A stretch of 64,000 nt of DNA from positions 1-64,000 of the forward strand of contig NZ_BCYZ01000006.1 in NCBI RefSeq assembly GCF_001598455.1. Direction: 5' to 3'. The stretch comes from Sphingomonas pruni NBRC 15498. Lineage in GTDB: Bacteria > Pseudomonadota > Alphaproteobacteria > Sphingomonadales > Sphingomonadaceae. The translations under genes and the position numbers were made by a program. Under the pieces are notes generated by a model that was given only the letters and a program-made list of their open reading frames with translations, had not been told where the DNA came from and did not search any database. This document shows, piece after piece, positions 1 through 64,000 of the stretch; within the stretch, counting starts at the first letter, position 1, and the number at the start of each line of letters is the position of its first letter.

Positions 1-325
1 CGGCGGGCAGAGCGTCGGCTTTGAGCGGCGCCCGCCGATCGGGCCAGGCGCGGACCAGCGTTCGCACGAGTTCGGCGTTCCAGGCGTAGAGATCCCTGAG
101 GCCCGGTTCGGTCACGAAGGGAAGGTAAAAGCCTTCGCTCGCCCGCATCTCGACGAGCAGAGCGCCCGCCAGCCGATGCAGCGCGTCCCGCACCGGCGTC
201 ACGCTGCTGTTGAGCCGATCGGCGAGCGCTGCCGGTTCGAGCTTCGTGCCTGGCGGCAGTTCGCCCGAGAGGATGTCATGCTTGAGGGCGTCGAACACGC
301 GCTCCGATGTCGCGCCCGGATTCAT
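1..325 (-). CDS. GntR-family transcriptional regulator, 3' end beyond window
   Basis: The first 108 residues are visible, starting at an ATG at 325. They form a GntR-type winged-helix domain: an amphipathic helix (SERVFDALKHDIL), the turn GELPPGTKLEP, the recognition-helix signature NSSVTPVRDALHRL, then the wing EGFYLPFV. The sequence after it looks like the beginning of a ligand-binding C-terminal domain (FadR/FCD style), but most of that is outside the window. The start codon overlaps the stop of the upstream dioxygenase gene by four bases (ATGA), so the gene is probably translated together with luxI and phyH. A GntR regulator at the end of a quorum-sensing operon could respond to a product of the dioxygenase; that is inference. 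Family assignment is firm, ligand unknown. Confidence 0.85.
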   Translation of the reverse strand, partial: MNPGATSERVFDALKHDILSGELPPGTKLEPAALADRLNSSVTPVRDALHRLAGALLVEMRASEGFYLPFVTEPGLRDLYAWNAELVRTLVRAWPDRRAPLKADALPA

Positions 326-1200
326 GGCGTTCGGCGTTGCTCGGCGACATAATCGGCCACCATCGCCGCCTGGTCCGGCCGCAAGGCGTCGATCGCCGCG
401 AGATGTTCCGTCACAGGCGCTTCGAGCAGCACCGACGGGCAGCGGCCCTCGTAATTGCCGAGATTGGGGCGATGCTGCTGATAGCCGACCAGCTGCGCCA
501 GCTCGCGCGAGAAACCGCGCGCGATCGCCGGCGGATAGGCGAGCCACTGATTCTCATAGGGCTTGAGCCAGCCCAGGCAGTAGCTGACGACCATCCCGCG
601 CCGAACGCGGCCGGATACGTTGCCGCCGGCACCATGCAGGGTCGAGCCGAGAAAGACGAGCGCGTCGCCGGGGTCCATCTCGGCGACGACCGGGCGATGC
701 GGCGGCTCTTTGGCGAGCGCGTTCGGGCCATGGCTGCCTGGCCAGATCACGGTCGCGCCATTGTCCGCCCGATAGTCGGTGAACGGCCACATGACGTTGA
801 CGAGATATTCGACCTCGCCGACGGTCCCGCGCCACATGTCCTGGTCGCGATGCGGCAATTGCGCCAGCGCGTCCGGGTGAAGCGCGATTGCCTGGGCGAG
901 GTTGAGCTGGATCGTGTCGCACCATGGCGACAATATTTCCTGTGCCGCGGCGAGGATCTCGGGATGGCGCACGAAGCGTTCGGCATCGCCGGCACGCGCA
1001 AGCAGACGTCCGAAGCGCTTGGTCCGTTCGCCGTAGAAGCCGCCCTCGCAGAACGGCGTCGCGTCGAACACAGGCGCGAGCACCCGGTCGAGCGCGTCCA
1101 CCTCTGCGGCAGGCAAGGCATTGCGGACGATGCAATAGCCTTGCTTGCGAAGCGTGCCGGCGAGGTCGCATCCCGCCGCGGGTATCGGGTCATGCCGCAT
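322..1200 (-). CDS. phytanoyl-CoA dioxygenase (PhyH) family Fe(II)/2-oxoglutarate oxygenase
   Basis: A 292-residue protein with the jelly-roll signature of PhyH oxygenases: the N-terminal GYCIVRNALPAAEVDAL, an iron-binding H-x-D in LPHRDQDMW, the strand GATVIWPGSHGPN, and the distal His in GSTLHGAGGN followed by the Arg-rich RVRRGMVVSY that usually holds 2-oxoglutarate. Length matches the family. I chose the ATG at 1200 because the protein then begins directly before the conserved fold; it overlaps the luxI stop by 11 bases. Sphingomonads often carry a phyH homologue directly downstream of luxI, so it may act on the acyl chain of the signal or on a metabolite made under quorum control. The substrate cannot be read from the sequence. 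Confidence 0.88.
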   Translation of the reverse strand: MRHDPIPAAGCDLAGTLRKQGYCIVRNALPAAEVDALDRVLAPVFDATPFCEGGFYGERTKRFGRLLARAGDAERFVRHPEILAAAQEILSPWCDTIQLNLAQAIALHPDALAQLPHRDQDMWRGTVGEVEYLVNVMWPFTDYRADNGATVIWPGSHGPNALAKEPPHRPVVAEMDPGDALVFLGSTLHGAGGNVSGRVRRGMVVSYCLGWLKPYENQWLAYPPAIARGFSRELAQLVGYQQHRPNLGNYEGRCPSVLLEAPVTEHLAAIDALRPDQAAMVADYVAEQRRTP

Positions 1201-1807
1201 GCGACACCTCCGCGAGCGGCGCGGAGCCGCGAATGCCGGCTCGCTCGAGCAACCTCGGCGTTCCGGCATCGATGTCGATGGCGATCGCCCCGAGCCGGGA
1301 CCCTTGGATCTCTCGCAGCGTGCCGAGCAGCCGGCAATGCCAGCCAAAGGCGAGGACCTGGTCGAGCCAGCCGGGTTCGGCGACGCCCGTATACAATGTG
1401 ATCCCATGGTCCAATCCGTATCGGGCGAGCGCGTGGACCAGTTCGTCGCGCGCCGCACGCCGGCCCCGCGCGCCCAACGAGCGATCGAGGCAGAATCGAG
1501 TGATCTCGAACACCGTCTCGCCTGACGGTACCGGTCCGTCGCACAGGTCGGCGAACAGGGTGTCGAGCAGATGGGGCTTCGTCGTCGGAAGCAGCCGCGC
1601 CGAGGCGCGATGGGCGCCATGCTCGTCCGCCAGGATCAGATAGATTGCCTCAGGCGTGTCGAACTGGTCGAGCTCGAAGCGCCCGGCGAGGACCGGCAGG
1701 TCCCAGCCGAGCAGATCGATGAAGACCCGCTTTCGTGCCTCGAACATGCCACGCAGCAGCGCATCGTCGGGCCCGGGGCAGGCGCTCTCTATCACGGTGA
1801 GCATCAC
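1190..1807 (-). CDS. luxI: acyl-homoserine-lactone synthase (LuxI family)
   Basis: Makes the acyl-homoserine-lactone signal from S-adenosylmethionine and an acyl carrier. At 205 residues it has the usual LuxI length, and the invariant set is present: R25/R27, F29, W35 (RKRVF...GW), D47 and D50 (LDQFD), R71 (SARLLP), F85, and E101/R104 (EITRF). Start is the ATG at 1807; a second ATG follows immediately. It lies 71 bases downstream of luxR on the same strand, and an imperfect palindrome lies in that gap. The downstream phyH gene overlaps its end, so the synthase, dioxygenase and GntR regulator are likely one transcript. The acyl chain made cannot be predicted. Confidence 0.95.
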   Translation of the reverse strand: MMLTVIESACPGPDDALLRGMFEARKRVFIDLLGWDLPVLAGRFELDQFDTPEAIYLILADEHGAHRASARLLPTTKPHLLDTLFADLCDGPVPSGETVFEITRFCLDRSLGARGRRAARDELVHALARYGLDHGITLYTGVAEPGWLDQVLAFGWHCRLLGTLREIQGSRLGAIAIDIDAGTPRLLERAGIRGSAPLAEVSHAA

Positions 1808-1853
1808 GAACCTCCGTCAAAGGTTCGCAAAGCGTGGCGCGCCGGGCGCCGGT

Positions 1854-1875
1854 CCCGCTATCCCGGAAAAGGGGG
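1854..1875 (-). promoter_or_regulatory. candidate lux-box-like imperfect palindrome
   Basis: A 22-bp dyad between luxR and luxI. Half sites on the plus strand are CCCGCTATCCC and GGAAAAGGGGG; nine of eleven half-site positions are complementary. Its centre is about 57 bases upstream of the luxI start, a position suited to LuxR activation. It does not match a published sphingomonad lux box that I can recall, so the call rests on symmetry and position only. Confidence 0.35.
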
Positions 1876-1878
1876 ATG

Positions 1879-2640
1879 TCAGCGCCGGGCGATGTCGGCG
1901 AAGCTGATCGTCCCGTCGAATAAAGCGTGGATGATGAGCGATGTTCGCTTCTGTACGCCGTACCGCTCACAGGCCTGCCTGATATGTTGTGCGACGGTCT
2001 CCTCGCTGATCCCCAGGATCACGCTGATCTCCCAGTCGCTTTTGCCGCGCGCTGCCCAGATCAGGCAATCACGCTGCCGGTCGGTCAGCCGCGACCCCGC
2101 GCCGGGCCTGCTGCTGCGCGCCGACGGGCGCACCTGCCAGACGCGGCGCGCCGCCTCGAAGGCGAAGGCGCCGACCAATTGCGTGAGCGCAAGATTGTCC
2201 GGCGGCGCGCGCCGGTCGGCCGCCATCGCGAACGAACACGATCCGGTCGCCTCGCCGGGCACGTTCGCCGGGATCGTGACTCCCGTGCCGATCCCATGGT
2301 CCTTGGCCCGTGCGAGGATTCCACGATCCCGCGGCGTCAGCGGGATCATCAGCGGGACGTTGTGCCAGGAAAAGCCGAGCGCTGTCTGCTGGCTGGCGCG
2401 GTGGATCGGGTCGGCGGCGGCCAGGCCTTCGCGATCGAAATAGTCGACCCAGCGATCAGGATAATTGTGCAGCCGTATCGTCGAGCCGGCCGCCGCCCTG
2501 AGGTCGACATGATGAGTGAGCGCGAAATATTCATAGCCCAACGATGCCGTGATCTCGCCGAGTATCGCTTCCAGATCGGCTGGACTGTTCGCGCCCGTGA
2601 CGAACTCGATAAACCGGGCCAATGCGTTTCCTATGCCCAT
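1879..2640 (-). CDS. luxR: LuxR-family quorum-sensing regulator
   Basis: A 253-residue two-domain regulator. The N-terminal half is the autoinducer-binding domain, with the conserved series W-x3-Y, D-P and W in DRWVDYFDREG, AAADPIHR and FSWHNV. The C-terminal part is the LuxR helix-turn-helix (LTDRQRDCLIWAARGKSD, then ISEETVAQHIRQACERYGV). The frame stays open up to 2766, but the ATG at 2640 gives the standard family length and puts the ligand domain at the N terminus, so I use it. It sits directly upstream of luxI in the same direction, the arrangement expected for a signal receptor and its synthase. The second half of the family LTxRExE motif is altered here (RQRD), a mild departure. Confidence 0.93.
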   Translation of the reverse strand: MGIGNALARFIEFVTGANSPADLEAILGEITASLGYEYFALTHHVDLRAAAGSTIRLHNYPDRWVDYFDREGLAAADPIHRASQQTALGFSWHNVPLMIPLTPRDRGILARAKDHGIGTGVTIPANVPGEATGSCSFAMAADRRAPPDNLALTQLVGAFAFEAARRVWQVRPSARSSRPGAGSRLTDRQRDCLIWAARGKSDWEISVILGISEETVAQHIRQACERYGVQKRTSLIIHALFDGTISFADIARR

Positions 2641-2849
2641 GAGGCACACCAGCGTCGGGAGGCGTCTCAAGCCGCCTTCGTCCCCGACGCCGTCCTTTCC
2701 CTGACCGCGCGCCCAATCTGCCGGTTCTCGCAACGGCGGAAGGACGCGGTTGAAAAGCGGGGACATTTTATCGATTCTCTGGAGGCAATCAAATCCGCTT
2801 CGGACCTAATTGGCGGGTTTCGCCGCACTTTGTGCAGCGTTCGCGGATA

Positions 2850-3645
2850 ATGGCGCACGAAGCGGGCGAGAATGGCTGGCGAGATGCTGCGCGCTATCGC
2901 CCGCTGGCGGGCGTCGATCGTGCCGGGCTGATGTGGGAATGGCTGCGCCGCGATCCCGGCTATATTGCCTGGTATGCGCGTGCCAGCGAGGTCACTCGCG
3001 GCGTTGACGCACTTCCGCGCGGCGCGCTGGCCTGGGGGCTTCACTTTCGCCGAGGATCCGGCGATCGCCGCCCCCCAGGCGCGGCTGATCTGGCATGCCG
3101 ATCTCGATCCCGGCACGTTGGCGGTCGAGGCCCGGCCCGCCGCGCGGGGTGACCCAAACGCGATCGACCCTGCGAAGCTGCGCGTCTGGTTGATCGCCGT
3201 CGCCGATAAGGATGGCTGCGAACATGCAGTGATCAGCGATGGCTGGCGCCACATCCGCTTCGATGTCGAGGCAGGCACCTTGTCGGCCGGCCCGGTGATA
3301 TTGCACTATCGGATCGAGGGCAGCCTTTCGGCGCGGCCCAAATTGTTGCCGCTCAGGCGGCTGGTGGAATTTTCGCTGCACCGCCAGTTCCGGCGTTCGC
3401 TCTATCCGCCCGATCCACGTATCGCGCGCTGGCTGACCGCGCTGCAGGTCCATGACGGTTTGACGGCTGGCGCCAGCCAGCGCGAGATCGGCGAGGCGCT
3501 CTATGGCATCGAGCGCGTGACGGCGGAGTGGGACGGGGCCTCGGACTCGCTCCGCTCGCGGGTCCGGCGCCTGGCGGGCGAGGCTCGGCGACTAGCGCGC
3601 GGCGGTTACCGGCTCTTGATGCGGCGCAGAGGTCAGAGCGTATAG
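2850..3645 (+). pseudogene. DUF2285-domain protein, broken by a +1 frameshift
   Basis: The first part (from the ATG at 2850) reads WRDAARYRPLAGVDR...WEWLRRDPGYIAWYARAS, the N-terminal domain typical of this family in sphingomonad conjugative elements. It then runs WGLHF and leaves the conserved sequence. The next frame continues exactly with FAEDPAIAAPQARLIW and the DUF2285 C-terminal half, ending at 3645. Removing one T from the TTT at 3045-3047 joins them as WGLHFAEDP, the expected family reading. The protein is usually thought to be a DNA-binding regulator of the element, but its role is not established. A real mutation or a sequencing indel would look the same. A downstream start at 2965 could still give a partial product. 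Confidence 0.8.
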
Positions 3646-3665
3646 GCGATGCCGGCCCGCCTCCG

Positions 3666-4619
3666 TCAGAAACAGGGCAGCGCGATCCGTACGACCAAAT
3701 CGCCATTATTATCATCCGCATAGTCGACCGTACCGCCCGAGACCGCGATCAGCCGGTCGATCAGGCCAAGGCCCTGGCTGCCGTCGCGTGAAGCGCCTAG
3801 CCGGGTTGGTTCGCGCCAGATCAGGCGAAGCATATTGTTTTCGGTTACGCCGTCGATCCCGACCGGCTTACCATGCTTGAGCGCGCCATATTTGAGGCTG
3901 TTGGTGGCGAGCTCACCAAAGGCGAGCGCGAGCGCCTGCATCGGGACCTGGGCGAGCCGGACGTCCGGAACCGTGCCGAAGCGCAGCAACGCCTCGTCGC
4001 CATAGGCCTTGGCGAGGAGCGGGACAATGTCGGGAAGACGGTTCTCGCGCGCCGGGTCAAGCAGCAGGTCCTGGACCTGGCCAAGCTGCGCGAACCGCTC
4101 AGCGACCGCACGCGCGAAGAGCCGATGCTCGGGCTGCGACCGTGCGGCCATCGTCACGATCCCGGCAGCGATGGTCATCGCGTTGCGCAGCCGGTGGCGC
4201 ATCTCGGCGCCGATCGCGGCGGCGCGTTCGCGTTCGGTGGTTTCCGCGGTGATGTCCCGCGCAACCGTCAGGAAGGCGGCGGCACCGGCGGAAGCGATCG
4301 GGGCCAGCGTCACGTCCCACCAGCGCGTTTCGTCATCGGGTCCCCGGCGCGGCGCGGTAAAGCGTACCGCTGTCCCAGCGCGCGCCGTACCGAGCGCGTC
4401 TTCGAGATCTGCGCGGCGATCGGCCGGCCAGCGGTCGATCCAGCGTTGACCGACCAGCGCTGCGGGGGCACTCAACTCCATCGTCCGGAGGCTCTCGCGA
4501 TTAACGAACAGGATGCGTCCTTCGCCATCGAGCAGCTCGATGCAGTCATGGGTCTGGTCGAGCAGCGCCGACAGTAACGCAGGTTGGCTGTCGACCAACG
4601 ATTCGATCAGGTCTGCCAT
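3666..4619 (-). CDS. PAS-domain HWE-family sensor histidine kinase
   Basis: A soluble 317-residue kinase with no membrane segment. Residues about 10-130 form a PAS sensor domain (HDCIELLDGEGRILFVNRE, then the PAC-like WWDVTLAPI...LTVARDIT). The phosphoacceptor box is EMRHRLRNAMTI; the ATP-binding part has the N-box ELATNSLKYGALK, the WRE triplet that gives HWE kinases their name, and GLGLIDRLI. Start chosen at 4619 (MADLIES). HWE kinases are common in alphaproteobacteria and often sense light or general stress; no LOV cysteine motif is seen, so the signal is unknown. No response regulator lies beside it. Its place next to the DUF2285 gene suggests it is element cargo or lies near the element border. 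Confidence 0.9.
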   Translation of the reverse strand: MADLIESLVDSQPALLSALLDQTHDCIELLDGEGRILFVNRESLRTMELSAPAALVGQRWIDRWPADRRADLEDALGTARAGTAVRFTAPRRGPDDETRWWDVTLAPIASAGAAAFLTVARDITAETTERERAAAIGAEMRHRLRNAMTIAAGIVTMAARSQPEHRLFARAVAERFAQLGQVQDLLLDPARENRLPDIVPLLAKAYGDEALLRFGTVPDVRLAQVPMQALALAFGELATNSLKYGALKHGKPVGIDGVTENNMLRLIWREPTRLGASRDGSQGLGLIDRLIAVSGGTVDYADDNNGDLVVRIALPCF

Positions 4620-4718
4620 GCCTGGACCTCCGCACGATCTTGGCAATTGTCAGGACCTAGCACATCGCGCGGCGGAAAACCTCCCGGCCGATTTGCCCCA
4701 GCCCGGCGACTCGACCTT

Positions 4719-5204
4719 TCAGGGCGCTCGCTCGAGCCGCGGATCGTAGAGCCATTTGCGCACCTTGCACGCGGCGATGCCGACCGCATCGGGGTGGGCG
4801 GGGTTGATCAGGACGTTGTGCTCCTCGGGTACGATCACCGAAGGGACCAGCAGCAGTGCCGAACTTTTGGCAGCGGCCCAGGCGGAGCCGAATGCGATGC
4901 TGACCCGGCCGCACGGCTCGGCGTCCCAGCCCACCGCGAGCGAGCTAGCGGTTGCGACCTGTGCCGCCGCCCAGACGGGGTCGGGGATCGTGATCTCGAC
5001 CAGGTAGCGGTTGAGCGGCAGGCCGCCGGCATTCAGATGGACGATCGTCTCGAGGCAGGCGAGCGCGCGGCTCGTCGCGCCATAGACCATCGCCACGCCC
5101 TTGTCGTTCCAGCGGCCGCCCGTGTTTCGGGCACCGGTGCCGGACAGGTCGTCGGCCTCATAGTCCTTTGTGTCGGTGGCGATCCGCCAGACCGACAAGC
5201 TCAC
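4719..5204 (-). CDS. RES-domain toxin (ParT/MbcT-like)
   Basis: A 161-residue RES-domain protein, named for conserved Arg, Glu and Ser. The motifs are GTGARNTGGRWNDKGVAMVY near the N terminus, ALACLETIVH, and a later Ser/Gly-rich strand. Characterised members degrade NAD or modify a metabolic enzyme by ADP-ribosyl transfer, which stops growth. The start is a GTG at 5204 that overlaps the antitoxin stop by four bases (GTGA), so toxin translation depends on antitoxin translation. Length agrees with the family. Which of the known activities it has cannot be told from sequence. Confidence 0.9.
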   Translation of the reverse strand: MSLSVWRIATDTKDYEADDLSGTGARNTGGRWNDKGVAMVYGATSRALACLETIVHLNAGGLPLNRYLVEITIPDPVWAAAQVATASSLAVGWDAEPCGRVSIAFGSAWAAAKSSALLLVPSVIVPEEHNVLINPAHPDAVGIAACKVRKWLYDPRLERAP

Positions 5205-5680
5205 GCATAGGCTCCGCTCTGGATCTGGGCGAGCGCCTGGGCGACCAGGGCCTGACCTTCCATCGTGTCGAGCAGGTCGATCGGCTTGCCGCCGCCGAGC
5301 GCCGGCAGCGGTTCGCGCAGCCAGCGCGACAGCCATTCGGGGGCATCGAAGCCTTCGGCCGATCCGGACTCCTCGATCATCGCTTCGAGTTGGCCGACCA
5401 GCTTGGCCAGGCCGATCACCCGTTCGCTGTCCTCGGTCGACAGCAGCTCGTTGCGCGCCGCCTTCTTGTTCACCGTCGCGGTCTTGAGGTTGAGCGCATC
5501 GAGCAGGACCCGCTGGTCGAAATGCAGCTCGCTGATCAGCAGCTTGGCTTTGGCGGCAGGGACACCGGCCTTGATGACGTCGATCCGGTCGCTGGGAGAG
5601 GAGCGGTAGATGTCCACATACACGAACGCGGGAGCGGTTTCCTCCTGCGGCTTGCGCTGCGCGATAGCGGGTTGTGGCAT
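5201..5680 (-). CDS. Xre/MbcA/ParS-type antitoxin
   Basis: A 159-residue partner of the RES toxin. The middle is helical and Xre-like, and the C terminus has the toxin-binding region of this antitoxin class: LSTEDSERVIGLAKLVGQLE, then EGFDAPEWLSRWLREPLPALGG and KPIDLLDTMEGQALV, ending in a helix close to the toxin start. The gene comes first in the pair, as is usual for RES systems. A promoter region with repeated TGAGCA elements lies just upstream, so the protein probably represses its own operon. Assignment rests on the C-terminal motif and the gene order. Confidence 0.88.
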   Translation of the reverse strand: MPQPAIAQRKPQEETAPAFVYVDIYRSSPSDRIDVIKAGVPAAKAKLLISELHFDQRVLLDALNLKTATVNKKAARNELLSTEDSERVIGLAKLVGQLEAMIEESGSAEGFDAPEWLSRWLREPLPALGGGKPIDLLDTMEGQALVAQALAQIQSGAYA

Positions 5681-5692
5681 TTGCGGTTCCTT

Positions 5693-5719
5693 TGAGCATT
5701 TATGTGGCTCATATGAGCA
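5693..5719 (-). promoter_or_regulatory. probable autoregulatory operator of the toxin-antitoxin operon
   Basis: Two TGAGCA elements lie 21 bases apart (5693-5698 and 5714-5719). The second is part of a perfect 12-bp palindrome, GCTCATATGAGC, at 5707-5718. The site begins 13 bases upstream of the antitoxin start, so a bound repressor would block the promoter. Two helical turns between the repeats suit two repressor dimers on one face of the DNA. Confidence 0.55.
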
Positions 5720-6614
5720 GAGCTTTCAAGGGCGCCAGGTTTTCGATCGGGCAGATCGCTCACGTAAAGCATCGCGGATCGCCCGCCTCGTCGCCAGGCA
5801 ACCGGCGCCAGGGCTGTGGAAGGCGCGGTGCAAGAAGGCGGGCCGACAGGGCAGGAGGCAGCGTTTCCCGCCAACGGATGGCGGCCGGAAATTCCGGTTC
5901 TTTGGATGGCGTATACGCTGGTAAGCGCGCTCGATTGTGGTGGTTGATCTTACGAAAGGCGGCGCCTCGCGCGGGAGGTTGCCCGCGCGACCGCCGCTCT
6001 ATGGCTCGGGCCAGGCCCTCGCCCCCGAGCCCCGGACGGGTCTCGGCCTAGCGGTGACGATCGGACTGGCGCGGGTCAGCGGTCGCTGACCCTGGCGGTG
6101 CGGGGCTGACGACGCACACTGCCGGATCGCTATGCGACCGGACAGGGTGCGGCGCTTGATAGCGGCCCCGCGGCACACCGCCTCGCGGCCGGGCGGCGCG
6201 CCCGGTTTTCGAGCCGGACGCCATGCCCCGTCCGGATCTCGAAAGCCCGGTTCGACGCCGCTGATCCGTCCGGCTCGTTGCGGAGTACCGTATTTGTAGC
6301 GCCGGCGGCGGGCCGCCGGCGCGGTTATACGCGGACGCCGCGCGGCTGCGCGGCGGCGCTGTTGGTGGCCTCTCCCGGTCAAGCGGGAATGGGCGGCGCT
6401 TCCTGCTAGGCGCGGCCGCGAGGTCCGCAAGCCGCGTGCCGCGGCTCCTCCACTCGCGTTCCGGCCCTGCGCCACCCCGTCGCGCGGAGGCGACGGGGAC
6501 CCCGGACTTGGGTGCGGGCCTCGCTCGTTGCCGCGCCTCTCCGGTCGCTCGGTGCCGCCCACCCCCGCTTTTTGCGGGGAGGCCATGAGCGGGGCGGGAA
6601 AGGAGTCACGCGTC
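5720..6614. other. intergenic region without a convincing gene
   Basis: About 0.9 kb of GC-rich sequence between the toxin-antitoxin promoter and ardC. Open frames exist on both strands but show biased low-complexity Arg/Ala/Pro composition and no recognisable domain. It holds an 8-bp GC-only inverted repeat, GCGCCGGC at 6299-6306 with GCCGGCGC at 6315-6322, which could be a terminator stem or a protein-binding site. The ardC ribosome binding site AGGAG is at 6601-6605. Confidence 0.5.
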
Positions 6615-7709
6615 ATGCCTGCCAACCGCCGTTCCGCCCGGGGCCAGTCCGGGATTGCGACCAGGTCGACCCGGTCGATCAAGCCGATCGACCCAGGCCA
6701 GGCGATCAAGTCAACCGGGAAAGGCAGGTGCGCCAAGACCCCCGAGGCGCACGGCGCGCGCGCGTCGGGGCGGTTCGGACAGGCCCGCCACGGGACGGCG
6801 GCGCCGCGCGCGTCGCTCTATGAAGCAGTAACCGGGCGGATCATCGCCGAACTCGAGGCCGGACGATTGCCATGGGTGCAGCCATGGGGAAGCGGGGCGG
6901 CGACCGCCGGTCTGCCCGTCAACGCCGCGACCGGGCGCGCTTATTCGGGGGTCAATATCCTCATCCTGTGGAGCGCGGTGATCGCGCGCGGCTATCCCGC
7001 ACAGCGCTGGCTGACGTTCCGCCAGGCCGCGACGTTGGGCGGGATGGTCCGGCGCGGCGAGCATGGCGTCACCGCCGTCTATGCCGACCGGTTCACGCCT
7101 GAGGCCGAGAAAGCGCGCGCCGAGGCGGAGGGCGACGCGCCTGGCACCGTCCCGTTCCTCAAGCGCTTCACCCTGTTCAATGTGGCGCAGTGCGACGGGC
7201 TCGACCCTGCTTTGTCGCTGCCGCCCGCGCCGGTCGATCTGTCCCAACAGGTACCCGCCGCCGAACAAGTGATCGCCGTCAGCGGGGTCACGTTCCGGGT
7301 CGGCGGCGACGAGGCCTTTTACAGTCCGGCACGCGACATGGTGGTCGTGCCGCCGCAAGCCGCGTTCTTCGAGCCGATCAATTATTACCGGACCTGTCTC
7401 CACGAACTGACCCACGCCACCGGTCATTCCGCGCGGCTGGGCCGCGACCTGTCGAACGGCTTCGGCACGCCAGGCTATGCCCGCGAGGAACTGATCGCCG
7501 AAATGGGATCGGCGTTCCTGTGCGCAGCGCTCGGCATCGTGCCCACCGTGCGCCATGCCGATTATCTTGGGCATTGGCTCGACCTGCTGCGCGGCGATGC
7601 CCGCGCGATCTTCCGTGCCGCGTCGGCAGCCTCGCGTGCCGCCGACTGGCTGCTCGCACGCGTACCGGCCGCATCACCTGTCGCGTCGTCCGATGAGTTG
7701 GCGCAGTGA
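6615..7709 (+). CDS. ardC: ArdC-like antirestriction protein (ssDNA-binding metallopeptidase fold)
   Basis: A 364-residue protein with the two ArdC domains. The N-terminal single-stranded-DNA-binding domain contains LYEAVTGRIIAELEAGRLPW and PWG, then NAATGRAYSGVNILILW. The C-terminal metallopeptidase-like domain has the zinc motif HELTHATGH with a third ligand in REELIAEMGSAFL. ArdC-type proteins coat entering plasmid DNA and shield it from restriction enzymes during conjugation. Start chosen at 6615, nine bases after AGGAG; an in-frame ATG at 6585 is less well placed. The N-terminal 60 residues before the domain are basic and low in complexity. It leads a run of element maintenance genes and overlaps the next one by four bases. 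Confidence 0.9.
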   Translation: MPANRRSARGQSGIATRSTRSIKPIDPGQAIKSTGKGRCAKTPEAHGARASGRFGQARHGTAAPRASLYEAVTGRIIAELEAGRLPWVQPWGSGAATAGLPVNAATGRAYSGVNILILWSAVIARGYPAQRWLTFRQAATLGGMVRRGEHGVTAVYADRFTPEAEKARAEAEGDAPGTVPFLKRFTLFNVAQCDGLDPALSLPPAPVDLSQQVPAAEQVIAVSGVTFRVGGDEAFYSPARDMVVVPPQAAFFEPINYYRTCLHELTHATGHSARLGRDLSNGFGTPGYAREELIAEMGSAFLCAALGIVPTVRHADYLGHWLDLLRGDARAIFRAASAASRAADWLLARVPAASPVASSDELAQ

Positions 7710-7954
7710 CCGAGGCGCGCCACCCCTTCGCGGCAGAGCCGACCAGCATCGGCCTGCAATGCCTTGTCCCGGGCGTCGCGCCGATCACGCCGTCCGACCG
7801 GCTGGCCGCGCGCGCCGCAGCACCACTCCAACCGAAAAGGCCGCAGCGCCCGTGCGACCTCGGCCTGTTCGACATGAATGCCCGCAATCAGCTCGACCTG
7901 TTCACCCCCGCGCCGCGCGACGATGCCGCGCCGCGCCTTCCCGAGGATCGATAG
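7706..7954 (+). CDS. small conserved protein of the element, function unknown
   Basis: An 82-residue protein starting at a GTG that overlaps the ardC stop by four bases (GTGA), so the two are probably coupled. It has a basic proline-rich middle (LAARAAAPLQPKRPQRP) and a C-terminal stretch LGLFDMNARNQLDLF. The pattern CLVPGVAPIT-SDRLAARAAAPL is one I associate with small ORFs beside ardC in sphingomonad elements, from memory only. No domain assigned. It ends two bases before the DUF2958 gene. Confidence 0.6.
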   Translation: MTEARHPFAAEPTSIGLQCLVPGVAPITPSDRLAARAAAPLQPKRPQRPCDLGLFDMNARNQLDLFTPAPRDDAAPRLPEDR

Positions 7955-7956
7955 CC

Positions 7957-8382
7957 ATGGACTTGCTCACGCCCGAATTGCGCGCCGCGCTCGTCGCCAA
8001 CGCGCAGGCGACCAAGGAAGCACAGCGCACCGGTGCTCGCGAACCTGACCCCGCGCCGGTCGTCAAATTCTTCTCACCGATCAGCGCGGCGATGTGGCTG
8101 GCGACCGAACTCGAGCCCGATGGCGACACCCTGTTCGGGCTGGCCGATCTCGGCTTCGGATGCCCGGAACTCGGCAGCTTCTCGCTTGGCGAACTGGCCG
8201 CCGTGCGGTTGCCGTTCGACCTCCGCATCGAGCGCGATCTCAACTTTTCGAGCGACGTGCCGCTGTCGCTCTGGGTCGAGGTCGCGCGCCGTACCGGCTC
8301 GATCATGGGGGCAGCCCAAGCGCTCCGCATCGCCCGCGAGCACCTGTCCCGAAAGCTTCCGCCCGGCCCGCCGGACGGCTGA
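7957..8382 (+). CDS. DUF2958-domain protein
   Basis: A 141-residue acidic protein. The DUF2958 core is clear: FFSPISAAMWLATELEPDGDTLFGLADLGFGCPELGSFSLGEL, followed by the strand RIERDLNFSSDVPLSLW. These proteins occur beside ArdC and ParB in mobile elements; no biochemical function is established. The start at 7957 lies two bases after the preceding stop, consistent with one operon ardC-small gene-DUF2958-parB. Confidence 0.85.
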   Translation: MDLLTPELRAALVANAQATKEAQRTGAREPDPAPVVKFFSPISAAMWLATELEPDGDTLFGLADLGFGCPELGSFSLGELAAVRLPFDLRIERDLNFSSDVPLSLWVEVARRTGSIMGAAQALRIAREHLSRKLPPGPPDG

Positions 8383-8472
8383 CGCAGCGGGCGCGTCTCG
8401 CCCGCATCACCAAAGCCGGCCCCGTCGCAATGGAAGTGGAGTGGGACCGGCACTCGCAAAGGAGCAAGACCC

Positions 8473-9739
8473 ATGAAACTCGAATTTCTGCCCCTCGACA
8501 AGCTGTTCGTCGACAAGACCAACATGCGTGCAGGCAAGACGGCCCCGGACGTGTCCGATATCCTGCCCACGATCCGCAAGCGTGGCGTGCTGCAGCCGTT
8601 GCTCGTCCGGCCCGCCGATGACGACCGGTTCGGTATCGTCGCCGGCAGCCGCCGCTTTCGCGCGGCCGGAATCGCCGACGCCGAGCGCCGCGCCGCCAAT
8701 GACGGCCCAAGCCCGGACCCCGATCCCGAAGGCTGCCTGCTGCCCTGCGCGATCCTCGACGAGGGCGACGATGCCGCCGCGAGCGGGAGCGCGTTGCGCG
8801 GCTGTCGGCCGATGCGGCCGGGCAGGCCAAGCCCGCCCGGCCCGAAGTGACCGGCGCGCTCGGCGCCTATATCGACCTCCACCGCCATGCCGCCGCGCGC
8901 GCGGCGCTCACCGCTGAGCCGGGGGTCGCGCTCCGGCTGATGGTCGCGCACGTTATCGCCGGATCGCCGCTCTGGTCGGTGCGCGTCGAGCCGCACTCCG
9001 CGCGCGACGATGCGACCCGCGAGCGCGTCGCGGCGTCGCTCGCCGAAACCGTGTTCGAGGGGCATCGCCGCGCGGTGCTCGACCTGCTCGCCTTTGGCTG
9101 CGAGGAAACCACCGTCGCTGGCCGGTGCGGCGACGATTTCGGGCGGCAGGGCGACCGGCTGACCGCGATCTTCCTGCGCCTCATGGACCTGTCCGATGCG
9201 GCCGTGCTCGCTGTGGTGGCGGCGGTGATCGGCGAAGCGCTCGCGGTCGGCAGCCCGGCGGTCGACGCGCTCGGGCTGACTCTTGGTATCGAGATGGCCG
9301 ATTGGTGGCGGTCCGATGCCGCCTTGTTCGACCTGATCCGCGACAAGCAGGTGCTCGCCGCGATGGTCGCCGAGGTCGCCGGACCCGAGGTCGCCGAGGC
9401 CAATGCGAAGGAAAAGGGGGCGGCCTTGAAGAAGATCGTCACCGACCATCTGGCCGGCGCCGAGGGCCGCGCCAAGGTCGAGTGCTGGGTGCCGCGATGG
9501 CTGGCCTTCCCGCCCGCTGCTTATACCGATCGCGGCGGGGTGGGGTCGGTAGCCGCCCATGCGCGGGTCGCGTTCGTGCTCGCCGAGCGTGCGCGGCCCG
9601 CGCCCGATCCGGTGCCGCTACCGGACGGCGAGGACGTGTCCGCGTCCGGTGAGCAGGGTGGGAAGACGAGGCGATTTCGCCCGATGCGGGCGCGCCGGGC
9701 GAGGACGAGGGTGCGCTGCCCGATCAGCTCGCCGCCTGA
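8473..9739 (+). pseudogene. parB: parB-like gene with internal deletion and a second frameshift
   Basis: The first 100 residues are a ParB N-terminal domain (LPLDKLFVDKTNMRAG, then RKRGVLQPLLVRPADD and GIVAGSRRFRAA). After AILDEGDDAAA near 8772-8785 this frame goes off into low-complexity sequence and stops at 8850. A second frame continues from there as RRERERVARLSADAAGQAKPARPEV into the C-terminal domain (IDLHRHAAARAAL...EMADWW...AFPPAAYTDRGGVGS). The central part with the ParB helix-turn-helix is missing; relatives I recall are near 650-700 residues, so about 0.8 kb seems lost. Close to the end the frame breaks again near 9655-9662, where one missing G would restore GEDEGALPDQLAA and the stop at 9737-9739. 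Without the DNA-binding centre it should not act in partition. Confidence 0.75.
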
Positions 9740-9753
9740 TCGCGGGCAGCCGG

Positions 9754-9804
9754 CCCCGCGCGGAGGGGGAAGTGCCTCTCCGCGCGGGGTCTTGTCTCTT
9801 TTTT
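9754..9804 (+). terminator. intrinsic terminator after parB
   Basis: A perfect 12-bp stem, CCCCGCGCGGAG at 9754-9765 and its complement at 9778-9789, with a 12-base loop, followed by a T-rich tail ending in six T residues. It lies 15 bases after the restored parB stop and would end the ardC-parB transcript. Confidence 0.8.
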
Positions 9805-9951
9805 AGGGGTCGAAAAATTCGGCCGCGCGCCCTTGCCGCTGGCGCGGGCATCGGGCGCGCGGCGGCCGCTGCGCGGCAAGCAGGAAAGGCAGCGGCTGGG
9901 GCCGGCGCGGCAACCGGCGTCGCACGATGTCGCCAGCGACTCTTGCCATAT

Positions 9952-9986
9952 GTTCCCTTTTTGTTCTAACTCGTTCTTCGCCGTTC
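9952..9986 (+). promoter_or_regulatory. four phased GTTC repeats, LexA-box-like
   Basis: GTTC occurs at 9952, 9963, 9973 and 9983, spaced 11, 10 and 10 bases. The first two form GTTC-N7-GTTC exactly, the established LexA (SOS) box of alphaproteobacteria. The array ends 19 bases before the start of the small gene at 10006. The extra copies, one per helical turn, are more than a single LexA box needs. Confidence 0.6.
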
Positions 9987-10005
9987 GGGCGGCGATTCGA
10001 CAATT

Positions 10006-10218
10006 ATGGAGAGACTTGTGCGGCATGATGCGCTGCTGCGCGCGGCGGCGCGTGCGATTTACGATGCCTGTCATCCGGGTGAGGATTGGGCGCCGGTCGG
10101 CTTCGACGAGGCCGAACGCGCTCGCACGGTCCATTACCGCCAGGCGGTCGATGCTGCGCTCCGGGCAAAAGGCATCCTCGCGGCCAGCCGCGAGCAGCTC
10201 GCGTTGTTCTTGGCCTGA
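10006..10218 (+). CDS. small protein behind the GTTC repeats, function unknown
   Basis: A 70-residue, mainly helical protein (LLRAAARAIYDACHPGED, GFDEAERARTVHYRQAVDAALRAKG) ending QLALFLA. No membrane segment or known domain. The upstream GTTC repeats suggest DNA-damage control. The stop codon shares bases with the start of the next gene (TGATG), so the two are coupled. I do not recognise the family. Confidence 0.6.
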   Translation: MERLVRHDALLRAAARAIYDACHPGEDWAPVGFDEAERARTVHYRQAVDAALRAKGILAASREQLALFLA

Positions 10219-10490
10219 TGTTCCGGCCCGAACGCCCGCACTGGAATCCCCTGCAGGCCGTCGCCCAGGCGATCGCAGCAGGCGAGCCGTGGATCCTTGC
10301 CTGGACGCTGCAATCGACCACGTCCTACCGGCTGCTGTCGCGCCAAACCGGCATTCCCGAGCATCGTCTCGACCAGATCTATCTCGGTGCGAGCGTATCG
10401 CGGAGCGAGCTTGCGGCGCTGGCAGGTGCGTGGAGGATCAATGTGGACGAGGTCATGCTGACCTTGCCGCCGGGAGCGTTGGCCGTATGA
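10218..10490 (+). CDS. small putative helix-turn-helix protein
   Basis: A 90-residue protein whose central part, YRLLSRQTGIPEHRLDQIYLGASVSRSELAALAGAW, has the spacing of an Xre-like helix-turn-helix: a turn at GIPEHR and a following helix with SELAALA. The start ATG at 10218 overlaps the preceding stop (TGATG). It may regulate the pair it belongs to or element genes. Similarity to known regulators is weak, so the DNA-binding call is tentative. Confidence 0.55.
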   Translation: MFRPERPHWNPLQAVAQAIAAGEPWILAWTLQSTTSYRLLSRQTGIPEHRLDQIYLGASVSRSELAALAGAWRINVDEVMLTLPPGALAV

Positions 10491-10545
10491 GGCTGTCGCG
10501 TGCCGTGGTCGGGCCGGCGCTCGCGCCCCGGCCCGGACTGGTCGC

Positions 10546-10734
10546 TCAGACCGGCTTGGCGCCCGGCGTGCCGCATTTCGCGAACTTGCCGTTGGCGGTC
10601 TTGCAGCGGACGACCTTCTTTGGTGCGGGCGGACATTTGATGAACTTGCCCTTGGCGTCGCGGCAATGGGTCGCGGCGCTCACGGGTGCTGCGAGCATCG
10701 CGCTGGCGGCCAGGGCGAAGGCGAAACGGTACAT
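10546..10734 (-). CDS. secreted small Cys/Lys-rich peptide with two repeats
   Basis: A 62-residue protein: a signal peptide (residues 1-20, FAFALAASAMLAAPVSAA) and a mature part of about 40 residues built of two copies of the unit C-x-(D/T)-A-(K/N)-GKF-x-KC, namely CRDAKGKFIKC and CKTANGKFAKC. The four cysteines could form two small disulfide loops in the periplasm. The mature part is strongly basic. It is transcribed against its neighbours. No function is known to me. Confidence 0.75.
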   Translation of the reverse strand: MYRFAFALAASAMLAAPVSAATHCRDAKGKFIKCPPAPKKVVRCKTANGKFAKCGTPGAKPV

Positions 10735-10940
10735 GAGCGACTCCTCTCCGGTGAGGGCGGAAGACTGCGCCCGGATCGCCTGGGCCGCAAGATCGCGTCG
10801 GCGTCCGGCGCCACGTCATCCGTCCTCGATAGCGCGGTGCCATCGACATTCATGCGATTTCAGGAAATAGGCTGTTCGATAAATCCATGCCACACCGATC
10901 CAATATCTTGTTTCTTCGTCCGCGCGTCCGCCAGCCGGCC

Positions 10941-11378
10941 ATGATCCGGCGCTACGGCCCGGTAACCGCGATCGGCCTGTTGGCCGGCGCTACCTTGGGG
11001 CTGGGGCTGATCCGGGTTCCAGCCGGCCTGCTGTCGGCCGCCACGTCGAGCGATGACGTCGGCTGCACCGATCCGCGCGTCGTCGATGGCGACACGCTAC
11101 GTTGTGGTAAGACCCGCATTCGCCTGTCGGGGATCGATGCGCCCGAACTGCCCGGCCATTGCGCGCGCGGCCGGGCTTGTACGCCGGGCGATCCGTTCGC
11201 CAGCACCGACAATCTCCGCGCGCTGGTCAGCGGCGCGGTGATGACCTGCCGCCAGACCGACACCGATCGCTACGGCCGCACCGTCGCGCGTTGCTCGGTG
11301 CGCGGCCGCGATCTGTCCTGCGCCCAGGTCGCGGGCGGGTTCGCTGTCCGCCGCTACGCGCCATTATCCTGTCCGTAA
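10941..11378 (+). CDS. thermonuclease (SNase)-like nuclease, exported
   Basis: A 145-residue protein with an N-terminal hydrophobic segment (IGLLAGATLGLGLI) and a staphylococcal-nuclease fold: VVDGDTLRC, IRLSGIDAPEL, and DTDRYGRTVARC. The D, R and DRYGR positions match the active site of the family. Cysteines in the fold (GHCARGRAC) suggest a disulfide in the periplasm. Start taken at ATG 10941, which places the hydrophobic segment close to the N terminus; an in-frame ATG at 10887 would add 18 residues. Such nucleases occur in conjugative elements, possibly to cut or process DNA outside the cytoplasm. Confidence 0.85.
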   Translation: MIRRYGPVTAIGLLAGATLGLGLIRVPAGLLSAATSSDDVGCTDPRVVDGDTLRCGKTRIRLSGIDAPELPGHCARGRACTPGDPFASTDNLRALVSGAVMTCRQTDTDRYGRTVARCSVRGRDLSCAQVAGGFAVRRYAPLSCP

Positions 11379-11441
11379 GATCGTCGCCTGTGGGCCCTTG
11401 GTCCGCCGAACTCATCAGCGGTTGCGGCTGGTCCGAAATCC

Positions 11442-11648
11442 CTAGATCGATCGACGTGTTGTCGGTTTCGTGATGCCGCACAGGACGCAGGCGTCGCGTC
11501 GTCGCTCGAACTGGCTGGTGCCCGCGAGTTCGTTCGCAGCGATGCCGGCGTCCTGGCGATCTGCCAGCTCCAGCCGGTCGGCGATGCAATCGTCGCAGAC
11601 GGGGTCGGGAGCGAGGCGCTCGATCAGCTTGCGGACGGCATCGGACAT
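11442..11648 (-). CDS. small zinc-ribbon-like protein
   Basis: A 68-residue protein with two CxxC knuckles, VCDDCIADRL near residue 18 and CVLCGITK near residue 55, separated by a basic helix including ELAGTSQFERRRDAC. This fits a four-Cys zinc site. Similar small proteins are common in alphaproteobacteria and have no assigned function. The start (ATG at 11648) is 99 bases from the divergent NRDE gene, so they share a control region. Confidence 0.7.
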   Translation of the reverse strand: MSDAVRKLIERLAPDPVCDDCIADRLELADRQDAGIAANELAGTSQFERRRDACVLCGITKPTTRRSI

Positions 11649-11747
11649 CGCTCGTCCGATGGTCGTCCGCCGCGCCCCGGTCAAGCTGGTGGACTCGACG
11701 CCTGATATCGCTCGCCTGCCGCGCGGCGATTGGTAATAGCGGCGGCC

Positions 11748-12509
11748 ATGTGTGTCCTTGCTCTCGCCTGGAAAGCGCATCCGCGCTGGCAGCTTGTCAT
11801 GATGGGCAACCGTGACGAATTGCATGAGCGGCCCGCCGCGCCGCTCGCACGCTGGGCGCAGCCGGACCATCTGATAGCGGGGCGAGACTTGCTGTCGGGC
11901 GGCACCTGGGCGGGCATATCCGAACAGGGCCGGTTCGCCGTCGTCACCAATCTGCGCGGCTACGGTGCCCCGCAGCCCAATCGTGTGTCGCGCGGGAGCC
12001 TGGTGACCCATCTCCTCGCCGGTGAGGGACGCTACGCCGATGCCGATGCTGCCGACCTTGCCGATTTCAATCCGTTCAATTTGATCGTTGCCGACCGCGA
12101 CCGCGCGTGGTTCCTGTCGAACCGGCCCGAGCCGGTCCGTAGTCCGCTCGCGCCGGGCCTCTATGGTCTGTCCAACGGCGCACTCGACGAACCTTGGCCC
12201 AAGACTTTACGCGTCAAGGAGATGCTGCTCGACTGGATCGTCGCCGGGGCGACGCGCCCGGCCGTACTGCTCGATCGGCTCGTCGAAGACCGGCTACCCG
12301 ACGCGGGACTTGCGCCGGCATCGCCATCGGATGCGCCGCTGGAGCCGCTTCTATCGCCGGTCTTCATCCGCCAACCCGTTTATGGAACGCGGTGCAGCAC
12401 TGTGGTGGCAATCGACGTCGAGGGGCGCGGCGAGATCATCGAACGCCGCTATTCGGCGGATGGCGCAGTGACGGGCGAGACCGGGCTCGACTTCGGCTGG
12501 CCAGTGTAA
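11748..12509 (+). CDS. NRDE-family (TANGO2-like) protein
   Basis: A 253-residue protein starting M-C, where the cysteine at position 2 is the conserved N-terminal residue of the family. The name motif appears as GNRDELHERPAAPLARW, followed by AGRDLLSGGTWAGISEQGRFAVVTNLR and LSNGALDEPWPKT. TANGO2/NRDE proteins have been linked to haem or membrane lipid handling in eukaryotes; bacterial function is unclear. Start chosen at 11748 because it puts Cys at position 2. A chromosomal-type gene inside the element, so perhaps cargo. Confidence 0.85.
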   Translation: MCVLALAWKAHPRWQLVMMGNRDELHERPAAPLARWAQPDHLIAGRDLLSGGTWAGISEQGRFAVVTNLRGYGAPQPNRVSRGSLVTHLLAGEGRYADADAADLADFNPFNLIVADRDRAWFLSNRPEPVRSPLAPGLYGLSNGALDEPWPKTLRVKEMLLDWIVAGATRPAVLLDRLVEDRLPDAGLAPASPSDAPLEPLLSPVFIRQPVYGTRCSTVVAIDVEGRGEIIERRYSADGAVTGETGLDFGWPV

Positions 12510-12970
12510 CATCGCGTCACCGGCGATCTCACCGCGCCGGACGAGGCGGAGTGACTCATCGCCTGGCCGGGCACACGATTCCCGCTGCCGTCACTCTGAT
12601 CTTGAATGTAGGTCCGATCCGGAGCGTCCCGCTCCCAGTAAGGATTGAGCCCGCCCTGCTGGCGTTCCCGTCGGCGGGTGGGAACGACGTGCGGCTGGCT
12701 TCTCCTCCCTGCTACCCACCGGAATAGCCGGCTCCTTGGGCTGGTGACCTGGGCCGGTCGCGGCCCGGTCGAAACCATCGCTGGCGACGCTTATTTCCCC
12801 GCCAGGCTGCGCCGGCCTCCTCGCGGCCGCTGCGCTCTCAAATAAGCCTCTGGCGCCGATCCTCCGCTGATCGCTGCGGCCCTCCGGGTTCGCCGTTCCG
12901 CTGTTCCCGTCCCTTTCGGTCGGCCCATCGCCCGGCATTCCGCTGGGACGAGGCAAGAAGGAGAACTACC
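12510..12970. other. intergenic region upstream of DUF736
   Basis: About 460 bases with no convincing gene on either strand. An antisense open frame covers most of it but is Arg/Pro/Gly-rich and shows no domain. The ribosome binding site for DUF736 (AAGGAG) lies at the right end. Confidence 0.5.
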
Positions 12971-13291
12971 ATGGCCGCCATCGGCTACGTCGCCCGCGAG
13001 GGCAAAGGCTTCAAGGGCGAGCTCAAGACCCTCTCGATCCGGGCCGAGGTCCTGATCGTGCCCAATGCCAGCAAATCCGGCGAAAACCAGCCCGACTATC
13101 GCGTCACCTCGGGCGGCGTTGAGGTCGGCGCCGGCTGGGTCCGGCGCTCCGAGACCTCGGGTAAGGACTATGTGTCGCTGAGCCTCGCCGCGCCCGAATT
13201 CGGGCCACGCCGGCTCTACGCCAATCTTGGGCGCGCCGCCGGCCAGGATGACGACGACACTTTCGCCATCATCTGGAACCCGGTCGACTGA
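12971..13291 (+). CDS. DUF736-domain protein
   Basis: A 106-residue protein, the full family length: IGYVAREGKGFKGELKTLSI, IVPNASKSGENQPDYRV, GAGWVRRSETSGKDYVSLSLAAPEFGP and LYANLGRAAGQDD. DUF736 is a small beta-rich protein found in many alphaproteobacterial plasmids and conjugative elements; its role is unknown. The start has an AAGGAG ribosome site at good distance, and a terminator-like stem follows the gene, so it appears to be a single transcription unit. Confidence 0.9.
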   Translation: MAAIGYVAREGKGFKGELKTLSIRAEVLIVPNASKSGENQPDYRVTSGGVEVGAGWVRRSETSGKDYVSLSLAAPEFGPRRLYANLGRAAGQDDDDTFAIIWNPVD

Positions 13292-13299
13292 TCGCCGCA

Positions 13300-13334
13300 G
13301 ACCCCGCGCCGTCGGGCGCGGGGTCCCACCATTT
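13300..13334 (+). terminator. intrinsic terminator after DUF736
   Basis: A perfect 10-bp stem, GACCCCGCGC at 13300-13309 paired with 13316-13325, with a six-base loop and a short weak T run (ATTTT) after it. It lies nine bases after the DUF736 stop. Confidence 0.6.
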
Positions 13335-13386
13335 TCGATCGATCCGCCGGTTGTGCTCAGGCACAACCCCGTTAGGATTCACGCGA

Positions 13387-14283
13387 ATGAAAACCGACCT
13401 CGACCATCTGCCCGACCGCAAACGCCGCGACCTCGATCGCATCGTTGAGATCCTGTTCGCCGAGTTCGAGGACGCGACCAGCCTCGCCACCCAAAAATGG
13501 AAGAAGCAGGGCCGGATCCTCAAGGTGATCCTCTACGGTTCCTATGCGCGCGGCGATTGGGTCGCCGATCCGGTCGGCGGCTATTTCTCGGACTATGATC
13601 TGCTCGTCGTCGTCAGCGACGAGCGGCTGACCGATACGCTCGATTATTGGGCCAAGGCCGACGATCATCTCCGCCGCGAATATGGCATCGCCAAACGACT
13701 CTCGGCGCCGGTCAATTTCATCGTCCACAGCCTGAAGGACGTGAACGACCAGCTCGCCCGCGGGCGGCCGTTCTTCGTCGATCTCGTGCGCGACGGGATC
13801 GCGCTTTATGAGCTGGACGGCCATCCGTTCGACAGGCCTCAGCCACTCGATGAGGCTGCCGCGCGCGCCGAGGCGCAGACGCATTTTGATCAGTGGTTCG
13901 AAAGTGCAAGTACGTTTCTGGGTGTGGCGAAATTCGCGATTTCCCAAGGTAAGCACAACAACGCCGCCTTCCAGCTGCACCAAGCTGCGGAGCATTCCTA
14001 CCACACGATCCTGCTCGTGCTGACGCTCTACAGCCCCAAATCGCACAAGCTCAATTTCCTGCGCGACCAGGCCGAGGACGTCGCGCGCGATCTCATTCCG
14101 GTCTGGCCGCGCGACACCAAGTTCGCGCGGCGCTGCTTCGAATTGCTGCAGCAGGCCTATGTCAACGCTCGCTATTCGCCGCACTACAAGATCACACGCG
14201 AAGAGCTCGACTGGATCGTCGAGCGCGTCGAATTGCTCCAGGCGGCGGTGAAGGCGATCGCGGAAAAAGCGACTCGCCGCTGA
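13387..14283 (+). CDS. MNT-HEPN fusion protein (nucleotidyltransferase plus HEPN)
   Basis: A 298-residue two-domain protein. Residues about 1-130 form a minimal nucleotidyltransferase: LYGSYARGDW (GSxAxG signature) followed by DYDLLVVVSD with the paired catalytic aspartates. Residues about 165-290 form a HEPN domain (AAFQLHQAAEHSYHTILLVLTLYSPKSHKLNFL, then NARYSPHYKIT where R and H could be the RNase pair). MNT and HEPN are usually two proteins, a modifying antitoxin and an RNase toxin; here they are one chain. The Arg-His spacing is slightly short of the usual R-x4-6-H, so nuclease activity is uncertain. It lies between DUF736 and a damaged DUF4238 gene. Confidence 0.85.
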   Translation: MKTDLDHLPDRKRRDLDRIVEILFAEFEDATSLATQKWKKQGRILKVILYGSYARGDWVADPVGGYFSDYDLLVVVSDERLTDTLDYWAKADDHLRREYGIAKRLSAPVNFIVHSLKDVNDQLARGRPFFVDLVRDGIALYELDGHPFDRPQPLDEAAARAEAQTHFDQWFESASTFLGVAKFAISQGKHNNAAFQLHQAAEHSYHTILLVLTLYSPKSHKLNFLRDQAEDVARDLIPVWPRDTKFARRCFELLQQAYVNARYSPHYKITREELDWIVERVELLQAAVKAIAEKATRR

Positions 14284-14289
14284 CCCGAC

Positions 14290-14639
14290 GTGAGGCACCA
14301 CTACGTTCCCCAATTTCTGCTGCGCCGATGGATCAACGCATCTGGCAAGCTCCACACCTTCACGATCCGCAACGACGGGCTCGTACGCAGCCAGTTGACA
14401 CCTAAATATACCGGCTACGAATCTGGACTGAATTTCCCTGGATACGGGTCTTTGCCGTGGGCTTGGATGACATCGATTTTGAAGATCCGAACCCTCGCGA
14501 CTTTCGGGCCCTGCAGCTCAAGAAGATCGCGAATGCCGCTGCAGCCATGCTGATCGCTATCCAGAAGAACGCTAAGCCCTCGCCTGTGTCGGACGCCGCC
14601 CTGGCCGCTGCGATGAAGCTCCTCAGCACCACAAAATGA
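14290..14639 (+). pseudogene. DUF4238-like gene remnant
   Basis: The first 40-45 residues (RHHYVPQFLLRRWINASGKLH, then RNDGLVRSQLTPKYTG) are the typical DUF4238 N terminus. The rest of that frame is unlike the family and stops at 14553. Another frame ends at 14639 with DFRALQLKKIANAAAAMLIAIQK, which could be the gene's C-terminal helix. The family normally exceeds 250 residues, so the middle seems deleted. It starts six bases after the MNT-HEPN stop and may once have formed an operon with it. Confidence 0.55.
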
Positions 14640-14780
14640 CCGGCTCCTGTTTGTAAAATGGGGAAAAGAGGTCGAATTCGCCTATAGGCGTTTTCGACCC
14701 TCCCGGCGCGGTGACCACTGCGACAGATGAAGTGCCGCGTGAGGCGGCATCGGGTCGTCTCCGACGCGGAGCCGACCTTC

Positions 14781-15011
14781 ATGGACAGTCCCCACGATAT
14801 CGAACGGGCGAACCGCGCCAAGCGTGGCTCGCCCTTCCTCAACACCGACCAGGCGGCCGCCTATCTCAAGATCTCAAGCCGGTTGCTAAAGCGCCTCCGG
14901 GTGACGGGCGAGGGGCCGGTTTTCCGGCGCCACTGCCGCTTCGTCCAATATCATATCGACGATCTCGACGCGTGGAGCCGTGAGCATAGCGCTCGCGGAA
15001 TAGCGCGATGA
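14781..15011 (+). CDS. excisionase-like helix-turn-helix protein
   Basis: A 76-residue protein with the MerR/excisionase-type winged helix: FLNTDQAAAYLKISSRLLKRLRVTGEGPVFRRH, then YHIDDLDAWSREHS. Proteins of this shape regulate or direct excision and transfer of elements. Its stop overlaps the start of the TraF-like peptidase gene (ATGA), so it is the first gene of the transfer operon and likely regulates it. The ATG at 14781 gives the compact domain; an upstream GTG at 14727 is also in frame. Confidence 0.8.
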   Translation: MDSPHDIERANRAKRGSPFLNTDQAAAYLKISSRLLKRLRVTGEGPVFRRHCRFVQYHIDDLDAWSREHSARGIAR

Positions 15012-15586
15012 ATACGCGCCGGACCTCGTCCGGCGATACGCCGCTTTTCGCCTGGGGTGACGCGCTGCGCGCTGCCCAACGCCGGGCCCGGGTTCGCCGA
15101 TCGGTCACCGGCTTCGCGTTCGGTGCCGGCGCGCTGATCGCGACGGCCATCGTTCCGCCGACGCCGCGGCTAGTGTGGAATGCCAGCGCCAGCGCGCCGA
15201 CCGGCCTTTATTGGGTCGCGCCTGACGTGTCGGTCGGCCTCGGCGATATGGTGGTTGCGCGCCTCACCGCACCATGGCGCGAATTCGCATCAGTGCGGCA
15301 TTATCTGCCTGCCAACGTGCCCTTGGTGAAGCGTGTGGCCGCCGTCGCCGGCAGCACCGTCTGCGCTCGCGACGATGCGATATTCGTCAATAGGCGGCGC
15401 GTCGCCACACGGCTCGGCCATGACGTGCACGGGCGGACTCTGCCGTGGTGGACGGGATGTCACCGCCTGTCCGGACGCCAGGTGCTGCTGCTCACGCCCG
15501 CGCCGGACTCGTTCGATGGGCGATATTTCGGGGTGACCGATGGTGCTGACCTGATCGGCCGGGCGAGGCTGTTATGGCGCGGCTGA
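15008..15586 (+). CDS. traF: TraF-like conjugative signal peptidase (S26 family)
   Basis: A 192-residue S26 peptidase with one N-terminal membrane anchor (FAFGAGALIATAIV). The catalytic serine is in SASAPTGLYWV and the lysine in VPLVKRVAAVAGSTV; the C-terminal box DGRYFGVTDGADLIGRARLLW is also typical. In RP4-type systems TraF cyclises the TrbC pilin, so its partner here is the TrbC at 27.2 kb. It overlaps the preceding regulator by four bases and the following transglycosylase by 13 bases. Confidence 0.92.
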   Translation: MNTRRTSSGDTPLFAWGDALRAAQRRARVRRSVTGFAFGAGALIATAIVPPTPRLVWNASASAPTGLYWVAPDVSVGLGDMVVARLTAPWREFASVRHYLPANVPLVKRVAAVAGSTVCARDDAIFVNRRRVATRLGHDVHGRTLPWWTGCHRLSGRQVLLLTPAPDSFDGRYFGVTDGADLIGRARLLWRG

Positions 15587-16185
15587 TCCATTTTGCGGCG
15601 ATCGCCGCCCTCTTCGTCGCGGCGCCTGTACGGGCCGATGCCGTCGATGCGTGGCAGCCCTATATTGCCGAAGCATCCGCCCGGTTCAGCGTGCCAGTGA
15701 GCTGGATCGAACGCGTCATCCGCGCCGAGAGCGGCGGTTATGACCGGCTGAACGGGCGGCCCATCCGCAGTCTGAAAGGTGCGATGGGATTGATGCAGTT
15801 GATGCCGGCGACCTGGGCATCGGTGCGATCGACACTCGGTCTCGGGAGCGATCCCGACGACCCGCGCGACAATATCCTCGCTGGCACTTTCTATCTGCGG
15901 CAGATGTACGACCGGTTCGGCTATCCAGGCTGCTTTGCCGCTTATAATGCCGGACCGGGCCGCTACGCGGCCGCGCTCTCCGGGCGCCAATCATTGCCGC
16001 GTGAGACGATCGCCTATCTTGGGAGCGTCGGCTCGGTGTTGACTGAAGGTCCGTCGTCCGAGCCTCGGATCGCCCCGCCGGGCTTGTTCGTCGCGCGGAA
16101 CAGCGGGGACGATCGGCCCGCCGCTGGGGCTCCGCTGCCTGCATCTGCCGGCTCGCTCTTTGCGATCCGGCGCGGGGCGGAATGA
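15574..16185 (+). CDS. lytic transglycosylase of the transfer system
   Basis: A 203-residue periplasmic enzyme with a signal peptide (residues 1-21, ending APVRADA) and an SLT domain: catalytic Glu in IRAESGGYD, then GAMGLMQLMPATWAS, DNILAGTFYLRQMYDRFG and FAAYNAGPGRY. It locally opens peptidoglycan so the mating channel can be built, equivalent to VirB1/TrbN. The C-terminal 50 residues are flexible and Pro/Ser-rich. Start overlaps traF by 13 bases. Confidence 0.92.
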   Translation: MARLIHFAAIAALFVAAPVRADAVDAWQPYIAEASARFSVPVSWIERVIRAESGGYDRLNGRPIRSLKGAMGLMQLMPATWASVRSTLGLGSDPDDPRDNILAGTFYLRQMYDRFGYPGCFAAYNAGPGRYAAALSGRQSLPRETIAYLGSVGSVLTEGPSSEPRIAPPGLFVARNSGDDRPAAGAPLPASAGSLFAIRRGAE

Positions 16186-16406
16186 CGATGGGGAGGGAAG
16201 GGGCTCGTCTCGTCAGTCCGAGCATGACGGGCGGCGAAGCGGCTATCAAGGCCCGCGGGTGCCCCCCAATTTGCTGCGCAAATCGGCTCCCCCCACGGCC
16301 GCTTCGCGGCGCCTGCGCTGGCGCTTCGGCGGCCCTGACAGCCGCTCCGCCGCCCGTCTTTCGACTGTGGTCCTCAATCGGGAGGACGATAGCAAAGGAC
16401 ATCATC

Positions 16407-16763
16407 ATGACCTGTTTTCAGCCTGTTTCGACCGCCGCCGAGCGCGTGATGGCCACTCTGGTTGCGGGGCTCGAGATCGAGTTCGGCCGCGGCGCCGGTG
16501 AGGCATTGGCGCATCGTTTTCTGGAAGCGGAAGAGGTGGATTTTCACTGGGATGCGAGAGTTCAGGAGCGCTGGATCGGCAGCTACGTGGGCATGGACGA
16601 CGATGAAATCGAGCTCGATCAGGCGCGGATCGTCGGACGGTTGGATGGCCGCTGGTTTGTCGCGGTGATGATCGTCGATGGCGACGGCAACGCGCACGGC
16701 ATGATGGGCAAGCGCAGGTTCGGGCGGCGCGGGGATGCGTTCAGGGCATTCGCGGATGCGTGA
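16407..16763 (+). CDS. conserved hypothetical protein of the transfer region
   Basis: A 118-residue acidic protein (EIEFGRGAGEALAHRFLEAEEVDFHWDARVQERW, then YVGMDDDEIELDQARIVGRLDGRWFVAVMIVDGDG). The strongest features are a beta-rich middle with many aspartates and a basic end (GKRRFGRRGDAF). Start at ATG 16407, since the sequence upstream has no coding character. It lies between the transglycosylase and the relaxase. No function is known to me. Confidence 0.65.
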   Translation: MTCFQPVSTAAERVMATLVAGLEIEFGRGAGEALAHRFLEAEEVDFHWDARVQERWIGSYVGMDDDEIELDQARIVGRLDGRWFVAVMIVDGDGNAHGMMGKRRFGRRGDAFRAFADA

Positions 16764-16873
16764 CTGTCGCGTCCGTTCAGGCTGGGATGCGGTTCCGGAC
16801 AGGCATGGTGTCCCAGCTTTCCTTTTGGGCCGAGGGGAGGGGACGGAAGAGGAGAAGGGAATGCAAGAGAAAG

Positions 16874-16894
16874 GCAATGCCTCGAGGGCATTGC
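16874..16894. repeat. inverted repeat upstream of relaxase (candidate oriT element or terminator)
   Basis: A perfect 8-bp inverted repeat, GCAATGCC at 16874-16881 and GGCATTGC at 16887-16894, with a five-base spacer. It sits 130 bases before the relaxase gene, where an origin of transfer is often found. There is no T tract, so it is not an obvious intrinsic terminator. Confidence 0.4.
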
Positions 16895-16961
16895 TATGTG
16901 ATTGTCTGCGCATCGTTTTTTCGCGAGACATGGCTTTCGGACCTCGAGACACGGCGGTGCA

Positions 16962-16983
16962 AAATGGCGGAAATGCGCCATTT
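16962..16983. repeat. second inverted repeat upstream of relaxase
   Basis: A perfect 8-bp inverted repeat, AAATGGCG at 16962-16969 and CGCCATTT at 16976-16983, with a six-base spacer, ending 41 bases before the relaxase start. It could be a relaxase recognition arm or an operator for the relaxase gene. Confidence 0.4.
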
Positions 16984-17024
16984 ATCTTCGGGAATTACGA
17001 GATTCCTGGCGTTGGGCGGGCGTC

Positions 17025-19004
17025 ATGAACGAGGATGACGACTTCACCCCCCGGCTCGGCAAGCAACGCAGCCTTGGTGGCGGCAAACGCGCACGCCGCT
17101 ATCTCGCCACCGTGGCTGCCGCCGCCGTCCGATCGGCGGAGAAGGGGGCGATCCGCAATTGCCGATTTGATGGCAGCCGCATCGGTCGCGGCGCGAGCAT
17201 CGGTCGGCTGCTCTCCAGCCGCGATCGGCTGGCTGCGTTCCGCGCGCGGCGCGCGATCGTCAAGACCAGGCTGGTGCGGCTTGGGGGCAAGGGCCTAGCC
17301 GCCGCGCGGGCGCATCTGCGTTACATCCAGCGTGATGGGGTTACTCGCGAGGGCGCGCCCGGTCAGCTCTATTCGGCTGGGCGCGACGACGCCGACGGCA
17401 GGGCGTATCTCGAACGTTGCTACGGCGACCGCCATCAGTTCCGCTTCATCGTCTCAGCCGAGGACGGGCCGGAATATTCCGACCTCAAGCCTTTCATCCG
17501 CCGGCTGATGGGCAAGATGGAGGAGGATCTCGGCACCAGGCTCGACTGGGTCGCGGCGGATCATTTCAACACCGCCCATCCACACAGCCACATTATGCTG
17601 CGCGGTGTCGATGATCGCGGCAAGAATCTGATCATCGCCAGGGAATATATCGCGCATGGCATCCGCGAGCGTGCCGCCGAGCTAGTGACGCTCGATCTCG
17701 GCCCTCGCACCCGGCAGGAAATCGAAGCATGGCTGCGCCACGATTTCGGCGAGGAGCGCTTGACCGCGATCGATCGCCAGCTGATCAGCTCGATGGACGC
17801 AGGTCGCATCGTCAGCTCGGCCGACCGCGATCCATCCCAGCAGTCGCTGCGCGCCGGCCGTCTGCAGAAGCTGGCGAGCATGGGACTCGCCGAAAATGTC
17901 GGCGGCGGAAATTGGCGGCTTGCCGATGATCTGGGGAAGACGCTTCGCGAGATCGGCGAGCGCGGCGACATCATCCGCACAATGCAACGCGAGCTGACAG
18001 TGCGGAGGTTAGAGCGACCGTGGATCGGACGCAGCGCAATCAGCACTGGGGAGGCCGATCCTGAACTAGTCGTCGGGCGCGTCATCACGCGCGGGCGCGC
18101 TGACGAATATCATGACCGCCACTATCTGCTGATAGATGGCCTGGATGGGCACGCTCATTACGTGGACATTGGCAGGGGCGACATGGTCGACCCGATTCCT
18201 GAGAACGCTATAGTCCGGGTGACAGCACGCACCGTTGCCGTTCGCCACACTGACCGAGTAGTGGCTGAGGTTGCCGCGGCCAATGCCGGACGCTATTCGA
18301 TCGATCGGCATTTACGACATAATCCATCTGCGACTCAGGCGTTAGCCGAGATGCATGTTCGGCGGCTGGAAGCATTGTGGCGCGCCCGGGCAGGTGTTGA
18401 ACGAGAACCGGACGGCACATGGTCGATCGCCGCCGACCATGTCGATCGTGCTGCTGCTTACGAGGCACGTCGGCATCGCGATCGGCCGGTGAAAGTAGAA
18501 ACGCTGTCGGCGTTGCCACTCGACCAGTTGCACCGCGCCGATGCCGTCACCTGGCTCGATCGCGAGCTGGCGTCGAGCAATCCCACGCCAATCCGTGACG
18601 CCGGCTTCGGCCGCGAGGTGCGCGATGCGCTGGCGGCGCGTCGACAATTGTTGGTCGACCAGCAGCTCGCCGAGAGCGAGAGGGGTAGCGGCCGGCTTCG
18701 GACGAGCGCCTTAGCCACACTCCAACGTCGGGAATTGCTTCGCGTCGCGGGAAAGCTTTCCGACGAACTTGGGAAGAGCTTTGCCGAGGCTAAAAGCGGA
18801 GACAAGATCGAGGGCCGGCTGGTCCGTCGTCTTGATCTGATCAGCGGGAGGTTCGCGCTCGTCGAGAAAAGACACGAATTTACGTTGGTGCCGTGGCGGC
18901 CCACTCTGCAAAACCAGCTAGGTCATGAAGTCGGCGGTATTGTGCGCGCGGATGGAATCAGTTGGAGCTTCGGTCGCCAACGAACTGGCCCCGAAATTTC
19001 ATGA
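17025..19004 (+). CDS. conjugative relaxase (VirD2-like, DUF3363 type)
   Basis: A 659-residue protein that should nick the origin of transfer and lead the strand through the channel. The N-terminal relaxase part carries the metal-binding triad H185-P-H187-S-H189 (NTAHPHSHIMLRG), preceded by the conserved LRYIQRDGVTREGAPGQLYS and FRFIVSAEDG blocks. The long C-terminal part (RIVSSADRDPSQQSLRAGRLQKLASMGLA onward) matches the DUF3363 extension of these relaxases. Start at 17025 is chosen because the upstream frame lacks coding character and two inverted repeats lie just before it. The coupling protein gene, usually close by, is 4.8 kb away because of inserted cargo. Confidence 0.92.
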   Translation: MNEDDDFTPRLGKQRSLGGGKRARRYLATVAAAAVRSAEKGAIRNCRFDGSRIGRGASIGRLLSSRDRLAAFRARRAIVKTRLVRLGGKGLAAARAHLRYIQRDGVTREGAPGQLYSAGRDDADGRAYLERCYGDRHQFRFIVSAEDGPEYSDLKPFIRRLMGKMEEDLGTRLDWVAADHFNTAHPHSHIMLRGVDDRGKNLIIAREYIAHGIRERAAELVTLDLGPRTRQEIEAWLRHDFGEERLTAIDRQLISSMDAGRIVSSADRDPSQQSLRAGRLQKLASMGLAENVGGGNWRLADDLGKTLREIGERGDIIRTMQRELTVRRLERPWIGRSAISTGEADPELVVGRVITRGRADEYHDRHYLLIDGLDGHAHYVDIGRGDMVDPIPENAIVRVTARTVAVRHTDRVVAEVAAANAGRYSIDRHLRHNPSATQALAEMHVRRLEALWRARAGVEREPDGTWSIAADHVDRAAAYEARRHRDRPVKVETLSALPLDQLHRADAVTWLDRELASSNPTPIRDAGFGREVRDALAARRQLLVDQQLAESERGSGRLRTSALATLQRRELLRVAGKLSDELGKSFAEAKSGDKIEGRLVRRLDLISGRFALVEKRHEFTLVPWRPTLQNQLGHEVGGIVRADGISWSFGRQRTGPEIS

Positions 19005-19138
19005 ACGGAGTTGGCCGGGTCCGGACGGGCGGCTTTTGGAGTAATTGCCTCCGGCTGCGCTAGAATGCATGCAAGACGGCTTGATCTTGCTGCATCCCTG
19101 TGTTTCTACGACACTATCTGATAAGGAGACAGGTGGCG

Positions 19139-19246
19139 GTGAAGATGCGCTCGGACACGATCGAAAAGTTATACCTGTTCGCATTACTGCCGGTTGTGGC
19201 CATCGTAGGGACTATAGTCTGGACGTGGTTCTTGGAGCAGCAATGA
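19139..19246 (+). CDS. 35-residue single-span membrane micro-protein
   Basis: A short frame V-K-MRSDTIEKLYLF, then a hydrophobic segment of about 20 residues (ALLPVVAIVGTIVWTWF) and the end LEQQ. An AAGGAG ribosome site at 19123-19128 lies 10 bases before the GTG at 19139. The stop is one base from the ATG of the FkbM methyltransferase, a strong sign of coupled translation. It could anchor or regulate the methyltransferase at the membrane. It could also act only as a leader peptide. Confidence 0.6.
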   Translation: MKMRSDTIEKLYLFALLPVVAIVGTIVWTWFLEQQ

Positions 19247-19247
19247 C

Positions 19248-20030
19248 ATGGTCCAGGTATTAAAAAGTGAAACCCCGGTTTCGATGCTCCGACACATCGC
19301 CGAAGTGGCGACGCGGCGGCTGATCTGGAAGTTGCATCTTCCTAGGCGATACGGGCGCCTTCCAATCTATGTCTCGCCCGCCAACGCACTGAAATTCCTG
19401 AAGCCAGGGGATGGGAAATTCGATCCCTTCTTGCTGTGGCTCGCCGATAATTTCGTCAAATCAAATTCTGTGGTGTGGGATATCGGCGCGAATGGCGGAG
19501 TATTTTCGATGCTCGCGTCCAGCAAGGCAAAGGCCGTAGTTGCTTTCGAGCCGGACCCATTCAACATTTCGCTGATCCGCCGCACGATAGGAGCCAATCC
19601 TCAGAGCGCGATCCAGCTAGTACCAAAAGCCCTATCGGAGGCGGCGGGCGAGACCGTGCTTAATATCCCTTCTCGCAGCCGAAGCGTTTCCTCAATTGGT
19701 GAAATACCGATGGGATATATGTCGGGCGGCTTGCGCGAATCGATGCGAGTTGAAATGACCACCGCCGACGCATGCCTTGATAACTACCCTGCACCGACCT
19801 TCATCAAATGCGATATCGAGGGTGCCGAGGCGATGATGCTCAGGGGTGCCCAGAGGCTGTTGACCGAGGCGCGACCGACTGTCTGCATGGAGGTACGGCT
19901 TGGAACACGCGAGGAGGTAGCAAATCAGTTCACACGCCATGGCTACCGAATGTTCACGGCCGATGATGCGATGACGCCATTATCCAGTCTGACCGATATA
20001 GAGGAAGTTGTCGCCGTTCCACAGGATTGA
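19248..20030 (+). CDS. FkbM-family methyltransferase
   Basis: A 260-residue SAM-dependent enzyme. Motif I is VVWDIGANGGVFSMLAS; VVAFEPDPFN holds the ribose-binding acidic residue; FIKCDIEGAEAMMLRGAQ is the signature FkbM catalytic-side motif. Many FkbM enzymes O-methylate sugars in surface glycans. It follows the membrane micro-protein by one base and is separated from an acyltransferase by IS debris; together they suggest envelope or glycan modification carried as cargo. The acceptor is unknown. Confidence 0.88.
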   Translation: MVQVLKSETPVSMLRHIAEVATRRLIWKLHLPRRYGRLPIYVSPANALKFLKPGDGKFDPFLLWLADNFVKSNSVVWDIGANGGVFSMLASSKAKAVVAFEPDPFNISLIRRTIGANPQSAIQLVPKALSEAAGETVLNIPSRSRSVSSIGEIPMGYMSGGLRESMRVEMTTADACLDNYPAPTFIKCDIEGAEAMMLRGAQRLLTEARPTVCMEVRLGTREEVANQFTRHGYRMFTADDAMTPLSSLTDIEEVVAVPQD

Positions 20031-20342
20031 ACGAGTCCAGCGATTTGTATAGGGCGTCGTACGCTGGCTAAGGGTTGATTCCACCGGCGAGCTTGGCCGC
20101 GAAAGGGGCAGCCAGCTTGGCCGCATCGGTATGGAGCGGCTTCGCGAAGCGTGAGGGACGTGCCGGCGTGGTGGCCCGACAAGGCAGCTTGACACTGTTT
20201 AAATTCCAACCTCAAAAGCAGTGCGGCTCCTGTGACGTGGGGCAGGCTGCTATAGCGGTTTTGATCGGATCTGAATCGTTTTCTGACTCAGGGGGTGCGA
20301 TTTTCTGAGTCAACCTGCCCGGTGGACAGGAGGACAGCGATT

Positions 20343-20850
20343 ATGGGCAAGGCCTGTGCGAACGATTTGCGCGAACGCGTGGTGACGGCGGTGGACGGCG
20401 GAGCGCCATGTCGCGCGGAGGCGTTGCGCTTTGGCGTGGCGCAGATTCCAGTGATCAAATGGGTGGCGCGCTATAAGCGGGGGGATGTGTCAACGGGATC
20501 ATCCCGTGGTCGGAGACGCTCACCGCTTCATGCGCATTGCCAGTGGCTGCCAAGACACCGGGCTGACGCTGGCCGATATGCTTGAGCGGCTGCTGGCGGA
20601 ACATGGGCTCTCGGCCGGCATCAGTGGGATCTGGCTGTGCTGCCAGCGTGAGGAATCGGCTCAAAAAAAACGCTGCTACCATCCGAGCAAGCCAGGCGCG
20701 ACGTCGCGCGCAGGCGAGCGAGTTGGCAGCGGTATCGGGGTCGGATCGCCGCTGAGCGACTGGTCTTCATCGACGAAACATGGGTGAAGACCAACATGGT
20801 GCGTACGTATGGCTGGGGCGGCAAAGGCCAGCGCGTAGATGCGCGGTCTT
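20343..20850 (+). pseudogene. IS630-family transposase remnant
   Basis: Pieces of an IS630 transposase in different frames: an N-terminal helix-turn-helix (GKACANDLRERVVTAVDGG, then RFGVAQIPVIKWVARYKRG) from 20343; a middle block (ASGCQDTGLTLADMLERLLAEHG) from about 20540; and the catalytic segment RLVFIDETWVKTNMVRTYGW near 20755-20815, in yet another frame. The sequence stops at 20850, before the remaining DDE residues. A TATAGCGG sequence near 20251 may mark the left end. The copy is not functional. Confidence 0.75.
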
Positions 20851-21841
20851 AGCGGCGGAAAAACTGATCGGTGATATTCAGAGTGTCCCCTTGCGCATGT
20901 TAACTCTCCGGCCTGTTTGCCGCTGATCCGCGCGGGCGGTTTTAAACGCCAGTCTAGTTCCGCGCGCAGAGTCGCAGGAACGTGACAAGCGGGATTGTCG
21001 GGCAAATCCGTCGCCGCCCGATGTAGCGCCTCCAGACGGCTTGCGTCGGCCTCCTGACGGGGCACGCGGATACGGTTCAAAAATACGATCGGCGATCTGG
21101 CCAGATAGGCGAATCCAACGCTGCGATGGATAAGCTTGCGCCCGGCGACGCTCGCGGGTCCCGCGGCGTGATTCAAGCCAGTCCCGGTGACTTCTGCTTT
21201 CCTGCGCGCCGCCGGCACGCATGCCTTTCGCAACGCGACCTACTGTCCGGTTCGTGTGCTTGCGGTGATACGCCGCGCCGCGACGCCCGCCGTTTCTCGA
21301 AGATATTGACGAGAGGTTGGTGGCGAAATCGACGCGACCGTCGTCGTTGATTTGGCCGACCGCAACGGCATCAACTCCGCGGCCCGACCAATCACACCAA
21401 TCGGCATCCGGTTGCCCCGTTTCGCGGTTTGACGTGAGCCGCAGGCGTCATCATTGTGACGGCAAACGGCGAGCTCGTTGGGCGCCTCGGCGCCCTCACA
21501 GCCAAATTGTATGCCAGGAGCCGTATCCAAGGACGGAGATTCCACTTCGTTGGTCAAAAACAGCCTTCGCCTCGGTGGCGCGAGCGCCAAACGGCACCTA
21601 CCATTACTTGGGCGCAAGGCGGGGGTAATTGCCGCATGGTGTCTGGTGCGCTAATCGACTGCAATGGGATCGGCGAAAACTAAATTGCGGTCGTCTGGAT
21701 CGCGGCCGCGATCGCACTCCGCGCGAGGACGCTCATCACATCGCTGGGCTCCAGCAGCCTACAGGCCTGTAGGCCTTGAGCGGCGAAGCTGGGAAGGCCG
21801 TTGGCCTAGCGGCGACCAGCATAAAACCAATTTAAGCGGAG
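20851..21841. other. decayed region between IS remnant and acyltransferase
   Basis: About 1 kb with no intact gene. Fragments with some protein-like character occur on both strands: a minus-strand stretch around 20910-21170 (RIRVPRQEADASRLEALHRAA) and a plus-strand stretch near 21315-21430 (EIDATVVVDLADRNGINSAA). None is long enough or familiar enough to name. It is probably debris of inserted genes. Confidence 0.5.
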
Positions 21842-22918
21842 ATGCCGGTGAGCGAGCGCGCGACAAACCCCGAGGCGAGGGCGGCTATCTCTCCGCATTT
21901 CGTACGGGGGCTCGATAGTTTCCGGTTCATCGCCGCAAGCGTGGTCGCCGCCAGCCACGGCGGTTGGATTCCGTTCGACAGAATTTTCGGTGCGGTTCAC
22001 GGCCCGCTGAAGGGCGTTGCCGGCATCTGGAATAGCCTGCCGAATGGCACACTTGCGGTATGTGTGTTCTTCTTCATCTCCGGCTTCTGCATCCACTACC
22101 CGAATATCGGCAAGGAGAAGGTGCCGGTCGGATCGTTCCTGATCAAGCGATTCGTCCGAATCTGCGTGCCGCTCCTCGCCGTGATCGCGCTCGCTCACGC
22201 CGCGGGCTCGCAGTATGTCGACGGGTTAGATGCGGTCCTATGGAGCGTCTATTGCGAACTCGCCTATTACGCACTCTACCCGCTGCTTTTCGGGGTGATC
22301 CATCGGCGGATGCTCCGGGCGACCGCGGTGAGCATGATGATCAGCGCCTTGGTCCTTGCCTTGCGACCGTTAGCAGCCCGCCCGTCGGATTTCGGCATCC
22401 TTACTTTTCTGTTCTGCGCGCCGCTGTGGCTCCTCGGCGCCCATTTGGCCGAGCGCTACCGGGACGGATCTCTGTTCGTCGCTAAGTTGCCCTCAGTGTG
22501 GCTGCTCAGGGCCGCCTTGCCGGTCTGCGCAGTGGCAGCGACGTTCCTCTTTTATCATGCGCCGATCCGCGTTCCATTGACTTGGTCGGTCGTCGCATTT
22601 GTGCCGGCAGGCTATTTATGGTTGGCTGTCGAACTGCAGCGCCTCACCAGTCATGGTGTCAGCGAGCAGCTCGAACGGCTCGGACTCGCGGCTTATTCGA
22701 TGTACTTGACACACCGCTTTGCGCTCACCTTTTTTGCGGACCACCTCACGTGCCGGTCGACTATTCTATCCTATGGTTTCCAAGCAATTGCGATTAGCAT
22801 CGCGACCTTCACTTTCTACCGGCTTGTCGAGAAACCTTCGCATCGGCTGGCCAAGAAGCTCGGCGCGGCGTGGGATGCAGCAGTCGGATACAGAAACATC
22901 CCGATCGGCAAGCAATAA
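21842..22918 (+). CDS. membrane-bound acyltransferase (OafA/YrhL, acyltransferase 3 family)
   Basis: A 358-residue integral membrane protein with about ten hydrophobic spans. The N-terminal motif RGLDSFRFIAASVVAASHGG carries the conserved Arg and His of acyltransferase-3 proteins; VFFFISGFCIHY and KRFVRICVPLL follow in the expected order. These enzymes transfer acyl groups, often acetyl, to sugars of O-antigen, capsule or exopolysaccharide. Together with the FkbM enzyme it would alter surface glycans of the host. It is an insertion between the relaxase and the coupling protein. Confidence 0.88.
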   Translation: MPVSERATNPEARAAISPHFVRGLDSFRFIAASVVAASHGGWIPFDRIFGAVHGPLKGVAGIWNSLPNGTLAVCVFFFISGFCIHYPNIGKEKVPVGSFLIKRFVRICVPLLAVIALAHAAGSQYVDGLDAVLWSVYCELAYYALYPLLFGVIHRRMLRATAVSMMISALVLALRPLAARPSDFGILTFLFCAPLWLLGAHLAERYRDGSLFVAKLPSVWLLRAALPVCAVAATFLFYHAPIRVPLTWSVVAFVPAGYLWLAVELQRLTSHGVSEQLERLGLAAYSMYLTHRFALTFFADHLTCRSTILSYGFQAIAISIATFTFYRLVEKPSHRLAKKLGAAWDAAVGYRNIPIGKQ

Positions 22919-23062
22919 TGAGCTCGGCTCTTAACCGCCAAGATCCTGACCCGGCACCTTTTCTGCAGATTAGGTGTTATCGGCGCTCTGGTCGCGTCGC
23001 GGACCCGATACGGAGATAGGCATGCTCTTCGTCTGCCCTTTGGGCCGCCAGCCGACATTTTG

Positions 23063-23155
23063 CTATTTCTTCCGTCGGAACGCCCAGACCAGCGACTACA
23101 GGCCACCGATGAGCGTTGCCAAGGCGAGCGGCAGCGAGGGATCGAAGACAATCAT
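23063..23155 (-). pseudogene. tiny single-span protein with in-frame amber codon
   Basis: On the minus strand, ATG at 23155 begins MIVFDPSLPLALATLIGGL, then TAG (23096-23098), then in the same frame SLVWAFRRKK and a final TAG at 23063-23065. Without the first stop it would be a 30-residue protein with one membrane span and a basic end, a plan seen in small bacterial membrane proteins. One base change (CAG to TAG) would explain the stop. Confidence 0.35.
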
Positions 23156-23362
23156 CCGAATCTCCCGGAGAGGGGCTGGGTACCTGTTTTGTTTAAGGTG
23201 ACATAGCGCGCTTCGCGGATTGCCGCGCGACCAGATCGACAAAGATGGGCCGATCCGCTCTGCAGGATTGCCAGAGCTGCACCGTGCCACATTGTTTCAC
23301 GTCGAAGATCCCTGCGTGCGAGGTGACCCCGCTCGATCCATCGGGGCCCCTGCGACACGGTC

Positions 23363-23389
23363 GGTAATTTAGGTAATTTCGGTAATTTC
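23363..23389. repeat. three tandem 9-bp repeats
   Basis: GGTAATTTA, GGTAATTTC and GGTAATTTC follow one another without spacing. The AT-rich block stands out in GC-rich surroundings, 426 bases before traG. It could be a protein-binding array or a slippage product. Confidence 0.7.
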
Positions 23390-23814
23390 GCTGCCAGCGA
23401 CGCCTACCCTATATCCTGCCGCCAGCGGAAAACGTCGAAAATGTTGTCCGCTCACGTCAAGCGCACCCTCAAACTCGATCGCTCGCGCCTACTCGGGCCG
23501 AATGGAACACGATACAAGGTCCACCTCGTCACCCCGCAGGACCTCCGGAAAATGACGAAGATGACACCGATGCGAAGGCTTGCACTCGCCTGATCCAAAG
23601 CCGGAAGCCGCTCGCCAGCCAATCCAAGCCCCAGATAAATCGTCGCCGATTGGGCCTCCTTCAACAAAATGGGGGCGTAATCCAGCCATTGAGTCGTACC
23701 GAAGTCCCCAGAAGCGTCGCGCGCGGCATTAGCGATGCTCTCGCGCAAGCGGGTTAAACAGGCGATTTTGGTTCTCGCGTTCGCACCTCGATTTTGTGCC
23801 GGCGGGAGATCCGC

Positions 23815-25842
23815 ATGACCCCTACCAAACTCCTTATCGGCCAGACCGTTATTGTCTTCGCCATCGTGCTGGCGGGCATCTGGTTCGCGACGCAATGGGC
23901 AGCCGGAGCGTTGGCCTATCAATCTGAACTAGGCTCGCCATGGTTCCACGCCTTCGGCCGTCCGGTATACTGTCCTTGGGCGCTGTTTGGCTGGTGGTTT
24001 CATTACGATGCTTATGCGCCGAAGGTATTCAATGACGCCGGGTTGATTGCCGCTACCAGCGGCTTCGTTGGCTGCGGCTCTGCGGTGTTTGGCTCGCTCT
24101 GGCGCGCGCGCCAACGTCGCGACGTCACGACCTACGGGTCCGCACGCTGGGCGACAGAGGCCGAAATCCGGCGCGCTCGACTATTCGACCTGCGAGGCGT
24201 CTTCCTCGGGTCGACCGGTCGACGCTATCTTCGTCACGACGGTCCCCAGCATGTCATGGCATTCGCTCCGACCCGATCGGGCAAGGGCGTGGGCCTTGTC
24301 GTGCCGACTCTGCTCGGCTGGACCGGCTCGGCGGTCATTCACGACATCAAAGGCGAGAACTGGTCCCTGACCGCCGGCTGGCGGTCGCGATTTTCACATT
24401 GCCTGCTATTCGATCCGACCGACGCTCGGTCGGCGCGGTACAACCCGCTGCTCGAGGTTCGCCGCGGCGAGCATGAGGTGCGCGACGTACAGAACATCGC
24501 CGATATCCTGGTCGATCCCGAAGGTGCGCTCGAACGGCGCAACCATTGGGAAAAGACCAGCCATTCGTTGCTGGTAGGCGCGATCCTCCACGTTCTGTAC
24601 GCGGAAGAGGAGAAGACGCTGGCGCGCGTCGCGACCTTCCTGTCCGATCCGCAGCGCCCGTTCACCGCCACGCTCCGGCGGATGATGGAAACCAATCATC
24701 TCGGCACGCCGGACGCGCCAGTCGTCCATCCGGTGGTCGCCTCGGCGGCGCGCGAAGTGCTCAACAAGTCGGAGAATGAGCGCTCGGGCGTGCTGTCGAC
24801 TGCAATGAGCTTCCTCGGCCTTTATCGCGACCCGACCGTTGCCGAGGTTACCTCGCGCTGCGATTGGCGGATTGCCGATCTTGTCGAGGGGCGGGCGCCC
24901 GTTTCGCTCTACCTCGTCGTGCCGCCCTCGGACATCAGCCGTACCAAGCCACTGGTGCGGCTCGTGCTCAACCAGATCGGCCGGCGCCTGACCGAGCAAC
25001 TGCATGCGGAACGCGGTTTGCGCCGTCACAAGCTGCTCATGATGCTCGACGAGTTTCCGGCGCTCGGCCGGCTTGATTTCTTCGAGACCAGCCTCGCCTT
25101 CATGGCCGGCTACGGTGTCCGCGCCTTCCTCATCGCACAAAGCCTCAACCAGATCGAGAAAGCGTATGGCGAGCATAACTCGATCCTCGACAATTGTCAT
25201 GTGCGCGTCGCGTTCGCGACTAATGATGAGCGCACCGCCAAGCGCATCTCGGAAGCTCTTGGTACCGCGACCGAGCAGCGTGCGATGCGCAACTATGCCG
25301 GCCATCGTCTCGCGCCGTGGCTCGCACACGTAATGGTCAGCCGTCAGGAGACGGCGCGGGCCCTGCTGACGCCAGGCGAAGTGATGCAGCTCCCGTCTGC
25401 CGAAGAACTGGTCCTGGTCTCCGGCATGCCGCCGATCCGTGCGCAAAAGCTGCGCTATTTCGAAGACGCCAATTTCAACCGGCGTGTGCTGCCGCCGCCC
25501 GCTTTGGCCGCCGGCGACTATGCCGATCGTCCTGAGCCACGGAGAGACGACTGGCGCGGGTGCCTGGCGGCGGCGGACGCGCGCCTGGCGGGCGAGGACG
25601 AACACGCCGACAAGGGCGGGCCGTCCGGCGGGCTCGAACAGGCGCGCCATCCGGGACAGGAATTGCCCGCGCCGGCGGTTGAGGCGCCGGTCCTCGACCC
25701 GCTCGGGCTCGGCGATGACGAGCCAGATGCGGCCGGCGACAAGCGGGCGATGGATCAGGCGCGCGCGCTCGGCACGGCACGGACCGTCTACGCCATCGAT
25801 ACCGGGGCCATCCGTCCCAACGACCTGCAGCTGGACTTCTGA
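23815..25842 (+). CDS. traG: TraG/VirD4-type coupling protein
   Basis: A 675-residue ATPase that links the relaxase-DNA complex to the secretion channel at the inner membrane. Two N-terminal membrane segments (VIVFAIVLAGIWFATQW and the GLIAATSGFVGCG region) precede the ATPase. Walker A is APTRSGKGVGLVVP, Walker B LLMMLDEFPALG, and GVRAFLIAQSLNQIEKAYG is the conserved TraG segment. The C-terminal 90 residues are acidic and Pro-rich. Start at ATG 23815 has a GGGAG ribosome site. It heads the row traG-RHH-trbB-C-D-E. Confidence 0.95.
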   Translation: MTPTKLLIGQTVIVFAIVLAGIWFATQWAAGALAYQSELGSPWFHAFGRPVYCPWALFGWWFHYDAYAPKVFNDAGLIAATSGFVGCGSAVFGSLWRARQRRDVTTYGSARWATEAEIRRARLFDLRGVFLGSTGRRYLRHDGPQHVMAFAPTRSGKGVGLVVPTLLGWTGSAVIHDIKGENWSLTAGWRSRFSHCLLFDPTDARSARYNPLLEVRRGEHEVRDVQNIADILVDPEGALERRNHWEKTSHSLLVGAILHVLYAEEEKTLARVATFLSDPQRPFTATLRRMMETNHLGTPDAPVVHPVVASAAREVLNKSENERSGVLSTAMSFLGLYRDPTVAEVTSRCDWRIADLVEGRAPVSLYLVVPPSDISRTKPLVRLVLNQIGRRLTEQLHAERGLRRHKLLMMLDEFPALGRLDFFETSLAFMAGYGVRAFLIAQSLNQIEKAYGEHNSILDNCHVRVAFATNDERTAKRISEALGTATEQRAMRNYAGHRLAPWLAHVMVSRQETARALLTPGEVMQLPSAEELVLVSGMPPIRAQKLRYFEDANFNRRVLPPPALAAGDYADRPEPRRDDWRGCLAAADARLAGEDEHADKGGPSGGLEQARHPGQELPAPAVEAPVLDPLGLGDDEPDAAGDKRAMDQARALGTARTVYAIDTGAIRPNDLQLDF

Positions 25843-25844
25843 CG

Positions 25845-26246
25845 ATGGTCGGGAAAGTCCGCCACCAATTGTTCCTCGACAAGCCGCTGAGCGACCGGCT
25901 CGAAGCGCTGGCGTCCAAGCCCGGCGCCTCCAAATCGGCGATCCTCGCCGACGCGGTGACGGCCTGGCTCAATCGCCGCGCCGTTTCCGAACTCGAGGCG
26001 AGCTTCGCTGTCCGTCTTGATCGGATGACCGCCACGCTGGGGCGGATCGAGCGCCATGGCCATGTCCTGCTCGAGACTTTGGCCTTGTTCGTCCGATACG
26101 AACTCGCAATTCACCCGCCGCTCGCCGAGAACGATCAGGCCGGCCGCGCGATGGCGCGGCAGCGGTTCGAGGCCTTTGTCGAGCAGGTCGGTCGCCAGAT
26201 CGCCGCAGGGCGTCGCACCATCGCCGACGCGGAGGACGGGCGATGA
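25845..26246 (+). CDS. ribbon-helix-helix (CopG-like) protein of the tra operon
   Basis: A 133-residue protein with an N-terminal RHH fold: the strand RHQLFLDKPLSDRLEALASKPGASKSAILADAVTAWLN. The rest is helical (LERIERHGHVLLETLALFVRYEL). RHH proteins between traG and trbB are standard in this element type and may bind the operon promoter or act as an accessory relaxosome protein. It starts two bases after the traG stop and overlaps trbB by four. Confidence 0.85.
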   Translation: MVGKVRHQLFLDKPLSDRLEALASKPGASKSAILADAVTAWLNRRAVSELEASFAVRLDRMTATLGRIERHGHVLLETLALFVRYELAIHPPLAENDQAGRAMARQRFEAFVEQVGRQIAAGRRTIADAEDGR

Positions 26247-27229
26247 ACGGCTCACTCTCCGCCGAACGCCATCGGGCGATGCTGCGCACGGCCATGGGAC
26301 CGGCGATCGCCGCGGCGATGGCCGACAGCCGGGTCGTCGAGATCATGGTCAATCCCGATGGCAAGCTGCGCGTCGATATTCTCGGCGAGGGCAGGGTGGA
26401 CACCGACGTCCGGCTCGAGGCGGCCCAGGTCGAACGGATCATCCGGCTGGTCGCGAGCCATGCCCGGGCCGAAGTCCATGGCGAGGCGCCGATCGTCTCG
26501 GCCGAACTGCCCCCGCATATCGACGGGCGGGCGGGCGAGCGGTTCGAAGGCGTCCTGCCGCCGGTCTCGACCGGTCCGTGCTTTTCGATCCGCAAGCCCG
26601 CCGAACGGCTTTACGGACTCGACGATTATGTGGCCGACGGGATCATGACCGAAGCGGCCGCGGACCGGCTGAAGTCAGCGGTTACCCAGCGCTTCAATAT
26701 CCTCGTCGCCGGAGGCACCAGCTCGGGCAAGACCACGCTCGCCAATGCGCTGCTCGCCGAGATGGCCTGGGTCGACGAACGCGTGATCCTGATCGAGGAC
26801 ACGCGCGAGCTGCAGAGCCCGGCCCCCGATACCGTTGCGCTGCGCACCCGGCCGGGCATCGTCAGCATTTCGGATCTGGTCCGTTCAACCCTCCGGTTGC
26901 GCCCCGATCGTATCATCGTCGGCGAAGTGCGCGGACCGGAAGCGCTCGACATGCTCAAAGCATGGAATACCGGCCACCCGGGCGGAATCGCCACGGTCCA
27001 CGCCAACAGCGCGATGGCCGCGCTCTACCGCGTCGAGCAACTCGTCCAGGAAGCCGTAGTCACTGTGCCGCGCCGGCTGATCGTCGAGGCGATCGACATC
27101 ATCGTCTTCATTTCCGGCCGCGGCGTGCACCGGCGCGTCACGCGCATCGCGCGCGTCACCGGCATCGATCCGGACGGCGGCTACGGGCTCGCCGACCTTC
27201 TCAATCCTTCCGCCTCTCAAGGAGAATGA
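26243..27229 (+). CDS. trbB: TrbB, secretion ATPase (VirB11 family)
   Basis: A 328-residue hexameric ATPase of the type IV system. Walker A is VAGGTSSGKTTLANALL, the Asp box ILIEDTRELQ, Walker B region RIIVGEVRGPEALDMLKAW, and the His box GGIATVHANS. N-terminal domain includes VVEIMVNPDGKLRVD. Length and order match P-type Trb systems. It overlaps the RHH gene by four bases. Confidence 0.96.
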   Translation: MNGSLSAERHRAMLRTAMGPAIAAAMADSRVVEIMVNPDGKLRVDILGEGRVDTDVRLEAAQVERIIRLVASHARAEVHGEAPIVSAELPPHIDGRAGERFEGVLPPVSTGPCFSIRKPAERLYGLDDYVADGIMTEAAADRLKSAVTQRFNILVAGGTSSGKTTLANALLAEMAWVDERVILIEDTRELQSPAPDTVALRTRPGIVSISDLVRSTLRLRPDRIIVGEVRGPEALDMLKAWNTGHPGGIATVHANSAMAALYRVEQLVQEAVVTVPRRLIVEAIDIIVFISGRGVHRRVTRIARVTGIDPDGGYGLADLLNPSASQGE

Positions 27230-27231
27230 TC

Positions 27232-27603
27232 ATGCGCTCTTATCGCCTTCCCCATCATTGGGTCGTCCGCTCCGCCCGCATGCGGCTCGCTTTGGCTCTT
27301 GCGCGCGCCTCGGTCCTGCTCATCACGATCGCGGTTGCCCTGGTCCAGAAGGCTCAGGCCGCCGGCTCGGGCATGCCGTGGGAACAACCGCTCCAGCAGG
27401 TATTGGAATCGGTGCAAGGGCCGGTTGCCAAGATCATTGCGGTGATGATCATCATCGTGACCGGCCTGACGCTCGCATTCGGCGAGACAGCGGGCGGCTT
27501 CCGTCGGCTCATCCAGATCGTTTTCGGGCTGTCGATCGCTTTTGCCGCCTCGAGCTTCTTCCTCAGCTTCTTCAGCTTTGGTGGCGGAGCGCTGATCTCG
27601 TGA
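27232..27603 (+). CDS. trbC: TrbC, pilin precursor
   Basis: A 123-residue protein with a long signal region ending AQAAGS and two hydrophobic spans (IIAVMIIIVTGLTLAFG and IVFGLSIAFAASSFFLSFF), the VirB2/TrbC pilin plan. TraF would process it to a cyclic pilin. Start at 27232 is nine bases from AAGGAG; the ATG at 27226 that overlaps the trbB stop is too close to that site. Confidence 0.92.
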   Translation: MRSYRLPHHWVVRSARMRLALALARASVLLITIAVALVQKAQAAGSGMPWEQPLQQVLESVQGPVAKIIAVMIIIVTGLTLAFGETAGGFRRLIQIVFGLSIAFAASSFFLSFFSFGGGALIS

Positions 27604-27620
27604 CTGGCACGAGATCGCAT

Positions 27621-27872
27621 ATGGCCGGGTTCGAGGTGCCCATCCATGCGAGCCTCGGCTCGCCGATCCTGCTGGGCGGCGCGCCGCGCGGGATCGCTAT
27701 CGTCAACGGCACCATCGCCGCGGCAGTCGGTCTTGGCCTGCAGCAATGGCTGGTAGGGATCGCGCTCTGGGCGATCGGCCACAGCGGCGCGGTGTTCGCC
27801 GCGCGGCGCGATCCCGACTTCGCGGCCGTGCTGCTCCGCCACCTCCGTCAGAAAGGGTATCTTGCGTGTTGA
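27621..27872 (+). CDS. trbD: TrbD, inner-membrane channel protein
   Basis: An 83-residue VirB3-like protein: VPIHASLGSPILLGGAPRGIAIVNGT, then two membrane spans (IAAAVGLGLQQWLVGIALWAIG). The GTG at 27600, which overlaps the trbC stop, is in frame and would add seven residues; either start is possible. It overlaps trbE by seven bases. Confidence 0.92.
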   Translation: MAGFEVPIHASLGSPILLGGAPRGIAIVNGTIAAAVGLGLQQWLVGIALWAIGHSGAVFAARRDPDFAAVLLRHLRQKGYLAC

Positions 27873-30298
27873 ACCTCGCCGAATATCGCAGCCGTGCCGA
27901 TCGGTTGGCCGACCATCTGCCTTGGGCCGCTCTGGTCTCGCCCGGTGTGATCCTCAACAAGGATGGCAGTTTCCAGCGCTCCTTCGCTTTCCGCGGGCCC
28001 GATCTTGAATCCGCGACCGAAGCCGAGCTGATCTCAACATGCGCGCGAGCGAACAACGTATTGCGGCGGTTCGGGAGCGGTTGGGCCTTTTTCTTCGATG
28101 CCGAGCGGCGCGAAGCAGCGACCTATCCCGAAAGCGATTTTCCCGACGCGGCGAGCTGGCTGGTCGATCGCGAGCGCCGTGCCGGCTTCCTCGCCGAGGG
28201 GGCTCATTTCGAAAGCCTTTATCGGCTGACCCTCGCCTGGTTGCCGCCGATGGACAAGGTGGACGCCGCCGGCCGCTCTTTGGTGGAGCGGCCGGATGGA
28301 GAGCAGGGGCGCGACTGGCATGCCACGCTGGCTAGCTTCGTCGCGGAAACCGATCGCGCGCTCGACTTGCTGTCGGGATTCATGCCCGAAATACGCGCGC
28401 TCGACGATGCGGAAACGCTGACTTATCTGCATTCGACCATCTCGGAGCGGCACCATCCGGTCGCCGTGCCCGATATTCCGATGTACCTCGACGGACTGCT
28501 GGCAGATACGCCGCTGGTCGGCGGTCTCGAACCGAAACTGGGCGGGAAGCATATCCGCACGCTTACCGTGATGGGTTTCCCCAATGTCAGCCGCCCGGGC
28601 ATCCTCGATACGCTCAACCATCAGGATTTCGGGTATCGCTGGGTCACCAGATTCCTGCCGCTCGACAAGAGCGACGCGGTCAAGGTGCTGACCAAGCTCA
28701 GGCGGCAATGGTTCAACAAGCGCAAATCGGTTACCGCGCTGCTCCGCGAGGTCCTCTACAACCAGCCGGTCCAATTGATGGACAGCGACGCCGACAACAA
28801 AGTGGTCGATGCCGATCTCGCGCTGCAGGAATTGGGCGGCGATCATGTTGGCTTCGGCTATCTCACCACGACTATCACGGTGGCGGACGACGATCGCCAG
28901 CGTGTCGAGGACAAGGTCCGTGCGGTCGAGCGGATCGTCAACGGGCTCGGCTTCACCACAAAGCGCGAAAGCGTGAACGCGGTCGAAGCGTGGCTGTCAT
29001 CGCTGCCGGGGCATCTCTATGCGAACGTCCGACAACCGCTAGTCCATACGCTTAACCTTGCCCATCTCATGCCGCTGTCGAGCGTCTGGGCCGGCCCTGA
29101 GCGCAACGCGCATCTCGACGGACCGCCTTTGCTCTACGCGAGCACCTCCGGTTCCACGCCGTTCCGGCTCTCGACGCACGTCGGCGACGTCGGTCATATG
29201 CTCGTGGTGGGGCCGACGGGCGCCGGTAAGTCGGTGCTCCTGGCGCTGATCGCGCTGCAGTTCCGGCGCTATGCGCGTTCCCAGGTCTATATCTTCGACA
29301 AGGGCTTCTCGGCGCGCGCCGCAGTGCTGGCGATGGACGGTGCCCATCACTCGCTAGGGCTTGGCGGCGATGCCGGCGACACGCTCGCGTTCCAACCGCT
29401 CCGGCGGATCGACGATCCGACCGAGCGCAGTTGGGCGGCGGAATGGGTTGCCGCATTGCTGGCGCACGAAAAGGTCGCGGTGACGCCCGAGGTCAAGGAT
29501 GCGGTCTGGTCCGCGCTCAACAGCCTTGCGTCAGCGCCCGGCGAGGAGCGGACGCTGACCGGGCTGGCCTTGTTGCTCCAGTCGAACGCTCTGCGAGTCG
29601 CGCTCGGCGCCTATACGCTCGATGGTCCTTATGGTCGGCTACTCGACGCCGCCGAGCAGAACCTCGCCTTTGCCGACGTTCAGTGTTTCGAGACCGAGGC
29701 GTTGATGGGCCAGACCGGCGTGGTCGCGCCGGTGCTGACCTATCTGTTCCATCGGCTTGAGGAGCGGTTCGACGGGCGTCCGACGCTGCTGATCCTTGAC
29801 GAGGCCTGGGTCTTCCTCGACCACCCGCTCTTTGCGGCACGCATCCGCGAATGGCTTAAGGTTCTGCGCAAGAAGAACGTCTCGGTCCTGTTCGCGACCC
29901 AGAGTTTGGCCGACATAGCGTCGAGCGGTATCGCGCCGGCAATCATCGAAAGCTGCCCGCAACGCATCCTACTGCCCAACGACCGCGCGATCGAGCCGCA
30001 GAGCCGTGAGGCCTACGCGCGGTTCGGGCTCAACGAGCGGCAGATCGAGTTGATCAGCAGGGCGGCGCCCAAGCGGCATTACTATCTGCAATCCGCGCGC
30101 GGTAATCGCCTGTTCGAGCTGGGGCTGGGACAGATTGGCCTGGCGCTGTGCGGCGCGTCGGACCCGGCTTCGCAAACCATGATCGATGGTTTGTTGGCTA
30201 ATGGAGCAGTGGACGATTTTGCTGCCCGGTTCCTTGTGGCGACTGATCACCCATGGGCCGCTCCACTTCTCGAAGCAGCACCCTTTGTCAGAGGTTGA
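27866..30298 (+). CDS. trbE: TrbE, VirB4-family ATPase
   Basis: An 810-residue energising ATPase of the channel. Walker A is VVGPTGAGKSVLLALIALQF, Walker B LLILDEAWVFLDHPLF, and VLFATQSLADIASSG is the conserved following strand. The N-terminal half holds the TrbE-specific LNLAEYRSRADRLADHLPWAALV and PEIRALDDAETLTYLHS. Start is a GTG at 27866. The end is intact at 30298; trbJ, which normally follows closely, is 1.6 kb away because a regulator/reductase pair is inserted. Confidence 0.96.
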   Translation: MLNLAEYRSRADRLADHLPWAALVSPGVILNKDGSFQRSFAFRGPDLESATEAELISTCARANNVLRRFGSGWAFFFDAERREAATYPESDFPDAASWLVDRERRAGFLAEGAHFESLYRLTLAWLPPMDKVDAAGRSLVERPDGEQGRDWHATLASFVAETDRALDLLSGFMPEIRALDDAETLTYLHSTISERHHPVAVPDIPMYLDGLLADTPLVGGLEPKLGGKHIRTLTVMGFPNVSRPGILDTLNHQDFGYRWVTRFLPLDKSDAVKVLTKLRRQWFNKRKSVTALLREVLYNQPVQLMDSDADNKVVDADLALQELGGDHVGFGYLTTTITVADDDRQRVEDKVRAVERIVNGLGFTTKRESVNAVEAWLSSLPGHLYANVRQPLVHTLNLAHLMPLSSVWAGPERNAHLDGPPLLYASTSGSTPFRLSTHVGDVGHMLVVGPTGAGKSVLLALIALQFRRYARSQVYIFDKGFSARAAVLAMDGAHHSLGLGGDAGDTLAFQPLRRIDDPTERSWAAEWVAALLAHEKVAVTPEVKDAVWSALNSLASAPGEERTLTGLALLLQSNALRVALGAYTLDGPYGRLLDAAEQNLAFADVQCFETEALMGQTGVVAPVLTYLFHRLEERFDGRPTLLILDEAWVFLDHPLFAARIREWLKVLRKKNVSVLFATQSLADIASSGIAPAIIESCPQRILLPNDRAIEPQSREAYARFGLNERQIELISRAAPKRHYYLQSARGNRLFELGLGQIGLALCGASDPASQTMIDGLLANGAVDDFAARFLVATDHPWAAPLLEAAPFVRG

Positions 30299-30469
30299 AA
30301 CTGCCGCGTGCGTTATAACACATCGTCCCATCGTCGTTCGAATTGGGCGCCAGCGAGGTTGGGATGTCCGCGTCGCGCCCCAATTCCGGTGGCCCGCTGC
30401 GCGCTCGACCGACCCCAAAAGCGGCCATTGGACCGACCGATCAAGGATGTGCGCTAATCGGTGGCGGGT

Positions 30470-31021
30470 TCAAAGGGTGGCAGGAACGATGTTTCGATCA
30501 AAGGCATAATGCAGGCGCACGCAGCCGCGATCGAGCGCCTCGGCGGACAGCAGCCGCGGGTGCGCTCGGACCCCGGTGGCGGGGAATAAAGGGCGCCCGC
30601 CGCCAATCAGGTCCGGCATAACGTAGATCTCGATCTCGTCCAGCGCGCCTCGCTCAATAAAAGCCATCTGCAATTGCCCGCCACCGAGGATCCAGACGTC
30701 GCCGTCACTCAATGCCCGGAGTTCTTCGACAAGCGCGTCCACGTCGGTTCGAACTGTGAGCGGGCCCTTCGGCGTCACAATGGGTCGCGATGTGACCACG
30801 AGCACACGCTGGTCTCCATACGCCCATGGCGTGCCGTCTTTCTCAAGGAAGTCGTAGGTGCTGCGGCCCATGACCACGGTCCTGATACGCTGAAGAAAGA
30901 CGCGATAATCGTGCTCGCCGAGGTCGAGCCCCTCGTGCGCGAACAGCCAGTCGAGCCGATCGTCCACGGTCGCAATATATCCATCGAGGCTGGCTGCTAT
31001 ATAACCCAAGATCCTCGCCAC
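30470..31021 (-). CDS. dihydrofolate reductase-family (RibD C-terminal-like) protein
   Basis: A 183-residue reductase-fold protein: ARILGYIAASLDGYIATVDDRLDWL, VVMGRSTYDFL, LVVTSRP, and the NADPH loop VWILGGGQLQMAFIERG, ending in the usual LIGGGRPLFP. Most members of this group have no known substrate. The start is a GTG at 31021 with AAGGAG seven to eight bases before it. It is divergent from the TetR gene with a 20-bp dyad between them, so the TetR protein probably represses both. Confidence 0.88.
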   Translation of the reverse strand: MARILGYIAASLDGYIATVDDRLDWLFAHEGLDLGEHDYRVFLQRIRTVVMGRSTYDFLEKDGTPWAYGDQRVLVVTSRPIVTPKGPLTVRTDVDALVEELRALSDGDVWILGGGQLQMAFIERGALDEIEIYVMPDLIGGGRPLFPATGVRAHPRLLSAEALDRGCVRLHYAFDRNIVPATL

Positions 31022-31038
31022 CCAGCAACTCCTTGAAT

Positions 31039-31058
31039 ATAAACGAACGATCATTTAT
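31039..31058. promoter_or_regulatory. probable TetR operator
   Basis: ATAAACGAACGATCATTTAT is a 20-bp dyad with eight of ten half-site positions complementary. It lies in the 46-base gap between the divergent reductase and TetR genes, ten bases before the TetR start. An AT-only palindrome ATTTATAAAT at 31053-31062 overlaps it. Confidence 0.5.
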
Positions 31059-31067
31059 AAATTTAAT

Positions 31068-31640
31068 ATGGGAAGAAGCAAGACTGTTTCGGATGTCGCC
31101 CTGCTTGACCTACTGCTGCCGGTATTGCGGAACGGCGGGCCGGCGGGGCTGACCTTTGCAAAGGCGTCGAACGCGGTGGGGCTGGCGGCCGCAAGCCTCG
31201 TCCAGCGCTTTGGAACGCGGGAGGCCATGATCGTCGCTGTGCTGGGGCATGCTTGGGACAGCCTGATCGCGAAGACAGCGACGCTCGACGCGGAGCTGCC
31301 GTCGACGCCACAAGGGGCCATCGAACTGCTGCTGCAGCTGCTCCCCGGAGACGAAGCGGACTATGCCGTTGACGACGGCCTGATGCTGTTGCGCGAGGAC
31401 CTCCGCAACACGGTGCTGCGCGCGCGTGGGGCCGCTTGGGGAAAATCGCTCGCGACGGCGCTCGGGCGACGCCTTGCCGATGAACATTCCGAGGCGCAAC
31501 GCCTGGGATGGCAAATGGCGAGCATTTGGCAGGGTGCGCTCATCTGGTGGGCGTTCATGCGCGGCGCCCGGGTCGAGGAGGCCGTCGCGCACAGTCTGGA
31601 GGGTTGGTGCCGGAGCGTCGGCGTGCTCCCTGACGCGTGA
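31068..31640 (+). CDS. TetR/AcrR-family regulator
   Basis: A 190-residue regulator. The N-terminal helix-turn-helix reads LTFAKASNAVGLAAASLVQRFGTREAMIVAVL, which matches TetR proteins with a glycine-containing turn. The C-terminal half is helical and Trp-rich (MASIWQGALIWWAFMRGARVEEAV). It is divergent from the reductase gene. The pair sits inside the trb operon and reads as inserted cargo; it is followed by 274 bases without a gene before trbJ. Confidence 0.88.
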   Translation: MGRSKTVSDVALLDLLLPVLRNGGPAGLTFAKASNAVGLAAASLVQRFGTREAMIVAVLGHAWDSLIAKTATLDAELPSTPQGAIELLLQLLPGDEADYAVDDGLMLLREDLRNTVLRARGAAWGKSLATALGRRLADEHSEAQRLGWQMASIWQGALIWWAFMRGARVEEAVAHSLEGWCRSVGVLPDA

Positions 31641-31914
31641 ATGGCGTTTGCGTTAGGTCGTTTGACGGCCGCAAAAGCGATCCGAACGGCGGCAATCGAG
31701 CCCTTCGCCTCTAAAGCGGCCAGTCTGGAAACCGCCCAAAAGTGCCGTGCCGAGGATTCTGGACGCGGTCACAAGTCCTGCTGGGCGGCCTACTTCAAAC
31801 AACGAGAATCTAGCCGTCCCCATATTGGTTGGCTGAGGCACCAGACGCGGACTCACGGAATTTCGCCAACTTGCCATTCTTGAAAGCGCTTCATCGGCTT
31901 CAAGGAATCGTCTC

Positions 31915-32673
31915 ATGCCACGTCTCGTAGCTCGCTATCGCCATCGCAAATATCTGGTCGCCGCCGTTCTCGGCGCGGGCGCCATGGGATCGTTGGGTGG
32001 CGCGCTGATCACCGCTACGCCCGCGCGCGCTCAGTTCACGGTGTTCGACCCAACCAACTACAGCCAGAATCTGCTCACGGCAGCCCGCTCGCTCCAGCAG
32101 ATCAACAACCAGATCCAGTCGCTCCAGAACGAAGCGCAGATGCTCACCAATCAGGCGAAAAACCTGACGCGGATCGACTTTCCGGAGCTGCATCAGTTGA
32201 CCGCAACGTTGCAGCAGATCGACCGGCTGATGGGGCAGGCGCAGGGAATCGATTTCCGTGTCACCGGCCTCGATCAGCAATTTCGCAACCTCTATCCGCA
32301 GCAGTACAATGCCGCGCTCACCGGCGGCCAGCAGGCGCTGAACGCGAAGGCGCGCTTTGACGCCGCGATGGCGGCGTTTCGGCAGACGATGTCGGTCCAG
32401 TCCCAGGTGGTGGAAAACGTCGCCGCCGACCAATCCGCGCTCACCTTGCTGGCGGCAAGAAGCCAGGGCGCGGAAGGCGCGCTTCAAGCGCAGCAGGCAA
32501 CTAACCAGTTGCTCGCACTAGTCGCGAAACAGCAGTTCCAGATCCAGAACCTGATGGCTGCGCAATACCGCGCCGAGACGACCGATGCCGCCCGGCACGC
32601 GCAATCCGAACTCGATGCCAGAGGCCGTACCCAGAAATTCCTCGGTTCCGGCACCGCCTACACACCCCACTAG
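31915..32673 (+). CDS. trbJ: TrbJ, periplasmic channel protein
   Basis: A 252-residue VirB5-like protein with a signal peptide (residues 1-39, ending TPARAQF) and a long helical mature part rich in Gln (LLTAARSLQQINNQIQSLQNEAQMLTNQAKNL). The family motif FDPTNYSQN follows the cleavage site. It restarts the trb gene row after the inserted pair. A short gene such as trbK is often found next; here the 108 bases to trbL contain no clear start and only a frame ending SSDEETWQ, perhaps its remains. Confidence 0.92.
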   Translation: MPRLVARYRHRKYLVAAVLGAGAMGSLGGALITATPARAQFTVFDPTNYSQNLLTAARSLQQINNQIQSLQNEAQMLTNQAKNLTRIDFPELHQLTATLQQIDRLMGQAQGIDFRVTGLDQQFRNLYPQQYNAALTGGQQALNAKARFDAAMAAFRQTMSVQSQVVENVAADQSALTLLAARSQGAEGALQAQQATNQLLALVAKQQFQIQNLMAAQYRAETTDAARHAQSELDARGRTQKFLGSGTAYTPH

Positions 32674-32781
32674 GCGTGGCCGGCTTGGCGGCGGTGCGCT
32701 CCGTCGTCGCCGCGGGGCGCGGGCCATGCTCCCCACGTCCGCGCCCCGTGGCATGCCTTCAAGCGATGAGGAAACCTGGCA

Positions 32782-34080
32782 GTGAACGACCTCGGCGTGA
32801 TCGATCGCTTCATGCAGGCCTTCACCCGCTACATCGATAGCGGGTTCGGCCTGCTAGGCGGTGATATCCATTTCCTCACCGTCACGCTGATCGGCATCGA
32901 CATCACGCTGGCCGGGCTGTTCTGGGCGATGGGCGGCGAGGACAATGTGCTCGGGCGCCTGATCAAGAAAATCCTCTATGTCGGCGCGTTCGCGTTCATC
33001 CTGAACAGCTTTTCGACGCTCGCCGACATCATTTTCAAGTCGTTCGCCCAGGCCGGCCTGACGGCGGGCGGGGGCATGCTGTCGGCAGACGATCTCCTTC
33101 GCCCCGGCAAGGTCGCGTCGACCGGCTTTTCCGCTGCCTGGCCACTGCTCCAGCAACTCGCCAACTTGACCGGGTTCGTCAGCTTCTTCGACAATTACCT
33201 GACGATCGCGGTGCTGCTGCTCGCCTGGGCGATCGTGATCCTCGCTTTCTTCATCCTCGCCGTGCAGATGTTCGTCACGATCATCGAGTTCAAGCTGACC
33301 AGCCTCACAGGGTTCGTGCTGGTGCCGTTCGCCTTGTGGAACCGCACCAGCTTTCTTGCCGAGCGTGTGCTCGGCAATGTCGTGAGTTCCGGCGTCAAGG
33401 TGATGGTCCTCGCCGTGATCGTCGGGATCGGCTCCAATTTCTTCACCGAGTTTACGACCTCGATGCAGGGGCAGGACGTCGATCTTGCCTCTGCGATGAG
33501 CTTGGCGCTCGGCGCGCTCACGCTGTTCGGTCTTGGCATTTTCGGCCCTGGCATCGCCAGCGGCCTTGTGTCGGGTGCGCCGCAACTCGGTGCCGGAGCG
33601 GCGCTAGGCACGGTGGCCGGCGCCGCTGGCGTCACGATGTTGGCGGGCGGCGCCGCCGTCGGCGCGGCGGGCGCCGTGGGAGGGGCGGCGCTTGGTGCGG
33701 TACGTGCGGCCACGAGCATGGGGTCGGCAGCATCGACTGCCTACACGCTCGGTAAGGAAACGGCCGCCTCGCCGACAATGGGCGCAGGCCTAGGCGGCGT
33801 CGCTCGCGCCGCCGGCAACGCCGCTCGGATGCGAATGTCGACCGCCCTCGGTCTTCGCGACGCCGCCCGCAGCGGCCGGCAAGCTGCCTGGCACGCACTC
33901 AACGAGACGAGCAAGCCGGCGTCGAACGGCGCCGGCGCGGACAATGCGCCAGCCTGGGCGCAGTCGCTCCGCGCCGAGCAGGCGGCACAACACCATCAGC
34001 AAGTCGCGGTTCATGCCCTCCAGCAGGGCGATCGCGGCGGCGCTTCTGCCACGCCCGACATCAAGGAAAGGGACGAGTGA
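32782..34080 (+). CDS. trbL: TrbL, polytopic inner-membrane channel protein
   Basis: A 432-residue VirB6-like protein with about seven spans (ITLAGLFWAMGG, YVGAFAFILNSF, YLTIAVLLLAWAIVILAFFILAVQMFVTI, VMVLAVIVGIGSNFF), then a Gly/Ala-rich stretch and a hydrophilic tail. Start is a GTG at 32782. The DNA strand is thought to pass this protein on its way out. Its stop shares bases with the trbF start. Confidence 0.93.
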   Translation: MNDLGVIDRFMQAFTRYIDSGFGLLGGDIHFLTVTLIGIDITLAGLFWAMGGEDNVLGRLIKKILYVGAFAFILNSFSTLADIIFKSFAQAGLTAGGGMLSADDLLRPGKVASTGFSAAWPLLQQLANLTGFVSFFDNYLTIAVLLLAWAIVILAFFILAVQMFVTIIEFKLTSLTGFVLVPFALWNRTSFLAERVLGNVVSSGVKVMVLAVIVGIGSNFFTEFTTSMQGQDVDLASAMSLALGALTLFGLGIFGPGIASGLVSGAPQLGAGAALGTVAGAAGVTMLAGGAAVGAAGAVGGAALGAVRAATSMGSAASTAYTLGKETAASPTMGAGLGGVARAAGNAARMRMSTALGLRDAARSGRQAAWHALNETSKPASNGAGADNAPAWAQSLRAEQAAQHHQQVAVHALQQGDRGGASATPDIKERDE

Positions 34081-34892
34081 TGATCTTCAAACGCGCGGTC
34101 CAGCGCTACGGACGAACGCCTGCGGCGGTGACGCCATATCAACGGGCCGGCCAATTGTGGGACGAGCGGATCGGAAGCGCACGCGTCCAGGCACGCAACT
34201 GGCGGTTGATGGCCTTTGGCTGTCTATCCCTCGCCGCCGGTCTCGGGGGCGGTGTTCTTTGGCAATCGCTGCAGAGCAGGGTCGTGCCCTATGTCGTCGA
34301 GGTTGACCGGCTCGGCGAAGCGCGGGCGGTGACCGAGGCGGAGGCAGCGTACCACCCGACCGATCCGCAGATCGCCTGGCATCTCGCACGCTTCATTCGC
34401 GATGTTCGCGGCATCTCGCTCGATCCCGTCGTGATGAAGGAGGACTGGCTCGACGCCTATGCCTTCGCGACCCAGCGCGGCAGCCAGTTTCTTGGCGACT
34501 ATGCTCGTAGCGCGAACCCTTTCGCGAGGATCGGCGAGCGCACCGTCACCGTCCAGGTGACGAGCGTCGTTCGTGCCTCGAACAAATCCTTTCAGGTCAA
34601 ATGGACCGAGTCTGCGTTCGAACGTGGTTCGGTTGTCGGTCGCTCCAATTGGACCGCCATCCTAACCATCGTGACCAAGACGCCCGCGAACGTCGAGGTC
34701 CTGCGAAAGAATCCGCTCGGCATCTATGTCGATGCCGTTGACTGGAGTCGCGAGCTCGACGTGCCGACGTCGTCGTCGTCGCCGCCCGCCTCGACGCCGC
34801 CACCCGATCGCACTGTTCCAACCGGCTCGCCGCTCGACTCGGGGCTAGCGACCGCGCCTACGACCCCGACGAGCCTGGAGAACCAGCAATGA
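34080..34892 (+). CDS. trbF: TrbF, VirB8-family channel protein
   Basis: A 270-residue bitopic protein: cytoplasmic N terminus with YQRAGQLWDERIGSARVQARNWR, one membrane span (LMAFGCLSLAAGLGGGVLW), and a periplasmic NTF2-like domain (VVPYVVEVDRLGEA to KNPLGIYVDAVDWSREL). The last 40 residues are Pro/Ser/Thr-rich. The ATG at 34080 overlaps the trbL stop (TGATG); a GTG three bases earlier is also possible. Confidence 0.93.
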   Translation: MIFKRAVQRYGRTPAAVTPYQRAGQLWDERIGSARVQARNWRLMAFGCLSLAAGLGGGVLWQSLQSRVVPYVVEVDRLGEARAVTEAEAAYHPTDPQIAWHLARFIRDVRGISLDPVVMKEDWLDAYAFATQRGSQFLGDYARSANPFARIGERTVTVQVTSVVRASNKSFQVKWTESAFERGSVVGRSNWTAILTIVTKTPANVEVLRKNPLGIYVDAVDWSRELDVPTSSSSPPASTPPPDRTVPTGSPLDSGLATAPTTPTSLENQQ

Positions 34893-35854
34893 AACGCCTC
34901 AACGTCGCGCCGCTATGCGGCTTGTGCCTGGTCGCGCTTTGCGCCGCGGCCGAACCCAGTGCGCAGATCAAATCGGCCGAGATAGTGAAACCGGCAACCA
35001 TAGCCGATGTGAAAGCACCGCCCGTCACGACGACGACGACGGTGGCGCCTCCCGCTTCCCGTCCCGCACGGCACACGCATCGGGCGAATGCGGCGGAGAC
35101 GAGCGTGGCGCTCGCCAACCGGGCGGCAACGCTCCAGCCGGCAGCGCCTGGGTTCGTCAATGCCGTACAGGTCTATCCCTTCGCAGACGGTTCGCTCTAT
35201 CAGGTCTATGCGGCGCCGGAGCGCGTCACCGACATCGCCATGCAACCGGGCGAGGCTCTCATCTCAGTTGCTGCCGGGGACACCGTGCGCTGGGTGATCG
35301 GTGACACCAGCAGCGGCAGTGGTTCGGACAAGCGCACCCACATCCTGATCAAGCCGTTTTCGGCAGGGCTTTCGACCAATCTCGTCATCACGTCCGACCG
35401 CCGAACCTATCATCTGGCACTCGCCAGCACCTCGGCGACCGCGATGGTGGCATTGTCCTGGACCTATCCGCAGGATGCGTTGATCGCGCTCAAGCGGGCG
35501 GAGGCGGAACGGCAAAAGGCAGTTCCGGTGGCGACGGGAATCTCCCCCGACCAGCTCCATTTCGACTATGCGATCATCGGCGATCGCCCGGCATGGCGGC
35601 CCTTGCGCGCCTTTGACGACGGCCGTCAGACGTTCATCCAGTTTCCCACCAGCCTCGCCGTCGGCGAAGCACCGCCGCTGTTCGTGGTCGATGCGAAAGG
35701 ACAGGTGCAACTGGTGAACTACCGGCTGCAGGGCCGATTCTATGTCGTCGATCGGCTGTTCGATGCAGCCGAACTCCGCCTCGGCCTCAAGCATCCAAAC
35801 GTGGTTCGCATCGAACACGCGCCTACCGCCGGCAGCGAGGGGAAGCGGTCGTGA
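34889..35854 (+). CDS. trbG: TrbG, VirB9-family outer channel protein
   Basis: A 321-residue periplasmic protein with a signal peptide (residues 1-21). The VirB9 fold is seen in VYPFADGSLYQVYAAPERVTDIAMQPGE, WVIGDTSSGSG, HLALASTSATAMVALSWTYP and a C-terminal QGRFYVVDRLFDAAELRLG. It overlaps trbF by four bases and trbI by four. It forms the outer ring of the channel with TrbI. Confidence 0.94.
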   Translation: MKRLNVAPLCGLCLVALCAAAEPSAQIKSAEIVKPATIADVKAPPVTTTTTVAPPASRPARHTHRANAAETSVALANRAATLQPAAPGFVNAVQVYPFADGSLYQVYAAPERVTDIAMQPGEALISVAAGDTVRWVIGDTSSGSGSDKRTHILIKPFSAGLSTNLVITSDRRTYHLALASTSATAMVALSWTYPQDALIALKRAEAERQKAVPVATGISPDQLHFDYAIIGDRPAWRPLRAFDDGRQTFIQFPTSLAVGEAPPLFVVDAKGQVQLVNYRLQGRFYVVDRLFDAAELRLGLKHPNVVRIEHAPTAGSEGKRS

Positions 35855-37059
35855 CCGGCGAACCCGAGGCCCCCACGGCCATGCCGAAGGCCGATCCGGA
35901 GTCGTTCGCGATCCACGCGCGGCCGCAGCGGGCCATCCGTTTTCGACGCGGCGTCATCATTGCCGCCGCGGCGTTTGGCTCGATCAGCGTAACCGCCGTG
36001 ACCTTGATGGCCTTGAAGCCGACTGTTTTTCGACACCTCGCACAGGAAGAGGACCTGTCCCAACCAAGCAACACGGCTCCGCCGGATGCTTTGGCCGGTT
36101 TGCCGTCGAGCTATGGCGATGTGCCCAAACTGGGGCCGCCGCTTCCGGGTGACCTCGGTCGACCTATTCTTGAGCGCGAGCGTCAATTGGCTATGGAAGG
36201 CCCGGCTCCGGGCGCTGACCCAGCGGCGCAGGCCGCAGCTGCTGAGCGCGAGCGACTGCTGGCTGAGCGAAGGGCAGCGCGGGAGTCGGGCCTCTTGGCC
36301 ACGCAATCGCAAGCGCCTAACCTAGCTGCGGCCGTGCCTTCACCCGCCCCGACCAGTGCCACAGCGGCATCGGCTGCAAAACTGGCGCTCGATCCGGCCA
36401 GTGATCCCAACGACCAGCAGCGCAAGGCCGATTTCGTGTCGGAGCTCGATCCGCGCGGCGACGTCAATCCACATCGGGTGACTCGGTCGCCGTCCCCGTA
36501 CCTGTTGTCCGCGGGCAGCGTCATTGCGGCCAGCCTGATCACCGGGCTGCGTTCCGATCTGCCTGGATTGGTGACGGCACAGGTGACCGAACGGATCTAC
36601 GATTCGGCGACCGGCCGAATTCTCCTCATTCCGCAAGGAGCCAGGCTTATCGGGAGCTACGACTCGGTCGCAGCTTTTGGGCAGAAGCGGGCCTTGATCA
36701 TCTGGCAGCGCATCATCTTCCCGGATGGCAGTTCGATCCGGATCGACAATGCGCCTGCGACTGATCCCGCGGGCTATGCGGGCCTTGAGGACAAGGTCGA
36801 TTTTCACACATGGTCGCTACTGAAGGGTATCGCGCTTTCGACGGTACTCGGTGTCGGCACCCAATTGCAGTTCAGCGGCGACACTGACCTCATCCAGGCC
36901 TTACGCCAATCGTCGCAACAGAATGTCTCCCGCGCCGGCGATCAACTGACGATGAGAAACCTGCAGATACAGCCGACCATCACCATCCGCCCGGGTGCTG
37001 AAGTCCGGTTGCTCGTTCATCGCGACCTCGTACTCGCGCCGTGGAAGGAAGGACAATGA
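35851..37059 (+). CDS. trbI: TrbI, VirB10-family channel protein
   Basis: A 402-residue protein spanning inner membrane and periplasm: one membrane segment (GVIIAAAAFGSISVTAVTL), a long Pro/Ala-rich linker, and the VirB10 domain (SPYLLSAGSVIAASLITGLRSDLPG, GRILLIPQGARLIGSYDS, RIDNAPATDPAGYAGLEDKV, SALLIHRD-like end LLVHRDLVLAPW). Start is a GTG overlapping trbG. It is the last core channel gene. Confidence 0.95.
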   Translation: MTGEPEAPTAMPKADPESFAIHARPQRAIRFRRGVIIAAAAFGSISVTAVTLMALKPTVFRHLAQEEDLSQPSNTAPPDALAGLPSSYGDVPKLGPPLPGDLGRPILERERQLAMEGPAPGADPAAQAAAAERERLLAERRAARESGLLATQSQAPNLAAAVPSPAPTSATAASAAKLALDPASDPNDQQRKADFVSELDPRGDVNPHRVTRSPSPYLLSAGSVIAASLITGLRSDLPGLVTAQVTERIYDSATGRILLIPQGARLIGSYDSVAAFGQKRALIIWQRIIFPDGSSIRIDNAPATDPAGYAGLEDKVDFHTWSLLKGIALSTVLGVGTQLQFSGDTDLIQALRQSSQQNVSRAGDQLTMRNLQIQPTITIRPGAEVRLLVHRDLVLAPWKEGQ

Positions 37060-37274
37060 CCGAACTCAAGCTAGCGCAGCTGCCGGATCGCACGCCGATC
37101 AAACTGGCGATTGCGGTATCGCCCCACCTCAACGATGCGCTCGGCGATTACGCCGAAGCTTATAAGGAAACCTACGGCCGGTCCGAGACGGTCCCCGACC
37201 TGATCCCATTCATGCTGCAGGCGTTTCTCGAAAGCGACCGCGCCTTTGCTAAGCGGCGGGCGACGCGGTCATGA
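37056..37274 (+). CDS. DUF2274 protein
   Basis: A 72-residue protein: LAQLPDRTPIKLAIAVSPHLNDALGDYAEAYKETYG, then the end FMLQAFLESDRAFAKRRA. It matches the small DUF2274 family that follows trbI in these elements; its first strand and helix resemble ribbon-helix-helix proteins. The ATG overlaps the trbI stop (ATGA) and its own stop overlaps the next start. Confidence 0.88.
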   Translation: MTELKLAQLPDRTPIKLAIAVSPHLNDALGDYAEAYKETYGRSETVPDLIPFMLQAFLESDRAFAKRRATRS

Positions 37275-37465
37275 CAGCTCGCCCGCCTGCAGAGTGCGCC
37301 GAACTGGAGCCGCTCACGGTCCGTGTCTCGACAGCCGTGAGGATCACCGGCATCAGTCGTTCGCGACTCTATGAACTTATCGGGTCCGGTGACCTCGATA
37401 TCGTAAAGGTCGGCCGTTCGACGTTGATTTCATACCAGAGCTTGCGCGCACTCACGCGACGCTGA
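37271..37465 (+). CDS. excisionase-like helix-turn-helix protein
   Basis: A 64-residue protein with a MerR/excisionase-type fold: VRVSTAVRITGISRSRLYELIGSGDLDIVKVGRSTLISYQSLRALTRR. It is the last gene of the transfer module. In related elements a tyrosine integrase often follows; none is here, as the next gene is a chromosomal DAHP synthase on the other strand. Confidence 0.85.
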   Translation: MTARPPAECAELEPLTVRVSTAVRITGISRSRLYELIGSGDLDIVKVGRSTLISYQSLRALTRR

Positions 37466-37716
37466 ACAGATTTCGGACGAGTGGCCAAGCACATTCCTCC
37501 CGCCAACACGACACTCGGCGCTTCGCGAAACTACGCTGCAATCCTCGTGGCATCTGAGCTCGAAGCGGCAGAAGGTGCGGGCCAATTCACCTGCCTTATT
37601 GATACATTACGACACTCTCATTGCGCGCAATTGACGGTCGATCCATCGTAGATGGATCGGGATCTATCGCCCGGTGTTTGTTCTGGGCGGCCTATCGCAC
37701 AGGCGAGTGACGCTCC
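37466..37716. other. gap at the right side of the element
   Basis: A 251-base stretch between the last element gene and the chromosomal DAHP synthase. It holds a perfect 9-bp inverted repeat, CGATCCATC at 37639-37647 and GATGGATCG at 37651-37659, with a three-base loop. This may be a terminator for converging transcripts or part of an attachment site. I see no tRNA and no direct repeat matching the left side. Confidence 0.5.
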
Positions 37717-39090
37717 TCAGGCCGCCTCCGCCCGCCGCTGCCTCAGCTCGTCGTTCAGCATCTCGGCCAGCAGGAACGCCAGTTCCAGGCTCTGCCCGGC
37801 GTTAAGCCGCGGATCGCAATGCGTGTGATAGCGATCGGCCAGGCTTTGCTCGGTCACGTCGACCGCGCCGCCGGTGCATTCGGTGACGTTCTGCCCGGTC
37901 ATCTCGGCATGGATGCCGCCGGCGAAGGTGCCCTCCGCGCGGTGCACGGCGAAGAAGCCGCGGACTTCAGCCAGGATGCGGTCGAACGGGCGCGTCTTGT
38001 AGCCATTGGCGGCCTTGATGACGTTGCCGTGCATCGGGTCGCAGCTCCAGATCACCGGATGGCCCTCGCGCTTCACCGCGCGGACCAATTTAGGCAGCCC
38101 AGCTTCGATCTTGTCATGGCCGTAGCGCGTGATCAGCGTCATGCGGCCGGGCACGCGGCCAGGGTTAAGCGTGTCGAGCAGCCGCAGCAGCACGTCGGGC
38201 TCCAGGCTCGGCCCGCATTTGACGCCGATCGGGTTGCCGATGCCGCGCAGGAACTCGACATGCGCCGATCCGTCGAACCGCGTGCGATCGCCGATCCACA
38301 GGAAATGCGCGCTGGTGTCGTACCAGTCGCCGGTCAGGCTGTCCTGCCGCGTCATCGCCTGCTCGTATTGCAGCAGCAGCGCTTCGTGGCTGGTGTAGAA
38401 TTGGGTCTGGCCGAGCTGTGGCACGGTATCGGGATTGATCCCGCACGCCTCCATGAACTCGAGCGCCTCACCGATCCGGTCGGCGGTCTCGGCATATTTC
38501 TTGGCCCAAGGGCTCGAGCCGAGGAAATCGTGCGTCCAGCGATGGACCTGATGCAGGTTCGCATAGCCGCCCTGCGCGAAGGCCCGCAGCAGGTTCAGCG
38601 TCGCCGCCGACTGCGAATAACCCTGGATCATGCGCTGCGGATCGGGAATGCGGCTTTCGGGCGTGAAGGCGATGTCGTTGACGTTGTCGCCGCGATAGCT
38701 TGGCAGCTCGACGCCATCGATCGTCTCGGTATCGGCCGATCGCGGCTTGGCAAACTGCCCCGCCATGCGGCCGAGCTTCACCACCGGCAGCTTCGACGCG
38801 AAGGTCAGCACCACCGCCATCTGCAGGATCACGCGGAACGTGTCGCGGATGTTGTTGGGATGGAATTCGGCGAAGCTCTCGGCGCAATCGCCACCCTGAA
38901 GCAGGAACGCCTTGCCCTCGACCACGCGGGCAAGGTCGGTGGTCAGATTGCGCGCCTCTCCGGCAAAGACCAGCGGCGGATAGCTGGCCAATTGCTTGGT
39001 CGCGGCGGCCAGCGCGGCGGCGTCGGGGTATTTGGGCAACTGGCGTGCTTCGTAATTGGTCCAGCTGTCGGGGGCCCATTTGGCGGCCAT
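37717..39090 (-). CDS. class II 3-deoxy-7-phosphoheptulonate (DAHP) synthase
   Basis: A 457-residue enzyme that condenses phosphoenolpyruvate and erythrose 4-phosphate, first step of the shikimate pathway. Class II (plant/bacterial type) features are clear: [19 protein letters not shown] at the N terminus, [14 protein letters not shown] with the metal-binding Cys, [20 protein letters not shown]-type ([11 protein letters not shown]), WSCDPMHGN and the C-terminal LTGQNVTEC block ([13 protein letters not shown]). The ATG at 39090 gives the usual N terminus. It stands alone and marks the chromosomal side of the border. Confidence 0.95.
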
Positions 39091-39291
39091 GATCGTCACT
39101 TCTTTTCGGGTAAAACGGGCAAGTCCCATGCGCCGAAACGCCCGATGCCGCAACAAAGGAAAAGTCGATCACGCTGATCGCGCGGCTTTGTGCCGCTCTT
39201 CCAATATGGGGAAGATGGGGAGCCACTGGTTATCGTCCATTAACCATGTCGACGCGATTAGGTCCGGATGGTACCGAATGGAGAAGGCGTT

Positions 39292-39435
39292 ATGGCATGG
39301 CTTAAAGAAGTCCTCGGCTCGCTGTTCCAAGCCCAGCACCCGGAAAAAGGTCCAGACATCGACCGCATCCGGGAAATGCTCGATTACCTCAAGGATGTGC
39401 CCTACGTCCCCGCACCCAGTCGCCCGATTTCCTGA
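39292..39435 (+). CDS. 47-residue putative small protein
   Basis: A short frame MAWLKEVLGSLFQAQHPEKG, DIDRIREMLDYLKDVPYVP, ending in a Pro-rich tail. A GAGAAGG ribosome-like site lies five bases before the start. The amphipathic helices and compact acidic/basic pattern look protein-like, but the family is unknown to me. It is upstream of alkB on the same strand, 66 bases away. Confidence 0.45.
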   Translation: MAWLKEVLGSLFQAQHPEKGPDIDRIREMLDYLKDVPYVPAPSRPIS

Positions 39436-39501
39436 AGCCTTGCAGCGTGCGTCGATCGCGGCATCTCTTGCACGTTCCCCGATTGTTCACATATCGAAAG
39501 A

Positions 39502-40086
39502 GTGACCGCCGACCTATTCGATACACCCGCCGTGCCCGGCTTGGGCGCCCAATCCGACGTCCTCACACGATCCGAGGAGCGCGCGCTGATTGCCGCGATC
39601 GACTCCGTCGATATGGCACCGTTTCGTTTCCAGCAATGGACCGGCAAGCGCCTAACCCACAGTTTCGGCTGGCAATATGATTTCCAGTCGGGCGAACTCG
39701 GCCGCGGTGCGCCGATGCCCGACTGGCTGCTGCCGATCCGCGACCGTGCCGCGGATGCCGCCGGGCTGGCATCCGACGTGCTCGTCCAGGCGCTGCTGCT
39801 GCGCTACGACGCCGGCGCGGGGATCGGCTGGCATCGCGACCGGCCCATCTACGATCAGGTCGTCGGCATCTCGCTGGGTGCTCCTGCGACAATGCGGTTC
39901 CGCCGCAAAGCGGGCGAGCGCTGGCGCCGCGTCAATGTGCTGCTCGAGCCGCGCTGCCTCTATCATTTAGCGGGAGAAGTCCGGCACGATTGGGAACACA
40001 GCATCGCGCCGATGGATGAGACGCGGTGGTCGATCACTTTCCGGTCCTTCTCCGCCCAAGGCTTGAGGATCGCTACGGCGGCCTGA
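39502..40086 (+). CDS. alkB: AlkB-type DNA/RNA repair dioxygenase
   Basis: A 194-residue Fe(II)/2-oxoglutarate dioxygenase that removes alkyl damage from bases. Iron ligands: H and D of IGWHRDRPIY and the His of EVRHDWEHSI; 2-oxoglutarate-binding Arg in RWSITFRSF. The substrate lid contains GKRLTHSFGWQYDF. GTG start at 39502. Members in alphaproteobacteria differ in whether they act on DNA or lipids, but the fold is clear. Confidence 0.92.
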   Translation: MTADLFDTPAVPGLGAQSDVLTRSEERALIAAIDSVDMAPFRFQQWTGKRLTHSFGWQYDFQSGELGRGAPMPDWLLPIRDRAADAAGLASDVLVQALLLRYDAGAGIGWHRDRPIYDQVVGISLGAPATMRFRRKAGERWRRVNVLLEPRCLYHLAGEVRHDWEHSIAPMDETRWSITFRSFSAQGLRIATAA

Positions 40087-40144
40087 TTGCGACCGCCCAA
40101 CGCGCAGGGATGCATGTGGCGATCACTTCTGCCATGACACAAAA

Positions 40145-40801
40145 ATGTCATGGAAATGTCATCTGGCGATCGGCGCCTTAGTGCTCATGCTGCTGCCTTC
40201 GGCCGCCCAGGCCGATGACGGCCAAATTTGGCTCGGCGCCAACGCCCGCGGTCCAGTCGCTGGCCGGGTGGAACTTGGCGTCGAGACGATCGAACGGTTC
40301 GGCCGCGACGACGAAGGCGGTCTCTACGAGAGCGAGAATAGCGCGATGCTCGGCTTTCGCTTCGAGCATGCGACGCTGGCCGCGGGATATGTCCGCGATA
40401 TCGTCTATCGTGGCGGTGGCGCGGCGATCGAACAGCGTGCGCGTCAAGACTTCAGTGTCGATCACCTCGCTGCGATCGGTCCGCTCGCCATCGGCGCACG
40501 GCTGCGGGTAGAGGAACGCTGGCGCGACGGATCGAGCGGGACGGGCGTGCGGATCAGACCGTTCGTCCGGTTGACCTTGCCCGTCACCGGCGAACTGCAC
40601 CTGCTCGCCAGCCACGAAAGCTTCGTCAATCTGGGCGGGGGCGCCGGCCAGCGCGGCGGCTACGACCGCGCGCGCAACTTCATGGGGTTCGGCGTGCCGC
40701 TGACCAAACGGGTCGGCGTCGAGATCGGCTATCTCAACCAATGGACTCGCGCTGCGAGAACGGTCGGCGCGGCGGCGCTAACCCTGGGCTTGCGCTGGTA
40801 G
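40145..40801 (+). CDS. DUF2490-like outer-membrane beta-barrel protein
   Basis: A 218-residue exported protein with signal peptide (LAIGALVLMLLPSAAQADD). The mature part alternates short beta strands typical of DUF2490 (QIWLGANARGPVAG, LGFRFEHATLAAGYVRD, RLRVEERWRDGSSG, VEIGYLNQW) and ends in LTLGLRW, an outer-membrane beta signal with a C-terminal aromatic residue. Function unknown; likely an outer-membrane barrel. Confidence 0.8.
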   Translation: MSWKCHLAIGALVLMLLPSAAQADDGQIWLGANARGPVAGRVELGVETIERFGRDDEGGLYESENSAMLGFRFEHATLAAGYVRDIVYRGGGAAIEQRARQDFSVDHLAAIGPLAIGARLRVEERWRDGSSGTGVRIRPFVRLTLPVTGELHLLASHESFVNLGGGAGQRGGYDRARNFMGFGVPLTKRVGVEIGYLNQWTRAARTVGAAALTLGLRW

Positions 40802-40819
40802 GCTCTACGTCCCGTTACC

Positions 40820-42247
40820 TTAGCCGTTCGCCACCCAATTGCCATGGAAGCCCGGCGGCACGCGGTGCGGGATGCGAATGCTGGCGACGGGCGGCTCAGC
40901 GAACCGCGTCGCGTCCAGGATCACCAGATCGGTGGTTTCATGCGGCAGGTCGATGACCAGCCCGACCATCCAGCCGTCGCCTTCCGGGGCCTCGTCACTG
41001 CGCGGCACGAACACGAACTCGCCGGGATAACGGCCCTCGCCGAACTCGTGGACCTCGCGGGTGCCGGCTTCGAGATCGTGCTTGTAGAGCCTGGTGGCGC
41101 TGATCGCGAAGTCGCCTTCCGGCAGCGCCATCGTATAGGCATAGCGATAGAGCTGGCCGAAAAAGCGCTCGTCGGGACGGGGAAATTCCTGCGGCGCGGC
41201 GTCGATCGTGCGGCGATCGACCGTTTTCGCCACCGGATCGATCGTCCAGCGCTCCAGCCCCAGCGACTTGCCCGACGGTCCGCCCGTCGCCTCGGCGAAC
41301 ATCGTTTCATAGACGCAGGCGTCCATCACGACCTTGCCGTCCGGCGCGTCATAGGCGTTGGCGACGTGGAAAATGTAGACCTGCGGGCAATCGACCCAGA
41401 CGATGTCTTCCGGCTGGCCGGCGCGCGGCAGTAAGCCGACCCGCGCCTGATGCTCGGGGTTCCAGCGATACGGGAAACTGTGTCCGCCGATCAGCGACTT
41501 CATCGAAAAGGTGACCGGCAGGTCGAGGATCAGCGCATAAAGATCGGTGATCGCGCAATCGTGGATCGACGGGCCGTGCTCGACCTTGATGCTCAGTTCG
41601 CGGGTCACCTTGCCCTCGGGCGATAGCACCACGTGCCGTACCGCGTCGGGATCCATCGCCTCATAGCAGATGGCATGGTGCTCACCGGTCTTCGGGTCGA
41701 GATGGGGGTGCGCGGTGAAGCTGCCGGCCAGCGTGTCGTCGAACGGATTATAGGTCTGTTCGTCCAGCGTGTCCGAGAGTTCGACCGGATAGCTTCCCGC
41801 CTCGACCAGCGCCCAGGTACGGCCGGCGATGCCGAGCACATTGGTGTTGACCGTGTCGAACCCGCCATGACGCGGCCCGGGGGCGTGCTTCATCCCTGTG
41901 TCCGCCTCGACCGTTTTCGATCGGATCCAGCGGTTGCGATACCACAGCGCCTTGCCGTCGCGGAGCGCGATGCCATGGACCATCCCGTCGCCGGTGAACC
42001 AGTGATAGCCCTTTGCCTCGGGCTTTGCCGGGTTGGGCCCGATGCGCAGATAGCGGCCATCGAGTTCCGGCGGGATCGTTCCGGTGACGGTGAGGTCCTC
42101 TAGCGTGATCTCGCTGTCCATCGGCCGATGGATGCCGGTCAGGAACGGATGATCCTGATCGGGCATGCGCTTGCGGTTGAATTCGGCGACTACGCCGATG
42201 CCTTTGGTGACGGTGCCGCGGATTGCATTTTCGATCACGCTCGCCAT
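40820..42247 (-). CDS. carotenoid cleavage oxygenase / lignostilbene dioxygenase family enzyme
   Basis: A 475-residue non-haem iron enzyme that splits a carbon-carbon double bond in carotenoids or stilbenes with O2. The four iron-binding histidines are visible in [26 protein letters not shown] and PPGFHGNW. N-terminal blocks [10 protein letters not shown] and [13 protein letters not shown] are typical. Sphingomonads often carry such enzymes for lignin-derived stilbenes. Divergent from a TetR regulator across a repeat-rich promoter. Confidence 0.92.
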
Positions 42248-42264
42248 GACTGGTCTCCGACTCG

Positions 42265-42309
42265 ATGTTTATGGCGTCAACATAAAAGCTATGGTAACAG
42301 TGTCAACAT
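42265..42309. promoter_or_regulatory. repeat-rich divergent promoter of carotenoid oxygenase and TetR
   Basis: ATGTT and AACAT flank the 19-base segment 42265-42283 as an inverted repeat. GTCAACAT occurs twice, at 42276-42283 and 42302-42309, 26 bases apart, each after TATGG. This arrangement suits binding of the TetR protein encoded next to it. Confidence 0.5.
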
Positions 42310-42324
42310 GTTTTGGAACGTGAC

Positions 42325-42924
42325 GTGACGGAGCGGGGGGTGAAGGCCAAAACCTCCTATCATCATGGCGATCTGCGCGCGGCGCTGATCGCTGAGGGAT
42401 TGCGCCTGCTCGCCGATCGCGATGCCGAGGATTTGTCGCTGCGCGAAGTGGCGCGGGGCGTGGGGGTCAGCGCGACCGCGGTCTACCGCCACTTTCCCGA
42501 CAAGGCGGCGCTGATGGCCGCGCTTGCCGCCCAAGGGCTCGATATGTTGAGCCAGGTGCAGCACACCGCCTATGACGCCGCGGGCGGCGGGGTTGCCGGA
42601 TTCAACGCGACCGGCGCAGCTTATGTCCGCTTCGCGCTGCTCCACACCGCCTTGTTCCGCCTGATTTTCGCCAATCCGCCGACCGGCAAAGTGGTCGAGC
42701 TCGCCGACTCTCCCGACAATGCGATGCGCTTCTTGATGGAGAACGCTGCGAAGCTCGCGCCGCCCGGGATGGAGCCGCGTGTCTTCGCGCTGCAATCCTG
42801 GTCGGTGGCACATGGTCTCGCGATGTTGATCATCGATGGGCAATTGCACGTCGACGACAAGACGATCGACGCGGTGATCGATGCGCATATGATGACGTCG
42901 AACGCAGAGAGGAAAACCGGATGA
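42325..42924 (+). CDS. TetR-family regulator
   Basis: A 199-residue regulator. The helix-turn-helix LSLREVARGVGVSATAVYRHFPDKAALMAALA is classical. C-terminal ligand domain with VRFALLHTALFRLIF resembles the TetR WHG group. GTG at 42325 is used as start; a TTG at 42313 and a GTG at 42340 are alternatives. It lies divergent to the carotenoid oxygenase and overlaps the start of the hydrolase by four bases, so it may control both. Confidence 0.9.
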   Translation: MTERGVKAKTSYHHGDLRAALIAEGLRLLADRDAEDLSLREVARGVGVSATAVYRHFPDKAALMAALAAQGLDMLSQVQHTAYDAAGGGVAGFNATGAAYVRFALLHTALFRLIFANPPTGKVVELADSPDNAMRFLMENAAKLAPPGMEPRVFALQSWSVAHGLAMLIIDGQLHVDDKTIDAVIDAHMMTSNAERKTG

Positions 42925-43810
42925 AGGCCCAGGCGAACGGCATCGAGATCGAGTATGAGACGTTCGGCGAGCCGAGCGACCCGCCGGTGCTGCTGATCAT
43001 GGGCCTGGCCGCGCAGCTGACGCGCTGGCCGCTGGAGTTCGTCGAGCACCTCGCCGCTCGGGGCTATTTCGTGATCCGCTACGACAATCGCGATATCGGC
43101 CTGTCGACCAAGTTCGACAACGCGCCGGTGCCCGAGCTGCCCGCGCTGATCGGCGCGATGATGACCGGGCAGAATCCGGACGTGCCCTACACGCTCAACG
43201 ATATGGCGGCGGACGCGGTCGGTCTGCTCGACGCGCTCGACATCGGGCGCGCGCACGTCATGGGAGCATCGATGGGCGGGATGATCGCGCAATTGGTCGC
43301 GGCGGAATATCCCGACCGCGTGCTGTCGCTGACGTCGATCATGTCGTCGACCGGAAATCCCAATCTGCCGCCGTCTAAGCCCGAGGCGATGGCGGTGCTG
43401 ATGTCGCGTCCGACCAGCGGCGAGCGCGAAGCTGTGATCGCGCATGGCGTCCGGACCGACCTGGTTATCGGCAGTCCTGCCTATCCGAGCGATGAAGCCA
43501 CGATCCGCGCCCGCGTCGAACGCGATTTCGAGCGCATGAATTATCCGGCCGGGCCGGGTCGGCAGCTCGCCGCGGTGGTGGCGAACGGCGATCGTCGCGC
43601 GGCGATCGCCACCATCAAGGCGCCGACCATGGTGATCCACGGCGCCGACGACCCGCTGGTCCTGTCGAGTGCGGACGCGATACCGCGGCGACCATCCCCG
43701 GCGCGCGGATCACCGAGGTGCCCGGCATGGGCCATAATCTGCCCGACGCGCTTATCCCGACCATCCTCGACGCATTCGAAGACGTGGCAAGACAAACCGT
43801 TTCGGTCTGA
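42921..43810 (+). pseudogene. alpha/beta hydrolase with frameshift near the 3' end
   Basis: An alpha/beta-hydrolase of about 295 residues: PVLLIMGLAAQLTRWP oxyanion region, nucleophile elbow GASMGGMIAQLVA, and catalytic Asp in VIHGADDPLV. After LVLS the frame runs into unrelated sequence (to 43931), while another frame continues with ECGRDTAATIPGARITEVPG and the catalytic His in GMGHNLPDAL, ending at 43810. One extra G in the CTG-TCG region near 43668-43673 restores the reading. Either a real mutation or an assembly indel. Confidence 0.8.
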
Positions 43811-43824
43811 GCCGGGGATGCTGG

Positions 43825-44883
43825 TCAGCCGCGCCCTAGTCGCTCGCCGGCGTAACGGCCGCTGCGGATCGGCTCCCACCACCAGCGATTGCCGAGATAC
43901 CAATCGATCGTCTGTGCCAGCCCGCTGCTGAAATCGTGTTGAGAGCGCCAGCCCAGATCGCGTTCGGCCTTGTCCGGGTCGATCGCATAGCGGCGGTCGT
44001 GCCCCGGACGGTCGGTTACGAAAGTGATCAGCGATCGTCGCGGCGGCTGTCCGTCGATGCTCAGCCGCGCGTCGACCAGGTCGCAGATCGCCTCGACAAC
44101 TTGCAGGTTGGTGCGCTCCTCACGCCCGCCGATATTGTAGCTTTCGCCGATGCGCCCCTTGGTCAGCACCAGTTCGAGCGCGCGGGCATGATCCTCGACG
44201 TGCAGCCAGTCGCGGACATTCTCGCCCCGGCCGTAAACCGGCAGCGGCTTGCGGTCGATCGCGTTGAGGATGATGAGCGGGATCAGCTTTTCGGGAAAGT
44301 GGAACGGCCCGTAATTGTTCGAGCAGTTCGACAGTACGACCGGCAGTCCATAGGTGTCGTGCCAGGCACGGACGAAATGATCCGACGCGGCCTTCGACGC
44401 CGAATAGGGCGAGGATGGCGCATAAGGCGTAGTCTCGGTGAACACGCCGCTGTCGAAGGGAAGGTCGCCGAACACCTCGTCGGTCGAGATGTGGTGGAAT
44501 CGGAACGTTTCCCGTCGATCGGCGGCCAGGCCCTGCCAATATTCCGTCACCGATGCCAGCAGCCGAACGGTCCCGAGTACGTTGGTGACGACGAAGATTT
44601 CCGGGCCGTCGATCGAGCGGTCGACATGGCTCTCGGCGGCGAGATGCATCACGCCATCGACATTCTCCTCGCGAAGCAAGGCGCCGACCAGGTCGCGATC
44701 GGCGATATCGCCATGGACGAACCGATAATTCGGGGCATCGGCGACCGACGACAGCGAGGCGAGGTTGCCGGCATAGGTCAGCTTGTCGAGGTTAACGACG
44801 CGCGTGCCGGTGCTGACCAGCAGCCGCACCACAGCCGACCCGATAAATCCGGCGCCGCCGGTGACGAGGATAGTTCTCACCAA
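43825..44883 (-). CDS. rmlB: dTDP-glucose 4,6-dehydratase
   Basis: A 352-residue short-chain dehydratase that makes dTDP-4-keto-6-deoxyglucose. Rossmann motif [14 protein letters not shown], the TDEVFGDLP loop with catalytic Asp-Glu, and the Tyr-Lys pair in [14 protein letters not shown] are present; [11 protein letters not shown] is typical of RmlB. It overlaps rmlA by seven bases. RmlC and RmlD are absent, so the product likely goes to an amino sugar and not to rhamnose. Confidence 0.95.
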
Positions 44884-45752
44884 TCGGTGCTCGCGCGGCG
44901 GCGAAGATAGGTCGCGTAATCAGTCTTACCGAGCAGGTCGGCGCGCTTCAGCATTGCGTCGGCATCGATCCAGCCCATGTCGAACGCGATCTCTTCAGGA
45001 CAGGCGATCTTGATCCCCTGGCGATGTTCGATCGTCCGCACGAACGACCCGGCGTCATGCAGGCTGTCGTGCGTCCCCGTATCGAGCCAGGCATAGCCGC
45101 GACCGAGTTGTACGACCGACAAGTCGCCACGTTCGAGATAGACCGTGTTGACGTCGGTGATCTCGAGTTCGCCACGCGCGGAGGGGCGGATCGACCGCGC
45201 GATCTCGGTGATGTCGCTGTCGTAATAATAAAGCCCGGTTACCGCCCAGCGCGATTGCGGCCTGGCCGGCTTCTCCTCAATGCCGATCGCGCGTTTGGTT
45301 GCGGCATTGAAGGTCACCACGCCGTAACGCTCCGGATCCTCTACCTGATAGGCGAACACGGTTGCGCCGCGTTCGCGTTCGCTCGCGGATTTGCATAGCG
45401 CGCCGAGTCCCGAGCCATGGAAGATGTTGTCACCTAGGATCAACGCCGCCGGGCCGCCGGCTACGAAATCGGCACCGATGACAAATGCCTCTGCCAACCC
45501 CTTGGGCTGCGGTTGTTCGGCATAGCCCAGATTGATGCCGAACGCCGACCCGTCACCGAGCAAATGCCGGAACAAAGGCAGATCCCGGGCTGTCGAGATG
45601 ATGAGGATGTCGCGGATCCCGCCGATCATCAGCGTCGAGATCGGATGATAGATCATCGGCTTGTCGAACACCGGCAGCATCTGTTTCGACACCGCGAGCG
45701 TTGCTGGGAATAGCCGCGAACCAGATCCCCCCGCGAGAATGATTCCCTTCAT
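44877..45752 (-). CDS. rmlA: glucose-1-phosphate thymidylyltransferase
   Basis: A 291-residue nucleotidyltransferase that makes dTDP-glucose. Signature [35 protein letters not shown] at the N terminus, [10 protein letters not shown] with the metal-binding Asp, and [17 protein letters not shown]. First gene of the minus-strand rmlA-rmlB pair, divergent from the gtrA operon. Confidence 0.96.
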
Positions 45753-46056
45753 ATGACCGGCGATATCTGCGTGGGTGAGGAGTTACAAGTTGATCCGCCG
45801 ATGGCGGACGACCCTGCTACACCAGAGTGCTGCACCGCTCTGTCGACGTTGCGCGGGACATGGATTAGCTTTACCCCGCGTTGCGGGGATCAACGGCGCC
45901 GGCTGGCCGATGAGGCGGAGGACGAATTCACATGCCATTTTGGAGCGGTCGATACGCGCTGTTAGACTCCAATGTTGGCTGTGAGGATATGAAGCGTTAG
46001 CGCGGCAGTTTGGCGTGTCCCCTCCACGCCCGCAATTTTCGCAGAGCCTATTTAGC
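45753..46056. other. divergent promoter region between rmlA and gtrA
   Basis: A 304-base intergenic region with no gene of its own. It must hold the promoters for the rmlAB pair and the gtrA operon. A small stem-loop, CCCCGC-GTT-GCGGGG, lies near 45874-45889. Confidence 0.5.
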
Positions 46057-46467
46057 ATGTCACAAGATAGACGCGATGGGGGTGAGTTCCGTCTGCCAAT
46101 CGGTAGGGCAGATATCTGGCAGGCGAGCCGCTTCCTCGCGGTGGGCGTCCTCAACACGGCATTCGGATATGTAGTCTTCGCCGCCGGCATCCTCGCGGGA
46201 CTGCCGAGCGGAATTGCGCTGGCGATAGCGATGGTGATCGGCGTGATGTTCAATTTCTTCACTCTCGGGCGCCTGGTATTCGACAGCCGCGATCCGACCC
46301 GGTTGCCGCGGTTCGTGGCGGTTTATGCGCTGACCTATGTTGTGAACCTGATGTTGCTGAGGCTGGTGGAAGGGGCGGGCCTCGGCCCGTTGTTAGCGCA
46401 GCTCGCATGTCTGCCCGTAACCGTTAGCCTCACCTTCGTCCTGATGCGCTTTCTGGTGTTTCGATGA
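46057..46467 (+). CDS. gtrA: GtrA-family membrane protein (probable lipid-linked sugar flippase)
   Basis: A 136-residue protein with four membrane spans: FLAVGVLNTAFGYVVFAAGIL, IALAIAMVIGVMFNFFTLGRLVF, FVAVYALTYVVNLMLL and LPVTVSLTFVLMRFLVF. RFLAVGVLNTAFGY is the GtrA signature. In bactoprenol-linked glucosylation GtrA flips the lipid-linked sugar. Here it leads an operon for an unusual amino sugar. Start at 46057 (MSQDRRD) fits the family N terminus. Confidence 0.9.
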   Translation: MSQDRRDGGEFRLPIGRADIWQASRFLAVGVLNTAFGYVVFAAGILAGLPSGIALAIAMVIGVMFNFFTLGRLVFDSRDPTRLPRFVAVYALTYVVNLMLLRLVEGAGLGPLLAQLACLPVTVSLTFVLMRFLVFR

Positions 46468-46556
46468 ACGGCGTTCGCATCGACACCACACCCTATTCCG
46501 TGCGGCAAGCGCGGTTGGCGGTCGAGGTGATCGGCTTGCTGGGCACCGTTCAATGA
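46464..46556 (+). CDS. 30-residue mini-ORF between gtrA and the aminotransferase
   Basis: Start ATG overlaps the gtrA stop (ATGA) and its stop overlaps the aminotransferase start (ATGA). It encodes MNGVRIDTTPYSVRQARLAV, then EVIGLLGTVQ. Both four-base overlaps suggest it serves to couple translation of the two neighbours. It may also be the remnant of a longer gene. No function is assigned. Confidence 0.5.
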   Translation: MNGVRIDTTPYSVRQARLAVEVIGLLGTVQ

Positions 46557-47668
46557 CATCGATTCCGATGAACAATCTGCGCCGGCGCTATCTCCGTCAC
46601 GAGGCCGACCTGTTGCGCATTTCGCGCGATGTGCTGGCCTCGGGCAATTGGATCAGCGGACCCCACAACGCCGCTTTCTGCCGAGAATTCGCCGCGGCGA
46701 CCAGCGTCGCGTATTGCATTGGCGTTGGCAATGGCAGCGACGCGCTGGAGATCGCGTTGCGTTGCGTGGTCACCGATCCGGCGCGACGCGAAGTGGTGAC
46801 GGTCGCCAATGCCGGCGGCTACACGACGACGGCGTGCCGGCTGATCGGATTGACGCCGGTCTATGTTGATGTTGTCGAGGCCTCGCAATTGGTAGCGATC
46901 GATCAAACGGTCGCGGCGGTCGGGCCCGCGACCGGAGCCGTCGTCGTTACCCATCTTTACGGCGGACTGGTCGACGTTCCGGCTTTGCGCGCGGCATTGC
47001 GCAGCGCGGGATTCAGCGGCGTACCGATCATCGAAGATTGCGCGCAGGCACACGGGCTGCGCGGCTGTGGGGCCGGAGCTGGGGCCTTTGGCGATCTGGC
47101 GACGTTCAGCTTTTACCCGACCAAGAATCTTGGCGGGCTGGGCGACGGCGGCGCGATCTTGACCAATGACGCCGCGCTTGCCGCACAAGTCGCCCGCCTG
47201 CGGATGTACGGATGGGATGGTAAATATGACGTCGTAACAAACGGTGGCCGCAACTCGCGGCTTGACGAGTTACAGGCGGCGTTCCTAGCGGCAATGTTGT
47301 CGCATCTTGAAGCAGACAATGAACGGCGGCTGTCGATCATCGACGCCTATCGCGCGGCGGGCACAGACGGCATCGAATGGGTGTCGAGCCCGCACGGCAA
47401 TGTCGGCCATCTTGCCGTGGTCCTTACCAACGACCGCGATCGATTGGCCAAACATCTGAACGCACGGGGCGTGGCGACTGCTATCCACTTTCCGATCCTC
47501 GATTGCGATCAGACGGGGTGGGCGGGCGCGGTACAGCGCATCGGGCCAGCAGGGATCGACGTCAGCCGCAGGTCGGTGAAACGCATTCTCAGCGTGCCGT
47601 GTTTCCCGGAAATGTCCGACGACGAGATCGCACACGTGTGCGACGCATTAGGATCCTATTCGGCATGA
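46553..47668 (+). CDS. DegT/DnrJ/EryC1-family sugar 3-aminotransferase (FdtB-like)
   Basis: A 371-residue PLP-dependent enzyme. PLP lysine in FSFYPTKNLGGLGDGGAI; VYVDVVEASQLVAID, EDCAQAHGL and SRLDELQAAFLAAML are the DegT/EryC1 signatures. It should aminate dTDP-3-keto-6-deoxyhexose, giving Fuc3N or Qui3N. The substrate is supplied by RmlA/RmlB and the isomerase at 48.6 kb. Confidence 0.9.
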   Translation: MTSIPMNNLRRRYLRHEADLLRISRDVLASGNWISGPHNAAFCREFAAATSVAYCIGVGNGSDALEIALRCVVTDPARREVVTVANAGGYTTTACRLIGLTPVYVDVVEASQLVAIDQTVAAVGPATGAVVVTHLYGGLVDVPALRAALRSAGFSGVPIIEDCAQAHGLRGCGAGAGAFGDLATFSFYPTKNLGGLGDGGAILTNDAALAAQVARLRMYGWDGKYDVVTNGGRNSRLDELQAAFLAAMLSHLEADNERRLSIIDAYRAAGTDGIEWVSSPHGNVGHLAVVLTNDRDRLAKHLNARGVATAIHFPILDCDQTGWAGAVQRIGPAGIDVSRRSVKRILSVPCFPEMSDDEIAHVCDALGSYSA

Positions 47669-48651
47669 GTACGCAGCCTATCGACGAACGGAGAACGCCC
47701 ATGGCGGCTCCATCGCGCTCGTTGGTCATTCCGGTCTATCTTAACGAGGACAATATCCCCTCGTTGTTGGCGGCCCTCACCGAAATGCACCGCGCGCTCG
47801 ACCGCGATCTGGAAGTCGTCTTCGTCGTCGATGGCTCTCCCGACGCGTCGGGTGAACTTCTCGTCCGCGCGCAAGCGAGTATGCCGTTTCCCGCGCGCGT
47901 CATCTTTCACAGTCGTAATTTCGGAGCATTCACTGCTATTCGCACCGGGCTCGAACATGCGTCTGGTCGGCTGTTCGCCGTAATGGCGGCCGATCTGCAG
48001 GAGCCGCCCGAGTTGATCGTTCGGTTCTTCGAGGCGCTGGAAGCCGACGAATGCGATATCGTATTCGGTCAGCGCGTGAAGCGAAACGATGCACCGGTGC
48101 GGGATGCCTTGTCGCGCACCTTCTGGTGGCTGTATCGCAAGCTGGTGATATCGGGCGTGCCGCGCGGTGGGGTGGATATCTTCGCCTGCAATCGTGCCGC
48201 GCGCGAGGAACTGCTTGCGATCGAGGAGCCCAACAGTTCGTTGATCGCGCAACTGTTCTGGATCGGTTTCCGTCGGTCGTTCGTCACCTACGAGCGCCGC
48301 CCGCGTGAGATCGGCACAAGCGCGTGGGGAGTAGGCCGCCGATTGCGCTACATGATGGACAGTATCTTCTCGTTCACCGACCTCCCGATCATCCTGGTGC
48401 TGTGGGTCGGCGTCATCGGCGTGCTGGTCAGTCTGGTGTTCGGCATCGGCGTGGCGATCGCGCGATTGACGGGAGAAATCACCGAGCCGGGCTATACGAC
48501 GCTGGCCCTGCTCATCACATTCTTCGGGTCCGCGGTGCTGGCGGTGCAGGGGATCATCGGATCCTATCTGTGGCGGACTTTCGAGAACACCAAGCGGCGT
48601 CCGCTGCGCATCGTCGCGCGGATCGTCGATGGTGGCGGGACAGATCTATGA
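47665..48651 (+). CDS. GT2-family glycosyltransferase (GtrB/DPM1-like, bactoprenyl-linked)
   Basis: A 328-residue family 2 glycosyltransferase: SLVIPVYLNEDNIPSLLAAL, VVFVVDGSPDAS, RNFGAFTAIRTGLEHASG, ADLQEPPELI, then two C-terminal membrane spans (LPIILVLWVGVIGVLVSLVFGIGVAIA and TLALLITFFGSAVLAVQGIIGSYLW). This plan matches GtrB, which puts a sugar on undecaprenyl phosphate. It starts in an ATGA overlap with the aminotransferase. The nucleotide sugar is probably the 3-acetamido sugar made here. Confidence 0.92.
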   Translation: MSTQPIDERRTPMAAPSRSLVIPVYLNEDNIPSLLAALTEMHRALDRDLEVVFVVDGSPDASGELLVRAQASMPFPARVIFHSRNFGAFTAIRTGLEHASGRLFAVMAADLQEPPELIVRFFEALEADECDIVFGQRVKRNDAPVRDALSRTFWWLYRKLVISGVPRGGVDIFACNRAAREELLAIEEPNSSLIAQLFWIGFRRSFVTYERRPREIGTSAWGVGRRLRYMMDSIFSFTDLPIILVLWVGVIGVLVSLVFGIGVAIARLTGEITEPGYTTLALLITFFGSAVLAVQGIIGSYLWRTFENTKRRPLRIVARIVDGGGTDL

Positions 48652-49598
48652 CCAGCGACGCACCTCCTTTCGTTCATCCGGCAGGGTTGTGCGAAAGCAC
48701 GCACGTGGGCAGCGGCACGCGCGTCTGGGCGTTCGCACATGTATTACCAGGCGCCCGGATCGGTCGCGACTGTAATGTCTGCGATCACGTTTTCATCGAG
48801 AATGACGTCGTCGTCGGCGATGCCGTGACAATCAAATGCGGCGTTCAATTGTGGGACGGACTACGCATCGGCGACAACGTATTCATCGGCCCAAACGCGA
48901 CCTTCACCAACGACCTTCACCCGAGATCGAAACAATATCCCGAGACTTTCGCCGAAACAGTGATCGGCGACGGCGCATCGATCGGTGCCAATGCGACGAT
49001 CCTGCCCGGTATCCGCATCGGCCGCGGGGCGATGGTCGGGGCGGGCGCGGTGGTGACAAGGGACGTTCCCGCCCATGCGACGGTAGTCGGTAATCCGGCG
49101 AGGGTGATAAAGCGGGGCGAGGTACGGCCTGCTTCCGACAGGATGGTTCGGGGCGGGGTGCTGGGCCAGGCCATGGGCTCGAGGCTCGATCTTCCGGTAA
49201 AGGGCTGCTTCGTCGAGCGTTTGCCGCACTTCGTCGATTCGCGTGGGAGCTTGGTGCCGCTTGAGGCGGGCAAGGGCGTCCCGTTCACCCCGCAGCGGCT
49301 ATTCCTGGTCAACGACGTGCCGGGAAGCAGCATCCGCGGCGAACACGCGCATCGCGCCTGCGAACAGTTTATGATCGCGGCGCACGGTGCACTGTCGGTG
49401 TCGATCGACGACGGTGCGACCCGCGCCGAGATTCGGCTCGATGATCCGACAATCGGTTTGTACCTCGCGCCGATGACATGGGGGACGCAATACGATTTCA
49501 GCCCGGACGGCGTGTTGCTGGTCGCGGCGTCGCACACCTATGACGCCGACGACTACATCCGCGACTACGACCTGTTCATCAGCGAAGCGGGACGTTGA
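48648..49598 (+). CDS. fused sugar N-acetyltransferase and dTDP-4-keto-6-deoxyhexose 3,4-ketoisomerase (WxcM-like)
   Basis: A 316-residue two-domain protein. Residues about 1-165 form a left-handed beta helix with hexapeptide repeats (VGSGTRVWAFAHVLPGARIG, IGDNVFIGPNATFTND, IGANATILPGIRIGRGAMVGAGAVV), an acetyltransferase like FdtC or WbbJ. Residues about 180-316 form a cupin of the FdtA/QdtA type (FVDSRGSLVPLEAG, RGEHAHRACEQFMIAAHG with the active-site HxH, YLAPMTWGTQYDFSP). Together with RmlAB and the aminotransferase this completes synthesis of dTDP-Fuc3NAc or dTDP-Qui3NAc; which of the two cannot be told. WxcM of Xanthomonas is the known fused homologue. Confidence 0.92.
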   Translation: MTSDAPPFVHPAGLCESTHVGSGTRVWAFAHVLPGARIGRDCNVCDHVFIENDVVVGDAVTIKCGVQLWDGLRIGDNVFIGPNATFTNDLHPRSKQYPETFAETVIGDGASIGANATILPGIRIGRGAMVGAGAVVTRDVPAHATVVGNPARVIKRGEVRPASDRMVRGGVLGQAMGSRLDLPVKGCFVERLPHFVDSRGSLVPLEAGKGVPFTPQRLFLVNDVPGSSIRGEHAHRACEQFMIAAHGALSVSIDDGATRAEIRLDDPTIGLYLAPMTWGTQYDFSPDGVLLVAASHTYDADDYIRDYDLFISEAGR

Positions 49599-49602
49599 AC
49601 CC

Positions 49603-50538
49603 TCAATAGCCCAGCACCAGGTCGACCACATTTTCCATCGGCCGATCATTCAGAAACGCGTCCAGGTTGCGGAGGAACAGTGCCGCGGCGCGGGGGAACA
49701 TCTTGGTCTGGCTGCGGCCCGAGAGGTGCATCGTGATGATACAATTGGGCGCCGACCATAAGGGATGATCGGCCGGCAGCGGTTCGGGATGCGTGGGATC
49801 GAGGAACGCGCCGGCGATATTGCGCCCGTGGAGCGCGGCAAGCAGCGCTTCCTCGTCGATCATGTCGCCGCGCGCGATATTGATCAGCCAGGCCGACGGC
49901 TTCATCCGCGCGAGTTCGGCCGGGCCGACCATCGCCTTGGTCTCGTCGGTCGAGGGCGCGGCGAGGATCACCCAATCGAAATGACCTAGCCGTTCCTGCC
50001 ACTGGTCGGGCGTCAGCGTGCCGTCCCGGCCCGACCGTGTGACGCCCGTCACCTCGACACCGAACGCTTCCAGGCGCGCTGCGATCAATGTGCCGATCGC
50101 GCCCATGCCGACGATCAGCGCTTTGGTCTCGAACAACTCGACCTTGCCCGGCGCGTCCTTCGGCCATTCGTGACGGTCCTGCGCACGAACCACTTCGTCG
50201 AAGCGCTTGGCCGCGACCAGCACGCCCATCACCGCATATTCGGCGACCGCGAGCGCGTTGATGCCGACGCCGTTGGTCAGCATCGTCCCATGCTCGCGCA
50301 TCCGGTCGAGCGGGAAGGCATCGAGCCCGGCATAGATGGTCGACACCCATTTCAGCCGCTCGCCATGGCGGATCGCTTCCGCGGTCAGGCTGGTCGGCTG
50401 CATGTCGACCCAGGCGATGTCGGCATCGGCGATCATCGCATTGGCCTCGGCCGGCGACGCGAACCATGCAACGTCGAGGCCGGCCGGCAATTGCGGCTCA
50501 AGCAGCGGTCGCGCCAAGGCGGGCAGAACGGCCTTCAT
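49603..50538 (-). CDS. D-isomer-specific 2-hydroxyacid dehydrogenase
   Basis: A 311-residue NAD(P)-dependent enzyme. Nucleotide-binding motif ALIVGMGAIGTLIAARLEAFG; catalytic Arg in INIARGDMID, Glu in DPTHPEPLP and His in ITMHLSGRS. The nearest known enzymes reduce glyoxylate or hydroxypyruvate, but the substrate is not settled by sequence. It converges with the glycan operon with a gap of four bases. ATG at 50538 is the start that gives the standard N terminus. Confidence 0.9.
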   Translation of the reverse strand: MKAVLPALARPLLEPQLPAGLDVAWFASPAEANAMIADADIAWVDMQPTSLTAEAIRHGERLKWVSTIYAGLDAFPLDRMREHGTMLTNGVGINALAVAEYAVMGVLVAAKRFDEVVRAQDRHEWPKDAPGKVELFETKALIVGMGAIGTLIAARLEAFGVEVTGVTRSGRDGTLTPDQWQERLGHFDWVILAAPSTDETKAMVGPAELARMKPSAWLINIARGDMIDEEALLAALHGRNIAGAFLDPTHPEPLPADHPLWSAPNCIITMHLSGRSQTKMFPRAAALFLRNLDAFLNDRPMENVVDLVLGY

Positions 50539-50542
50539 GCGT

Positions 50543-50992
50543 TCAGAACCACGATTGATTGCCCTGGACGTAGCGCCGCTGGAACTCGGCATCGTCGATC
50601 ACGAGGTAAATGATGAATTCGATGAACGCGATGGTCGCGGTGATCAGGCCGGGCAACACGAGCAGCCAACCGATCGTCCCGCACAACAGCATCGTCACCG
50701 CCGCGCCGGTCTTGTTGAGGTAGAATTTATGCGCGCCGAAACAGCCGAGGAAAAAGGCGAGCAAGGCCGCCGCGACCTTGTCCTTCGGCGCCACTCCGGC
50801 AACGCCCGAACCGTGCAGGACATAGATGTTGCCGGCTCGGTCGGTGGTCGCTTCGAAATCGACGACTTGGCCGCGCGCCGGCCAATAGCTTTCGCGCCAG
50901 TCGGGCCGTGTGAAGGTGTAACGCTGCCCATCCTCGCCCGAAATCTGCCCTTGGCTCGCCGAATTATCCCAACCCAGCACGCGTCCCCGCAT
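50543..50992 (-). CDS. cold-shock-like domain fused to a TM2 membrane domain
   Basis: A 149-residue protein in two parts. Residues 1-62 have an OB-fold pattern (GRVLGWDNSASQGQISGEDGQRYTFT, then VVDFEATTDRAGNIYVL) like cold-shock proteins. Residues 66-135 form a TM2 domain (KDKVAAALLAFFLGCFGAHKFYLNK, two membrane spans). The last 15 residues are polar. Four bases separate it from the dehydrogenase. The fusion may place an RNA-binding domain at the membrane; function unknown. Confidence 0.85.
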   Translation of the reverse strand: MRGRVLGWDNSASQGQISGEDGQRYTFTRPDWRESYWPARGQVVDFEATTDRAGNIYVLHGSGVAGVAPKDKVAAALLAFFLGCFGAHKFYLNKTGAAVTMLLCGTIGWLLVLPGLITATIAFIEFIIYLVIDDAEFQRRYVQGNQSWF

Positions 50993-51048
50993 CGCCCGTC
51001 CCCGATTCTGATTGTCCGGCGCGGAGATTAGCCGCCTGGCGCGGGCTT

Positions 51049-52497
51049 TCAAGCGAGCGTTGGTCGCCAATCCCAGCCGAGCGGGTCGCCGTCCATGACC
51101 TCTACCCCCGAAGCGGCGAGCTTGTCGCGGATCGCATCGGAGCGGGCAAAGTCCTTGGCAGCGCGGGCGTCGCGACGTTCGCCGAGCCGTGCGGCGATCT
51201 CGGCCTCGGTGATGGTCGCGGCCGCTGGGCGCACGCGCAGGTCCTCGCGCCTGAGGCCAGCGAGATCGAGTCCCAATACCGCATCGAAATCGGCGAGTGC
51301 GGCGAGGCGATCGGCCGGCGCTATGGACTTGTCGCCGAGCAACTCGTCGAGGACGACCAGTGCCTTGGGCGTGTTGAGATCGTCCGACACCGCTTCGTCG
51401 AGCCGTTCGCGATAGCCCAGCGTCGACTTGGCCGAGGGTGCGGGGGGACGGTCGCGGAGTTGAGCGACGGTGATCGCCAGGCGCTTCAGCCGGGTGAGTG
51501 CTGCGGCGAGATTCTCCTCGCTGAACTCGAGCTCCGACCGGTAGTGCGCCGACAGGCACATCAGGCGATAGGCGAGCGGATGAACGCCGGCGTCGATCAG
51601 CTTCTGCAGCGTCCGGAAATCGCCCGACGACTTGGACATCTTGCCCGCGCGTTCGACGAGGAAATTGTTGTGCATCCACCAGCGCGCGCCGGTGAAGTCC
51701 GGTTGCTCGGGACAATCGCAATAGGCCTGGTTCTGCGCGATCTCGTTCGGGTGGTGGATCTCGCGATGGTCGATCCCGCCGGTATGGATGTCGAACGGCG
51801 AGCCGAGATATTTCTCGCTCATCACCGAGCATTCGAGATGCCAGCCCGGCGCGCCACGGCCCCAGGGCGAATCCCATTCCATCTGGCGGTTCTCGCCCGG
51901 CGCCGACGTGCGCCAGATCGCGAAGTCCTGCGGATGACGCTTGCCCTCGACAGTGTCGATCCGGCCTTCGCGGACATCCTCCTGCACGCCCGCCAGCCGG
52001 CCGTAATCGGGCACCGTGGAGACGTCGAAATAGAGCCCGCTATCGAGTTGATAGCAATGTTTCGCCGCGATCTTCTCGCCGAAGGCGATCATCTCCTGGA
52101 TGTGGTCGGTGGCGACCGACCAGCGTGACGGCTCGCGGACGTTGAGGTCCTTTAGGTTCTGTTTGAACGCCGCGGTATAATGCGCCGCGATGTCCCAGAT
52201 GCTGGTCGCGTTCTTGCGCGCCGCCGCTTCCATCTTGTCGTCGCCGGCATCGGCGTCGCTGGTCAGATGGCCGACATCGGTGATGTTGATGACATGGGTG
52301 AGCGGATAGCCTTTCCACGTCAGCACGCGGCTCAGCGTATCGGTGAACACATAAGCGCGCAGATTGCCGATATGGGCGTAATTATAGACCGTGGGGCCGC
52401 ACGAATAGACGCGGATATTGGCGGGATCGATCGGCTCGAAACGCTCGAGCGAGCGCGACAGGCTGTTGTAGAGTGTGAGTGGGGCGCCATGCGACAT
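51049..52497 (-). CDS. cysS: cysteine--tRNA ligase
   Basis: A 482-residue class I tRNA synthetase. ATP-binding HIGH motif is YNYAHIGNLRAY; zinc cysteine in SCGPTVYN; the KMSKS motif is GKMSKSSGDF. The central GGIDHREIHHPNEIAQ is typical. Charges tRNA-Cys. It lies in a minus-strand run of unrelated housekeeping genes. Confidence 0.97.
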   Translation of the reverse strand: MSHGAPLTLYNSLSRSLERFEPIDPANIRVYSCGPTVYNYAHIGNLRAYVFTDTLSRVLTWKGYPLTHVINITDVGHLTSDADAGDDKMEAAARKNATSIWDIAAHYTAAFKQNLKDLNVREPSRWSVATDHIQEMIAFGEKIAAKHCYQLDSGLYFDVSTVPDYGRLAGVQEDVREGRIDTVEGKRHPQDFAIWRTSAPGENRQMEWDSPWGRGAPGWHLECSVMSEKYLGSPFDIHTGGIDHREIHHPNEIAQNQAYCDCPEQPDFTGARWWMHNNFLVERAGKMSKSSGDFRTLQKLIDAGVHPLAYRLMCLSAHYRSELEFSEENLAAALTRLKRLAITVAQLRDRPPAPSAKSTLGYRERLDEAVSDDLNTPKALVVLDELLGDKSIAPADRLAALADFDAVLGLDLAGLRREDLRVRPAAATITEAEIAARLGERRDARAAKDFARSDAIRDKLAASGVEVMDGDPLGWDWRPTLA

Positions 52498-52559
52498 GCG
52501 CGGGGCTTAGCGGGGCGGGCAGGGGGCCGCAACCGGAGCGGCGTGCGGCCGAGGCGCGC

Positions 52560-53378
52560 CTAAATCTGGTGCGTTGGCGCGGGTGTGCCGTCGGACCATG
52601 TGCAGGCTCCCAGCAGTAGAACCGACAAGGGCGGGAGGGCAGCGGTTTCGGCTGCGTGGTCCGGTGTCGCGAACCGGTAATTGCCGCCGAAGACGGGCGA
52701 ACCGGGCGCGTTGGCGCCCCAAGTGTCGCCGTCCTTGAAGGGGATGAAGAACATGACGTGCGCCATATCGTGGTCACCGTCATCGGACAGGTAAGAGGAT
52801 TTCGACATCATGTACGACATCGCGCCCGGCGCCAGCGGCGGGATCTCCTTGGTGCGCAGTGCGGTTTTGATGCGCTCCATGATTTCAGCATCGGTCCGGC
52901 CGGCGAGCGTCATGGCAGTACGGAGTTTGGCGAGCGGCGCGATCGAACGGGCTGCCTGCGGATTCTGGCATTCCGCGGCGCGGATTTTTGGGTTCCAACG
53001 TTCGGGCCAATCCGGCGCGCCGCTGAAACTGCGGGATACCATGCAGACGAAGCCGTTGGAGCCGGTGACTGCGGTTTCATAGCCGGAGCGCGTCAGGACC
53101 AGGATGGTCGCGTCCTTGGAAATCGATTCGGGCGCCGCGCTCCTTGCCAGGGCAATCTCCTGATTACGGTCCATGAGGTAGGCGTCGACAGGCGCCATGC
53201 GGGGATAGGATGTTTTCTGATCCGCTGCGGTGCCCGCCGACACGGCGAACAACGCGGGCGCGGTGATCGTCAGCATGGCCGCGAGCCTGCCCAGCGATCT
53301 CGCCATCTTCTTCGCGGTCGCCTTTAACCAGCCGCGTCCATTGTCGCCGGCGGCGTTCGGGAATCTCATTACACGCAT
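52560..53378 (-). CDS. exported hypothetical protein
   Basis: A 272-residue protein with a signal segment (LAAMLTITAPALFAVSAGTAADQ). The mature part holds DATILVLTRSGYETAVTGSNGFVCMVSRS, SIAPLAKLRTAMTLAGRTDAEIMERI and the Pro/Asp-rich SYMMSKSSYLSDDGDHDMAHVMFFIPF. I do not recognise a family with certainty. Several in-frame ATG codons exist at the N terminus; I used 53378, but the signal segment fits better with 53369 or a later one. Confidence 0.65.
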   Translation of the reverse strand: MRVMRFPNAAGDNGRGWLKATAKKMARSLGRLAAMLTITAPALFAVSAGTAADQKTSYPRMAPVDAYLMDRNQEIALARSAAPESISKDATILVLTRSGYETAVTGSNGFVCMVSRSFSGAPDWPERWNPKIRAAECQNPQAARSIAPLAKLRTAMTLAGRTDAEIMERIKTALRTKEIPPLAPGAMSYMMSKSSYLSDDGDHDMAHVMFFIPFKDGDTWGANAPGSPVFGGNYRFATPDHAAETAALPPLSVLLLGACTWSDGTPAPTHQI

Positions 53379-53537
53379 CGTCCTGCCTCCTCGTCGATGC
53401 CGCCCCTGGGGGAGCGGCATTCGAACGACGAGCGAAGCAGGCGAAAATCGACACTGTCGTCGGAATTTTTTATTCGATGCGTTGACGCCAGTCGTAATAT
53501 TGCTTGGTCTGACTGATCGGCAATGGGCAGGCCGTCG

Positions 53538-54200
53538 TTAGGCCGACAGGCGGGAGCTACCCTCCGTATCGCGGACCAGTTCGAGTTCGCGACTGACGAT
53601 CCCCTGCAACCGCTCGCACAGGGGAAGATAATCGCGGCCCCGCTGCGCTTCCATGACGATCGTCTGGCAAAGGCCGCCGCCCAGTGTCAGGATCAGGTCG
53701 GCGAGTTCGGACCGGGCCGTTTCGCGGTCCTCCCCGGGTGCCCATGCCGCCAGCGCGGCCGTCAGCGCGCTCTTCACGCTCGCGCTGATGTCCTCCTGCA
53801 GCCGCGCGACGCGTGGATTGCGCGACGATTCTGCCATGATCTCCGGCATCAACCGATAGCCTTCGATGTCCTCGTCGCAGGAAACGAAGGCCAGGATCCA
53901 TTCGCGGATCGCCGCCATGTCGCCGGCGTCGATCGCGCGTTGCAGCGTGGCTTCGTCGAGGAATTGGGAGAGGTCGCGAAACGCGATCGCGGCGATGATA
54001 TCCTCCTTCGAGGAGAAATCGCGATAGATCTGGCCGACCTTGATTCCCGATGCGACCGCGATCTGCGCCACGCCGGTCCCGTGGAATCCGTTCTGGATGA
54101 ACAAGCGGCGCGAGGTGTCGAGAATGAGTTGCCGGCGCTCCGCCGCCCGTCCGGCGGTGGCGGTGGGCAACAGGCCCCAGCAGTCCAACATCGTCGACAT
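53538..54200 (-). CDS. TetR-family repressor of the RND efflux operon
   Basis: A 220-residue regulator with a TetR helix-turn-helix (FHGTGVAQIAVASGIKVGQIYRDFSSKEDIIAAIA) and helical C-terminal domain (GLCQTIVMEAQRG). It is divergent from the efflux operon, and a perfect 20-bp palindrome lies between them. By analogy with AcrR/TtgR it represses the pump until a toxic compound binds. Confidence 0.92.
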   Translation of the reverse strand: MSTMLDCWGLLPTATAGRAAERRQLILDTSRRLFIQNGFHGTGVAQIAVASGIKVGQIYRDFSSKEDIIAAIAFRDLSQFLDEATLQRAIDAGDMAAIREWILAFVSCDEDIEGYRLMPEIMAESSRNPRVARLQEDISASVKSALTAALAAWAPGEDRETARSELADLILTLGGGLCQTIVMEAQRGRDYLPLCERLQGIVSRELELVRDTEGSSRLSA

Positions 54201-54253
54201 TCTTCAATCCTCGGCTTGACTTACATCAGTTGTTCGCAGTAGCAGCATTTTTT

Positions 54254-54273
54254 GTGAGTGAACGTTCACTCAC
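54254..54273. promoter_or_regulatory. TetR operator, perfect 20-bp palindrome
   Basis: GTGAGTGAACGTTCACTCAC is a perfect palindrome between the TetR gene and the efflux operon. Size and symmetry fit TetR operators. It begins 54 bases from the TetR start and ends 25 bases before the adaptor gene start, so one site can control both. Confidence 0.8.
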
Positions 54274-54297
54274 ACAGCATATATCAATGGGGTCGGT

Positions 54298-55467
54298 ATG
54301 TCACTAATCCGCAACGCGCTCCCCGCGATCGCGCTCGTGTCGCTTGCCGCTTGCGGACAGGGTGCGCAGCAGCCCCCGGGACAGGGCGCGCCGCCGGTCG
54401 GATATGTGATCGTGAAGGAGCAGCCGGTGACGCTGACCACCGAGCTTCCTGGCCGTACCACGGCCTACGAAACGTCGGACGTGCGGCCGCAGGTCAATGG
54501 CATCATCCTCGCCCGGTTGTTCCAGGAAGGCGACATGGTCAGCAAGGGCCAGGCGCTCTACCGGATCGACCCGGCGCCCTATCAGGCCCAGGTCGCCAAT
54601 GCCCGCGCGGCGCTGGCCAAGGCGCAAGCGGCGATCGCCTCGAGCGCCGCGCTCTCGCGTCGTTACGGCGAACTCGTCAAGATCAACGCGATTTCGCGCC
54701 AGGATTACGAGAACGCGCTGACCAGTGCCGCCCAGGCGCGCGCCGATGTCGCCGCGCAGCAGGCGGCACTGCGCAGCGCGACGATCGATCTCGCCCGCAC
54801 CACCATTCGCGCGCCGATCAGCGGGCGGATCGGCCGGTCGATCTATACCACCGGTGCGCTGGTCACCGCGTCGCAGGCCGATGCGCTGACCACCATCTCG
54901 CGGCTCGATCCCATATATGTCGACATCCAGCAATCAAGCGCCGACCTGCTCAAACTCAGGCAGCAAATCCTGTCGGGCCAGGTGGCGAGCGAAGGGCAGG
55001 CGCGCGTCAAGCTGAAGCTGGAGGACGGCTCGATCTATGGGCCCGAAGGCACGCTGCGCTTTGCCGACGTGACGGTCGATCCCAATACCGGGTCGCAGAC
55101 CATCCGCGCGCAATTCGCCAATCCCAACGGGCTGTTGCAGCCGGGCATGTATGTCCGCGCGCAACTGGCTCAGGGAACCCAGCTGCAGGGCATGCTGGTG
55201 CCGCAGCGCGGAGTAGGCCGCGACGAGCGTGGCAATGCGACCGCTCTGCTCGTCGGTCAGGGTAACAAGGTCGAGCCGCGCGTGATCAAGACCGAGCGGG
55301 TGATCGGCGATGCCTGGCTCGTCACCAGTGGGCTCAAGCCCGGCGACAAGGTGATCGTCGAGGGCGCGATGATGCTGCGTCCCGGCATGCCGGTCACACC
55401 GCAGCCGTGGAATCCCAACGCCAAGCCCGCTGCGCCGCAGCAGCCGGGCCAGGCCCAGGCGAAGTAA
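54298..55467 (+). CDS. RND efflux periplasmic adaptor (MexA/AcrA-like lipoprotein)
   Basis: A 389-residue membrane fusion protein. Lipobox ALVSLAAC with Cys19; biotinyl-lipoyl-like domain with GDMVSKGQALYRIDPAPYQAQVANARAALAKAQAAI and the symmetric TTIRAPISGRIGRSIYTTGALV; C-terminal beta-barrel with GSQTIRAQFANPNGLLQPGMYVRAQL. It connects the pump to the outer-membrane channel. Ends seven bases before the pump gene. Confidence 0.95.
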   Translation: MSLIRNALPAIALVSLAACGQGAQQPPGQGAPPVGYVIVKEQPVTLTTELPGRTTAYETSDVRPQVNGIILARLFQEGDMVSKGQALYRIDPAPYQAQVANARAALAKAQAAIASSAALSRRYGELVKINAISRQDYENALTSAAQARADVAAQQAALRSATIDLARTTIRAPISGRIGRSIYTTGALVTASQADALTTISRLDPIYVDIQQSSADLLKLRQQILSGQVASEGQARVKLKLEDGSIYGPEGTLRFADVTVDPNTGSQTIRAQFANPNGLLQPGMYVRAQLAQGTQLQGMLVPQRGVGRDERGNATALLVGQGNKVEPRVIKTERVIGDAWLVTSGLKPGDKVIVEGAMMLRPGMPVTPQPWNPNAKPAAPQQPGQAQAK

Positions 55468-55473
55468 CCCTCC

Positions 55474-58400
55474 ATGTCCCGTTTCTTCATCGACCGGCCG
55501 ATCTTCGCCTGGGTGATCGCGATCGTCCTGATGCTGGCCGGCATCATCGCGATCCGGTCGTTGCCGATCGCGCAATTTCCCAGCATCGCGCCGCCGGCGA
55601 TCTCGATCACCGCGACCTATCCGGGCGCGGACGCGCAGACGCTGGAAAATACGACGACCCAGATCATCGAGCAGCAGATGAAGGGGTTGGACCACCTTCG
55701 CTATTTCTCGTCCTCGTCCTCCTCGGCCGGTACCGTCACCGTCACGCTGACCTTCGAACAGGGGACCAATCCCGACATCGCGCAGGTCCAGGTCCAGAAC
55801 AAGCTGCAGGCGGCGACGCCGCTCCTGCCGCAGGAAGTCCAGCAGCAGGGCATCCAGGTCGCCAAGGCGACCCAGAACTTCCTGATGTTCATCGGCCTCT
55901 ATTCGGAAAATGGCGCACATGACGGCAAGGACCTTGCCGATATCGTCGCCACCAAGGTGCAGGATCCGCTCAGCCGGGTGAACGGCGTCGGCGATACGCA
56001 ATTGTTCGGCTCGCAATATGCGATGCGAATCTGGGTCGATCCGCTCAAGCTCAACAATTACGCGCTGACGATGACCGATGTGATGACCGCGGTCCGCGCC
56101 CAGAACGCGCAGGTCTCGGCCGGCCAGGTCGGCGGGTTGCCGGCGCCCAAGGAGCAGATGCTCAACGCGACCGTTTCGGTCCAGTCGCGCCTGAACACGC
56201 CCGAGCAATTCGCGCAGATCCGGCTGAAGAGCAGCGCCGACGGATCGGTGGTGCGGCTGGGCGATGTCGCGCGGGTCGAATTGGGCGCCGAGAATTACGG
56301 GTTCGACGCGCAATATAACGGCAAGCCGGCGACCGGTATCGGCATCAAGCTGGCGCCGGGCGCCAATGCGCTCAGCACGGTCGAAGCGGTGAAGGCGAAG
56401 GTCGACGAGGTCGCCAAGCAATTCCCGTCCGACGTGAAGGTCATCTACCCCTATGACACCACGCCGTTCGTACGGTTGTCGGTGGAGCATGTCGTCGAGA
56501 CTTTGGTCGAGGCGGTGGTCCTCGTCTTCCTGGTGATGTTCCTGTTCCTCCAGAACTTTCGTGCCACGCTGATCCCGACGATCGCCGTGCCGGTCGTGCT
56601 GCTGGGGACCTTCGGGGTGATGGCGCTGACCGGGTTCAGCATCAACACGCTGACTTTGTTCGGTATGGTGCTGGCGATCGGCCTGCTGGTCGACGACGCG
56701 ATCGTCGTGGTCGAGAATGTCGAGCGCCTGATTACAACCGAGGGGCTCAGTCCCAAGGACGCCGCGCGCAAGTCGATGGATGAGATCAGCAGCGCGCTGG
56801 TCGGGATCGGCCTGGTCCTGTCGGCAGTGTTCCTGCCGATGGCGTTCTTCGGCGGGTCGACCGGCGTGATCTATCGCCAGTTCTCGCTGACGATCGTGTC
56901 GGCAATGGCTTTGTCGGTGATGGTCGCGTTGATCCTGACGCCCGCTTTATGCGCGACCATCCTGAAGCCGCACGACCCGAGCAAGGCGACAGGCGATGGC
57001 CTGCTGGCCCGCTTTTTCCGCTGGTTCAACGACAAGTTCGAACGCGGCCAGGTCCGGTACGAAAAAGGCGTGCGCTCTACCGCGCGCGGCTGGAAGCGCT
57101 CTATGCTGATCTACGCGCTCGTCGTGATCGGCATGGGGCTGCTGTTCTGGCGCTTGCCGACCGGCTTCCTGCCCGACGAAGACCAGGGCTATGTCATCGC
57201 CATCGTTCAGGGACCGTCGGGCGCGACCACCAGCCGCACCGCCAAGGGTCTCGACCTGGTCCGAAACCATTTCCTGCAGGACGAGAAGGCAAACGTCCAA
57301 GGCGTCTTCACCGTCAATGGCTTCAGCTTCGCCGGCGCCGGTCAGAATAGCGGCATCGCCTGGATCCCGCTCAAGCCCTGGTCGGAACGCAAGGGCGGGC
57401 AGAACAGTGCTGCGGCCATTTCCGGCCGGGCGATGGGGACCTTCTCGCAATATAAGGACGGGATGATCTTCGCGATCGTGCCGCCCGCGGTATCCGAACT
57501 CGGCAACGCGACCGGCTTCGACCTGCAGTTGGTCGATACCGGAGCGATCGGCCATGACCGGCTGATCCAGGCCCGCAACATGATGCTGGGCATGGCGTCG
57601 CAGGATAAAAGGCTGGTCGGCGTGCGGCCGAACTCGTTGGAGGACGCGCCGCAGCTCAAGGTGGATATCGATCAGGACAAGGCGCGTGCGCTCGGGCTCG
57701 ATCTCGGCGAGGTGAACTCGACCATCTCCGCGGCATGGGGCGGCGCCTATATCAACGACTTCATCGACCGCGGCCGCGTGAAGCGCGTCTATATCCAGGC
57801 CGACGCGCCGTTCCGGCTCAAGCCCGAAGATATCGGCAGCTTCTACGTGCGTTCCAACAACGGCCAGATGGCGCCCTATACCGCTTTCTCGACGTTGGAC
57901 TGGGCGCAGGCGCCGGTGCAGCTGACGCGCTATAACGGTCAGCCGGCGATCGAAATCCAGGGGGCGCCCGCGCCCGGCGTGGCGTCTGGCGCGGCGATGA
58001 AGGCGATGGAAGCCATCCATGCCAAGCTGCCTCCCGGCACCGCGCTCGAATGGACCGGTCTGTCCTATGAAGAGCGGCTGTCGGGCGGGCAGGCGCCGGC
58101 GCTCTATGCATTGTCGCTGCTGATCGTGTTCCTGTGCCTTGCCGCGCTGTACGAAAGTTGGTCGGTGCCGATCTCGGTGCTGCTGGTCGTACCGCTCGGC
58201 GTTCTCGGTGCGTTGCTTGCCGCGACCATCACCGGGCTCAACAACGACATCTATCTTCAGGTCGGCCTGATCACGACGATCGGCGTGTCGGCGAAGAACG
58301 CGATCCTGATCGTCGAGTTCGCCGAGGAGAAGATGCGCGACGGACTCGGCGCGTTCGAAGCGGCGGTCGCGGCGGCCAAGCTGCGGCTGCGCCCGATCCT

Positions 58401-58641
58401 GATGACCAGCTTTGCCTTCGTCTTCGGCGTGTTCCCGCTGGCGATCGCGGCCGGCGCCGGGGCCGGCGGGCAGCATGCCATCGGCCGCGCAGTCGTGGGC
58501 GGCATGTTATCTGCCACCATCCTCGCCATCTTCTTCGTGCCGATGTTCTTCGTAGTCGTGCTGCGCCTGTTCGGCCGGCACGGCGAACGCGACACGACAA
58601 CTGACAGCGATGCCGGTGCGGTCGCGCCGCAGGGAGCCTGA
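55474..58641 (+). CDS. RND multidrug efflux transporter (AcrB/MexB family, HAE1)
   Basis: A 1055-residue proton-driven pump with twelve spans. N-terminal [17 protein letters not shown], proton-relay Asp pair in [16 protein letters not shown], Lys in the later [14 protein letters not shown], and the two large periplasmic loops with the porter domain ([15 protein letters not shown]). Substrates are likely hydrophobic drugs, solvents or plant compounds. Operon position and TetR control support a regulated efflux system. Confidence 0.96.
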
Positions 58642-58644
58642 TCC

Positions 58645-60072
58645 GTGACAGTTCGTCCCATCCTCGCCCTCGTGCTTGCCGGCAGCGCGCTGTCCGCTTG
58701 CAACCTCGCTCCCAAATATGTCCGGCCCTCAGGCGCCGTTCCGGCCGCGCTGCCGGAAGGTGGTATCTATCCGCGGGCCGCGACCGACGCGCCCGATGTG
58801 TCCGCGATTGGCTGGCGCGACTTCTTCACCGACGATCGCCTGCGTCAAGTGATCCAGCTCGGCCTCGACAACAATCGCGATTTGCGCCTGGCCGCGGCGA
58901 ACGTGCTCCAGGCGCGCGCGCAATATCGCGTCCAGCGCGCCGACATATTGCCCAGCATCAGCGCCAACGGGTCGGCCACCTATACGAACACCGCAGGCGC
59001 GGCCGCGAACACCGGGGGTGCAGCCGGCGGCGGTTCGTCGACGGACATCCAGTATTTCCAGGCCAATGTCGGTTTCTCGGCGTTCGAGCTCGACCTGTTC
59101 GGACGGCTGCGCAACCTCTCCAAGGCCGCGCTCGAGCAATATTTCGCGACCGAGGAAGCGCAGCGTACGACACGAATCAGCCTGATCGCCGAAATCGCCA
59201 CGGCCTGGCTGACGCTTGCGTCCGACCAGGAGCAATTGCGGCTGTCGCAGAGCACGCTCAAGACCTTCGAACAGACGCTCGACCTCACGCGCGCGCAATT
59301 CCGCATCGGCGTCGCTTCCGAACTCGAATCGCGGCAGGCCGAAACCAATTATCAGGCGGCGCGCAACGATATCGCCACGCTCCAGACCAGGGTCGCGCAG
59401 GACCAGAATGCGCTCAATCTGTTGGCCGGGACGACCGTCTCGGCCGACCTGTTGCCGGCGGCGCTTGGCGATGGCCGGGTGACTCGCGACGCCTTGCCCG
59501 CCAACCTGTCGTCGGAGGTGCTGTTGCGGCGCCCCGATGTGCTCCAGGCCGAGCATCAGTTGATTGCGCAAAACGCCAATATCGGTGCGGCGCGCGCCGC
59601 CTTCTTCCCGCGCATTTCGCTGACCGCGGCGCTGGGAACGATCAGCAGCGGGCTGACCGGGCTGTTCGGGGCGGGGACCGGCACCTACAATGTCGCCCCG
59701 TCGGTTGCGCTGCCTCTGTTCGACGCCGGCCGCAACAAGGGCAATCTCGATTACGCCAAGGCGTCGCAACAAGCGGCCGTGGCGACGTATGAGAAGACCA
59801 TCCAGACCGCGTTCCGCGAAGTTGCCGACGCCTTGGCGCAGCGCGGCACGATCGACGAGCAGGTTTCCGCCCAGACCGCGCGCGCCAATGCCGCGCAGGT
59901 CGCGGCCAAATTGTCCGACGAGCGCTATCGCGCGGGCGTCGATAGCTTCCTGGTCGCGCTCGACGCGCAGCGCACCGCCTATGCAGCGGAGCAGCAGCTG
60001 GTCACGACGCGGACGAGCCGGGCAAGCAACCTGGTCGAGTTATATCGCGCGCTCGGCGGCGGGCTTCAGTGA
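58645..60072 (+). CDS. efflux outer-membrane channel (OprM/NodT family lipoprotein)
   Basis: A 475-residue outer-membrane factor. Lipobox GSALSAC with Cys19, NLAPKYVRP directly after; repeated helices LRLAAANVLQARAQYRVQRAD and LDLTRAQFRIGVASELESRQAETNYQAARNDIA; PDVLQAEHQLIAQNANIGAARAAFFP is the family signature. It completes the three-part pump and starts four bases after the transporter gene. Confidence 0.95.
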   Translation: MTVRPILALVLAGSALSACNLAPKYVRPSGAVPAALPEGGIYPRAATDAPDVSAIGWRDFFTDDRLRQVIQLGLDNNRDLRLAAANVLQARAQYRVQRADILPSISANGSATYTNTAGAAANTGGAAGGGSSTDIQYFQANVGFSAFELDLFGRLRNLSKAALEQYFATEEAQRTTRISLIAEIATAWLTLASDQEQLRLSQSTLKTFEQTLDLTRAQFRIGVASELESRQAETNYQAARNDIATLQTRVAQDQNALNLLAGTTVSADLLPAALGDGRVTRDALPANLSSEVLLRRPDVLQAEHQLIAQNANIGAARAAFFPRISLTAALGTISSGLTGLFGAGTGTYNVAPSVALPLFDAGRNKGNLDYAKASQQAAVATYEKTIQTAFREVADALAQRGTIDEQVSAQTARANAAQVAAKLSDERYRAGVDSFLVALDAQRTAYAAEQQLVTTRTSRASNLVELYRALGGGLQ

Positions 60073-60144
60073 ACGATTAGACCACCCGCTTGCCTTTTGG
60101 CGCAATAAGCATAACCTCTCTTCGAAAATGAGGAGAGGGTGGTG

Positions 60145-60408
60145 ATGAAAGATATCGACCTCGCTACCGAAAACGGCAGCGACAAGACGATGTTGATCCT
60201 GCAAAGTCTGTTGTGCGTGTTGCGTGAAAAGAACCTGCTGACGCGGGCGGATATCGAGAATCTGTGCGAGAAAGTGGCCAGCGCGGCCGACGAGGCGCAA
60301 AATCCGTTACCCTGCTGCAGCGCGAGCGCGCTGGCAGCGGCCAGCGAGATGGGCAAGATCGGCGACTATATCGGGCGGCGCTACGGCGGAAAGCACCGCC
60401 GGAACTGA
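60145..60408 (+). CDS. small conserved hypothetical protein
   Basis: An 87-residue protein: [31 protein letters not shown], then [30 protein letters not shown]. Cys pair CC in the middle. The start ATG at 60145 follows a GAGGAGAGGG ribosome-like site. Unknown function. Confidence 0.65.
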
Positions 60409-60562
60409 GTCGGCGCGCCGGACGCACGCTTCACGGCTGTGGCGATCCCGCAACAGCCGACTCGCTTGCCTTTTGCCGAACCCGCTGTTAGGAGCCGCGC
60501 ACTTCACGCCCGGACTTTGTCTGGGGCGGCCATATCCATTTGATCTGGAGTTGACGGGTTTT

Positions 60563-60769
60563 ATGCAAATCATCGTGCGCGATAACAATGTCGATCAGGC
60601 GCTTCGGGCTCTCAAGAAGAAGCTCCAGCGCGAAGGCGTGTATCGCGAGATGAAGCTGCGCCGTCATTACGAGAAGCCCAGCGAGAAGCGTGCGCGCGAG
60701 CGTGCCGCCGCCGTTCGCCGCGCGCGCAAGCTCGAGCGCAAGCGGATGGAGCGCGACGGGGCCAAGTAA
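60563..60769 (+). CDS. rpsU: 30S ribosomal protein S21
   Basis: A 68-residue basic protein: [55 protein letters not shown]. Full S21 signature and length; part of the small ribosomal subunit. The upstream frame is open but the ATG at 60563 is the standard start. Confidence 0.95.
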
Positions 60770-60880
60770 GGCCTTTATCGTCGTTCGCATGGGGGCTTGC
60801 TAGGCGCGGCCCCCGGACCTACCGAGAACAGCGTGTCCCGGCCGCGGTCGTACGCGGCCTATCCGTCGAGGCTTGCTCCC

Positions 60881-61525
60881 ATGTCCGTGACCGCCGTTCC
60901 CCTTCAGCCCGTCAAGCGCAGCTATATCTGGCTGCTGTGGATCGGCATCGCCGTCGCGGTGATCGCCGCTTTCCTGCTCGCGCGCCAGGGCGACGATCTG
61001 TTCACCAGGTCGCAACGCGGCTGGGGCGTCAAGACGACGTCGTCAGGCCTCAAATACGAAGTGCTCAAGCCGGGCACGGGCGCCTCGCCGACGGACACCG
61101 ACGTCGCGCTGGTCCAGTATGAAGGCCGCCTGCGTAACGGCAAGGTCTTCGACAAGTCGCAGCAGCCGATGCCGATGCCGGTCAAGGGCGTCGTCCCGGG
61201 TTTCAGCGAAGCGCTGAAGCTGATGCACAAGAACGAAAAGATCCGTGTCTGGATTCCCGCGAGCCTTGCTTATGGCGCGCAGGACCAGAAGGATCAGCAG
61301 GGCAATGTCGTCCTGCCGGCGAATTCGCCGTTGATGTTCGATATCGAACTCAAGGACTTCCTGCCGCAGTCGGTTGTCGAACAATATCAGCGGCAGATGC
61401 AGATGATGAACGGCGGTGGTGCCGGCGGCATGGGCGGTCCCGGTGGGCCGGGCGGCGCGCCTGGCGGTGCCGGTGGTCCGCCCCCGGGCGCTGGCGAAAG
61501 CCTCGTCCCTCCTCCAGGACAGTGA
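60881..61525 (+). CDS. FKBP-type peptidyl-prolyl isomerase, membrane-anchored (copy 1)
   Basis: A 214-residue protein: an N-terminal membrane anchor (SYIWLLWIGIAVAVIAAFLLA), FKBP domain (GLKYEVLKPGTGASPTDTDVALVQYEGRL, FDKSQQPMPMPVKGVVPGFSEALKLM, LAYGAQDQ, LMFDIELKDF) and a Gly/Pro/Met-rich tail after about residue 175. It should speed proline isomerisation in exported proteins. First of three tandem copies. Confidence 0.93.
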   Translation: MSVTAVPLQPVKRSYIWLLWIGIAVAVIAAFLLARQGDDLFTRSQRGWGVKTTSSGLKYEVLKPGTGASPTDTDVALVQYEGRLRNGKVFDKSQQPMPMPVKGVVPGFSEALKLMHKNEKIRVWIPASLAYGAQDQKDQQGNVVLPANSPLMFDIELKDFLPQSVVEQYQRQMQMMNGGGAGGMGGPGGPGGAPGGAGGPPPGAGESLVPPPGQ

Positions 61526-61535
61526 ACCAATAAAC

Positions 61536-62201
61536 ATGGCTGACACGATTGCTCCCAAGGTGCCTGCAAAGGCGCCGCTCGATCCGCGCGCGAAGCGCGT
61601 CCTGTGGTTGGGCATCGTGCTCGCCGTGCTGGGCGCCGGTGCGCTGCTATTCAGCATGTTCATGTGGTGGGGCGGCAGCGCGCGCGACTCGCTGTCGATG
61701 ACGTTCAATTCCTGGGCGCCGGGCGTGAAGACCACCGCGTCTGGCCTGCAATACAAGGTTCTGACGCCGGGCAAGGGCAAGAACCCGACCGACACCGACG
61801 TGGCGCTGATCAACTACGAAGGCAAGTTGCTCGACGGCACCACCTTCGACAAGTCGCAGCAACCGACGCCGATGCCGATCAAGGGCGTCGTTCCGGGTTT
61901 CAGCGAAGCGCTGAAGCTGATGAGCAAGGGCGCGAAGTTCCGCGTCTGGATCCCCGCCAAGCTAGGTTATGGCGAGAAGGGCGCGGGCCCGATTCCGGCC
62001 AATGCGACCCTGGTGTTCGACATCGAACTGATCGACTTCCTGCCACAGGCGGTGATCGACCAATATCAGCAGCAGATGATGCAGAAGATGGGCGGTGCCG
62101 GCGGTGCGGGCGGACCTCCCGGCGCCGGTGGCGCCGCTCCGGGCGGCGAGCCTGCTCCGACGGGCAACGTTGCGGCGCCCGCCGCGCCGACCGGCAAGTA
62201 G
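61536..62201 (+). CDS. FKBP-type peptidyl-prolyl isomerase, membrane-anchored (copy 2)
   Basis: A 221-residue protein with the same plan as its neighbour: N-terminal anchor (VLWLGIVLAVLGAGALLFSMFMWW), FKBP domain (GLQYKVLTPGKGKNPTDTDVALINYEGKLLDG, VPGFSEALKLMSKG, LGYGEKG, TLVFDIELIDF) and a Gly/Pro-rich tail. Ten bases after copy 1. The FKBP core is clearly more similar to its neighbours than to remote FKBPs, which suggests duplication. Confidence 0.93.
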   Translation: MADTIAPKVPAKAPLDPRAKRVLWLGIVLAVLGAGALLFSMFMWWGGSARDSLSMTFNSWAPGVKTTASGLQYKVLTPGKGKNPTDTDVALINYEGKLLDGTTFDKSQQPTPMPIKGVVPGFSEALKLMSKGAKFRVWIPAKLGYGEKGAGPIPANATLVFDIELIDFLPQAVIDQYQQQMMQKMGGAGGAGGPPGAGGAAPGGEPAPTGNVAAPAAPTGK

Positions 62202-62210
62202 GCGATAGCC

Positions 62211-62756
62211 ATGAGCCTGAGGGTTGCGGCGGCTTGCCTGATCGGCGCGGCATCGATTAGCGCGGCCGTGGCGCCCGTTCTTGCGCACAAAAGGGCACCG
62301 GCCGCCAAGCGGACTACAACCGCCAAGCGAACTGCAGCTGCCAAGGCACCGGCGGTGGCGCTGTCGCCCGAGGACGCGTTCCTGGCCAAGAATCGCAAGC
62401 TGCGCGGCGTAATCCAGACCGCGTCGGGCATCCAATATCGGGTGATCAAGCCGGCGACCGGGCCGCACCCTGCCGATACTGACGTCGCCTTGGTCAATTA
62501 CGAGGGCAAGTTGGTCGACGGTACGAGCTTCGACAAATCGACCCAGCCGACGCCGATGCCTGTCGCGGCAGTGGTGCCCGGTTTCAGCGAAGCGCTGAAA
62601 CTGATGGCCAAGGGCGAGACGCTACGCGTGTGGATCCCGTCGCGGCTGGCTTATGGCGCCGAGGATCAGCGCGATGAGCAAGGCAAGGTCGTCATTCCGG
62701 GCAAGTCCACCCTGGTGTTCGACATCGAGCTGATCGACTTTCAACCGCGATCCTGA
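62211..62756 (+). CDS. FKBP-type peptidyl-prolyl isomerase, exported (copy 3)
   Basis: A 181-residue FKBP. It has a cleavable signal peptide (CLIGAASISAAVAPVLAH) where the other two have anchors, a Lys/Ala/Thr-rich linker, and the FKBP core (GIQYRVIKPATGPHPADTDVALVNYEGKLVDG, VVPGFSEALKLMAKGE, LVFDIELIDFQP). It lacks the Gly-rich tail. Nine bases after copy 2. Confidence 0.93.
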   Translation: MSLRVAAACLIGAASISAAVAPVLAHKRAPAAKRTTTAKRTAAAKAPAVALSPEDAFLAKNRKLRGVIQTASGIQYRVIKPATGPHPADTDVALVNYEGKLVDGTSFDKSTQPTPMPVAAVVPGFSEALKLMAKGETLRVWIPSRLAYGAEDQRDEQGKVVIPGKSTLVFDIELIDFQPRS

Positions 62757-62891
62757 TCCCGGCGGGGCGCGATGCTTCGGCCAGTCAAGCGGAACTGCCC
62801 ATCCGTTACCGTTGCGCACAAGCCTGGCTGCACATAGCGCACTTGCATTAGACCCGGTCCGGGCGCATCGGCACTGGGCAAGGAGGTGGCG

Positions 62892-64000
62892 ATGACTGCC
62901 GCTGAGACTGCCTTGCTGCTAGCCCGGCTTCAGTTCGGGTTTACCGTCAGCTTTCATTTCATTTTCCCCAGCTTTTCGATCGGCTTGGCGAGTTACCTGA
63001 TGGTGCTCGAAGGGCTGCGGTTGCGCACGGGAAAGCCGGTCTATCTCGACCTTTTCCGGTTCTGGGTGAAGATCTTCGCGGTCGCGTTCGCCATGGGCGT
63101 CGTGTCCGGGATCGTCATGTCCTATCAGTTCGGCACCAACTGGTCGGTTTTCTCCGACAAGGCCGGACCGGTGATCGGGCCGCTGATGGCCTATGAAGTG
63201 CTGACCGCCTTCTTCCTCGAAGCGGGTTTCCTGGGCGTGATGCTGTTCGGGATGAAGCGCGTGGGGAAGGGCCTGCATTTCGCCGCGACCTGCATGGTTG
63301 CGCTCGGCACCTTCATTTCCGCTTTCTGGATCCTAAGCGTCAACAGCTGGATGCAGACGCCGACCGGCTTCGCCATGAATGCGCAGGGGCAGTTCGTCGT
63401 CGCCGGATCCTGGGCGGCGGTGATCTTCAACCCCAGCTTTCCGAATCGCTTGGTGCACACAGTGATTGCGGCATACCTGACGACGTCGCTGGTGGTGGGG
63501 GCGTGCGGGGCCTGGCATTTGCTCACCGATGCACGGCGCCGCGGCAAAGCCGCGTCGTCGGACGAGCCTGCCGGCTCGCCGGCCGCCGTGACGAGTCCTC
63601 ATCCTACTGCGTCGGGCGAGGCCGTCCGCACCATGTTCTCGATGGCGATGTGGATGGCCGCTTTGGTCGCGCCGGTGCAAATATTGGCCGGCGATATGCA
63701 GGGTCTCAATACGCTCCAGCATCAGCCGGCGAAAGTGCTGGCGATGGAAGGCGATTTCGATCCGAGTCCGAACGGCGCGCCGCTGATCCTGTTCGGCCTG
63801 CCCTCCAACGCGGACGGCAAGGTCCATTACAAGGTTGAGATACCCTATGCCGGGTCGCTGATCCTGAAGCACGACCCCCATGCTCCGCTTCAGGGATTGA
63901 AGGATTTCCCGCGCGATCAATGGGCGCCGGTGGCAGTCGTTTTCTGGTCGTTCCGCGTGATGGTCGGGCTGGGCTTCGCGATGCTCGGACTGGGACTCTG
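62892..64000 (+). CDS. cydA: cytochrome bd-type quinol oxidase subunit I, 3' end beyond window
   Basis: The first 369 residues are visible, running off the right edge. MTAAETALLLARLQFGFTVSFHFIFPSFSIG contains the haem-binding His near residue 22; VKIFAVAFAMGVVSGIVMSYQFGTNW and FFLEAGFLGVMLFG follow. The quinol loop region is short and contains no long insertion, as in the cyanide-insensitive (CioA) group, though the loop end lies at the edge. AGGAGG at 62881-62886 precedes the start by five bases. Reduces oxygen to water with electrons from quinol. Confidence 0.95.
   Translation, partial: MTAAETALLLARLQFGFTVSFHFIFPSFSIGLASYLMVLEGLRLRTGKPVYLDLFRFWVKIFAVAFAMGVVSGIVMSYQFGTNWSVFSDKAGPVIGPLMAYEVLTAFFLEAGFLGVMLFGMKRVGKGLHFAATCMVALGTFISAFWILSVNSWMQTPTGFAMNAQGQFVVAGSWAAVIFNPSFPNRLVHTVIAAYLTTSLVVGACGAWHLLTDARRRGKAASSDEPAGSPAAVTSPHPTASGEAVRTMFSMAMWMAALVAPVQILAGDMQGLNTLQHQPAKVLAMEGDFDPSPNGAPLILFGLPSNADGKVHYKVEIPYAGSLILKHDPHAPLQGLKDFPRDQWAPVAVVFWSFRVMVGLGFAMLGLGL

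Follow-up and report, generated by a model that had tools for sequence, protein, structure and literature searches.

In a 64,000-nucleotide stretch of Sphingomonas pruni NBRC 15498 DNA (contig NZ_BCYZ01000006.1, hereafter the window) we examined the 4.8 kb that separate the relaxase gene rlxS from the coupling protein gene traG (positions 19005-23795). We propose that this interval is the accessory-gene slot of a Tn4371-related sphingomonad ICE and that it holds two unrelated insertions, an FkbM methyltransferase gene and a membrane acyltransferase gene. The data below establish the slot, the family and the intact reading frame of each gene, the link of the acyltransferase to phages, and the different origins of the two enzymes. 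The reading that we prefer, and to which we give about an even chance, is that the slot carries a phage-type surface O-acyltransferase that probably alters phage receptors, together with an independently acquired FkbM gene. The slot is thus ordinary and its filling unusual; what makes the case of value is a phage-type acyltransferase in a place where defence genes are frequent, together with the survey of the slot.

The rlxS-traG interval is a known variable region

The interval is flanked upstream by an RlxS-type relaxase and downstream by a TraG-trb cluster, the backbone of a Tn4371-related ICE. Both border genes scored above the cut-offs of their models (NF041267 and NF010450), and annotated sphingomonad elements have the same gene order. 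DNA similarity between elements was confined to the outside of the gap: it ended at the rlxS stop codon and resumed 15 bp before traG (Table 1). By blastn the interior had no backbone similarity to sister elements, and the scattered tblastx matches were noise. The micro-protein gene, the FkbM gene one base further on, the acyltransferase gene and the IS630 remnant were all found where the initial annotation had placed them.

Table 1. Features of the rlxS-traG interval and its borders (positions in the window)
Feature	Position	Strand	Evidence
rlxS relaxase (MobA/VirD2 nuclease domain + DUF3363); left border of variable region	17025..19004	+	NF041267 957 bits; PF11843 5.5e-132
Micro-ORF, 35 aa, single-TM, GTG start	19139..19246 (TGA end)	+	Peak 19-residue hydropathy 2.2; AAGGAG, a plausible ribosome-binding site, about 10 nt upstream
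FkbM-family SAM methyltransferase, 260 aa, intact	19248..20030	+	PF05050 3e-15; TIGR01444 3e-26
IS630 transposase remnant, frame-broken, 3' truncated	20343..20849	+	tblastx to IS630 transposase of NZ_CP019949.1: 57% over 63 aa, 28% over 64 aa
Stretch without recognisable gene	20850..21841		Longest reverse ORF has no plasmid match; no DNA match to phage contigs
Acyl_transf_3 (OafA-like) membrane acyltransferase, 358 aa, intact, phage-borne type	21842..22918	+	PF01757 8.5e-18; phrog_3333 1.2e-23
Stretch without recognisable gene	22919..23795		Piece near 23382-23573 about 70% similar to unannotated rhizobial plasmid DNA
traG / VirD4-type coupling protein	23815..25842	+	NF010450 1130 bits; blastn to sister elements begins 23796-23799

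The rlxS-traG gap is the already published variable region of Tn4371-type ICEs. Ryan and colleagues described, for Tn4371-like ICEs, a variable region that follows the relaxase and precedes traR/traG and that is a likely insertion hotspot (PMC2789088), and the same region is accessory region 3 of Matsumoto and colleagues (PMC11448139). Two of the published types, alphaI and alphaII, lack traR at accessory region 3 and, according to one legend, lack cargo there too (PMC11448139). The sphingomonad elements resemble these traR-less types, yet 29 of 30 hold more than 1 kb in the gap.

The window element shares with the Tn4371 family both the order traF, relaxase (RlxS), variable cargo, traG and trb genes and the variation of cargo from element to element, but it has no recognised LysR traR between cargo and traG; no LysR-sized gene is present in 22919-23795. 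FkbM and acyltransferase genes are not among the cargo types given for the family (PMC2789088, PMC11448139). Given the missing traR, gene content marks the element as a relative of the Tn4371 family and not a member proper. With the ICEMlSymR7A-type RlxS/trb transfer systems it has in common the RlxS relaxase and a trb-type mating apparatus, whereas its cargo is different and no tyrosine integrase was recognised among the window genes scanned, the window starting at a contig end. At the other side chromosomal-type genes come after the DUF2274 gene at 37274, which puts the right end of the element probably at 37.3-37.7 kb.

To place the gap among those of related elements, RlxS homologues were drawn from 299 genomes of the same family, the downstream DNA was taken and the distance to TraG was measured. 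Thirty sister elements had TraG in reach, a sample that includes four near-identical elements, two with partial TraG matches and one second copy in the genome of the window itself. Their gaps ranged from 226 bp to 15,735 bp with a median of about 5.6 kb, and a single gap was shorter than 1 kb. A further 26 loci had no TraG within the fetched DNA, owing to a longer gap, a contig end or gene loss. The 4.8-kb gap of the window is average for sister elements, and the premise of the initial annotation that the relaxase and coupling-protein genes are normally close does not hold.

The slot often houses defence genes

The cargo of the sister elements was surveyed as 102 proteins from 25 gaps, with PADLOC models taken at 1e-10 or better. 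The PADLOC matches comprised AbiEii, SoFic, a type II methyltransferase, type I specificity and restriction subunits, DruA/DruD, a CBASS cyclase and capP, and the Pfam matches were HipA, Fic, AbiEii and N6_Mtase. Single proteins matched DruE of Druantia (2050 bits) and HsdR of type I restriction-modification (1590 bits), and a YhcG nuclease, an Eco57I-like methylase and several NTase-HEPN fusions were also found. In annotated plasmid relatives the same gap held genes for a TIR protein and an accompanying S8 peptidase/ATPase pair, and RES/Xre and NTase-HEPN genes. Judged from these family matches, the rlxS-traG slot is often home to defence and toxin-antitoxin genes, and the survey offers a simple site at which to seek new cargo.

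Repeatedly, these ICEs encode a single polypeptide that joins a Pol-beta nucleotidyltransferase domain (N-terminal) to a HEPN domain (C-terminal), and its gene is frequently the final piece of cargo ahead of traG. It was located at 13351-14283 (+) of the window, where the gene sits between DUF736 and traF, and at L088:15945-16928, L096:17488-18429, L097:14410-15393 and L104:8783-9712 (domains were scanned for the window, L096, L097 and L104, and L088 was assigned by PADLOC only). Its domain composition is like that of a fused MNT/HEPN protein of the toxin-antitoxin or defence kind.

The acyltransferase is of a phage-affiliated type

Besides its main PHROG match, an O-acetyltransferase family, the acyltransferase weakly matched phrog_6705 (O-antigen acetylase, moron class; 4.6e-5). 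The N-terminal R..H motif of Acyl_transf_3 is present, with R28 and H39 invariant in a five-sequence alignment. The only close relatives, at 61-65% identity, were on six viral contigs (L304-L309) of a collection that may include host DNA; five of these (L305-L309) could be read as phage, and L304 had no clear phage neighbour. Elsewhere the relatives were distant: the best among the 299 family genomes was 37% identical, and plasmid-borne ones reached at most about 35%. A five-sequence profile gave no further match at 1e-40 in 151 genomes of the genus and one match (4e-41, 33% identity) in 327 genomes of the class. Sequenced cultured phages gave no match at E<1e-5.

In L305-L308 the acyltransferase gene stands alone, reverse to the orientation of its neighbours, against a gene of 1009-1030 aa; in L309 the contig stops within the gene, which has the same large neighbour. 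The gene past this neighbour in L307 matched tail-fibre PHROGs (4e-10; 'host specificity' 2e-7). On the other side of the acyltransferase, L305, L307 and L308 carry holin and endolysin-type genes, assigned through phrog_1356, phrog_315 and PF05838 on L305. The spot between a tail-fibre-like gene and holin/endolysin genes is the usual place of lysogenic-conversion genes. Hence the closest relatives of the window enzyme (L305-L309) occupy a phage conversion-gene position, with lysis genes seen where the contig reaches, and its sequence relationships make the acyltransferase a phage-affiliated type. A tree placed it outside the clade of the five viral sequences (97/96), so that transfer could have run either way between phage and ICE. 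Outside the acyltransferase gene, the window had no DNA similarity to the phage contigs.

The proteins of 975-1030 aa encoded beside the L305-L309 acyltransferases begin MQY.EF.A and gave no match in Pfam or PHROG; they are possibly an undescribed tail fibre.

The FkbM gene appears to be a separate acquisition

The methyltransferase has the full domain of its family, with the SAM motif WDIGAN and a KCDIEGAE motif, and scored well above the cut-offs (PF05050, 57 bits versus 22.7; TIGR01444, 92.6 versus 37.7). It differs from other family members in that no relative found exceeded about 41% identity to it and in the unique micro-ORF in front of it. The nearest relatives were 35-41% identical; the best (41%, from Tianweitania) came from an alignment-based scan of genome contigs, and a single-protein scan of genome contigs gave no match. 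Identity to FkbM proteins on plasmids or in cultured phages was at most about 32%. One relative belongs to a gene cluster in the same genus that also has glycosyltransferase-like and asparagine-synthase-like genes, and that of Tianweitania is directly 3' of a glycosyltransferase-like gene (these neighbours were named from sequence, without a model scan). The GC content of the FkbM gene, 0.553, was the lowest among the genes compared (rlxS, 0.637; traG, 0.651), as was its codon score among intact neighbours. The lower GC, the chromosomal relatives in glycan clusters and the lone micro-ORF make FkbM and the acyltransferase look like separate acquisitions.

Only one base separates the micro-ORF from the FkbM start, and chance is an unlikely source of it: when the interval was resampled by a Markov model, 0.1% of the resamples had a hydrophobic ORF of 33 aa or longer whose end fell no more than 15 nt from FkbM. 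This test was chosen post hoc. We rejected a conserved micro-protein-FkbM module, for no comparable hydrophobic small ORF precedes the FkbM relatives examined and no convincing homologue of the micro-protein was found in the 299 family genomes (none at E<0.05). The pairing is not conserved.

The IS630 remnant consists of two pieces that correspond to about the first 520 of the 943 bases of a full transposase gene. The suggestion that this insertion sequence brought the cargo cannot be substantiated; the remnant is too decayed, is a single copy and has no matching copy in the genome. A simple scan, by which alphaproteobacterial promoters are poorly covered, found no sigma-70-like promoter in the gap.

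Possible roles of the cargo

Phage O-acetylases such as D3 Oac have been reported to alter the O-antigen so that phages cannot bind or adsorb (PMC11436027). The window enzyme resembles such serotype-conversion O-acetylases (for example, those of Pseudomonas phage D3 and of a Shigella phage) in being a membrane acyltransferase with a PHROG O-acetyltransferase match and in having homologues in the phage conversion-gene position beside a tail-fibre-like gene, but it is carried by a conjugative element, and sequenced cultured phages lack a match to it at E<1e-5. By this analogy the OafA-type enzyme, if the cargo is expressed, most likely acylates a surface polysaccharide, and the acylation would hide or change a phage receptor, as that by phage O-antigen acetylases does, and so exclude phages. 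FkbM and its coupled micro-ORF may have been taken from a glycan-type gene cluster, and the enzyme itself probably acts on some sugar or lipid in this envelope and may methylate a sugar there.

A wider proposal, which we advance tentatively and think rather unlikely as a whole, is that a serotype-conversion acyltransferase of phages, possibly along with a glycan methyltransferase, was taken up into the defence-rich slot of the ICE, which now spreads phage resistance through receptor change by conjugation, not lysogeny. If the acyltransferase does block phage adsorption, receptor modification would travel by conjugation beside restriction and abortive-infection systems.

The main rival to the preferred reading is that both enzymes are neutral passengers, chance arrivals of little use in an insertion-tolerant slot, now decaying alongside IS630. 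This we consider a real possibility, although we lean against it. In its favour, about 2.7 kb of the 4.8-kb gap has no recognisable intact gene and the IS630 element is broken; the combination of FkbM and acyltransferase was absent from every other sister gap tested, and FkbM is atypical in GC and codon use. However, the reading frames of both genes are intact and complete, alignments to relatives of 35-64% identity show no broken motif, and both genes are co-oriented with the transfer genes. The initial annotation had itself named sister elements without the cargo, and chromosomal copies of both enzymes with other neighbours, as pointing to random insertion. No other gap tested contained FkbM (0/29) or an Acyl_transf_3 gene (0/28, the full match table being examined by eye), and the relatives of both enzymes have other neighbours; on these results the two genes look like independent arrivals in an established cargo slot rather than parts of a conserved module.

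The same counts weigh against a role in conjugation, in which the two enzymes would form a surface module, with the micro-protein as the membrane partner of FkbM, that acts in mating-pair choice or in exclusion of sister elements. That the micro-ORF is tightly coupled to FkbM, and that the genes lie inside the transfer region, would fit such a module, but the micro-protein is absent before FkbM relatives, the two enzymes are unlike in GC and in relatives, and the slot is one of general cargo with no fixed transfer role. We regard this explanation as very improbable, and nothing was found in support of the proposed influence on mating-pair choice. The earlier idea of surface-modification cargo is strengthened for the acyltransferase by the PHROG O-acetyltransferase match and by the phage relatives, and relatives of FkbM are found in or next to glycan-type clusters; the conserved module was rejected.

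Small molecules are among the substrates of enzymes in both the FkbM and the Acyl_transf_3 families, and Pfam matches cannot predict substrates, so that the two enzymes could act on a secondary metabolite, a membrane lipid or some other small molecule or lipid, and not on surface polysaccharide. The neighbourhoods of the relatives argue otherwise: FkbM relatives adjoin glycosyltransferase-like and asparagine-synthase-like genes, and those of the acyltransferase, itself a PHROG O-acetyltransferase match, lie beside phage tail-fibre genes. Such substrates therefore seem improbable to us.

Other features of the element and the window

The same genome has a second RlxS element (G000:C10:16018-18003), the relaxase of which is 48% identical and the rlxS-traG gap of which is 1.5 kb. 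The left part of the window element (1190-7709) encodes a LuxI-type autoinducer synthase, a LuxR regulator, a PAS/HWE histidine kinase, a RES-domain protein and an ArdC-type antirestriction protein. A second cargo site, at 30470-31640, interrupts the trb cluster between a trbE-like gene and the next trb gene (31915) and contains, by sequence only, a reverse RibD/dihydrofolate-reductase-like gene and a TetR-like gene. A dTDP-amino-sugar-type cluster occupies 43825-49598, beyond the likely right end of the element and 21 kb from the acyltransferase; it comprises an RmlB-like dehydratase, a DegT aminotransferase and an FdtA/hexapeptide frame.
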